64,000 nt of DNA from Seriola aureovittata (Eukaryota > Chordata > Actinopteri > Carangiformes > Carangidae), in contig NC_079375.1 in the NCBI RefSeq assembly GCF_021018895.1, positions 24,467,475 to 24,531,474 of the forward strand, given 5' to 3'. A program made the translations under genes and the position numbers. The notes under the pieces are model-generated. The model had not been told where the DNA came from, ran no database searches, and saw only the letters and a program-made list of their open reading frames with translations. How positions within the stretch are numbered: position 1 is the first letter of the stretch; the number at the start of each line of letters is the position of its first letter. This document shows, in pieces, positions 1 to 64,000 of this stretch.

Positions 1-171
1 TAAGAAAAACATGTATTTTACCATGACTGTTTATATTATAAACATGTGTTACATAAATATATATCCATCCCAAAGCCTGTCAATATATGTTTATATTATA
101 TATGTAAATATAAAAAAGAAACTTATATGTTTAAATTTCAATGAGAAATTATTTTTAAAAACTCATATACA
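1..171. other. AT-rich flank left of satellite array
   Basis: AT-rich sequence without the satellite monomer. It marks the left edge of the array. I see no gene here. If PAPPA2 is intact this is PAPPA2 intron. Confidence 0.5.
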
Positions 172-201
172 AACATGTCATAAGGCATTAAGATGTAAAA
201 A

Positions 202-229
202 AAAAAAAATATATATATATATATATATC
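202..229. repeat. poly-A then (AT)n tract
   Basis: A run of A followed by about ten AT dinucleotides at the degraded left edge of the array. Confidence 0.8.
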
Positions 230-310
230 ATATTAAGGAATAAAGACGAGTATAGTAAATCATAAAAAAAAGTCATACTATAGTAAGGCATAAAAATGTG
301 AAAAAAAAAC

Positions 311-322
311 ACCCTAACCCTA
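311..322. repeat. short telomere-like (CCCTAA)2 tract
   Basis: The sequence ACCCTAACCCTAAGG interrupts the first regular satellite units, giving two copies of the vertebrate telomere hexamer. It may be chance or a trace of end-joining repair. Confidence 0.5.
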
Positions 323-1100
323 AGGCATAGAGTTGTCATGGTATAATGAGGCATAAAATGTCAAAAAATGTCATAGTATAGTAAGACATAAAAATGTGAA
401 AAAAAAACGTCATAGTTTAGTAAGGCATAAAAATGTGAAAAAAAACGTCATAGTATAGTAAGGCATAAAAATGTGAAAAAAAACGTTATAGTATAGTAAG
501 GCATAGAGTTGTCATGGTATAATGAGCATTAAAATGTCCAAAAACGTCATAGTATAGTAAGGCATAGAAATGTCAAAAAATATCATAGTATAGTAAGGCA
601 TAAAATGTCAAAAAATGTCAAACTATAGTAATGCATAAAAGTGTCAAAAAACGTCATAGTATAGTAAGGCATAAAGTTGTCATGGTATAATGAGGCATAA
701 AATGTCAAAAAACGTCAAACTATAGTAATGCATAAAAATGTCAAAAAACGTCATAGTATAGTTAGGCATAAAATGTCAAAAAATGTAAAACTATAGTAAT
801 GCATAAAAGTGTCAAAAAACGTCATAGTATAGTAAGGCATAAAGTTGTCATGGTATAATGAGGCATAAAATGTCAAAAAACGTCAAACTATAGTAATGCA
901 TAAAAAAGTCAAAAAACGTCAAACTATAGTAAGGCATAAAAATGTGAAAAAAAAGTCATAGTATAGTAAGTCATAAAAATGTAAAAAAATGTCATAGTAT
1001 AGTAAGGCATAAAAACGTCATAGTCTAGTAAGGCATAAAATGTCAAAAAATGTCATACTATATTAATGCATAGAAATATCATACTATAATTACTACAATA

Positions 1101-1180
1101 CAGGGCTCGAACCCACAACCTTGTGAATGTGAAGCCTCTGTCATACCCATTGCGCTACCAAGGTAGCTCTTTGAAGCAGG
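1101..1180 (-). repeat. tRNA-derived cassette, type A (copy 1)
   Basis: Read on the minus strand this contains a Pol III A-box-like TAGCGCAATGG and a B-box-like GGTTCGAGCCC. The distance from T8 to T54 equals that of a tRNA. T33 is kept and the triplet at the anticodon position is CAC, so it looks weakly valine-like. Only one of four D-stem pairs forms and the acceptor stem is poor, so it is a tRNA-derived relic and not a working tRNA. It is flanked on both sides by satellite monomers. Confidence 0.7.
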
Positions 1181-2548
1181 TCAAAAAACTTCCTAATATT
1201 GTAAGGTATAAAATTGTCATGGTATAATAAGGCATAAAAATGTCAAAAAAACATCATAGTATAGTAAGGCATAAAAACGTCATGGTATAGTAAGGCATAA
1301 AAATGTAAAAAAATGTCATAGTATAGTAAGGCATAAAAATGTCATGCTATAGTAATGGATAAAAATGTCAAAAAACGTCAAACTACAGTAAGGCATAAAA
1401 ATGTGAAAAAAAACGTCATAGTATAGTAAGGCATAAAAATGTGAAAAAAAACGTCATAGTATAGTAAGGCATAAAAATGTCCAAAAACGTCATAGCATAG
1501 TAAGGCATAAAAATGTCAAAAAATGTCAAACTATAGTAATGCATAAAAGTGTCAAAAAACGTCATAGTATAGTAAGGTATAAAGTTGTCATGGTATAATG
1601 AGCATTAAAATGTCAAAAAATGTCAAACTATAGTAATGCATAAAAGTGTCAAAAAACGTCATAGTATAGTAAGGTATAAAGTTGTCATGGTATAATGAGG
1701 CGTAAAATGTCAAAAAACGTCATAGTATAGTAAGGCATAAAAATGTGAAAAAAAACGTCATAGTATAGTAAGGCATAAAAATGTCAAAAAACGTCATAGT
1801 ATAGTAAGGCATAGAGTTGTCATGGTATAATGAGCATTAAAATGTCCAAAAACGTCATAGTTTAGTAAGGCATAAAAATGTGAAAAAAAACGTCATAGTA
1901 TAGTAAGGCATAAAAATGTGAAAAAAAACGTTATAGTATAGTACGGCATAGAGTTGTCATGGTATAATGAGCATTAAAATGTCCAAAAGCGTCATAGTAT
2001 AGTAAGGCATAGAAATGTCAAAAAATATCATAGTATAGTAAGGCATAAAAATGTCAAAAAATGTCAAACTATAGTAATGCATAAAAGTGTCAAAAAACGT
2101 CATAGTATAGTAAGGCATAAAGTTGTCATGGTATAATGAGGCATAAAATGTCAAAAAACGTCAAACTATAGTAATGCATAAAAATGTCAAAAAACGTCAT
2201 AGTATAGTTAGGCATAAAAATGTCAAAAAATGTAAAACTATAGTAATGCATAAAAGTGTCAAAAAACGTCATAGTATAGTAAGGCATAAAGTTGTCATGG
2301 TATAATGAGGCATAAAATGTCAAAAAACGTCAAACTATAGTAATGCATAAAAATGTCAAAAAACGTCAAACTATAGTAAGGCATAAAAATGTGAAAAAAA
2401 AGTCATAGTATAGTAAGTCATAAAAATGTAAAAAAATGTCATAGTATAGTAAGGCATAAAAACGTCATAGTCTAGTAAGGCATAAAAATGTCAAAAAATG
2501 TCATACTATATTAATGCATAGAAATATCATACTATAATTACTACAATA

Positions 2549-2628
2549 CAGGGCTCGAACCCACGACCTTGTGAATGTGAAGCCTCTGTCATACCCATTG
2601 CGCTACCAAGGTAGCTCTTTGAAGCAGG
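2549..2628 (-). repeat. tRNA-derived cassette, type A (copy 2)
   Basis: This is the 1448-bp-offset duplicate of the copy at 1101, differing by one base near the anticodon arm. The A and B boxes are intact. Confidence 0.7.
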
Positions 2629-4822
2629 TCAAAAAACTTCCTAATATTGTAAGGTATAAAATTGTCATGGTATAATAAGGCATAAAAATGTCAAAAAAAC
2701 ATCATAGTATAGTAAGGCATAAAAACGTCATGGTATAGTAAGGCATAAAAATGTAAAAAAATGTCATAGTATAGTAAGGCATAAAAATGTCATGCTATAG
2801 TAATGGATAAAAATGTCAAAAAACGTCAAACTACAGTAAGGCATAAAAATGTGAAAAAAAACGTCATAGTATAGTAAGGCATAAAAATGTGAAAAAAAAC
2901 GTCATAGTATAGTAAGGCATAAAAATGTCCAAAAACGTCATAGCATAGTAAGGCATAAAAATGTCAAAAAATGTCAAACTATAGTAATGCATAAAAGTGT
3001 CAAAAAACGTCATAGTATAGTAAGGTATAAAGTTGTCATGGTATAATGAGCATTAAAATGTCAAAAAATGTCAAACTATAGTAATGCATAAAAGTGTCAA
3101 AAAACGTCATAGTATAGTAAGGTATAAAGTTGTCATGGTATAATGAGGCGTAAAATGTCAAAAAACGTCATAGTATAGTAAGGCATAAAAATGTGAAAAA
3201 AAACGTCATAGTATAGTAAGGCATAAAAATGTCAAAAAACGTCATAGTATAGTAAGGCATAGAGTTGTCATGGTATAATGAGCATTAAAATGTCCAAAAA
3301 CGTCATAGTATAGTAAGGCATAAAAATGTCAAAAAATATCATAGTATAATAAGGCATAAAAATGTGAAAAAACGTCATAGTATAATAAGGCATAAAAATG
3401 TCAAAAAACGTCATAGTATAGTAAGGCATAAAGTTGTCATGGTATAATGACGCATAAAATGTCAAAAAACGTCAAACTATAGTAATGCATAAAAATGTCA
3501 AAAAACTTCATAGTATAGTAAGGCATAAAAATGTCAAAAAATGTCAAACTATAGTAATGCATAAAAGTGTCAAAAAACGTCATAGTATAGTAAGGCATAA
3601 AGTTGTCATGGTATAATGAGGCATAAAATGTCAAAAAACGTCAAACTATAGTAATGCATAAAAATGTCAAAAAATGTCATAGTATAGTAAGACATAAAAA
3701 TGTGAAAAAAAAGTCATAGTATAGTAGGCATAAAAATGTGAAAAAAAACGTCATAGTATAGTAAGGCATAAAAATGTGAAAAAAAACGTCATAGTATAGT
3801 AAGGCATAAAAATGTCAAAAAACGTCATAGTATAGTAATGGATAAAAATGTCAAAAAACGTCAAACTATAGTAATGCATACAAATGTCCAAAAATGTCAT
3901 AGTATAGTAAGACATAAAAATGTGAAAAAAACGTCATAGTATAGTAAGGCATAAAAATGTGAAAAAAAACGTCATGGTATAGTAAGGCATAAAAATGTAA
4001 AAAAATGTCATAGTATAGTAAGGCATAAAAATGTCATGCTATAGTAATGGATAAAAATGTCAAAAAACGTTATAGTATAGTAAGGCATAAAAATGTGAAA
4101 AAAAAGTCATAGTATAGTAAGGCATAAAAATGTGAAAAAAAACGTCATAGTATAGTAAGGCATAAAAATGTCAAAAAACGTCATAGTATAGTAATGGATA
4201 AAAATGTCAAAAAACGTCAAACTATAGTAATGCATACAAATGTCCAAAAATGTCATAGTATAGTAAGACATAAAAATGTGAAAAAAACGTCATAGTATAG
4301 TAAGGCATAAAAATGTGAAAAAAAACGTCATAGTATAGTAAGGCATAAAAATGTGAAAAAAAACGTCATAGTATAGTAATGCATAAAAGTGTCAAAAAAC
4401 GTCATAGTATAGTAAGGCATAAAGTTGTCATGGTATAATGAGGCATAAAATGTCAAAAAACGTCAAACTATAGTAATGCATGAAAATGTCAAAAAACGTC
4501 ATAGTATAGTAAGGCATAAAAATGTGAAAAAAAAGTCATAGTATAGTAAGGCATAAAAATGTGAAAAAAAAGTCATAGTATAGTAAGGCATAAAAATGTA
4601 AAAAAAATGTCATAGTATAGTAAGGCATAAAAACGTCATGCTATAGCAATGGATAAAAATGTCAAAAAACGTTATAGTATAGTAAGGCATAAAAATGTGA
4701 AAAAAAACGTCATAGTATAGTAAGGCATAAAAATGTCAAAAAACGTCATAGTATAGTAAGGTATAAAGTTGTCATGGTATAATGAGGCATAAAAATGTCA
4801 AAAAACGTCAAACTATAGTAAT

Positions 4823-5330
4823 GCATACAAATGTCCAAAAATGTCATAGTATAGTAGGCATAAAAATGTGAAAAAAAACGTCATAGTATAGTAAGGCATA
4901 AAAATGTGAAAAAAAACGTCATGGTATAGTAAGGCATAAAAATGTAAAAAAATGTCATAGTATAGTAAGGCATAAAAATGTCATGCTATAGTAATGGATA
5001 AAAATGTCAAAAAACGTCAAACTATAGTAAGGCATAAAAATGTGAAAAAAAAACGTCATAGTATATAGTAAGGCATAAAAATGTGAAAAAAAAGTCATAG
5101 TATAGTAAGGCATAAAATGTAAAAAAAATGTCATAGTATAGTAAGGCATAAAAACGTCATGCTATAGCAATGGATAAAAATGTCAAAAAACGTTATAGTA
5201 TAGTAAGGCATAAAAATGTGAAAAAAAAACGTCATAGTATAGTAAGGCATAAAAATGTGAAAAAAAACGTCATAGTATAGTAAGGCATAAAAATGTGAAA
5301 AAAACGTCATAGTATAGTAAGGCATAGAGT
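4823..5330. repeat. segment duplicated at +3127 bp (copy 1)
   Basis: This block is near-identical to about 7950-8450. The antisense open frames at 4955-5149 and 8082-8276 translate identically and are offset by 3127 bp, which shows a duplication larger than the 568-bp unit. Confidence 0.75.
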
Positions 5331-6245
5331 TGTCATGGTATAATGAGCATTAAAATGTCAAAAAACGTCATAGTATAGTAAGGCATAAAAATGTCAAAAA
5401 ATATCATAGTATAGTAAGGCATAAAAATGTCAAAAAATGTCAAACTATAGTAATGCATAAAAGTGTCAAAAAACGTCATAGTATAGTAAGGCATAAAGTT
5501 GTCATGGTATAATGAGGCATAAAAATGTAAAAAAAATGTCATACTATAGTAATGCATAAAAATGTCAAAAAATGTCATAGTATAGTAAGACATAAAAATG
5601 TGAAAAAAAAGTCATAGTATAGTAAGGCATAAAAATGTGAAAAAAAACGTCATAGTATAGTAAGGCATAAAAATGTGAAAAAAAACGTCATAGTATAGTA
5701 AGGCATAAAAATGTCAAAAAACGTCATAGTATAGTAATGGATAAAAATGTCAAAAAACGTTCAAACTATAGTAATGCATACAAATGTCCAAAAATGTCAT
5801 AGTATAGTAAGACATAAAAATGTGAAAAAAACGTCATAGTATAGTAAGGCATAAAAATGTGAAAAAAAACGTCATAGTATAGTAAGGCATAAAAATGTGA
5901 AAAAAAACGTCATAGTATAGTAATGCATAAAAGTGTCAAAAAACGTCATAGTATAGTAAGGCATAAAGTTGTCATGGTATAATGAGGCATAAAATGTCAA
6001 AAAACGTCAAACTATAGTAATGCATAAAAATGTCAAAAAATGTCATAGTATAGTAAGACATAAAAATGTGAAAAAAAAGTCATAGTATAGTAAGGCATAA
6101 AAATGTGAAAAAAAACGTCATAGTATAGTAAGGCATAAAAATGTGAAAAAAAAAACGTCATAGTATAGTAAGGCATAAAAATGTCAAAAAACGTCATAGT
6201 ATAGTAATGGATAAAAATGTCAAAAAACGTCAAACTATAGTAATG

Positions 6246-8250
6246 CATACAAATGTCCAAAAATGTCATAGTATAGTAAGACATAAAAATGTGAAAAAAA
6301 CGTCATAGTATAGTAAGGCATAAAAATGTGAAAAAAAACGTCATAGTATAGTAAGGCATAAAAATGTGAAAAAAAACGTCATAGTATAGTAATGCATAAA
6401 AATGTCAAAAAACGTCATAGTATAGTAAGGCATAAAGTTGTCATGGTATAATGAGGCATAAAATGTCAAAAAACGTCAAACTATAGTAATGCATGAAAAT
6501 GTCAAAAAAAACGTATAGTATAGTAAGGCATAAAAATGTGAAAAAAAAGTCAAAGTATAGTAAGGCATAAAAATGTAAAAAAAATGTTATAGTATAGTAA
6601 GGCATAAAAACGTCATGCTATAGCAATGGATAAAAATGTCAAAAAACGTTATAGTATAGTAAGGCATAAAAATGTGAAAAAAAACGTCATAGTATAGTAA
6701 GGCATAAAAATGTGAAAAAAAAACGTCATAGTATAGTAAGGCATAAAAATGTCAAAAAACGTCATAGTATAGTAATGGATAAAAATGTCAAAAAACGTCA
6801 AACTATAGTAATGCATACAAATGTCCAAAAATGTCATAGTATAGTAAGACATAAAAATGTGAAAAAAAACGTCATAGTATAGTAAGGCATAAAAATGTGA
6901 AAAAAAACGTCATGGTATAGTAAGGCATAAAAATGTAAAAAAATGTCATAGTATAGTAAGGCATAAAAATGTCATGCTATAGTAATGGATAAAAATGTCA
7001 AAAAACGTCAAACTATAGTAAGGCATAAAAATGTGAAAAAAAAACGTCATAGTATATAGTAAGGCATAAAAATGTCAAAAAACGTCATAGTATAGTAAGG
7101 CATAAAGTTGTCATGGTATAATGAGGCATAAAATGTCAAAAAACGTCAAACTATAGTAATGCATAAAAATGTCAAAAAATGTCATAGTATAGTAAGACAT
7201 AAAAATGTGAAAAAAAAGTCATAGTATAGTAAGGCATAAAAATGTGAAAAAAAACGTCATAGTATAGTAAGGCATAAAAATGTGAAAAAAAACGTCATAG
7301 TATAGTAAGGCATAAAAATGTCAAAAAACGTCATAGTATAGTAATGGATAAAAATGTCAAAAAACGTCAAACTATAGTAATGCATACAAATGTCCAAAAA
7401 TGTCATAGTATAGTAAGACATAAAAATGTGAAAAAAAACGTCATAGTATAGTAAGGCATAAAAATGTGAAAAAAAACGTCATAGTATAGTAAGGCATAAA
7501 AATGTGAAAAAAAAACGTCATAGTATAGTAATGCATAAAAATGTCAAAAAACGTCATAGTATAGTAAGGCATAAAGTTGTCATGGTATAATGAGGCATAA
7601 AATGTCAAAAAACGTCAAACTATAGTAATGCATGAAAATGTCAAAAAACGTCATAGTATAGTAAGGCATAAAAATGTGAAAAAAAAGTCAAAGTATAGTA
7701 AGGCATAAAAATGTAAAAAAAATGTTATAGTATAGTAAGGCATAAAAACGTCATGCTATAGCAATGGATAAAAATGTCAAAAAACGTTATAGTATAGTAA
7801 GGCATAAAAATGTGAAAAAAAACGTCATAGTATAGTAAGGCATAAAAATGTGAAAAAAAACGTCATAGTATAGTAAGGCATAAAAATGTCAAAAAACGTC
7901 ATAGTATAGTAATGGATAAAAATGTCAAAAAACGTCAAACTATAGTAATGCATACAAATGTCCAAAAATGTCATAGTATAGTAAGACATAAAAATGTGAA
8001 AAAAACGTCATAGTATAGTAAGGCATAAAAATGTGAAAAAAAACGTCATGGTATAGTAAGGCATAAAAATGTAAAAAAATGTCATAGTATAGTAAGGCAT
8101 AAAAATGTCATGCTATAGTAATGGATAAAAATGTCAAAAAACGTCAAACTATAGTAAGGCATAAAAATGTGAAAAAAAAACGTCATAGTATATAGTAAGG
8201 CATAAAAATGTGAAAAAAAAGTCATAGTATAGTAAGGCATAAAATGTAAA
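6246..8250. repeat. ~568 bp higher-order repeat units
   Basis: The rare variant CATACAAATGTCCA occurs at 6246, 6813, 7383 and 7951, a spacing of 567, 570 and 568 bp (about 15 monomers). The surrounding variants keep the same order. Earlier, less regular occurrences are at 3887, 4233, 4823 and 5777. Confidence 0.8.
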
Positions 8251-8813
8251 AAAAATGTCATAGTATAGTAAGGCATAAAAACGTCATGCTATAGCAATGG
8301 ATAAAAATGTCAAAAAACGTTATAGTATAGTAAGGCATAAAAATGTGAAAAAAAACGTCATAGTATAGTAAGGCATAAAAATGTGAAAAAAAACGTCATA
8401 GTATAGTAAGGCATAAAAATGTGAAAAAACGTCATAGTATAGTAAGGCATAGAGTTGTCATGGTATAATGAGCATTAAAATGTCCAAAAACGTCATAGTA
8501 TAGTAAGGCATAAAAATGTCAAAAAATATCATAGTATAGTAAGGCATAAAAATGTCAAAAAATGTCAAACTATAGTAATGCATAAAAGTGTCAAAAAACG
8601 TCATAGTACAGTAAGGCATAAAGTTGTCATGGTATAATTAGGCATAAAATGTCAAAAAACGTCATAGCATAGTAAGGCATAAAAATGTCAACGTCATAGT
8701 CTAGTAAGGCATGAAAATATCAAAAAACGTCATAGTCTAGTAAGGCATAAAAATGTCAAAAAATGTCATACTATATTAATGCATAGAAATATCATACTAT
8801 AATTACTACAATA

Positions 8814-8893
8814 CAGGGCTCGAACCCACGACCTCGTGAATGTGAAGCCTCTGTCATACCCACTGCGCTACCAAGGTAGCTCTTTGAAGCAGG
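8814..8893 (-). repeat. tRNA-derived cassette, type A (copy 3)
   Basis: Same cassette with two substitutions relative to copy 1; both boxes are recognisable. No B cassette follows it. Confidence 0.7.
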
Positions 8894-9501
8894 TCAAAAA
8901 ACTTCCTAATATTGTAAGGTATAAAATTGTCATGGTATAATAAGGCATAGAAATGTCAAAAAAAACATCATAGTAAAGTAAGGCATAAAAACGTCATGCT
9001 ATAGCAATGGATAAAAATGTCAAAAAATGTCATAGTATAGTAAGGCATAAAAATGTCATGCTATAGTAATGGATAAAAATGTCAAAAAACGTCAAACTAT
9101 AGTAAGGAATAAAAATGTGAAAAAAAACGTCATAGTATAGTAAGGCATAAAAATGTCCAAAAACGTCATAGTATAGTAAGGCATAAAAATGTCAAAAAAT
9201 ATCATAGTATAGTAAGGCATAAAAATGTCAAAAAATGTCAAACTATAGTAATGCATAAAAGTGTCAAAAAACGTCATAGTACAGTAAGGCATAAAGTTGT
9301 CATGGTATAATTAGGCATAAAATGTCAAAAAACGTCATAGCATAGTAAGGCATAAAAATGTAAAAAAAATGTCAAAAAACGTCATAGTCTAGTAAGGCAT
9401 GAAAATATCAAAAAACGTCATAGTCTAGTAAGGCATAAAAATGTCAAAAAATGTCATACTATATTAATGCATAGAAATATCATACTATAATTACTACATT
9501 A

Positions 9502-9581
9502 CAGGGCTCGAACCCACGACCTTGTGAATGTGAAGCCTCTGTCATACCCATTGCGCTACCAAGGTAGCTCTTTGAAGCAGG
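9502..9581 (-). repeat. tRNA-derived cassette, type A (copy 4)
   Basis: Same cassette, 688 bp from copy 3. It is followed 229 bp later by a B cassette, forming a composite A-B pair. Confidence 0.7.
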
Positions 9582-9730
9582 TCAAAAAACTTCCTAATAT
9601 TGTAAGGTATAAAATTGTCATGGTATAATAAGGCATAAAAATGTCAAAAAAAACATCATAGTATAGTAAGGCATAAAAACGTCATGGTATAGTAAGGCAT
9701 AAAATAGTCATGGTTTAGTAACGCATAAAC

Positions 9731-9870
9731 GTCTTGAAGCATCTAAGTTTTGTAGGGTACATAACAAACTTTTGTATAGGAAGGCAGATGCCGTATGGAG
9801 TTCGAACCCATGACCTTGTCAATGTGAGACCTCAGTCGTACCCATTGGACTACCATGGCAGCTCTTTGAC
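9731..9870 (-). repeat. tRNA-derived cassette, type B (copy 1)
   Basis: On the minus strand: a tRNA-like head with A-box-like TAGTCCAATGG and B box GGTTCGAACTCC, then an unrelated body of about 60 bp ending in CTTCAAGAC, which is SINE-like architecture. Three of four D-stem pairs form, T33 is kept, and the anticodon-position triplet is CAC. The cassette is 140 bp long in most copies. Confidence 0.7.
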
Positions 9871-10859
9871 ATATGTGAAAAAACGTCATATTATTGTAAG
9901 GCATTAAAATATCAAACAAACGTCATAGTATAGTAAGGCATAAACTTGTCAAAGTATAATAAGGAATAAAAATGTCAAAAAATGTCATAGTATAGTAAGG
10001 CATTTGAAAGTCATGCTATAGTAATGGATAAAAATGTCAAAAAACGTTAAACTTTAGTAATGCATAAAAATGTCAAAAAACGTCATAGTATAGTAAGGCA
10101 TAAAAATGTGAAAAAAAACGTCATAGTATAGTAAGGCATAAAAATGTGAAAAAAAACGTCATAGTATAGTAAGGCATTAAAATATCAAAAAAACGTCATA
10201 GTATAGTAAGGCATAAAAATGTGAAAAAAAACGTCATAGTATAGTAAGGTACAAAAATGTCAAAAAACGTCATAGTATAGTAAGGCATAAAAATGTGAAA
10301 AAAAACGTCATAGTATAGTAAGGCATAAAAATGTGAAAAAAACGTCATAGTATAGTAAGGCATAAAAATGTCAAAAAACGTCATAGTATAGTAAGGCATA
10401 GAGTTGTCATGGTATAATGAGCATTAAAATGTCAAAAAACGTCATAGTATAGTAAGGCATAAAAATGTCAAAAAACGTCATAGTATAGTAAGGCATAGAG
10501 TTGTCATGGTATAATGAGCATTAAAATGTCCAAAAACGTCATAGTATAGTAAGGCATAAAAATGTCAAAAAATATCATAGTATAGTAAGGCATAAAAATG
10601 TCAAAAAATGTCAAACTATAGTAAGGCATAAAAGTGTCAAAAAACGTCATAGTACAGTAAGGCATAATGTTGTCATGGTATAATTAGGCATAAAATGTCA
10701 AAAAACGTCATAGCATAGTAAGGCATAAAAATGTCAACGTCATAGTCTAGTAAGGCATGAAAATATCAAAAAACGTCATAGTCTAGTAAGGCATAAAAAT
10801 GTCAAAAAATGTCATACTATATTAATGCATAGAAATATCATACTATAATTACTACAATA

Positions 10860-10935
10860 CAGGGATCGAACCCACGACCTTGTGAATGTGAAGCCTCTGT
10901 CATACCCATTGCGCTACCAAGGTAGCTCTTTGAAG
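10860..10935 (-). repeat. tRNA-derived cassette, type A (copy 5)
   Basis: Same cassette with a B-box change (GGGATCGAA on the plus strand) and an altered border that replaces GCAGG with A-rich sequence. A B cassette starts 236 bp later. Confidence 0.65.
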
Positions 10936-11095
10936 AAAAAGAAAAGTCAAAAAACTTCCTAATATTGTAAGGTATAAAATTGTCATGGTATAATAAGGCA
11001 TAAAAATGTCAAAAAAAACATCATAGTATAGTAAGGCATAAAAACGTCATGGTATAGTAAGGCATAAAATAGTCATGGTATAGTAACGCATAAAT

Positions 11096-11235
11096 GTCTT
11101 GAAGCATCTAAGTTTTGTAGGGTACATAACAAACTTTTGTATAGGAAGGCAGATGCCGTATGGAGTTCGAACCCATGACCTTGTCAATGTGAGACCTCAG
11201 TCGTACCCATTGGACTACCATGGCAGCTCTTTGAC
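11096..11235 (-). repeat. tRNA-derived cassette, type B (copy 2)
   Basis: Nearly identical to the B copy at 9731 and paired with the A copy at 10860. Confidence 0.7.
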
Positions 11236-11342
11236 ATATGTGAAAAAACGTCATATTATTGTAAGGCATTAAAATATCAAACAAACGTCATAGTATAGTA
11301 AGGCATAAACTTGTCAAAGTATAATAAGGAATAAAAATGTCA

Positions 11343-11840
11343 AAAAAATGTCATAGTATAGCAAAGCATAAATGTCTTGAAGCATCTAAGTTTTGTAGGG
11401 TACATAACAAACTTTTGTATAGGAAGGCAGATGCCATACTGAGTTTGAACCCACGATCTTGTAAATGTGAAACCTCAGTCGTACCCATTGCACTACCATG
11501 GCAGCTCTTTGACTGACATCAAAAAACGTCATAGTATAGTAAGGCATTGAGTTGTCATGGTATAATGAGCATAAAAATGTCAAAAAACGTCATAGTATAG
11601 TAAGGCATAAAAATGTGAAAAAAAACGTCATAGTATAGTAAGGCATAAAAATGTGAAAAAAAACGTCATAGTATAGTAAGGCATAAAAATGTGAAAAAAA
11701 ACGTCATAGTATAGTAAGGCATAAAAATGTCAAAAAACGTCATAGTATAGTAAGGCATAGAGTTGTCATGGTATAATGAGCATTAAAATGTCAAAAAACT
11801 GTCATAGTATAGTAAGGCATAAAAATGTAAAAAAATGTCA
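11343..11840. repeat. segment duplicated at +2277 bp (copy 1), includes a B cassette
   Basis: About 490 bp including the B cassette at 11374 recur at 13620-14117. The antisense frames at 11386-11583 and 13663-13860 translate identically. Confidence 0.8.
11374..11513 (-). repeat. tRNA-derived cassette, type B (copy 3)
   Basis: A B subtype with a TAGTGCAATGG A box and a GGTTCAAAC B box. A five-pair acceptor remnant (GCCAT with ATGGC) is visible on the minus strand. It is not preceded by an A cassette. Confidence 0.7.
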
Positions 11841-12574
11841 TAGTATAGTAAGGCATTTGAAAGTCATGCTATAGTAATGGATAAAAATGTCAAAAAACGT
11901 TAAACTATAGTAATGCATAAAAATGTCAAAAAACGTCATAGTATAGTAAGGCATAAAAATGTGAAAAAAAACGTCATAGTATAGTAAGGCATAAAAATGT
12001 GAAAAAAAACGTCATAGTATAGTAAGGCATAAAAATGTCAAAAAATGTCAAAAAAAACATCATAGTATAGTAAGGCATAAAAATGTCAAAAAACGTCATA
12101 GTATAGTAAGGCATAGAGTTGTCATGGTATAATGAGCATTAAAATGTCCAAAAACGTCATAGTATAGTAAGGCATAAAAATGTCAAAAAACGTCATAGTA
12201 TAGTAAGGCATAGAGTTGTCATGGTATAATGAGCATTAAAATGTCCAAAAACGTCATAGTATAGTAAGGCATAAAAATGTCAAAAAATATCATAGTATAG
12301 TAAGGCATAAAAATGTCAAAAAATGTCAAACTATAGTAATGCATAAAAGTGTCAAAAAACGTCATAGTACAGTAAGGCATAACGTTGTCATGGTATAATT
12401 AGGCATAAAATGTCAAAAAACGTCATAGCATAGTAAGGCATAAAAATGTCAACGTCATAGTCTAGTAAGGCATGAAAATATCAAACAACGTCATAGTCTA
12501 GTAAGGCATAAAAATGTCAAAAAATGTCATACTATATTAATGCATAGAAATATCATACTATAATTACTACAATA

Positions 12575-12653
12575 CAGGGATCGAACCTACGACCTTGTGA
12601 ATGTGAAGCCTCTGTCATACCCATTGCGCTACCAAGGTAGCTCTTTGAAGCAG
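12575..12653 (-). repeat. tRNA-derived cassette, type A (copy 6)
   Basis: Same cassette with two B-box-region changes; paired with a B cassette 229 bp later. Confidence 0.65.
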
Positions 12654-12803
12654 CTCAAAAAACTTCCTAATATTGTAAGGTATAAAATTGTCGTGGTATA
12701 ATAAGGCATAAAAATGTCAAAAAAAACATCATAGTATAGTAAGGCATAAAAACGTCATGGTATAGTAAGGCATAAAATAGTCATGGTATAGTAACGCATA
12801 AAT

Positions 12804-12943
12804 GTCTTGAAGCATCTAAGTTTTGTAGGGTACATAACAAACTTTTGTATAGGAAGGCAGATGCCATACTGAGTTTGAACCCACGATCTTGTAAATGTGA
12901 AACCTCAGTCGTACCCATTGCACTACCATGGCAGCTCTTTGAC
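12804..12943 (-). repeat. tRNA-derived cassette, type B (copy 4)
   Basis: Same B subtype as the copy at 11374, but here it sits in an A-B pair. Confidence 0.7.
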
Positions 12944-13650
12944 TGACATCAAAAAACGTCATAGTATAGTAAGGCATTGAGTTGTCATGGTATAATGAGC
13001 ATTAAAATGTCAAAAAACGTCATAGTATAGTAAGGCATTTAAATGTCAAAAAACGTCATAGTATAGTAAGGCATAAAAATGTCAAAAAATGTCAAACTAT
13101 AGTAATGCATAAAAGTGTCAAAAAACGTCATAGTATAGTAAGGCATAAAGTTGTCATGGTATAATGAGGCATAAAATGTCAAAAAACGTCAAACTATAGT
13201 CATGCATAAAAATGTCAAAAAACGTCAAACTATAGTAATGCATAAAAATGTAAAAAAACGTTATAGTATAGTAAGGCATAAAAATGTCAAAAAACGTTAT
13301 AGTATAGTAAGGCATAAAAATGTGGAAAAAAACGTCATAGTATAGTAAGGCATAAAAATGTGAAAAAAAACGTCATAGTATAGTAAGGCATAGAGTTGTC
13401 ATGGTATAATGAGCATTAAAATGTCCAAAAACGTCATAGTATAATAATGCATAAAAATGTCAAAAAACGTTATAGTATAGTAAGGCATAAAAATGTGAAA
13501 AAAAAAGTCATAGTATAGTAAGGCATAAAAATGTGAAAAAAAACGTCATAGTTTAGTAAGGCATAAAAATGTCAAAAAATGTCATAGTATAGTAAGTCAT
13601 AAAAATGTCAAAAAATGTCAAAAAATGTCATAGTATAGCAAAGCATAAAT

Positions 13651-13790
13651 GTCTTGAAGCATCTAAGTTTTGTAGGGTACATAACAAACTTTTGTATAGG
13701 AAGGCAGATGCCATACTGAGTTTGAACCCACGATCTTGTAAATGTGAAACCTCAGTCGTACCCATTGCACTACCATGGCAGCTCTTTGAC
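13651..13790 (-). repeat. tRNA-derived cassette, type B (copy 5)
   Basis: Duplicate of the copy at 11374 at an offset of 2277 bp, carried inside a larger duplicated block. Confidence 0.7.
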
Positions 13791-15119
13791 TGACATCAAA
13801 AAACGTCATAGTATAGTAAGGCATTGAGTTGTCATGGTATAATGAGCATAAAAATGTCAAAAAACGTCATAGTATAGTAAGGCATAAAAATGTGAAAAAA
13901 AACGTCATAGTATAGTAAGGCATAAAAATGTGAAAAAAAACGTCATAGTATAGTAAGGCATAAAAATGTGAAAAAAAACATCATAGTATAGTAAGGCATA
14001 AAAATGTCAAAAAACGTCATAGTATAGTAAGGCATAGAGTTGTCATGGTATAATGAGCATTAAAATGTCAAAAAACTGTCATAGTATAGTAAGGCATAAA
14101 AATGTAAAAAAATGTCATAGTATAGTAAGGCATAAAAACGTCATGCTATAGTAATCGATAAAAATGTCAAAAAACGTCAAACTATAGTAATGCATAAAAA
14201 TGTCAAAAAACGTTATACTATAGCAAGGCATAAAAATGTGAAAAAAAACGTCATAGTATAGTAAGGCATAAAAATGTAAAAAAATGTCATAGTATAGTAA
14301 GACATAAAAATGTCAAAAAACGTTATAGTATAGTAAGTCATAAAAATGTAAAAAAATGTCATAGTATAGTAAGGCATAAAAACGTCATGCTATAGTAATC
14401 GATAAAAATGTCAAAAAACGTCAAACTATAGTAATGCATAAAAATGTCAAAAAACGTTATACTATAGCAAGGCATAAAAATGTGAAAAAAAACGTCATAG
14501 TATAGTAAGGCATAAAAATGTCAAAAAACGTTATAGTATAGTAAGGCATAAAAATGTGAAAAAAAACATCATAGTATAGTAAGGCATAAAAATGTGAAAA
14601 AAAAAGTCATAGTATAGTAAGGCATAGAGTTGTCATGGTATAATGAGCATTAAAATGTCCAAAAACGTCATAGTATAGTAAGGCATAAAAATGTCAAAAA
14701 ACGTCAAACTTTAGTAACGCATAAAAATGTCAAAAAACGTCATAGTATAGTAAGGCATAAAAATTTTAAAAAATGTCAAAGTATAGTAAGGCATAAAAAT
14801 GTGAAAAAAAAGTCATAGTATAGTAAGGCATAAAAATGTGAAAAAACAGTCATAGTATAGTAAGGCATAAAAATGTGAAAAAATGTCATAGTATAGTAAG
14901 GCATAAAAACGTCATGCTATAGTAATGGATAAAAATGTCAAAAAACGTCAAACTATATTAATGCATAAAAATGTCAAAAAACGTTATAGTATAGTAAGGC
15001 ATAAAAATGTGAAAAAAAAGTCATAGTATAGTAAGGCATAAAAATGTGAAAAAAATGTCATAGTATAGTAAGGCATAAAAATGTCAAAAAACTTCATAGT
15101 ATAGTAAGGCATAGAGTTG

Positions 15120-15317
15120 TCATGGTATAATGAGCATTAAAATGTCCAAAAACGTCATAGTATAGTAAGGCATAAAAATGTCAAAAAATATCATAGTATA
15201 GTAAGGCATAAAAATGTCAAAAATTGTCAAACTATAGTAATGCATAAAAGTGTCAAAAAACGTCATAGTATAGTAAGGCATAAAGTTGTCATGGTATAAT
15301 GAGGCATAAAATGTCAA
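15120..15317. repeat. segment duplicated at +2314 bp (copy 1)
   Basis: The same variant order recurs at 17434-17631; the antisense 65-codon frames differ at a single residue. Confidence 0.7.
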
Positions 15318-17790
15318 AAAACGTCAAACTATATTAATGCATAAAAATGTCAAAAAAACGTCATAGTATAGTAAGTCATAAAAAGGTAAAAAAACGTCAT
15401 AGTGTAGTAAGGCATAAAAATGTCAAAAAAAAGTCATAGTATAGTAAGGCATAGAGTTGTCATGGTATAATGAGCATTAAAATGTCCAAAAACGTCATAG
15501 TATAGTAAGGCATAAAAATGTCAAAAAATGTCATAGTATAGTAAGGCATAAAAACGTCATGCTATAGTAATGGATAAAAATGTCAAAAAACGTCAAACTA
15601 TAGTAATGCATAAAAATGTCAAAAAACGTTATAGTATAGTAAGGCATAAAAATGTGAAAAAAAACGTCATAGTATAGTAAGGCATAAAAATGTCAAAAAA
15701 CGTCATAGTATAGTAAGGCATAGAGTTGTCATGGTATAATGAGCATTAAAATGTCAAAAAACTGTCATAGTATAGTAAGGCATAAAAATGTCAAAAAACG
15801 TCATAGTATAGTAAGGCATAGAGTTGTCATGGTATAATGAGCATTAAAATGTCCAAAAACGTCATAGTATAGTAATGCATAAAAATGTCAAAAAACGTTA
15901 TAGTATAGTAAGGCATAAAAATGTGAAAAAAAACGTCATAGTATAGTAAGGCATAAAAATGTGAAAAAAAACGTCATAGTATAGTAAGGCATAAAAATGT
16001 CAAAAAACGTTATAGTATAGTAAGGCATAAAGATGTAAAAAAATGTCATAGTATAGTAAGGCATAAAAACGTCATGCTATAGTAATCGATAAAAATGTCA
16101 AAAAACGTCAAACTATAGTAATGCATAAAAATGTCAAAAAACGTTATACTATAGTAAGGCATAAAAATGTGAAAAAAAACGTCATAGTATAGTAAGGCAT
16201 AAAAATGTCAAAAAACGTTATAGTATAGTAAGGCATAAAAATGAGAAAAAAAACGTCATAGTATAGTAAGGCATAAAAATGTGAAAAAAAACGTCATAGT
16301 ATAGTAAGGCATAGAGTTGTCATGGTATAATGAGCATTAAAATGTCCAAAAACGTCATAGTATAGTAAGGCATAAAAATGTCAAAAAATATCATAGTATA
16401 GTAAGGCATAAAAATGTCAAAAAACGTCAAACTTTAGTAACGCATAAAAATGTCAAAAAACGTCATAGTATAGTAAGGCATAAAAATGTGAAAAAACAGT
16501 CATAGTATAGTAAGGCATAAAAATGTAAAAAAAAATTCATAGTATAGTAAGGCATAAAAATTTGATAAAAATGTCATAGTATAGTAAGTCATAAAAATGT
16601 AAAAAAATGTCATAGTATAGTAAGGCATAAAAACGTCATGCTATAGTAATGGATAAAAATGTCAAAAAACGTTATAGTATAGTAAGGCATAAAAATGTAA
16701 AAAAATGTCATAGTATAGTAAGGCATAAAAACGTCATGCTATAGTAATGGATAAAAATGTCAAAAAACGTTATAGTATAGTAAGGCATAAAAATGTGAAA
16801 AAAAACGTCATAGTATAGTAAGGCATAAAAATGTCAAAAAACGTCATAGTATAGTAAGGCATAGAGTTGTCATGGTACAATGAGCATTAAAATGTCCAAA
16901 AACGTCATAGTATAGTAAGGCATAAAAATGTCAAAAAATATCATAGTATAGTAAGGCATAAAAATGTCAAAAAATATCATAGTATAGTAAGGCATAAAAA
17001 TGTGAAAAAATGTCATAGTATAGTAAGGCATAAAAATGTGAAAAAAAAGTCATAGTATAGTAAGGCATAAAAATGTGAAAAAAAACGTCATGGTATAGTA
17101 AGGCATAAAAATGTGAAAAAAAATGTCAAACAATAGTAATGCATCAAAGTGTCAAAAAACGTCATAGTATAGTAAGGCATAAAAATGTAAAAAAACGTCA
17201 TAGTATAGTTAGGCATAAAAATGTGAAAAAAAACGTCATAGTATAGTAAGGCATAAAGTTGTCATGGTATAATGAGGCATAAAATGTCAAAAAACGTCAA
17301 ACTATAGTAATGCATAAAAATGTCAAAAAAACGTCATAGTATAGTAAGTCATAAAAATGTAAAAAAACGTCATAGTATAGTAAGGCATAAAAATGTGAAA
17401 AAAAACGTCATAGTATAGTAAGGCATAGAGTTGTCATGGTATAATGAGCATTAAAATGTCCAAAAACGTCATAGTATAGTAAGGCATAAAAATGTCAAAA
17501 AATATCATAGTATAGTAAGGCATAAAAATGTCAAAAAATGTCAAACTATAGTAATGCATAAAAGTGTCAAAAAACGTCATAGTATAGTAAGGCATAAAGT
17601 TGTCATGGTATAATGAGGCATAAAATGTCAAAAAACGTCATAGTATAGTAAGGCATAAAAATGTCAACGTCATAGTCTAGTAAGGCATGAAAATATCAAA
17701 AAACGTCATAGTATAGTAAGGCATAAAAATGTCTTAAAAATGTCATACTATATTAATGCATAGAAATATCATTCTATAATTACTACAATA

Positions 17791-17869
17791 CAGGGCTCGA
17801 ACCCACGACCCTGTCAATGTGAAACCTCTGTCATACCCATTGCGCTACCAAGGTAGCTCTTTGAAGCAG
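17791..17869 (-). repeat. tRNA-derived cassette, type A (copy 7)
   Basis: Same cassette with a few substitutions; followed 228 bp later by a B cassette. Confidence 0.65.
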
Positions 17870-18018
17870 CTCAAAAAACTTCCTAATATTGTAAGGTATA
17901 AAATTGTCATGGTATAATAAGGCATAAAAATGTCAATAAAACATCATAGTATAGTAAGGCATAAAAACGTCATGGTATAGTAAGGCATAAAATTGTCATG
18001 GTATAGTAACGCATAAAT

Positions 18019-18158
18019 GTCTTGAAGCATCTAAGTTTTGTAGGGTACATAACAAACTGTTGTATAGGAAGGTAGATGCCATATGGAGTTCGAACCCATG
18101 ACCTTGTCAATGTGAGACCTCAGTCGTACCCATTGGACTACCATGGCAGCTCTTTGAC
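18019..18158 (-). repeat. tRNA-derived cassette, type B (copy 6)
   Basis: Close to the copies at 9731 and 11096, and the last member of an A-B pair. Confidence 0.7.
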
Positions 18159-18404
18159 ATATGTCAAAAAACGTCATATTATTGTAAGGCATTAAAATAT
18201 CAAACAAACGTCATAGTATAGTAATGCATAAAAATTTCAAAAAAACGTCATAGTATAGTAAGGCATAAACTTGTCAAAGTATAATAAGGAATAAAAATGT
18301 CAAAAAAAACATCATAGTATAGTAAGGCATAAATATGTAAAAAAATGTCAAAGTATAGTAAGGCCTAAAAATGTCAACGTCATAGTATAGTAAGGCATAA
18401 ATAC

Positions 18405-18542
18405 GTCTTGAAGCATCTAAATTTTGTAGGATACCTAACAAAGTATTGTACAGGAAAGGAGGTGTCATACTGGGTTCGAAGCCACGAACTGGTCAATGGG
18501 AAACATCATTCATACCCATTGCACTACCATAGCTGTTCTTTG
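18405..18542 (-). repeat. tRNA-derived cassette, type B (copy 7), diverged
   Basis: Clearly related to the other B cassettes but with many substitutions, in the decayed right edge of the array. Confidence 0.6.
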
Positions 18543-18884
18543 TTGTAAGTCAAAAAACTTCATAGTATAGTAAGACATTAAAAATTATCATAGTATAATA
18601 TGGCATGAAAACGTCAAATGATGTCATAGTATAGTAAGGCATAAAAATGTGAAAAAAACGTCATAGTATAGTAAGGCATAAAAATTTCAAAAAACGTCAC
18701 AGTATAAAAATGTCAACAAATGTCAAAGTATATTAAGGCATAAAAATATCAAAAAACATCATAGTATATTAAGGCATAAAAACTTTAAAAAAAAGTAACA
18801 GTCTATTAAGGCATAAAATTGTCATAGTGTAGTAAGGCATAAAAATATCCAAAAAAATGTCATAGTATAGTAAAGCATAAATAT

Positions 18885-19023
18885 GTCTTAAAGCATCTAA
18901 ATTTTGTAAGGTACATAATGAACTATTGTATAGGAAGGCAGGTGCAATACAGGGTTCGAACTAATGACCTTGACAATGTGAAACCTCATTCATACCTATT
19001 GCACTACCATGGTTGTTCCTTGA
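18885..19023 (-). repeat. tRNA-derived cassette, type B (copy 8), diverged
   Basis: A second diverged B cassette at the edge of the array. A GGTTCGAA-type B box is still visible on one strand (AGGGTTCGAACTAATG on plus). Confidence 0.6.
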
Positions 19024-19174
19024 TGTACATCAAACAACTTCATAGTTTAACAAGGTATAAAAATGTCAACAAATGTCAAAGTATAGTTAGGCATAAAAAT
19101 GTCAAAAAAATTTGTCATAGTATAGTAATGCATAAAAATGTCAAAAATGTTATAGTATAGTAACACAAAAAAGT

Positions 19175-19345
19175 CAGTTAGAGTTGCCAATTAACCTAAT
19201 GTCTATGTCTTTTCACTGTGGGAGGAAGGCGGAGTATCCGGAGAGAATCCACACAGGCACAGGGAGAACATGCAAACTCTACCCAGAAAGGCCCCAGGGT
19301 TGTGTTCAAAACCAGAATCTTCTCACTGTGAGGCAACAGTGATTC
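19175..19345. repeat. dispersed teleost repeat fragment
   Basis: It contains the stretches CCAATTAACCTAATG, TGTGGGAGGAAGGCGGAGTA, AGAACATGCAAACTCTACCC and CAGAAAGGCCCCAGG. I recognise this as a very common dispersed fish sequence. I am not sure of the family name, so none is given. It abuts the right edge of the satellite. Confidence 0.6.
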
Positions 19346-20639
19346 TCTTTTCAGAACCTTGAATGATTGCTTTAGTTCTCTCATACGAGCTAAGAGAAGA
19401 AAAAAACATGTCTTTAAATTTCTACACCACAGCTTCAGTCTGATGTCAAAAAAAACCATCTGCATGCTCACCTGTGTTTCATAGCTTAATGGATATATGT
19501 GGATCCCAATGATATATTGTCTGACACTGAGGCTCAAAATACCCTTTAAAAATGTTATTCCTCAGAAATCTAAGTCAGGTGTGGAGCTTCTGTGTGGTGT
19601 GGTAAAGACTGTAAAAGCACAAAGAGCAGTTAGACATATTGAGGGCAGATCCATCTCAATCAAAAAAATAACAGAAATGTGGGAGAACGCCTGGATATAC
19701 GGGAAGTGTCTGCAACAGAACCAGGGCCATGAATTAGACATTGCTTCAGTTGTGGCCAGAGGATTTTGTGTAAGCACAAATTTATGCATCAGTATTTGTA
19801 ACAAGCTCCTGTCTTTTGTCTGTCTTTTTTGGTTGCTTGCGACTAACTGCTTTTGAAATGATACCCATAATGGTTTTTGAGAGAAACATCCAGTCACAAA
19901 GCTTAAAATTCTTAAATTTGCTGGAAAAATCCATCTGTATCTGTTAACTTGTGGCTGGATAAGATAAGGATCTGACTTTGTGGCTCTGACAGGAGTCCTG
20001 TCTATAGTACAGTGGGATAACCCAGAGCTGTGAGCTTAACACTTGCCAACTGAACAGCTTTAAACGTCTGGACTTTGAGGCACTAGCTACATTGATTTCT
20101 GCAGCTGTTTTCAAAGGGAAGCTCTTGGGTGAAAAGAATTTACGTTGTTTCTGTCTATGCGTAGCTTAGCTGTTTCAACTTCCAGTCTTCCGACATTTCA
20201 CCAGAAGTTTCGTCTTCAGTGCAGATCGGAGGCTACAGTGAGTCGCTATCGAAAAGTGACGAGACGGGCTGGGGCTAGCTGGTTAGCATGCTAACTTCAA
20301 CAGAAAAAAAGACGTGATAGAGACGAGAGTTAACATTGGCGTTGCTTTCCATAGCTGGAGACAGCTACTTGCTGAGTAAAGGAATGAACACACAACGTTT
20401 CTTCTAGACTGGTAAATTAACAGCTGTTAATGCTAACGCTAGCTATGCAACAATACCAAAACTTAGTTATACGACCTGACATGGCTGACATAACAAACAG
20501 AGGGAATACATCTGAAATATTATAAATCGTTGGAAAAAAGTGTAAATTATACTCCAAGTATAATTAACACTTCTGTTTTTGATGTGCTGTGAGAAATAAT
20601 GTCGTGTCACTGTGATTATCATTATGGACTGAGACTTAC
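19346..20639. other. PAPPA2 intron 10, proximal part
   Basis: Unique-looking sequence between the dispersed repeat and PAPPA2 exon 10. I searched the minus strand for the next pappalysin exon and found none. The open frames here show no recognisable protein. Confidence 0.6.
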
Positions 20640-20822
20640 TGGAAGAGATGTAGGTGACCCAGAGGGTGAGTGCATGCGGGACAATGGGGTGAAGGAATCT
20701 CAGAGTCAGGGTGCAGCCCTCCGTGTCGGGGCAAGGTGATGTCACATTAGTGTCGTAAAGGCTGAGCTCAGGACTCCACGCCTGGAGACTGGGATCACAG
20801 GGCTGCTCCACATCAGGTGGGC
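20640..20822 (-). CDS. pappa2: pappa2 coding exon 10, last in window
   Basis: Acceptor GCCAG|GCCCACC completes a glycine and gives [11 protein letters not shown]. It continues with [19 protein letters not shown] and ends at the donor TTCCA|GTAAGT, one base into a codon. The partner exon would lie beyond the satellite. Confidence 0.9.
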
Positions 20823-23800
20823 CTGGCGTTAGGTGACATCACAGACAGATGCATGTTTGATTTAATGCATTGCAATGAGGGCTCCCAATGACCACATTCA
20901 TTCCATAAACCTCAGGCATGGGACACAAATAATTACTACCATCAATCATAAACACTCATAATACTGATTCAGCCATAACCATGATAATGAACTGTGGTGA
21001 CCTGCCAGAAGCTTTTACAAAACAGAGAAGAAAACCAGTTCAGTTAACAGCCTCGTTTAACGACTACTGTTGTTATGTTCAGCAAAGCCTTTAAATCCTA
21101 ATCCGTCCAATGGGTGTACTATTTATCCAGCAGTAAAGAACTGTAGTTGGACTGTCCAACTAAACTAGTCCAACTATTTGCAGTGTAGAATAATGTCTTT
21201 GGGCTCTGTCTACTTGTAGAGTGCAGATGCAAATGCAAGAAAAAAAATTGGCAATTTTGGAGACCATAGGCACAAACTAGGTGCAACATGGAAGGAAGCC
21301 TGTATATGAGTATCAGCAGGTGGAGTTGGGATGAGATTTAATCAGGTCCAAATGATGGTCACGAGCTCCTCTCATCCCCTTTAAAAGATTTATTTGGCTG
21401 AATCCAAACACAGTCTCTGTCTACATTGACGGCTGGACTTTAAGACATGAGTGAAAACCTGTGTTACTGGCAAACAGGACAGCGCTGAAAATAAAAGGGC
21501 ATGAATCACTTTCAAGCTTCAGGAAAAGAACTTTCCCTGTAAAGAATCTCCTTTGCCCATTAACACATACATACACACACACACATACAGCGGGGTCCAA
21601 AAGTCTTGGAAAGTAGTCTCAGACCACTTTCCAAGTGGACCACTGGGCTATTGGCTTGGTCTGAAGCACCGTCTGTCATTTGCACCGTGTGTGTTTGTAC
21701 ATGTTTTTTTCCACATGTGGGAATTTGTGCAAGGTAAACAGAGGCCGGCTGCTGAACTGAGCAGGTGAGAGGTAGAAGCTGTGTGAGGCAGTCCATCAGT
21801 AAAGTTTGTTTCAGATGTGGACAAATCTGTGAGTACATTTGTCAAAATATATATATCACATATCACATGACTGGTTTTACTCTGACCTATTGAAGGCTAT
21901 TAAAAGTTATTTTTGAGACCAGCTTCGTTACCGTAAACAATTACAATCCAACGCACGGCCCTTTGCTGCATGTCATCCCTTCTCTCTCTCACCCCCAGCT
22001 TTCCTGCCTCTCTCTCACCACTACTCTAATAAAGGTTTAAAAAATAAAGGGTAAAAAACTGACATATATATCTCTGCACTGGCCAACACTTATCAATATT
22101 TGAATGTAAAGGGAGACGCCACTGACTTTTGATCAAACCACACCCACACAGTCCTGATGAAGCCGATCAGCTGGGTTTTTGTCTTAATAAATTGTATCTT
22201 GGGGTGTTTTTTTTGCCGCATGTCTACACTTCTATTTAGTAGTGACTGACAAATAAACGAACAAAATTCCTAGTATTACTTTTAACAACTACCAGCAAAC
22301 TCATTCTCATTCGTAAAACAGCGAGCAGAATGTTCCAGTTGAGAAAGTTACGAGTCGTGGGCCCTTACTTAAAGCATGGCCCACGTTCAAAAACAGCTTT
22401 AACACCATTACACCAGGCAAAATTAGTTGTTAATTGTTACAGTGTTAGTGAGTAGCGCAACGGAATCACATTAAGAGAGTGTTTTTATCAGCTGTGTCCA
22501 AGGTGAGAGTCAAATAAAATCAGTACGTTGACGAGGTGTTACATATTTCACACCCACTGCGATCGCCGTGTGGGGAGGATCACCAAACTGTAACAAAGAC
22601 AAAGAAGACCAGGCGAGAGTGGCCTCTAAATAAATGAACCAGATCTATAAACTGTAGCCATTTTATTTAAGCTTCCTATATTTGCACCAACTGTCCATGT
22701 GGGGGGGATAAAAATGTATTCATGTAACTTTTATTCATGAAAAATTTCCAGTGGAGTCTTTGCTTTATCCTTAGAAACCACAGAGTATTTAGTTACTTTC
22801 TGTTGCATTTTAATGCTTTTATGAAAAAAAAGGTGCTGAATAAGAGTTATAGATAGATAGATAATAGATTCATACTTCTGCTGCAGCCACATCTCATTTC
22901 CTGCACAGGTATTATACATTTCCATCTTCATCCATCAATCAGCTTAGAAATATGATACTAGATTTTCATGCAGGTATGGACTTTGCTACCTTTCATCCCC
23001 TCCGTCTGCACTCTGCAAACTGCAGAACAATGAACAACACAATTTACCTTTAAAAGCCTTCTTCTTTAAATGTTCTAATTTTTAAATTATAACCCACATT
23101 ACTGCTTGATACAGCACATAAACCAATTTAATCCCTCTCAACAGGAGCGCAGACTCCTGTTTTCCCTCAGTCTGAAAACTGACTCAAACCAGTCAATGTT
23201 GGCACAAGCAATATTTTGAAGAGATGTACACGGACGACTTTGCCAACTATTCTAGCCAACAGTGTTTTGCCATTAAACTTATGTTTTGTGTTGCCAGCTA
23301 TGATATCCACATTTAATTTGTCCAATTTCCCCTCTCCCGTTCCCCGCTGAAGGCGATATTGCCCATCTCCGCTGGCTGACAAAGTGACCCCGTGCATCAG
23401 TGTCTTCAGAAGTGGGAAAGAGTGAAAAGGGATCCAGGGAAGCCAGCAGACTGGCTGTCTCCTCAGCTATGTGCATACCACTGTTTAGAGTAAGACTGTA
23501 ATTGACTCTTTATCATCATTATGATCCCGCAGCGAAAGAGAGGAAGCCGTAATCCCCCCTGTTCCTCCTCGCCGCTGGTTTTCAAAGCATAAATTCCAGC
23601 GGAGGATTTCCACATATTTGGGTAGAGTTTCCATTGAAGAAAAAGGAAAGTGTTGCTGTGTTTGTACATTCATTTGTTCTTTCTATGTGTATTTATCTTT
23701 CCGTCTTTTCTTCTTTCTTTCTCCTTGCTTTTATGTTTGCTTCCTTTTTCTTTTTCTTTTTTTTTCTTTCTCTCCCCTCACCCAACATGTCATGTCAGAG

Positions 23801-24127
23801 GAAACTGGGCTTCTCCAGACATTTTGATTGGAAAAACAAGGACCATACGCGTAAAGATGAAGTGTAATGTTTCAAAGTACAGTACTACAGGATACACTTT
23901 TTTTTTTGGCATTTTTGTTTATGACCGAGGTTCAGTGTTTGAACAGCACCCAAACATTACCCAGAGTAGACACATTGCCTAATAATCCTTGTTCTCGCTT
24001 TGGCTCAACCAGGCAGAGACAGAAAGAGGTCTGTAGCTGAGGGCAATTATCATTTAATGATTTTCTGCTTTTTCCTCTTCCAGGAGCCATTAGCCTTGCA
24101 CGCACCTGAAATTTACAGGGAAGAGAC

Positions 24128-24158
<31 letters not shown>

Positions 24159-27100
24159 TGTGTGAGAGAGTGTGTTTGTGTGTGTGTTTGTATTTGGAGG
24201 AGGAGGAGGGGTTGGGGGGGATGTTGATCTGCTCTGTGGAAACAAGAGACAGAAGCAGAACTCAAGGACACAAACTCCAACCTGAAACCGCCACATTCCT
24301 GCCTTGTCAATAATTATTGACAAGGCAGGAATGTATCAGGGGAAGAAAACAACAGAGTCAACTGTAGATTTTAGGGAGGAAAGATGAGTAAAAACAACAA
24401 TTTGCCTCCTCACCACAGATTTTTGTTTATTTATGTGACTAAATTCCACTAGTGAAGATCTAACTAAAAGTGTTGATAATTTAGCTGCGGCTTTACGAGC
24501 ATCTCCAACAGTGTCTCGCATATTCACTTCAGTTTATATTCACACTGATGTGAAGAAGGCGGGGGGCACACAGTACGTATATGCACAAACACACACACAC
24601 ACACACACACACAGCATTTTTTCGACTGACCAACTGCCTCCTCCGGTGTCCAGTAGCCTGATGTGTCACAGATGCGAGGAGAGGTGGCCTCGTGGGCGTA
24701 CTGGTGGAAAACGCCATCTTTCTCACAGTCTCCGCAGTTGACGGCAGACACATGGAGTGAGGAGCTACGACAATAGGAAGCAGAAACAGAAGGGCAACAT
24801 GTTTCTGGCAATGTTGTCACTCACTGCAACTGCAATCATTTGTTAATCGTGAACTGCAGGAGTCTAATTGTTGCTTCAGATACATGTATCCCCGTCTTGC
24901 TCATGAGAACAACCATTAAAGCAGCCATAGGAGCAAATAATCATCATCATCTTGGTCGATAGTTAATGAGGAGGCAGGTGCAGACAACAGATAAAACTCG
25001 GTTTGTATTCCTTGAACAGATAAATAACTAAGATCAAGGATACCTTTGATAAAGTGGTCCTCTCATGGGTGGCAGCCAGTAGATAGAGACAGAATCTGGG
25101 CTCTGGTCAGTTACGATGGGGGCCAGAGGGATGGGGGCGGGTTGACGGTCCATTAGCCACTTCTGGTAGACCAAGTCGAGATAACAGTGCATCCGAGCCA
25201 CTTGGTTGGGAGTGAAATGGTTTGTGCAGTTGTCATCTGAAACGTGTTAATCATCACAGATCAGGTTCAAGCACTAGTGTTCATCTAAATCAAGCGCTAA
25301 TCGCATGGTTAGAAATAAGGAGGTGAGACAGTAAAGATCCGTACATCGGGCAACATTCAGGTCTGACAGTTCAAGAGTTATTTTGAATAGAAATGCAGCT
25401 ACATTCAGATATGAAAATAAGCTATTCCCTAATTGTCCTGGTTGAAAGAATGACAACAGTATGTGGATACATTCATATCTGAAATAATTGAATTCAACAC
25501 TGTTTTGTGGGAAAAACCATTTCCATTATTATATGATGATCATTCTTTTAATGGTAAGTACATTATAATGCTGAGATGTTAGCTAATTGTTGCTAAAAGG
25601 AGCCGATTGTAGAAATAAATGTAGACGTCACAAAACAAATACAAAAAGTATTGCAAGTTATTTTTATATTTCAATGCGTGAATGAATCCATTAATTTAAA
25701 GCAGTTTCAACAGCCTTCGTGTAAGAAATGTGCTTTAGAAACAAACCATTTGTCTGAACTAGTGAATAAGTTGCTTTGGATTTGTGTGTCAAGAGTTAAA
25801 ATACTTATAAATACTTATATACTATTATCACTATTCTAATAATCTGCAGTATTCATTCTACAAGACCATGTAATTGGCTTCTTCTGTGCCCCAGAAATTA
25901 TTTTTCAACATGTTACGTCTGCCGTTAATGAGTTGAGAATGTTCATCCACTGCACCTGTGTAACTCATGTAGTTGCTATAAGGTGTGTCCTGGTACGTGG
26001 TGACTCCACAGGTATCGTTCACAGCTCCAGGGTCGCGGCAGGCTTTAGATTTGGGTGTCGGGGCGGTGTCGGCACATAGGTCTCCTGTCTCCATGGACGG
26101 GGTGGTCTCCTGAAAGGACAGACAAATGAACACAGAAGAAGAGTGAAAAGCTCTATCCAGGTAGGCATGTCTACGTTTTACAGACGAACAGACGAAGAAG
26201 TACACAGACAACTCCCACTCATCTTTTGTATTTATACTGCATGTATATACTGGCCTGACAAAGACACTTATAAAAGTTACATTTGAGACGTTACGATCGA
26301 TAAAGGAGAGCAATTAACAGCAGGTTCTACTTTTCTGTTCAGTAAATAAAGCTTCCTGTGAGGAAAAAAGATTTTAAATAGTCGTACCTGACATGGGTCA
26401 TCGCAGGAGTCCCGCTCACTCACGCCTTTGAAGACATGATACAGGCCAAAGATGTGTCCCATCTCATGGATCATGGTGTTGTGGTGGCCCATTGTGCCAA
26501 AGTAGGCTGGGTTCAGCACCATCCCACCTGGCAGCAAGAAGAAACATTGATATGTTATTGTTACAGTGTTGTTTGGTTTGTTTTGTCAGTGTAACGTTAG
26601 ACAGTAACTATATACCTCGGAGCTGCAAAGTGAGATAAAGTGAGTGTTTGTAACATTAGGCAAAGGTAAACTTGCTCTTCCTTTCAATAACACTTAGTAC
26701 AGTATCTCCTTCTTTGGTTGTACCACTCTAACAGGGTGTAATGATTTGGAAAACTGTCCTTCAGCAGGTGAACCAGTTAACTGCCCTCACCCTATAAAAA
26801 AATAACAATAAATAAAATAAAAAAAATTCATTTTGTACATTTTGTACAATAAAAAAATACAACTTTAATTAGAAAATTAAAGACTGAATAAAAAGCAATT
26901 TTGAAATCAGCTCTGGTTTGTGGGCGATGGTGAATGCCAACAAAAAAATGGCCTTTTAGTGGCGATACAGGTTTTCTGCAGCACGCTGATAATCACAGAA
27001 TCAGGAACAGACATGACAGTTATTGGTTTTCTAATTAGAACCAGTGCGTTCAGTGGCGAAGACATTGAATAATGAAGACATTAAATATCGAGACACTAAA

Positions 27101-29228
27101 CAACAGGGCTTCCAGAGTAGACCTGTCATCCACTAACTTGTTTTTAAACAGGCACAGATGCTGAGGAACGGAAACAAATGTCATGTGGGAGACATTCACT
27201 AGTGAACTGAAATCAGCACTTTAATTTGAAAATATAAAATCTACTCGGACAATATAACTGGTAGTCTTAAAGTAAAACTCTGTGTTTACATAAATTAATA
27301 GCCCATAAATCCACAGAACAATGACATATTAAATTATATGATGATTAGTTATTTTTCATTCTGAAGAAACACAACTCAAGATGTTGTTTTTTGCCAAAAT
27401 GGAACAATAGCTCTTCAGGACAAACGCTCTGGCAGCCTTAGGCCAGGGTCCCTCCCTCTGCTGGACGCAACAAAACCAATGATGCCTCTGCCTGAGATGT
27501 CCAGTTCCTCCAGTGATGGCGTGCGTAAATACATTAACATTAAACTAACATGGTTTGGCAAAGAGCTGCTTCTCCTCTTTTCCATTAAAGCAGTCAGAAA
27601 ACGCCAACGTTTCAAGGAGACATCTGCATAGAAAGTAATTTTAAAAACAGACACGGAGGTCAAAAGTAAGAGTGCAGCTGTTTAGCTTTGATTAAGCTGT
27701 GTAAGCATTTTCAAGTATTATTTCATGAATTTTTTTTTTTTTTTTTTTCAAACTAAATGTCCTTGGCAGACGGCTGAAATTAATTTGTGCTCGCTAATTT
27801 GGCATGTGTATTGTGGACATAAACCTTCACCTGGGTTTTGCTTATTAGGCTACAGCTAACAATTATTTTCATTGAATCAATCAGTTATGTATAAGTATTA
27901 AATTCCTTCCCATGAAAACAAAAGATAAGCAGAAAATACAGTGTAAAATGTACTTAAAATATGAATATGAATTACTAATATCAGCACAAATCAAATAATT
28001 GTCAGTTGTAAATTTGTTTGTTCGTCTATGGTGGATGAAACAAGATAAAACTTTCACTGTTGAATTTGCTGCTCTGTTGAATGTTATAATGTAATAGGGC
28101 CACTTGTGTGATCCAATGCAGTACAATGAAGATGTTTCTGTTGATCATACACAACAAATCACAGTTTGTTTAGTCGTGAGGACATGTGAACTCTTTCAGC
28201 AAGATAAAAGATTCTTTAAAAGATAAATGCTTCCTCTGGAGGTACGTCTACCCCACGTGTCTCCTACTTTTGAGTCCACTCACTGCTTTGTACTGGCACA
28301 AGGAGAAAAGTGCATAGCCCACATAAATAAAGAACAGCTGTCAAGTGGGCATGGGTGGCAACAGTGGTGCAGAGCCCACACTGCCATTTGTTTGTTTGGC
28401 TGTTGTTGGGTTGATTAGTCTTCTCCAGTGAAAGGGGGAAGTAATGATTGGAAGAGGAAAGAGGCAATGTGCCGGGGAGAATCTCTGCCAGCTTCAAATG
28501 CTCTCCCCATCTCACTTGGATACCGCCAAAGCAGACAACAAAGGATGGAGGGCAAAGACAGAGGAGAAGGTTTGGATGAAAAGAAAAAAAAGAGACACAG
28601 GATGAAAAACAGACAAGGAGGAAATTAGAAAGGGAAGAGTAAAAATTAGAAAATGTTACACAGACAGTGGAGACAGAAGCAACAAAGAGGTGTATGAGTA
28701 ATATGCTGTAGCTTCATGTAAATCTGCTAACCTTGGTGGGTAAGAGCCTCCTTTGCCCACGGCCAAGTTGCAGCTCCTGCCAGCTCTTCACGCACTGAGT
28801 TGCTGGCAAAGAAAACATTGAGTGTGTCAGTGCCGCTCAGGTGTAGCTCCTCCTTTAGCTCTTTCACACTCATGTAGGCCCTGCAGAAATAGAAAGAGGA
28901 AAGAAAACTTTCAAACATCCGAACGCTCAAAATTTATCGTTTTCAATTTAGGCTAAGTAGTTGTTTACAGTTGGGAAAGAACATGAATATAAAGCAAAAG
29001 ATGAATGGCATCAGCATCCATTAAAGCAAACCGAGCTGAAAAAGGTGAATCCAAAAGCAACTAATAGCAGCTATAAACTTTGAATAACGTGCCAAGTACA
29101 CACATTAAACCTACTCTTTTGAGCTGAATGAGATACTGTCCTTGTTTCCTTAACAAATGAAGATGGTGGGCTAGTTGGAAAGTGTTCTGAAAATAAACCA
29201 ACACATATACACCTGATATCTTGAGAGA

Positions 29229-29263
<35 letters not shown>

Positions 29264-32200
29264 GTTAAATGAGCTACATACATTCGTAACACACAGTGTA
29301 AGGTTATGCTACAATGTTTTAATGGTCACATTAAAACAGGTAAGTGAAATAATGAGCCAATTTCCTAAGAAATACATGTTGACTGTCTTACTAGAAGCTG
29401 CGTGGTTCAGAGGATATTTAGCCTAGCTTAGCACTGGTCGCAGAGGAAACAACTAGCTTAGTCTTAGGCTAGTTTAATCCAACAAATAAAAGGGTGAGAG
29501 AGACAAATATGGTTTTAAACAGCTCTAAAATTGTCTTACTCACATGTATCTTGTTAACTCGGAAGCTAGTAACCAATGCTACCATAAGTCACAGCTGTTG
29601 TTTTTTTTCCAGAGTCTGCTAACAAGGTGTGCAAAGCTAGCAAAGTCATAAAGAGACAGGAGTACTGTGTACGGTTTAAGCTGTTTGAGTTGTTTGACTT
29701 AAACCACGTTTGTAATTTAAGCGAAATACAGATATAAAGTGCAATGTGTTAATATTACAGCTTTGGAGGTAGACTAGTATTGGGCTGGCTAACTAGCATT
29801 AGAAAGGAGAATGCATCTAGAGTCTGTGCTAAGCTAGGCTAAAAACATCTTGGACCAATCTCTATTGTATGCAAAGAGATGAAATCATCTCCTCAAACCC
29901 AAGGCATGATGGCAAACAAGTGTGTTTTTCAAAATGGTAGCATATGCCTGTTAGCATGGAGACCGTTTCTGCTCAAGGTGCTATTATAAGTGGATTTAGG
30001 GACTCAGTGTGGGGCATCTTTAACAGTTTAACAGTTTGCTTCAATCCATCAACATCAGTTTCTTCCCTATAACGTCAGATCATAACTGTTTGAATTGGTC
30101 AGGGTACTTCAAACCACTGCCCCCTGTAGTTCACCACCCCCATTCCCCACCTCGTTCTCTCTCTGACTGTGATAAATTACCCTGGACGTACTTTGATGTG
30201 TGAAGCCGATTTTGTTTTTGCCTCGTCTGTGGTGATGTCACGTGTTATTGCTCTCCTTTGCTTTCATAGCTGGAAAGCTTTCGTACCTATCACCATTAGG
30301 GCCTACTGGTTCTGAGACCTTGCACTGGGGTCTCATCGACTGCCTGGTGCTCACACGCCAGACAGTTCAGGCTTTTAGCTGAGCCTCCCATGGTTTCTGG
30401 AACATCACAGCTGCTTAATGAAAAAAAAACTGGCTGTCAGTGCATGTACCTCCATGCATCTGCCCTATGGTAATAAATATCAACACTGCCAAGTCTTACA
30501 ATGGTGCATTAGTGTACTGTTAGGTCAAATCCGTTAATATTTATAAAAATACATGTTAAATGTTTGAATCATACATAATTTTGTTTGTGAAATCCGTCTT
30601 TCTTTCATCTTGCACAGGCAAAATATTGGATTTAAGTGTTTCTCAGTGATTATAACGTAATGGATTATTGTTTCATGTTGTATTTCTCAAGCAGGGAATT
30701 AAGGTTTTATGTGATTGATCAATTTCAGCTGTGGGACTAACTTTGTTAAAATTACTAAGCCATACTTTAATATTTACCTCAGATACTTCAAGTGTATTTG
30801 GATGATTTGTTTTATGTCTGCTTCTTAAAAAAAGACGTTAAAGTTTATGCTTTTGATCAAGCTCAGCTGTAGGGCTAAATTTATTAATATTACTTAACCA
30901 TGCTTCAATCTTAAAAGGACTGAAAGTGCTTGTTTGTTTCCATCAGAAATATAATTCATATAATTGCTCATTAAAAAACTCTTCAGGTTTGGCTCAGTGC
31001 AGCTTATATTGTTCCAATAGCTTGAGGGAAAGACAGGTGAGCTTGTGACTATAAGATCTCGGCTTTCAGCTGGGGAAAATATAGATGGATGAAATAAGAA
31101 AGAAGTAATCCCCATCCGCTCATACACTTCTGTCAATGTACCATTAAGTGAGGCACTTTACCTCTAAATTGGTCCAAAGGTGTTGCTCATCAGCCAAGAG
31201 CTCTGCATGTGTGTAATCCTCCCCCTAATGCAATCCCTCCCTGAGTGCATGTGCAGTACTGTAAATAAGAATGTGTTTTCTCAGGCACTGACTAAATAAG
31301 GTTTAAGATTTAAGATGCTTCAGGGAAACCCTCTGCGTTACCGAAGCTGAGTTCAGCCGAGGCTGCGTGCAGTATCCATCACCCCGGGCTGTGCAATTAC
31401 AAATGACAGAATGTTGACCACTAAAGAGTCGACTCTTTAACTTCAGAGAACGCCTCAGTGGAAGTCGAAAGCCAACCTGGCAAAAAATAAATGGCTCTAC
31501 ATGATCGAAGTGAAAACCCTGGGTATGAGTTGACGAAATTACCATTTGTGGGCAAGTCAAACACGGCGTGAATCAACAGCAGAGTCAGGACTAGCGCTGT
31601 CACCATGTAAAAGTGTAGATGTGTGTCCATTCTAAATATTATTGTTGACAAGTCAGTTACTTTGAACCTTTAAGAAGCAGAAGACAGACTAAAAATGTCA
31701 CACCAAAAGCAGACAAATATTTTGACATATTATATGTGCCTTGCCTTTGTTCAATGTTATTTGCTGACATAAAGTGAATACAAAGCATGTATAATCCAAA
31801 CAGTTGCTCCTCGGGTCGTGATGAATACAGTGCTAGCAGAAGATACAACCTCTCACAGATAATATGTTAAAAGTCACTTTTACTGCATGAGTGCAAAGCG
31901 CCTCATCGCAGCAGCACACAAGCACACACTGAGAACCAGCAGCCCCCAGCAGTCACGTTTGCACTGTTTGCATTTGTTTGCATTTGTTTGCATTCGTTTC
32001 AAATTTGGAGAGGCATGCGTCAGCCAGGTCATCGCATAGGCTGCAGTGGTCCATTCTCTATACCTCTCCCTTGAACAGCAATTGTCCAGTCATAATCTGG
32101 TAACTGTAAGTAAGTAATACAGGCCTGTCAAACTCCGACTTGCTCCGTTGAAGAAGAATGCATGAGGCCTGTAGTAAGAGCAATACTCACTATCTACAGT

Positions 32201-35200
32201 TTGGAGGGAGGTCTTTTTTTTTTCAACCTTTTGAAAACCAAAATCATAAGAGCAAAAATGTAATAATAAGACTCGTTGTGCAGGTAATTGACTAACAGAG
32301 GGTGAGGAAGTCTGTGTTCCTGTTTTTTGAAGTGAGCGAAATTCTAGTATTATTTTATTTATGTGTTAGCACTAATTAGCCAGTATCAGTGTCTGCGCTC
32401 GCCATACTTGGCTTGCTGGCTTAGCTCCATAACTAGCTAATTATCCAGCAAATGAATTAGCCTTGGGGCGGCTTTCGAGCAAGACTGCTGTTTATTTATT
32501 TCCATGAGGATGCTAACGTTTTTTCCTGAAGCATGTAGTGCCTCAGTCTTTTACTCCAATATTCTCAAGCGCATCTTTTAGACCCTTTTAGATTTTCATT
32601 TTAAAACAAGGCAGTTGGTAACATTAAAGTCAGTTGGAGACGTTATTTTCAACCAACTTACACTGGCTTGAGTAGTTAGCTAGCTACAGCTGATAAAATC
32701 TGCTATTAACAGATATCGTTTCAGTTAGCAAAATCAATGGTCGAATGGTCGAATCAAGAAAAAGCTTTTGAGCAGAGTATCTGCAACCCTTGCTGTTGTA
32801 AATTGTGTATGTGGCGTGCGAGAACAGAAAGCTGAGATGAAGGCTGGCAACATCAACGAATCAGCTGTGAGGAAGGACTGAATCAACAATCCTGGTCTGA
32901 TGTACTGTAGACCTGCATTCACCATTTAGGGGAACATTGCAGTACCTGTTTTTTATTAGTAAATAAAACACAATACAACTTGAGCTGGATAAAACTTAAT
33001 CTAAAACAACAACATCATGCATGAGATACACATGCACGTAAAGCTTCAAACAAGTCCAGAACAGGATTGTTCTTTCAGGGGAGTTGCCTGGAGCTATTTC
33101 CACAGAAGTGCATCGTCCAGGATTTGCTAACCAAAAAATGTTAGCAAATCCTGGACATGTGTCTCAGCATAAGTGGACATGATGTCCCACACTACCCCAT
33201 CACTCCCTATCCACCCTAGCCTCTCTCCCTCTGTCCGTCTTTCCCCTCTGCACTTCCTTTTCTTTATTGTGCTGCCAGAATCTGCAGTGTACCTGCCCAT
33301 CGCTCTAGAACTGGCTCTTCACAACAGATTTTTTGTCGTGACAGCAGCTGGCTTCAAAAAACCTCTGGCCCTGTACTGGCCAGCAGCAGCTGCACACGTA
33401 TAGGGTCCCAAAATCAGAATACCTGGCCAAGAGCTTAGAGAGAATAGGGAGGGGGGATATCAAAAACCCAGATCCCAAACATAAAAATGGTTCAGTGCTC
33501 CACAAATGCCAGCAAAATGTCATCCTCAAATTAATTCTCTCCCTGCCTGAGAGAGTTGCAAGTCGGGGATCCAGGGACACGCACACATGAACACAGGCAT
33601 GTCGAAGCACTCACACACATAAGCATTTTCAACAAGCTGGGGTCAGGACCTTTCCAGAGGACCTACACTACTGTTCGTCCGTCGGGCCCAGTTTTTACGA
33701 CACTCTGGTCCCCTGTGTGTTGGCTGTTAATGTTGTTTTCAAATGAAGGGGCAGTAGCTTATAGACAGGAACTCTGGCAAGATTCACTGCAAGGGTTACA
33801 TCACTGCGTAAAAGCACACACATACTGTGACTTTTAAGTTTAACTTTCAAAACCCGAACATCAGACGCCTTTATTTATGAAAGTCTCCTGCAAAAAAAAA
33901 AACAAAAAGAAACTTCTGCACAGGACCAGATCGAATCCAGAGCCATGATTTATAAAACCACCAACAAATCAGGACATTACATCAATGTCGCCAACTCTTT
34001 GACATATATCAAACTAAATCGTATTCCAGTTCTTACCCAAAGGTAAGTGTTGGCGGATATATTTTCATTTGTTCTTTGAACTATTCTTTTGCAATAACCA
34101 TCGAATTAAATCACGCAGCATTTGATATATTTAAGAATAACAGCGTTTGTTGTTGAGTTTGTGCAAAACAACAGGACGGATTGCTGCTGTCCAACTTTTG
34201 TCATTAGTGTCCATCTCTTCACTGTAGAGTCTATAGCGTAGGATGAGACAGGAAACATCTGACTCTAACAACTACCGAACCAAACCTTTTTCCTGTTTGT
34301 CTTCCCTCATGACAGGACAACATAAATTAACCTTTACTCATGACACAGGTGAAGAAGCCCCTCCACGAGCCAAAACGATGAGACCACCCACATGCAAGCC
34401 AGCATTTAATGTTTTTTTACCTTTACCTAATTTCAACCATGTTCTTTTCCAGCAGAAGCTTGTTGCACATTCACACAGCTGCACAAATTCAAACCTGGGA
34501 GCTCCACAACAACAGCCTCCTTCTGTTAGCCACTGGGAGCTGTCCCGTTAAACTCGTCCTCTTCTCACTGAACATGTTGCAGGTTAAGTGCCTTCCTCAA
34601 GGGCACATCGTGTTTTTGGGTAAAAGGAAAGTGAAGACGCAACAACAACTCCAGGTTGCTCCTTTGCTTTCCGGGAACCAGATTTGGTAGCCTGGCGGTC
34701 GAAACCATGATTAAATAACCTTTAGGCGACTGCTGCCTAAGCTAAAAGTACAAAGGAAGCTAGGAATTAGAGGTGACTGGCGCCCGTCTTACACCCTCCC
34801 TTTCCCATTTTCTCTCAAGAGAGCGACCATGTGTTTGGGCGCTACCATACTACATAGTGGAAATAAAAGCTTGCTCTGGAAATGGTATGTCATTTTGAAG
34901 AATAGCTATGCTACCCAAATGCTCCTGGAAAACGTAGTTACCATATTTCCTCAAATAGTGGCCGTTACCTTTAGTTACCTCAACTGCAGAAGGTAACAGG
35001 CCTTTATTTAAGGGATGGGCTTTTATTAGAGGCAGGTCTATATTGCTACTCCCCTACACTGCAAACATGATAGCAATATTTAGTAAAATGAAGTTTAAGT
35101 GTGTAAGTGTATATGTATGACACATTTATGGTGTTGATGTCTACGAGTTTGTACAATTTGGTACAAATCCAGATAATAAAATGCTGATTCCACATTACAC

Positions 35201-35385
35201 ACAGACTTGTACTTATTCTTAAGTAACAGTGCATATAGCACAGCAGTGTTCAGGAATGCTTCCATCAGTATTTCATTCAACTGCTGTAGAGCTGTATGAA
35301 TTGTATAATGCTAATGTCATCGTTTCACAGATCAGGTAATAAAACCATAGCTGTCTCATGTACGGATTAAAGACAATAAATAATA

Positions 35386-35427
<42 letters not shown>

Positions 35428-38400
35428 ACAGTAATAATAATGAAGGACTTCTCCATCAAAATGTATTCCTATCAGTGCAGAAGGCTTTGAAACTTCTTTT
35501 ATACCGTTGTGGATTTCAACTCTATTTATTTAAGCCATTGCCAATCATAACACTTACAGAAATATGTGGAGCAGTTTATTATCAAAATGTCTGTTAATTA
35601 AGATGCAGAGCTGCAGTACATCATTAATAATACACCCACTAAGTCATCCAGAGACATTAAGATGGAAATTTCAACTTAAGTTACAAGGTTGTGACTGAAG
35701 CGCAAGGAGTTGTAATAACAAATCTTGTATATTAGTAGAGATCCATTTGCCCAAGTATAAATGGAAAAAAAACATCAATCCTACTGTTTTAAAAAACATT
35801 AATACATCCTTGTGTTAAGCTGTCACAGCCTGTCAGCTCCAGACATCAAGTGTTAAATCTGTCACTTTAAAAAACAGCTCCAACTCCCATGTTCTGTTTT
35901 CCAGTGTAAAGCTTGTGGTTACAATTTGGATTAAAGATCGAGTCTTTAAGAAGCTGGGCCCGACGACCTCATGGCAAGACTTCATGCAAGCTATTTGGAA
36001 CTCTGCGTGAGCCTGTCTGTCAGACTAAATGGAAGGCAGCGGGCTGCCGCTTGAGTTGTTTAGTAAAAATAAGTGTGTACTTTGGCCTGTTAACCCACCA
36101 TCCAGACTTCACAGAGCTCTCTCTAAAACCACTGGGGAAAGTGAGAGTACCAATTTGTACATGTAGCATGTTGAGCTGTTCACTGCACAGCCCTGCTGAA
36201 GCACTGCAGCGTGCTACGACAGATTTTGTGGCCATTTATGCCCCGAGACTTCTTGCTTAAGGAGAAACATGTTGTTCTCACTGTCTTAAAACTAAATCCC
36301 CCTGGTACTTCCTCCATTATAGCTCTGTAATGTAGCCTTTCATTTTCTCCTGCTTCATCAATACAAACTGATATATAGGCTATTCAGTAAAATGTCTGTA
36401 ACCAGCAACAACCTCCACCTGAAAACAAATTCTTTCATTCCTAATGCAACCTCAACTGTTATTCGGTAAACAGCACGAATTTAATCAGCGCAACTAGAAT
36501 CACCACCTCGTGGTTGTACGCCTCTGCCAACCAGCTAAGCTGCAAGAAATATGGTCTCAATCTCTCCTTACTGAGTTACAGCATTGAATAATGGCCGGAA
36601 GTGCTTTAATCAGAACATTATGATGTCACAGTGAAATTGACCTTTGACCTTTTGGATACAAAATGTCATCACTTCATCATTTTATCCTATTAGACCTAGT
36701 GTTAAACTGTGTCATAATGATAGTATGAATTTATGAAAAAAATATGAGTGTATTAATGTGAGTTATGGTCAAAAAACATGTTTTGGGAGGTCACAGTGAC
36801 CTTGACCTTTGACCTTTAACCACCAAAGTCTAATCAGTTCATCCTTGAGTCCAAGTGAATGTTTGTGCCAAATCTGAAGAAATTCCTTCAAGGCAGCCTT
36901 GAGACATCACAACCAAGAGGCCAAAACCATGTTTTGTGAGGTCACGGTGACCTTGACCTTTGACCTTGACCATCCTTGAGTCCAAATGAGACATTTATGC
37001 CAAATTCGAAGAGATTCCCCTGAGGAGTTCCCAAGATGTTGCGTCGACAAGGCCGAGTCGTTACTGAGATGGTGGCGTTCACGAGAATGAACGGACGGAC
37101 GGACGAACAACCCGAAAAACATTGTAACAACTTAGTAATCATCAATTCCAGTCAAGCTAGCGTTACTGAAACTGAACACTTCCTGTCAAAATGTTGCAGC
37201 TCAATAGGCGTAATCCCTCCACTTCCTGATGGGCTTTCAAAGTGAGAAATTTACACTAAGTGTTAAGTTTCATTCACAGCTTCTTAACGGCGATCCAAAA
37301 AAAAAAAACTACACTTTGGAGGCGATCGGAAATAACAAGCGACTGAAATCAGTATTTCTGTTAAAAAGAGAAAGTCAGAGCAGCATAGTGATGAGAGTGA
37401 TCTCACATCTGACTGTTCACACTTCACCTGTCAGGGGACTCGGGATCGAAGCAGGTCTTGAGGACGTCAGTGATCTCTGGGTCACAGCAGTCTCCGTCAT
37501 CGTAGTCGTAGTGTATGCTGTTGCACTCCATGTTACAAACCCCATCCTGTCTCTTCCAGTTGTAGCAGGGCCCCAGTCGGAGGCAGTCCCCCCCGTCGTG
37601 GCCCGTTCTTGGATGGTCGCACTCGGGGTCACATTGGCGATTCCCAATCTTTCCAATTCGGCAGTTGCTGAGGATAAACCTCTGTTGGAGGCTGGAGTTT
37701 CTGACAGTGTGCACGCTCAGATCCAGGGTGATGTTGTAGGGGCGAAAGGCCTCAGTCAGAGCCTGGTGCTGGAGTTCGATCTGGGCTTGCGACACGGTGG
37801 GGTTTCGGCCGTCGTCTTTGGAGAGGTTGACGATCCGGTAGCGAACTCGCTTGGGGGCACGGAGCTGCCAGTTGTTGTTGTAGCCTAAGATGATGTCGGT
37901 GTTGTCGCAGGGTGTCAGGCCGCAGGGTGGCGGCAGGAATGAGGAGACAAGTTCTTCTTCAGGGACAGGAGTGGTGATGATGCTCGGATGGAGGCCAACT
38001 TTATGAGGCATCCACTGTTGTTCCACCTACAAGCACAGTCCATCAATATTTCAGTTAACTTTAATACCATTTCCAATCGCTTTCAATACAGAACAATTAA
38101 ATAACTAATGCTGACGAAGACCAAAATAAAATCATCTTAATTCATACCAGTATAACAGCTGAGAGGAGCTTATTTAAAGATTGTATAATAGACAGGGTAG
38201 AAACTAGACAGTTACATTAGTGAAGTCAGCCCACATCGCCAGGACCGGCTCACTCTTGTCGATTTGAAGTGGTCGCTTCAGCAGGTCCTCATGAGAGCGG
38301 GCGTAGCCCCACAAAACCACACCCCCTATATGGCCCCTGAAACTGGGTCCCTGATCTGATTGGTTACTGCCGAGGAAGAGGGTCCTGCAGGTCCTCATGT

Positions 38401-41400
38401 AGGGACTGTACAGATTCCCTGACTGGAGATTGCTTTCTCCCACCTGAGAGGAAAAGCAAGAGAGGAAATGTCACGTGAGGAGACGAAGGGGCAGAAAACA
38501 AATATCTCTTCATTTCATTATGTTGTGAAAATAATCAACGACTAATGGTCTGATCAAAGACAATTTCCTAATTTCATGAGACTTTTTTAAAGGAACATCT
38601 TAGCGTTAAGCTACTCGGGGTTTACAGCTGTCAGTCTGGCCATTTGAAGTCATGGCTGTCAACACTGCAATAGCCTTCAAATCATCAGTAGTTCTGTGCT
38701 CCATCAAAACACATGAAATCCAGCTGCTTCTGATGACGCATTAATGATGGATTGTTCATAGGTGCTTAAGTTCAAACACCAGATCTGTTCCTCCAAAACT
38801 GCATATTGATAAGCCAATGAGAAACTACCGTTGGCTCTCACTGTTCTACAACCCTTAACTGTGAACAGGCATTAATAAAATTTGATACTGAAGCAAGGAG
38901 CAGTATCATTAAGGTATTAAAGGTCATTCTAGACCTTTAGTAGTTTGACACAGCAGATTTTTCCTTTATTACATTTACAGTCTATAGTAAATGGAGTTTG
39001 CTCAATTGTCATGATGAAAGAATCTCTGTAACTATAATGATTTAAAGGTCCTGTATTGTATAAATTGAGATTTCCATGTTTAGTTTGATTATAGATCAGG
39101 TCTAGGTTCTATATAAATACTGTGGAAGTATCAAAGCCTCAGTCCACAGAGAAATGCACACAGCCTGTATTCAGAAACTGAGCCTTAAAACCAGCCGTCA
39201 GGACTTCTGGAACTTTGTGATGTCACCGCTCTCAGCCATGCTCAGCCAATCAGAAGAGCGGCCCAGAGCCTCCTCTCTTCTGATTGGCTCACTGACCTGT
39301 TGTTACCAGAGCTCCAGAGAGTAACCTGAGAGAGGAGATGTGAAACTACACTGAGATGGATTTTTTCTTATGGAAATCAACACTTCAGAATAAAAGTGTA
39401 AAATATGGGAAAATAAAGAAAAATACAAAAAAGGAAAGAAAAAATAATATATTATTTATGTTCTTTAAAGTTCAGTGTGGGAGCCTCTACTGTGTTGGGA
39501 TGTCATTTACAGTTGGCAAATCTCTCCTCTCCTCTGCTGATGCTGTTGGCATTGAAGCTAGTCCTGAGAGCGCTAGCAGCATCCCTGCCCTCGGAAATAG
39601 ATGAAGACCTTGCGAACTATCAGTGTATTTACAGAAATCAAGAAGCTAAAAGTGAAGCAGACGTAAATGAACATCCCCAACCGAGGTTCAACCATGCACC
39701 AAAACCACACACCTTAGCTCCATCAACATACAGGGTCATGTTGTGGCCGTTGTAAGTGGCCATCAGGTGAGTCCAGGCACCGGCGCGGTATCGGTGGTGG
39801 CTATAGACAGTGGTAGATTTTATGGCTCGGTCCGTCCGAAGCGTGAAGTAGAACCTTGCGTCTTTGGTACCGTCTGGTTCCACGGTGCGAATACCTACAG
39901 ACCAGCCCTTCTCACTCAGTGAATGGGAACAGTTGTCAAATACACCTACGGCATGGGGGGTGGGGGGTGGATGGGGAAAAGTCAAATAAATTATTTAAAA
40001 AGGAAAACTTGTGGAAAAACATGCAACTTTTCTATTGCTGAGTCAAAGGACAGCACATGTACAAATGGGCTTCACCCTTAGGAAAATGAATAAATAAACA
40101 CACTAACAAGTATTCTGTCCAAGTGATTGCAGTTCTGTGGACATAGGAGGACTGAGAGAGAGAGAGAGAGAGACAGAGAGACAGAGAGAGAGAGAGAGAG
40201 GTGCAGATAGAGAGTGTAAGACAGACACAGAGAATAGACAGAGCCAGAAACAGCAGGAGAGAACAGAGAGGGGAAGAAGGACGGAGGTATTTCACTCAGC
40301 CAAGGCAAGGCCGTGATGTTTCCATCTGCTGTTGCAACAGACACACACACACAGATCCACATCTGCAGCCCAGATGTCTAACACTGGGACAGCGAGGGGT
40401 CAGGGAAACCCTTCACCCTCCTCGACGCAGTACGTGTGTGCATGTGTATATGTTTACTCGCGTATATGTGCATGTGTGTGTAAAGTGGGCACCTGCAGCA
40501 AAATATCCCCAAGGATATTTTTAGGATGCGAGCCAGTTTTATGGTTAAGCATTTAATTCAGTTAAAGAAAGTGGCAGTAAAAAAAAGGCTATAAAACAGT
40601 ATAAGCAGTATAATCAAGTGAAATAAATTATACTGTATATATCGCCCATTGTACTACCACATGTGATTGGTCATGGTGACAGGAAACAACAAGGTTTATG
40701 GGAAATGTGGTCTTCTTGTTGTGAGACATTTGCACTAACCCACATAAGATTAATGCAATCAGTCATCTCCACCATGGCATGATTTGTTCACCCATAATTA
40801 TAATATTGAGTCCAATTGGATACTGATGTTTTAAAGCTGCATTTACGGCCACTCAACTAGCACACACAACTAGCCAAAAAACACAACGCTGACATAAGGG
40901 AGTGACGTATTTTTGGAGGACAACCTCGGAAGTTAGTGTCACCCTGGTTCCCTCAACACATACCCAATGGGAAATAAGCAAAATTTTACGATACGTGAAC
41001 AAATGAACACATGAACCGCCACTTGCCTCCGCCAACCAGTCAAGTTGGAGGAAATATAATCACAATCTCTCTTCCTGAGTTAACGGCTTGAATAACGGCC
41101 AGAGGTTTTTTTGCAGCACATTATGACGTCACAGTGGACCTTTGTCCACTTGGATACAAAAGTGTCAGCACTTCACTGTTTTATCCTATTAGATATTGGT
41201 GTTAAATTGTGTCATTATTTGCGTATGAATTCATGAGTCATGGACAAAAACATCTTTGTGAGGTCAAATTCTTATCACTTCATCTTCGAGTCCAATAAGT
41301 GAATGTTTGTGCCAGATGTAATTAAAGTCCCTCCGGGTGCTCCTGATAGATCGCATTCACGAGAACGTGAGGTCACAGTAACCTGACCTTTCACCTTTGT

Positions 41401-44400
41401 CCACCAAAATCTAATCAGTTCATCGTTGAGTCCAAGTGAATGTTTGTGCAAGATCTGAAGAAATTCCCTCAAGGCGGAGAAACTTTTTTAACCTCTTGCC
41501 TAAATCTGAAAATCAATTCCAGTGTTCAGACCCACGTCATTTACTCTCCTGGCATGTGTGGCCCTGTCCACACTGGAGCGCCTCTTCAAACCTGTTTTCA
41601 ACTTTTTTATTTATTTATTTTTTTCCAACATTTTATTGCTGACAAATATTTGAACCGTCTATATTTTTGCACTCTGGTTGAATTTTGCCAGAGTCACACC
41701 AATATACTGGTTCATTATTTTCAGCATATACTAACAAATAACACATTAGTATTGCCATGAATGTAGGCCAAATGCAGTAAAGTAATCAAAATACATAATA
41801 AATCCCATAATAATGCAGCACTTAAGGAAATGTAGGAGCAGTGTCATCACTACATTGTTCGTCCAGCAGCCACTATCTGTACTCTGCTGTTTAATTCTGC
41901 AGCACATGGTCAAATGTAGAAACACATGGATCTATAGGATCATCATTGATCATTAGGAGTCAAACTAATGTCAATGTCATGTTTAAACAGAAACAATGGG
42001 GGAGTTTGTTTTTCACTGTATTTTGTCGGATTCCTTCAGGACACTACAAAGAGAAGGGGCCTGGGCCACAAAGTGCCGCCCTCACATAAGGAAGCAATGA
42101 GGGGGGAAAAAAAAGTAATGTAAGTAAGTAATGGAGTCGGATCTTTGATCAGAGTAAATGTGAGCAGACGTAACAGTTTGCGGTCTCCCTCACTATCTGG
42201 GCAGCTGCGGTGCTTCACCATAGCCTTTTTTTTTTATCCTCTTCATTTGGTTTGATGTCCTCTACGTGTTGTTCTGTCAAATGTGCAGCTTTTCAAACAC
42301 AACAAACAAACAAACAAAAAAAAAAGCAGCGATGTTGATCATGAGAAGAGCCGGGTTTAATGAAGGTTTCATGAGATCAATGCGTCTGCATGCCTCTGCT
42401 CAAAATCAATGGAAACCCACAGACTAAGCTAAGTATGAGGAGAGAGACTGAATGAAACACACCCTGGGAATTTTCACAGTTATGTAACCAACAAATTTAG
42501 GCAGAGTCTGTGTCCTGAATGAAAATACCATTCAATTTGTTGTGACAAAAAAAATGGCGTTAAGTGTTATTGTCATCTGATACCTCAATATAGATTATTG
42601 TGGAAGTTATTGGCTCAGTCTAAACACTCGTGAGGCTGCAATTACCTCTATTTTTCACCTGGCGAGGGTCTTTAAAGGAGTAGTGTTTTGTTTAACCATC
42701 GTCATTACCATTAATAATGCTGAAATAATAATAAACATCTTCATCATAACCAGCCTGGAAGTTTTACTGTAGCTAATGTGGCGTCTATTGTCTTCCTTTT
42801 ATAGGAAGTATACGCCATCGTCCCCAGGTGTCGTCCACTGTATCAGCAATGACCCAGTATCATCCAACACATTGACCTGGCTGATTTATCAGTCCGGCTC
42901 TACTCTGAAGCCACGTCTTGCACTCGACCTGCATGAACACTATGTTGTCGGTGGTAGTTGATGATTGTCTGACTATCAGTAACTTTAGGGACGCAGAGAT
43001 AATTTCCCAGAGCCCAATGTGACGTCCTCAAATTTCTTGTTTTCCCCCCTGCAGTCTAACACCTGCACATACCGAGTTTAGAGTCAATCAAAAAACTGAG
43101 CAAGGTAGAAAGTTCTAACATTTAAGAATCTGAAAAGAAGAAAACATTAGATAATTTTGCTTAATAAAGTCGACTAAACAGTTAATTATCTCATCATAAT
43201 CTTTCATTGTGATCTGTGTCATGACTGTCACCATGTCTGCAACAGAGTAAACCCTGGATACATCCTGTCTGAGCTTTTTGCCGTGGAAACCAGCCTCCTG
43301 GGACCGGTATCTTTAACAAGAGAGTGTCACACAGCACAGGAGACTGCTGTTAAAGGGTAAACCCAAATGTACTTAGGTTAGTAGATGACACACTCACACA
43401 GCAGAGCAAAGAACACGGGATAGTGAGCAGGCAGACAGAGTTAAAGTAAAGAAGTTGGAGACTCACTGGCCACAGAGCGAGAGTCTAACTGGGGCTGTGT
43501 ATAGGCAGATACAGTATGTCAACCAACAGGAGGATCATATGAATTATCCTGAAACAGATAATTGGAAAAGCAGGATGAGCAGGCGGAGGACCAAGCAAAG
43601 AGTTTGTGACTAGTAAGAGACTTCAGATCCACAGATTAGGTCAGTGAGACTGGAGAAAAAAGATGTATTCCCCTACTACTGCCATGCTGTCACTTTGCAA
43701 GGAGTCAACACTCAGTATGGCCCTGAGGCTGTGGTGACTGCTCCCTGGGGGGGGGGGGGGGACACTTTCAGGGAGATGGCATTGATGCAGACATGATCAG
43801 TTAACACCCACCTGCTATGACTGCTGGGTTGCTCTGCCCTCCTTCGGGCTTCACCCACAGCTCCAGGCTGAACTTGTCTCTCGGCAGCTCCACCCTTGCA
43901 GCCGGCTTCATCTTCAGCTGCTCCCGACGCCCGCTGAAGTACAGGGCGGTCATCCATGAGGGGGGCACCCGAGGCGGTGGGCTCCCCCACGGAGAAGAGC
44001 TGCCGACGGGCAGGCTCGCCGGCGGATCCGCCTCTTCCACCTCCCCAGAGAAGTCCACGGCACCGTCCTCCACAGTCCCGGTCGAGGGCTGCCGGTGTCC
44101 ATCTCCCTGGTGCAGTCCGTAGAGAACCCGGAGCCCCCTGGAATCTGTCGAGCTGTCGGGGAAAACTTTCTCCCGACTGGACTTGCCGTCCTCCTCGTAT
44201 GGTAACGTTGCGTCGACGCTACGAGCAAGTCTGGAGCGGGCGCCGCTTAGCGACTGCGTGTGGCCCGAGGAGGAGGCGCTCTGCCCGGCGTCTTTAAGCG
44301 GAGACGTCCCGGGCAGCTGTGTGGCGTCTGCACTCACACCGTTTCGCTCTCTCCCGTCGTTTGCGGAGCGTTTCTCATACAGCCGCTCGGTCAACGTAAC

Positions 44401-44790
44401 ATATCCGTCCTCCGCTCCCACCGTCACATCCTCTGTGTCGCCCCAGCCTCCCTTCTCCTCAACCCGGTGCACCCCGGTGTCACCCCTACACCCTCCTGCA
44501 CAAACCACAGGAGCGCTCTTAACAGTGTACAGCTCTCTGAGGCTCGTGTGCGTCCTCGGACGGGCCGCTGGAGGGCGGTGTTGGGACGGTGAGAGAGAGC
44601 GGGGCTGCCGTCGGGACCTCCAGACGCCGGAGACGGTGCAGGGTTCACCTGCTAGCCTGGAGAGCTCACGGTCTGCCCGCCGGGCCATGGCGCGTTTGTA
44701 CCGGCTAAGTGCATCGGAGCGAACCGGGTTGAGCAGCCACGTGTTAGTAATGAGGACGAGGAAGATAGCCAGTAGTCTGATCAACAACAT
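20640..44790 (-). CDS. pappa2: pappalysin-2, 5' half of gene (10 exons)
   Basis: Secreted zinc metalloprotease of the pappalysin (metzincin) family; mammalian PAPP-A2 cleaves IGFBP-5 and IGFBP-3. The joined exons give 997 codons plus one base. Residues 1-22 are a hydrophobic signal peptide. A propeptide-like region follows, with RLAR at 187-190 as a furin-type site. A LamG-like domain starts near 278. Two cysteine-rich LNR/Notch modules lie near 608-679. The zinc motif [11 protein letters not shown] is at 750-760 and the Met-turn (NYMSY) is around M824. Exon limits, minus strand: 44790-43812, 39945-39713, 38443-38216, 38026-37428, 28880-28732, 26527-26388, 26109-25956, 25236-25044, 24764-24631, 20822-20640; all phases join. 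The human protein is about 1790 residues, so the C-terminal part lies left of the window. PAPPA2 rather than PAPPA is chosen because the neighbour is COP1. The start codon has A at -3. Confidence 0.93.
21590..21640. repeat. dispersed repeat fragment with 9-bp inverted arms
   Basis: GGGGTCCAAAAGTC resembles a sequence seen often in fish genomes. Nearby arms TTGGAAAGT and ACTTTCCAA are inverted. The family is not identified. Confidence 0.35.
24128..24154. repeat. (GT)n microsatellite
   Basis: About 13 GT dinucleotides in PAPPA2 intron 9, followed by imperfect GT-rich sequence to about 24190. Confidence 0.95.
24293..24334. repeat. perfect 42-bp palindrome
   Basis: Two 21-bp arms, each beginning ACATTCCTGCCTTG and meeting at AATAATTATT with no spacer. 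The symmetry centre is between 24313 and 24314 and I checked every base pair. No transposon ends are evident. Confidence 0.95.
24588..24614. repeat. (AC)n microsatellite
   Basis: About 13 AC units in PAPPA2 intron 9, starting 17 bp inside the donor site of exon 9. Confidence 0.95.
24631..24764 (-). CDS. pappa2: pappa2 coding exon 9
   Basis: Acceptor GTCGTAG|CTCC and donor GTTG|GTCAGT. Encodes [15 protein letters not shown] and [11 protein letters not shown]. The first splice join is less certain than the others because the polypyrimidine tract is modest. A (CA)n tract follows the donor at 24588-24614. Confidence 0.85.
25044..25236 (-). CDS. pappa2: pappa2 coding exon 8
   Basis: Acceptor TTTCAG|ATGACA and donor CAAAG|GTATCC. 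Encodes [18 protein letters not shown] and a Pro-rich linker ending PLYQR, which continues the protease domain. It has no independent start codon and is recognised by similarity and phase. Confidence 0.92.
25237..25955. other. pappa2 intron 7
   Basis: 719 bp of AT-rich sequence with no recognisable element. Confidence 0.7.
25956..26109 (-). CDS. pappa2: pappa2 coding exon 7 (Met-turn)
   Basis: Acceptor TCAG|GAGACC and donor ACACAG|GTGCAG. Encodes [21 protein letters not shown] and the Met-turn segment NYMSYT. Confidence 0.93.
26388..26527 (-). CDS. pappa2: pappa2 coding exon 6 (zinc site)
   Basis: Acceptor CCAG|GTGGGA and donor CAG|GTACGA. Encodes [11 protein letters not shown] and the metzincin motif [11 protein letters not shown], whose three histidines bind zinc and whose glutamate is catalytic. 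All four are intact. Confidence 0.95.
26528..28731. other. pappa2 intron 5
   Basis: 2.2 kb, AT-rich, with a poly-T run near 27730. No gene or recognised repeat found. Confidence 0.7.
28732..28880 (-). CDS. pappa2: pappa2 coding exon 5
   Basis: Acceptor CTGCAG|GGCCTAC completes an arginine codon. Encodes KELKEEL, LNVFFA and [15 protein letters not shown], matching the pappalysin protease domain upstream of the zinc site. Donor CAAG|GTTAGC. Confidence 0.92.
29229..29258. repeat. (AT)n microsatellite
   Basis: About 15 AT dinucleotides. Confidence 0.95.
33115..33156. repeat. perfect 17-bp inverted repeat with 8-nt loop
   Basis: Arms GTCCAGGATTTGCTAAC (33115-33131) and its reverse complement (33140-33156) enclose an A-rich loop. 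It could form a hairpin in RNA from either strand. Confidence 0.95.
35381..35427. repeat. (TTA)n microsatellite
   Basis: About 15 TTA/ATT units. Confidence 0.95.
36638..36650. promoter_or_regulatory. DR1 nuclear-receptor-type site
   Basis: TGACCT-T-TGACCT, a direct repeat of half-sites with one-base spacing (the RXR/PPAR/HNF4 type). Sequence match only. Confidence 0.5.
36788..36815. promoter_or_regulatory. perfect ERE palindrome plus DR0/DR1 half-sites
   Basis: AGGTCACAGTGACCT at 36788-36802 is a perfect inverted repeat with three-base spacing, the oestrogen response element consensus. TGACCT follows at 36803 and 36810, giving DR0 and DR1 spacing. It lies inside the dispersed repeat in PAPPA2 intron 4. 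Function is not shown. Confidence 0.55.
36939..36966. promoter_or_regulatory. second perfect ERE palindrome plus DR0/DR1 half-sites
   Basis: AGGTCACGGTGACCT at 36939-36953, with TGACCT at 36954 and 36961. This is the same composite layout as at 36788, 151 bp further on, so the module is duplicated within the repeat. Confidence 0.55.
37428..38026 (-). CDS. pappa2: pappa2 coding exon 4
   Basis: 599 bp with acceptor GTAG|GTGGAAC and donor CAG|GTGAAG. Encodes the linker into the protease region ([12 protein letters not shown]) and two LNR modules rich in Cys and Asp ([25 protein letters not shown]). The plus strand has a 219-codon open frame over this exon, which is a shadow. Confidence 0.94.
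38216..38443 (-). CDS. pappa2: pappa2 coding exon 3
   Basis: 76 codons in phase 0 from acceptor CAG|GTGGGAG. Encodes the end of the LamG-like domain ([17 protein letters not shown]). Donor AAT|GTAACT is weak but is the only one that preserves the frame into the next exon. Confidence 0.9.
38444..39712. other. pappa2 intron 2
   Basis: 1.27 kb containing the repeat with inverted CCAAT-bearing arms (39049-39350). No other element seen. Confidence 0.7.
39049..39350. repeat. probable non-autonomous dispersed repeat with inverted arms
   Basis: Begins near AAAGGTCCTGTATTGTATAA. Inverted 15-bp arms AGCCAATCAGAAGAG (39244-39258) and CTCTTCTGATTGGCT (39275-39289) bracket a GC-richer centre. The sequence looks like a repeat common in fish; the family is not established. 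Confidence 0.5.
39713..39945 (-). CDS. pappa2: pappa2 coding exon 2
   Basis: Acceptor GTAG|GTGTATTTG completes a glycine codon from exon 1 to give [10 protein letters not shown]. Encodes the LamG-like core ([25 protein letters not shown]). Donor AAG|GTGTGT. Confidence 0.92.
40153..40200. repeat. (GA)n microsatellite
   Basis: Imperfect GA tract with two ACA interruptions. Confidence 0.95.
41015..41475. repeat. dispersed repeat carrying nuclear-receptor sites (copy 2)
   Basis: Same orientation as the copy at 36501. The ERE-like site at 41370-41384 has one mismatch (AGGTCACAGTAACCT), so it is decayed relative to copy 1. Confidence 0.65.
43748..43760. repeat. poly-G run
   Basis: About 13 consecutive G on the plus strand, about 50 bp inside PAPPA2 intron 1 from its donor site. 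Confidence 0.9.
43812..44790 (-). CDS. pappa2: pappa2 coding exon 1
   Basis: Begins at ATG (44788-44790) and ends at the donor CAG|GTGGGTGT. It encodes the signal peptide, a basic and Ser/Gly-rich propeptide, and the first strands of the LamG-like domain ([11 protein letters not shown] and [10 protein letters not shown], residues 281-318). It is GC-rich, which also produces a long antisense open frame. Phase 1 at its end. Confidence 0.93.
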
Positions 44791-44831
44791 TTTCTCAGGT
44801 TAGGGAAGGTAGCCTTCTTTACAGGGGTGTT

Positions 44832-44929
<98 letters not shown>

Positions 44930-44930
44930 G
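44832..44930. repeat. (TTG)33 trinucleotide repeat upstream of PAPPA2
   Basis: Ninety-nine bases of uninterrupted TTG, read as (CAA)33 in the PAPPA2 sense. It ends 41 bp upstream of the PAPPA2 ATG, so it lies in the 5' UTR or core promoter depending on the transcription start. Confidence 0.95.
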
Positions 44931-46008
44931 AGAATAAAGGGGGGAGATTTGAGCTATTAAAAGTCAGCACCTGGTTTCTAAGTCAGCAGCAATAGGTCTC
45001 ACACCAGACTGTGATTATTAGATTAATTTGCGCACATTTCCCCAGCAATAAAGAAAATTAACATATTTAAGTAAACAAATTAGGAGAGTAATCTAATATA
45101 AAGTATCAGTGCATTCCAAAGGGATCAAACTAATAAAGAGAACGTCACATTCAATGTTTTTCACGTGGACTTATTGCGCGTTGAGGTTCTTGGTCTATAT
45201 TTGGTATTTAATTTTTTTTTTTTTTTTTTGAATTAACACTCCTGAAGAATCTCAGGAAACATTCAGACCTTCAGCTAAGTTAACCTAAATCCTTTGTTGG
45301 CGCAGCTGCAGTGGCTCTCCACTCTCTTGCACTTTGCGCGGACCTTTAGAAGCGAAGCTTTGCGTCTTTTCCATTCATGTTTACTGTCTGCGAAATATCT
45401 GCAGCCTCTGGCACTTTGTTTCTGGTACAGGTAGAAGAAGAAAAAAAAAAATACTGTCTGTCTTTCAGTAGGCTGAGCCCATGAGGTAAAGAAACAAATT
45501 TAAAAACGTCACCAGGCTGATTTTAATTTTTTTTTTTTTTAAATCATAAGAAACAGACTTATTTTAGAAACTGAGAAAAAATTTGGACGCAGTTTCCTTT
45601 GTTTTGAATTTGCATGAATAAATCAGATTTCACTCCATACTGACTTTGCACCAGGCCTCTTATGTCTTTTTACCTGACCATTGCGGCATCATTTATGCGT
45701 CTTGTTCCAAAATATGGCTGCAAGGTGAATCAGAGTAATAAAAAAAAAAATCAACTCCAGAGGCAAAATGAAGTGCAGTGCAAAGTGCCAGCTCTGAAAC
45801 AGTTGCCCTACTTGTTGAGCAGAAGCTTTCAGATAAATCTTTGAGAAAGAATTGAAAAAATTTTAGTCCATTAAATCATGGTTCGGCATCTGCGCGTCAG
45901 CTCCTCCTGGTATTGTTGTGCGTCTGTGAGCGCTTCAGAGAGTGACTTGCTGCTCCTCTGCACCGGTCCATGCAGTAGTTGTAATATCCTCCTCCATTCA
46001 CTCCTCCA

Positions 46009-46042
46009 TCTCTCTCTCTCTCTCTCTCTCTCACTCACTCAC

Positions 46043-46079
<37 letters not shown>
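46009..46079. repeat. (CT)n microsatellite
   Basis: CT tract of about 70 bp with an internal CACT block. Confidence 0.95.
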
Positions 46080-46085
<6 letters not shown>

Positions 46086-47131
46086 TCTCCCGAGTCCAAA
46101 GGTTTTTTTGGGGTTTTTTTTTTAATCAGGGAGCCCCTGCCCGCCCTGACATCACCGGTAGGGGAAGTGTGGTGGTGTTGGAGGTTCGGGTGGGGGGAGT
46201 GGGGCTGGTGGGGAGGGAGGGGGCGGGAGGCACAGTTTATTTACGTATTTATTTTTCTTCTCCTTACCTCATTCGACCATCCTCTCATCTTGGTGGGTAT
46301 TCAGATTCTTTACTTAAGTTAAAGTAAGTGCACAAGCCCCCGTGCCAAGGAAAAGTCTGGCATTCAAAATGTTATCATCAGCAGAATGAGGTGGTGGGAT
46401 CCACATGGTACACAGTCTACTGTATGTCAATATAAATCTGAGGTACTTGTACTTCCTGTGAGTATTTCCTCTGCGGAAATGATGCACTTTTTAACTCCAT
46501 AACATTTACTGACAGGCTCCAGTTACCAGTTACATTACCGATGAGTTACTCTACAGATTGATCAAAAACAAATCATCCAGTGAGCCTGTGGAATATCATG
46601 CAACCTTATAGGTCAAATTATAAAACAAAATGACCCGTTTCACAGTAAATGAAATAGTTCAAATGAACTCCACCTCACCTACAACCGTGCAGCACTACAT
46701 ACACATGAATGAGTAATAAGAACTCAATGACATACATTCACAGGGGGCCATTTTTTGTGAACCACCATTGGCAAAATGTTGTACAGCAAAACTGCACATA
46801 TAATATTGTAAATATATTGTAATGCACTTTATTGCTGATACTTTTATATGCAACATTTCCCAGTGTTGATGCAGTTATGTTGTATATGCGTTGGTTTATT
46901 TTAGGAGCTCGTCATTGGTTTTGTGTGTAAAACCTTCATTTGCGAAGGAACCTGTCCTCAGATTGGGTATAAAAATATTTTATATTTATAAAATATTAAA
47001 TATTTTCTTATTTAATAGGATGGAGTAGAAGTATGAAGTAACATATACTATTATTATTAATTACACGTAAGTACAGTATAGTAAATAAACTAGTAGCCTA
47101 ACATAAGTGTGTTTGATCTCTACCTTGCTTC

Positions 47132-47136
<5 letters not shown>

Positions 47137-47186
<50 letters not shown>

Positions 47187-47310
47187 GCACAATCCAAAGT
47201 GAAGGAGGTGAGGTTTGAGTAACCCTCTCCCTCCCTCTCCCCTTTCCTCCTTTTCTTTTCCTCTTACTCCCTCCCTCTCTCCCTCCCTCCCTCCCTCTCT
47301 CCCTCCCTCT
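47137..47310. repeat. (CT)n and CCCT-rich tract
   Basis: Pure CT to 47180, then a pyrimidine-rich CCCTCCCT-type stretch to about 47310. Confidence 0.9.
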
Positions 47311-48110
47311 TGTCTTGATCTACCTATCTCGCTCTCGCTCATGCTCTGGCTCTCTTCAGTGGTACAGCACGGACAGGCACAACATCTGTCTCACACATGA
47401 AAAGGGTTTTTGCGAGCTTTTTATCATCCAAATATGCTACCTGCTTTGTTCCGAAACTTTTGTGTTTGTGTGGGCCGAGTCAGGGCTGAAAAAACAGGGA
47501 GAGGAAGCATCAGGTGAGAGGGAGGAATAAAAGCAGGTGGGGGGGTGTAAGGAGAAATGTATGATGGGATATTATATAATAACTGTGCAACTGAAGGTGA
47601 AAATGACATGAAATCATATTTGTAATTATTGTATTTTATTGATGTTGTTACATAAACAAATACAAAAATTCTCTGATAGGCAAATAATACAAAACAATAT
47701 GCTATATACATCTGCATGCACATATACATACACACATGCAGAAATACACACATACTAACCACAAAAATAAGATCATTTATACAGAGTTTGGATACCACAT
47801 TTGAATTAAACAGTAGTTCTCTTTAAGATAATCCAGGAATTTTATACTTTTGACACAAAAAAAAAATCTTAACTTCTTTTGTCAGTAATTGTGCGGCTGT
47901 CGGCGTACATGTTCGGAAAATGTTACATCCACATCTCAGACAACAACATGTTTAGTCCTTCATTGTCACGCAGCAGCGATCTCTATTGAACGGAGGAGAA
48001 ATACCTTCTAGATTTCTCATTACATTCCTGCATAGCCAGCAGAAGAGGTGACTCTGCAGAGCACAATGTAACTGAATCTACCGTATTGCACTCACTGCAC
48101 TCATTACCCA

Positions 48111-48115
<5 letters not shown>

Positions 48116-48160
<45 letters not shown>
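48116..48160. repeat. (GT)n microsatellite
   Basis: About 22 GT units. Confidence 0.95.
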
Positions 48161-48163
<3 letters not shown>

Positions 48164-49430
48164 CGTAAGTGTAGTAAATAATTAAACAAATAAAAAATAT
48201 GCATCATGGAATTTTCCAACCAGACCCAAACTGTGTGTCTTTTTGCAGCTTATCATGTATGGATCTGATGTTGTGACTCTTGAAAAGTTACTTTGCAAAT
48301 GGAAAAATAGCTCTTGGCAACTTGTGCAGGCCTTCCTAACTGAAAAGACAGGTGTACTCGCTGAGATGTTTCCAGACACTGCAAACAAAATCTATACTGA
48401 TCTTGAAAATACTATAAAACTTTACAGCTACAATATACTGTCACCTGTTTGAAGACTTCTGTGTTTTACCACGTGTGGATTTTAAAGCTTCCATTGTTTT
48501 GTAGGATTTGGATTTGAGCCGTCGGGTTCGTGCTTGTGACATGATGCATCGTCACTCATTATTCACTCTATAAGTGGTCTCTAAAAAAAAATAACAACAA
48601 CAAAAAAAAAACAGCAGCTACCATAAGCAGTTGTTGCTCTTCCACACCTTCTTAAATGTTGTCCCCCCCCTCCCCCAGACACCACTATTTTTTTTGTCAG
48701 GCTCAATTTGCAAACAGGGCCCTGGCTCGAGGCTGGAGATGGAGATGGAGGAGGAGGCCGCTGGCAGTTATGGCAGGGGCCCCCGAAGGGGCAAAAAAAC
48801 TGTTCCTAAAGAGTGGGAGGCAGGAATTCCACAATCCCAGCCTGCCTGACTGAGGGATCTGCCTGCTAAACATTCAGCTTTTTTGCTGGCAAAGTGCCCT
48901 TTGAAATCCAGCTGCAACTGTGTTGGAAAAAAAAAAAGCAACAAGAAATAGGAGGGGTGGGTTTTAAGAAAAAAAAAGGGGGGGGCGAGAGGGAGGATGA
49001 AGGAGAAGAGACAGAAGAGAAAGAGAGGAAGAGAGCGATAGAGGGGTGGGCAGTGTGTGGTGGAGAGTGTGTGTGTGTGTGTGTGTGAAAGAGAGAGAGA
49101 GAGTCTGAATGGGCATGCTCCACTGGGGCCTCACCCCCCACTGTAAGGGACCTCCACAGATTATCCTTCATCTGAGCTTGTCGGTCTTGACCCCAACGAC
49201 CCTGAGGCCCACTCTCTGTCTTCTCTCTCTCTTTCACACACACTTTTCCTCACTCTCTCGCTCGCTCGCTCACTCACTCACTCATTCGTTTCTCCAAACA
49301 CCCTCATTATTTTCTCTGTGTCACTCACTCTTTCTCTTCTACCTCTCTGCCGCTCACTAACCTCCAAAGCAACAACACTGCTGACCCTCCAGCTCCACCC
49401 TGCCAACACCACCACCACACACATTCCCCG

Positions 49431-49432
<2 letters not shown>

Positions 49433-49467
<35 letters not shown>
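49433..49467. repeat. (AC)n microsatellite
   Basis: About 16 AC units. Confidence 0.95.
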
Positions 49468-49627
49468 CCTGGTTCCTCATGCAGAAAAGGGGGACCCAAT
49501 AGGAGAAAATCCAGGCTGATGTGCAGGACAAATGAGGAGGGGAAGAAAGAAGAAAAGGGGAGAAAGAAAGAAGGCAAGCTTTTCACTACCAATGGTATAA
49601 AATAGAAAGGGGTGGAGGGAGAGGGGC

Positions 49628-49647
49628 GGGGGGGGGGGGGGGGGGGG
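49628..49647. repeat. 20-base poly-G run
   Basis: A long pure G run, able to form G-quadruplex and prone to assembly error. Confidence 0.9.
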
Positions 49648-51101
49648 CAAATGCAATACAGTGTATATACAGTACCGCAGGTGTTTTGCTCCGGGAGTTT
49701 CATTTAGAGTCGGTTGTTGCATGTGCACAGTTTTTAAGATCCCTGAATTATGAGCTAAAACTTATATTTGTGTCTGATGTTAAATGCAAGTTACATCCTT
49801 TATCTGTTTTAAATATCTTTGTATCTCTGTATTGTATCTTCATAAAGCCCATATAAAGATATGGAAACTAGATATGACTAGATAATTCCTAACTTTAAAA
49901 AATGTTCTATATTTTTCTATATTTTAGTGTATTTAATGCCAGTAGACTGAAAACTGCATAAACATTGAGTGTTCTTGTATCGGCACTTCGACTTCATTTT
50001 GAGTCACATTAAATTAAAGCCAGTGTGATTGACCTGTGCAGCACACAGAAAGACATTTTACACGGTGGTCCTCTTCAGGGAAATTAATTTACTCTTCAAT
50101 GTATCCAGTAGTTTTCCTCTTGCTGAAAACCTTATTTCACATCCTACCTGAGCTCCATAATGATACATATAAACTTCTTCCGCAAACAAAAACATGGGAA
50201 AATCCATGTTGTGCGTGCCTACCATGGAGGACCCCTTGTTTGCCCATGTGGAGGTAAAAATGGAAAAGCAAGTAGCAGGCTGGATAAACTGTGAGCATGA
50301 ATACGTTAGCGCTCCTTAGGTTTTATTTGCGAAGCTGCAGGTGGATGCTTGAATGACATGACACTGTTTTTCTTGGCACGGTCACTGGCTGCACTTTGTG
50401 GATGTGACCTAGTTGCTTGTTTTTGATGTAAAGGCAATATCATCTGGAAAAAGAAAAGGACAAACATGAGGAGGCACTCTGTATTTCTACGGTAGACTGA
50501 AGTCATTATAATTTTCTTAAGAGTATTTGAAAAAGGAACCTGTGTATCTGTGATGTTCAGTTTGATTTAAGGTATATTTGTTATCCTGAGGTATTATTAT
50601 CATGTTAATGTCTTTTTTTTTTTTAAAGGAACTTGTCATTTTAATGTGATATTTGAATATTATCCTCATATGCATCATAACTGCTACGTGGCTTTTGACT
50701 TTCTTAACTAAATGTAAGAAACAATTAACGTGAACATGAAAGTGATTTCCATCTAAAACTATTGTTGTCAGATTGACTAACATTTTAATTGTTTGGCCTG
50801 TTGTTCGAGTTGCTGTATTGGATTCATTATATGTGCCAAAATAGTCTCAAAGATCCACTAAATTGCCTCTTGTGAGCTTTTAATAGCACAACAGGCAGAT
50901 GTGGTTGAAAGCCCAGAAAAAAGCTAGTAAGTGTACCTTTGAGTTGAAATTATTTCATCATAAACCCTGTTTCTAAGGTGAAAAATAAACCTCTTTGCTA
51001 ATTATTTCATAATAAAGTTTAGTAACATAAATGAAGCGGGGGGGGAATAATAAACCTTGGAGTGCAGTTTGATATTTCCACCAGCGCAGTTAAACTCCTT
51101 C

Positions 51102-51115
51102 TCGCCAGGGGGCAG
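51102..51115. promoter_or_regulatory. CTCF-like motif upstream of COP1
   Basis: TCGCCAGGGGGCAG matches the CTCF core consensus at 13 of 14 positions by eye. It sits about 385 bp upstream of the COP1 start codon, between the two divergent genes. Confidence 0.45.
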
Positions 51116-51348
51116 TAATTGAAATGCAGGAGCGCACTGGGTAACTGGGTAGTCGAGGAAACTCAAGCGATTCCTGTCCGTAGCTAACAGTAGCTAGCCG
51201 GCTAATCTCCCAGACAACGCAGTTGTGGTTGTTTTTGTCCGTTTCAGTGTTCATGCTTTTTTGCCTTTTGTATTATAGTGATTTTCTAATACGCTGTCAG
51301 TGACAAAAGTGAGGCAGACACCAAAAGGACAAGTTTAAAAAACGCTGG

Positions 51349-51384
51349 ATGTCCGGGCACTGTTGCTTTCTCCCAGGATGCTAG
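51349..51384 (+). other. upstream ORF 1 in COP1 leader
   Basis: ATG followed by 10 sense codons and TAG. It counts as a uORF only if transcription starts upstream of 51349. Confidence 0.35.
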
Positions 51385-51404
51385 CACATAAGCGAGCCAG
51401 CTAG
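51378..51404 (+). other. upstream ORF 2 in COP1 leader
   Basis: ATG, 7 further sense codons, TAG. It overlaps uORF 1 in another frame. Confidence 0.35.
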
Positions 51405-51446
51405 CTAGCCAACCTGCTAAAGCAGCCAAATAGCAGCACTGTCCGG

Positions 51447-51455
51447 ATGCTTTGA
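51447..51455 (+). other. minimal upstream ORF 3 (ATG CTT TGA)
   Basis: A three-codon uORF (Met-Leu-stop) that ends 43 bp before the COP1 ATG. Confidence 0.4.
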
Positions 51456-51498
51456 GCAGCAACGCAGCGGATTTTGGGGAGTTTCTTGTCGGCCTTGC

Positions 51499-63556
<12,058 letters not shown>

Positions 63557-64000
63557 ACGTCCCACCGTGTCTTCAGCGGGTGACAGAACTACCGTCAGCG
63601 TCTCTTTGTTTGGTAGAGGATCAGTCTGATGCAGGGAGAGAACCCAAGTTGCCTGCTGAATTAGGATGTCCACCAAAACCGGCAGAGCTGAAATAAAACT
63701 GAACCTGTCTTATTTTTAATGAGCTACACTTTTTTTGGACAGCAGTAAAGACTTTGGAGCAGTGCATCAGTATAGCAGGAGAAGATGTGCTGTCGTTTTA
63801 CAGCAACAAAACGAGGACCCGGCTTTCGGCACAAAATGGAACAAGAGACTTTAGAAAGCATTTTTGTTTATCGGCTACAATAGAACACCTCTTTATGGTT
63901 TTAGGTCAAATCAAAACTTGTACCTTTTTAATTAAGCTGTTGCTCTCGAGGGTACATCCAGCCAAATGCTACTAGTGTGATGCATTTTCCCTTTTAAAGG
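63557..64000 (+). other. cop1: cop1 3' UTR and downstream
   Basis: Untranslated sequence after the stop codon. The transcript probably ends near 63710-63725 given the polyadenylation signal. An ORF at 63754 has no support. Confidence 0.7.
63692..63697 (+). terminator. cop1: polyadenylation signal AATAAA
   Basis: Canonical hexamer 136 bp after the stop codon, followed by a T-rich stretch. Confidence 0.7.

Follow-up and report, generated by a model that had tools for sequence, protein, structure and literature searches.

The 19-kb array in the window (the whole stretch of 64,000 nucleotides of Seriola aureovittata DNA that was analyzed) very probably makes up the tandemly repeated core of a single copy of an element dispersed through the genome, and its tRNA-like heads are very probably passengers that were passively captured and co-amplified. 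Among the readings of the heads, passive capture with co-amplification is the likeliest. Nothing found requires the cassettes to have a function, and a TFIIIC or boundary role is not supported. A puzzling satellite would thereby be explained without invoking function.

Minisatellite Array and tRNA-Like Cassettes

Window positions 172-19170 consist of a 26/36-38-bp minisatellite in which 15 tRNA-like cassettes are embedded. TRF reported a single array at 335-17771 with a period of 36, and more stretches up to 19163. The monomer anchors (n = 464) were spaced mainly by 36, 38, 26, and 37 bp. Monomer-like letters run from ~176, and the earliest clear anchor is at 290. The following parts of the element copy lie in the window:

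1..176, + strand, left arm, inner part (the outer part, C12:24466844-24467474, lies left of the window)
177..19170, - strand, 26/36-38-bp minisatellite array, probable core of the window's element copy (anchors, TRF, slices of sister copies)
403..3372, no strand assigned, 1.5-kb higher-order duplication (units 403-1926 and 1848-3372)

The sequence-only reading had described a 19-kb minisatellite with at least 15 cassettes of two types, all on the minus strand. This was borne out by the count, which gave seven type I and eight type II cassettes, all 15 on the minus strand:

1094..1174, - strand, type I tRNA-like head, B-box low coordinate 1103
2542..2622, - strand, type I tRNA-like head, B-box low coordinate 2551
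8807..8887, - strand, type I tRNA-like head, B-box low coordinate 8816
9496..9575, - strand, type I tRNA-like head, B-box low coordinate 9504
9724..9870, - strand, type II cassette IIa (head and two degenerate monomers), B-box low coordinate 9798
10853..10933, - strand, type I tRNA-like head, B-box low coordinate 10862
11089..11235, - strand, type II cassette IIa, B-box low coordinate 11163
11366..11513, - strand, type II cassette IIb, B-box low coordinate 11441
12568..12648, - strand, type I tRNA-like head, B-box low coordinate 12577
12796..12943, - strand, type II cassette IIb, B-box low coordinate 12871
13643..13790, - strand, type II cassette IIb, B-box low coordinate 13718
17784..17864, - strand, type I tRNA-like head, B-box low coordinate 17793
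18012..18158, - strand, type II cassette IIa, B-box low coordinate 18086
18399..18543, - strand, type II cassette IIc, divergent, array edge, B-box low coordinate 18472
18879..19023, - strand, type II cassette IId, divergent, array edge, B-box low coordinate 18952

Judged by their sequence, the heads are tRNA-derived, with A and B boxes present. The A-box consensus is TRGYNNARYNGG and the B-box consensus is GGTTCRANYCC. The A boxes match at 12/12 positions in 15/15 cassettes, and the B boxes match at 11/11 in the seven type I and at 10/11 in the eight type II cassettes. In 15/15 cassettes the B box starts 44 nt after the start of the A box, and the earlier claim that both boxes are kept with tRNA-exact spacing held. 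No TTTT lies between the boxes. In type I the first run of four or more T is reached 107 nt past the A-box start, and in type II 147-155 nt past it. When six human tRNAs, with shuffles for Arg only, were compared with the heads, the type I head scored 19 with Arg-TCT and 18 with Lys-CTT (shuffled maximum, 12). Of the type II heads, four were compared: at least one tRNA gave IIa, IIb, and IId a score above the shuffled maximum, whereas IIc stayed below it (6 vs 8).

The cloverleaf, for which decay had been proposed, is no longer recognized. ARAGORN found 0 tRNA genes, Rfam gave 0 matches at the gathering score and 0 at E<=1 (window 1-20000), and the folding z-scores ranged from -0.59 to +0.06 (5 of 15 heads folded). 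Searched alone in Rfam, one type II copy gave a tRNA match of 14.1 bits (E 1.5), against a gathering score of 29, and one type I copy had no match. A functional tRNA or known RNA family was rejected on these negative ARAGORN and Rfam results, with the 14.1-bit match lying below threshold.

Satellite Register and Co-Duplication

Both cassette types consist of a head plus [26-mer][36-mer] in the satellite register. The register identities were 48-50 of 62-63 columns for type I and 39-45 of 64 for type II, and 0/1000 shuffles reached the score for each of 8 distinct sequences. The cassettes scored 10-36 against <=4 in 2238 genomic windows, with a [26][36] target that was picked after the sequence had been read. 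Without the last 8 nt, 1/1000 shuffles reached the IIc score. In local alignment the IIc tail showed no resemblance to the monomer (534/2000 shuffles as good), whereas the register test found resemblance. The 15 window cassettes share a common orientation and a common satellite register on both sides, with a few extra bases in the cassette at 10862. Moreover, higher-order duplications carry heads, with hundreds of bp of co-duplicated flank. The units of the 1.5-kb duplication are 99.1% identical over 1527 columns and each hold one type I head (1103 and 2551). Outside the boxes, the head subtypes diverge by up to 36% (19/53 sites, I vs IIc).

A Dispersed Family with the Minisatellite as Its Core

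The array belongs to a dispersed transposon-like family in which all sampled copies have the minisatellite and several have arrays of more than 9 kb. The array-bearing element starts at C12:24466844, 631 bp left of window base 1, with the terminus CAAGGGCGTAGGTTTGGTCT. The left boundary at CAAGGG is sharp, with a mean pairwise identity of 0.40 in the 80 nt before CAAGGG and 0.83 in the 80 nt after it (66 pairs, 12 copies). At first look, the outermost 262 bp of this arm had 531 candidate matches in the genome, on many contigs, and the 40 that were scored showed 79-84% identity apart from self. Overlapping left arm stretches at ~570-809 from the terminus were 83.8% identical in L043, 81.0% in L049, 79.7% in L050, 78.3% in L047, and 75.2% in locus 2, the second head-bearing locus. 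One pair, L047/L048, has 0.78 identity upstream of CAAGGG.

The minisatellite was present in 15/15 fetched 3-kb loci (one is the window array; L031 has it only inverted) and in 10/10 5-kb sister slices drawn from the 39 other scored matches. Because all ten sister slices carry it, the minisatellite was taken as the core of the family. The sister left arms measure ~280-1100 bp before the tandem repeats begin, and the arrays range from ~1 to >9 kb. Six copies, chosen among slices whose array reached the slice end, were extended to 10 kb, and the array was still running at the end in 6/6. The L048 array is short and stops after ~1.1 kb. The view of satellite and cassettes together as the unit was not upheld: the satellite forms the core of a dispersed transposon-like family, and the head was found at three loci only.

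Both ends of the element were seen only in the locus 3 copy (L022:1392-2604), which has an inverted right end. Its ends are CAAGGGCGTAGGTTTG and CAAGGGTGAAGGTTTG, and its 8-bp flanks, GACGGATT and GATGGATT, agree at 7 of 8 positions. The right end was not found at the window locus. Across the six 10-kb copies the right-end pattern gave two matches only, both within L044 tRNA-derived cassettes, and the locus 3 right arm had no match in the other sister slices. The family is probably a non-autonomous cut-and-paste DNA transposon, for which we infer a hAT-like class.

Other Head Loci and Other tRNA-Derived Cassettes

Contig C12 carries all three loci at which the window-type head was found, with 15, 2, and 1 copies; the head search passes over very common words, so these locus counts are lower bounds. 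No free-standing heads outside arrays were found among 9 and 12 matches, also lower bounds. The heads at the three loci have a single orientation relative to the satellite. The left arms of the three loci are homologous. Between locus 1 (the array in the window) and locus 2, one stretch of 145 bp is 79% identical and one of 234 bp is 75% identical, and the arms of loci 1 and 3 are 84% identical over 67 bp only. Locus 2 yielded no counterpart to the outermost 119 bp of this arm. Its 13.7-kb array has just 2 heads, the second with a shortened tail and out of register. The locus 3 head has degenerate boxes.

Sampled sister arrays with the minisatellite did not contain the window-type head. Head-profile scans of sister copies gave weak matches only; the best, in L044 (E 7e-6), is a different tRNA-derived cassette, and the others were in L039 (E 0.0014), L043 (E 0.088), L030 (E 0.092), and L044 (E 0.1). 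Other tRNA-derived cassettes occur in 2/6 longer sister slices, in 5 and 2 copies. The five copies in L050 belong to a different tRNA-derived element, on the opposite strand and unmatched by the head profiles. The two in L044 are identical over 210 bp, and their flanks match at 288/292 and 299/300. ARAGORN found no tRNAs in 13 sister loci, and Rfam at E<=0.1 gave a single match in the sister slices, to a sub-threshold miRNA family in L052. These RNA scans had no tRNA match, and the L044 and L050 cassettes were therefore called solely from box patterns and sequence.

The earlier suggestion that a captured SINE had been passively amplified is supported by the common register, the co-duplicated flank, and the lack of recent excess conservation, and also by the amplification of other tRNA-derived elements in the arrays of sister copies. 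The minisatellite would be ancestral to the sampled family members and would grow where it lies, to more than 9 kb in several copies. A tRNA-derived element probably entered the array a single time, in a contig C12 lineage, and the A and B boxes would be inherited from it. Head, 26-mer, and 36-mer would then have been copied together with flanking monomers, presumably by unequal exchange or slippage, yielding 15 cassettes in the window, 2 in the second array, and 1 in the third. The spread between loci may have occurred by transposition or segmental duplication.

Conservation of the A and B Boxes

The sequence-only reading had also raised the possibility that the boxes are kept as TFIIIC-binding or boundary elements. 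Within the array this is not supported, as 2/23 box sites and 8/53 sites elsewhere were variable among recent copies (Fisher p 0.71). In recent type I pairs, mismatches numbered 13/448 in heads vs 10/879 in 60-bp flanks, and 30/1743 in 150-bp flanks. This pooled test used 5 successive type I pairs of 7 computed, the other two overlapping these, and left out 8 type II pairs, whose flanks mostly have no clean homology. On deep branches, on the other hand, a modest box deficit appeared, with 18 changes in 23 box sites vs 71 in 54 others among 18 heads (permutation p 0.029). The p value was 0.008 for the 19 specified sites, 0.057 for the A box alone, and 0.26 for the B box alone, all four uncorrected. 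The permutation p fell as heads were added, from 0.11 (15) to 0.038 (17) and 0.029 (18). Because the boxes change less on deep branches, they may have been under past or weak constraint.

Heads retained for TFIIIC binding or a boundary role, or as Pol III transcription units ending at the satellite T-runs, would account for the boxes and spacing kept in 15/15, for the deep-branch deficit (p 0.03 to 0.008, uncorrected), and for the lack of TTTT between the boxes, with the first T-run 107 nt or 147-155 nt past the A-box start. We nevertheless regard this as very unlikely. Among recent copies 2/23 box sites vary against 8/53 elsewhere, the heads are no better conserved than their flanks, and the B box departs from the consensus by one base in 8/8 type II cassettes. 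Moreover, locus 2 sustains 13.7 kb of array with 2 heads, the boxes of locus 3 are degenerate, and the other cassettes in L050 lie on the opposite strand. It is also a warning that A and B boxes kept at tRNA spacing within satellites can be simple passengers.

Alternative Origins of the Satellite and the Heads

The satellite might instead have originated in the tail of a SINE of tRNA origin, with the heads as founder remnants. This was attractive on the register data, as in-register monomers come after each window head, and SINE-derived satellites are described in reptiles (PMC10702118). It was dropped once the satellite was seen in every sister slice (10/10), whereas the window-type head was found at three C12 loci only, and we now consider it highly improbable. 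An active SINE family inserted independently per locus and per cassette, which would fit heads differing by up to 36% outside the boxes and the other tRNA-derived elements in sister arrays, is also highly improbable and was rejected because the 15 window cassettes keep one satellite register on both sides and one orientation (extra bases in 10862), and no copies lie outside arrays among the 9 and 12 matches (lower bounds).

Comparison with Known Systems

No paper on the sequence itself, and no title or abstract start naming the family, was found in a literature search, and exact patterns had no match in viral and prokaryotic contig collections. The closest known systems share some features and differ in others. 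Tetris, a foldback transposon of Drosophila virilis linked to the TIR-220 satellite, is described as a non-autonomous DNA transposon whose internal tandem repeats grow within the element into satellite arrays of kb size (PMC4079207). The Seriola family is likewise a non-autonomous DNA transposon, a class here only probable, whose internal repeats grow to satellite arrays. However, the Tetris repeats are ~220 bp and lie within terminal inverted repeats, whereas those here are 26/36 bp and follow a left arm, and the Seriola arrays, unlike Tetris, carry captured tRNA-derived elements (PMC4079207). CgHINE Helentrons of Crassostrea gigas and pearl elements are also dispersed and non-autonomous with a central tandem-repeat array; they are classed as Helentron or pearl, whereas here the ends of one complete copy are inverted and flanked by an 8-bp near-match duplication, and the class is putative (PMC9659126).

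The SINE-derived satellites of squamates share tRNA-derived promoter sequence inside tandem arrays, but there part of the SINE is the repeat unit, whereas here the tRNA-like part is inserted among repeats whose unit comes from a different element (PMC10702118). The same source lists OAX/satellite I (Xenopus), PolIII/TAN (newt), Rana/polIII, and Hy/polIII as tandem repeats said to hold a tRNA-like segment, and doubts that of Hy/polIII (PMC10702118). In these the tRNA-like part is in each repeat unit, ~200-360 bp in three of them, unlike the 15 heads among ~464 monomers here (PMC10702118).

A wider reading, which we think unlikely, is that, at possibly hundreds of sites, minisatellite arrays that often reach many kb are seeded by a transposon family of a vertebrate, that these arrays trap and amplify tRNA-derived Pol III promoter elements, and that some of them, the array beside the PAPPA2 exons included, keep weakly constrained boxes. 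If such trapping were true, Pol III/TFIIIC-competent arrays would arise repeatedly. One minisatellite at many independent sites is a natural experiment in which array growth, inversion, and passenger capture can be compared copy by copy.

Neighborhood of the Array

The frames at 26277-26585 and 20467-20838 both have pappalysin-2 as best match, and the array lies downstream of the latter. This supports the earlier placement of PAPPA2 on the minus strand, in the same sense as the cassettes. The remnant of a different tRNA-related element, which we label SINE-B, abuts the array:

19171..19362, - strand, SINE-B remnant, weak head match (E 0.0037)

Among the matches listed, a 95-bp match to SINE-B with 85% identity was found in L010:9637-9731.

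The tRNA-like cassettes lie in a minisatellite array

The window opens partway through an element that has an array of 26- and 36-38-bp minisatellite monomers as its core. TRF placed the array at 335-17771 with a period of 36, with more stretches up to 19163. The spacings of 464 anchored monomers included 36 (184), 38 (75), 26 (68) and 37 bp (49), 412 of 472 spacings being classed overall, and the mean identity to the consensus was 0.911 (381 classed monomers, 1000-18200). The sequence-only reading had given a monomer of 36-38 bp, which is present, but the 26-bp spacings were missing from it. Its claim of at least 15 tRNA-derived cassettes, with tRNA-exact box spacing in the copies examined, was borne out: 15 were found, all on the minus strand, and the A-box start to B-box start distance was 44 in 15/15. 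Two telomere-type hexamers (CCCTAACCCTAA) occur within the array close to its left edge (312-323).

Two frames with pappalysin-2 as best match place PAPPA2 on the minus strand, the strand of the cassettes, and frames next to them show Laminin_G_3 and LNR domains. The array would be intronic if PAPPA2 is intact left of the window. Beside PAPPA2, the plus strand at 51421-62271 holds what we take to be COP1/RFWD2, with one frame without family assignment and another with WD40-type matches.

Heads are joined to satellite monomers in register

In both cassette types the head, the tRNA-like part with the A and B boxes, is followed by two units in register with the satellite, first a 26-mer and then a 36-mer. 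Identity to this 26-mer plus 36-mer target was 48-50 of 62-63 columns for type I and 39-45 of 64 for type II. For each of 8 distinct sequences, 0/1000 shuffles equaled the register score (1/1000 for subtype IIc without its last 8 nt), and no score above 4 was seen across 2238 genomic windows, versus 10 to 36 for the cassettes; because the target was picked after the sequence had been viewed, the margin, not the p-value, carries weight. Since the type II tail is in register with the two monomers, the seeming SINE body is in fact two decayed monomers. The 5′ junction fell at the identical satellite position in 15/15, with a few extra bases in the type I cassette at 10862. The proposed division into two types stands (7 type I and 8 type II), but both share one structure.

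The 647-Mb genome, in which the window is C12:24467475-24531474, was searched for heads. Nine matches to the type I head and 12 to cassette IId were found, jointly forming three loci, all on C12:

Head-bearing loci
Locus 1: window array, 15 heads, all on the minus strand
Locus 2: C12:23790113-23790505, two heads, in a 13.7-kb array (23778919-23792587, 406 anchors)
Locus 3: C12:20623391-20623520, one head, among 12-15 monomers depending on the pattern

These counts are lower bounds because very common words were skipped by the search, so that a very abundant free-standing head form is possible. The tail of the first locus 2 head aligned ungapped with the 26-mer plus 36-mer over 62 columns (best of an end scan), while that of the second is shortened and did not align.

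The satellite belongs to a dispersed transposon-like family

Homology among the three head loci extends to their left flanks, at locus 3 over just 67 bp. With the outer 262 bp of the left arm as query, 531 first-look candidates were obtained, and the 40 scored, spread over many contigs, showed 79-84% identity apart from self. Homology started sharply at the terminus CAAGGG, with mean identity of 0.40 upstream and 0.83 downstream (66 pairs, 12 copies); one of the 66 pairs has upstream sequence in common too. The minisatellite was present in 15/15 short loci (the window array counted; L031 in inverted form only) and in 10/10 five-kb slices, starting ∼280-1100 bp from the terminus, the fetched loci being top-scoring matches and not a random sample. 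The array stops after ∼1.1 kb in L048 and is partly inverted in L052. Six of the slices with an array reaching their far edge were lengthened to 10 kb, and the array was unfinished in 6/6.

Both ends were visible at locus 3 only, where 14/16 first terminal bases are in common and the flanks are GACGGATT/GATGGATT; its right arm had no match in other slices, including the 10-kb ones. hAT elements move by cut-and-paste with an 8-bp duplication. We infer that the family is probably a cut-and-paste element, possibly hAT-like with such a duplication.

L052:1600-3900, L031, L036 and L041 each contain inverted minisatellite segments within their own element copy, which suggests foldback arrays in some copies. 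A left-arm insertion (L010:9631-9941), missing from sister copies such as L043, holds a 95-bp match (85%) to window 19205-19299; related sequence occurs at the L048 array end (77%) and inside the L050 array (79%).

Cassettes are amplified together with the array

Self-comparison showed long duplications copying heads plus surroundings, for example 403-1926 versus 1848-3372 (99.1%), and type I and type II heads are paired 293-301 bp apart in four places. Across five successive type I pairs, heads had 13/448 mismatches versus 10/879 in 60-bp flanks (heads more diverged, Fisher p = 0.026) and 30/1743 in 150-bp flanks (p = 0.12). Heads diverge at least as much as flanks and so are unprotected between recent copies.

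Other A/B-box tRNA-derived cassettes were found in 2/6 ten-kb copies. The copy on C15 (L050:1676-5000 and L058) has five; their box spacing is 64, they are oriented oppositely to the window heads, and none matches the head profiles. The other (L044 joined with L055, oriented, 6511 and 9463) has two that lie 2952 bp apart and share 210 identical bp, with flanks matching 288/292 and 299/300; this duplication copied array along with cassette. They matched the head profile weakly (best E 7e-6), as would be expected from tRNA kinship. By chance, ∼1.3 box pairs per 50 kb of order-1 shuffled sequence are expected under a looser scan (two B-box mismatches) than the one applied to these copies (one mismatch). 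Taken with the window cassettes, L050 and L044 indicate that capture and co-amplification seemingly occurred at least three times in the family.

On C12, a tRNA-derived head was probably captured once; the composite would then have spread to two more sites via transposition or segmental duplication, and arrays would have grown via unequal exchange or slippage.

Known transposons whose internal tandem repeats expand into satellites are Tetris (PMC4079207) and the Helentron CgHINE and pearl elements (PMC9659126). Satellites with tRNA-like segments are already known (PMC10702118); PMC11121367, PMC12692304 and PMC7599744 are further references. The open-licence papers searched gave no account of the present family; the sequence-only reading knew of no described family with its structure.

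Any box constraint may be old

Uncorrected permutation p-values, each from a single tree, were calculated for box changes. The 15 heads had 10 changes in 23 box sites versus 35 in 50 elsewhere (p = 0.11; 19 specified sites, p = 0.029). With locus 2 (17 heads), these were 13 in 23 versus 55 in 54 (p = 0.038; specified, 0.0099), and with locus 3 (18 heads) 18 in 23 versus 71 in 54 (p = 0.029; specified, 0.008; A box alone 0.057, B box alone 0.26). In recent clades, 2/23 box sites were variable versus 8/53 elsewhere (p = 0.71). A modest box deficit, as the suggestion of kept boxes would predict, is seen on deep branches but not within recent clades, which fits a constraint before capture or early after it. 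As far as sequence comparison goes, the boxes may or may not function at present. Any Pol III transcription would presumably terminate at the first T-run, which lies 107 or 147-155 nt past the A-box start.

At the head/satellite junction, some copies carry short perfect palindromes (18153-18168, TTTGACATATGTCAAA; 19020-19033, TTGATGTACATCAA), in which the letters between the outer arms differ among subtypes.
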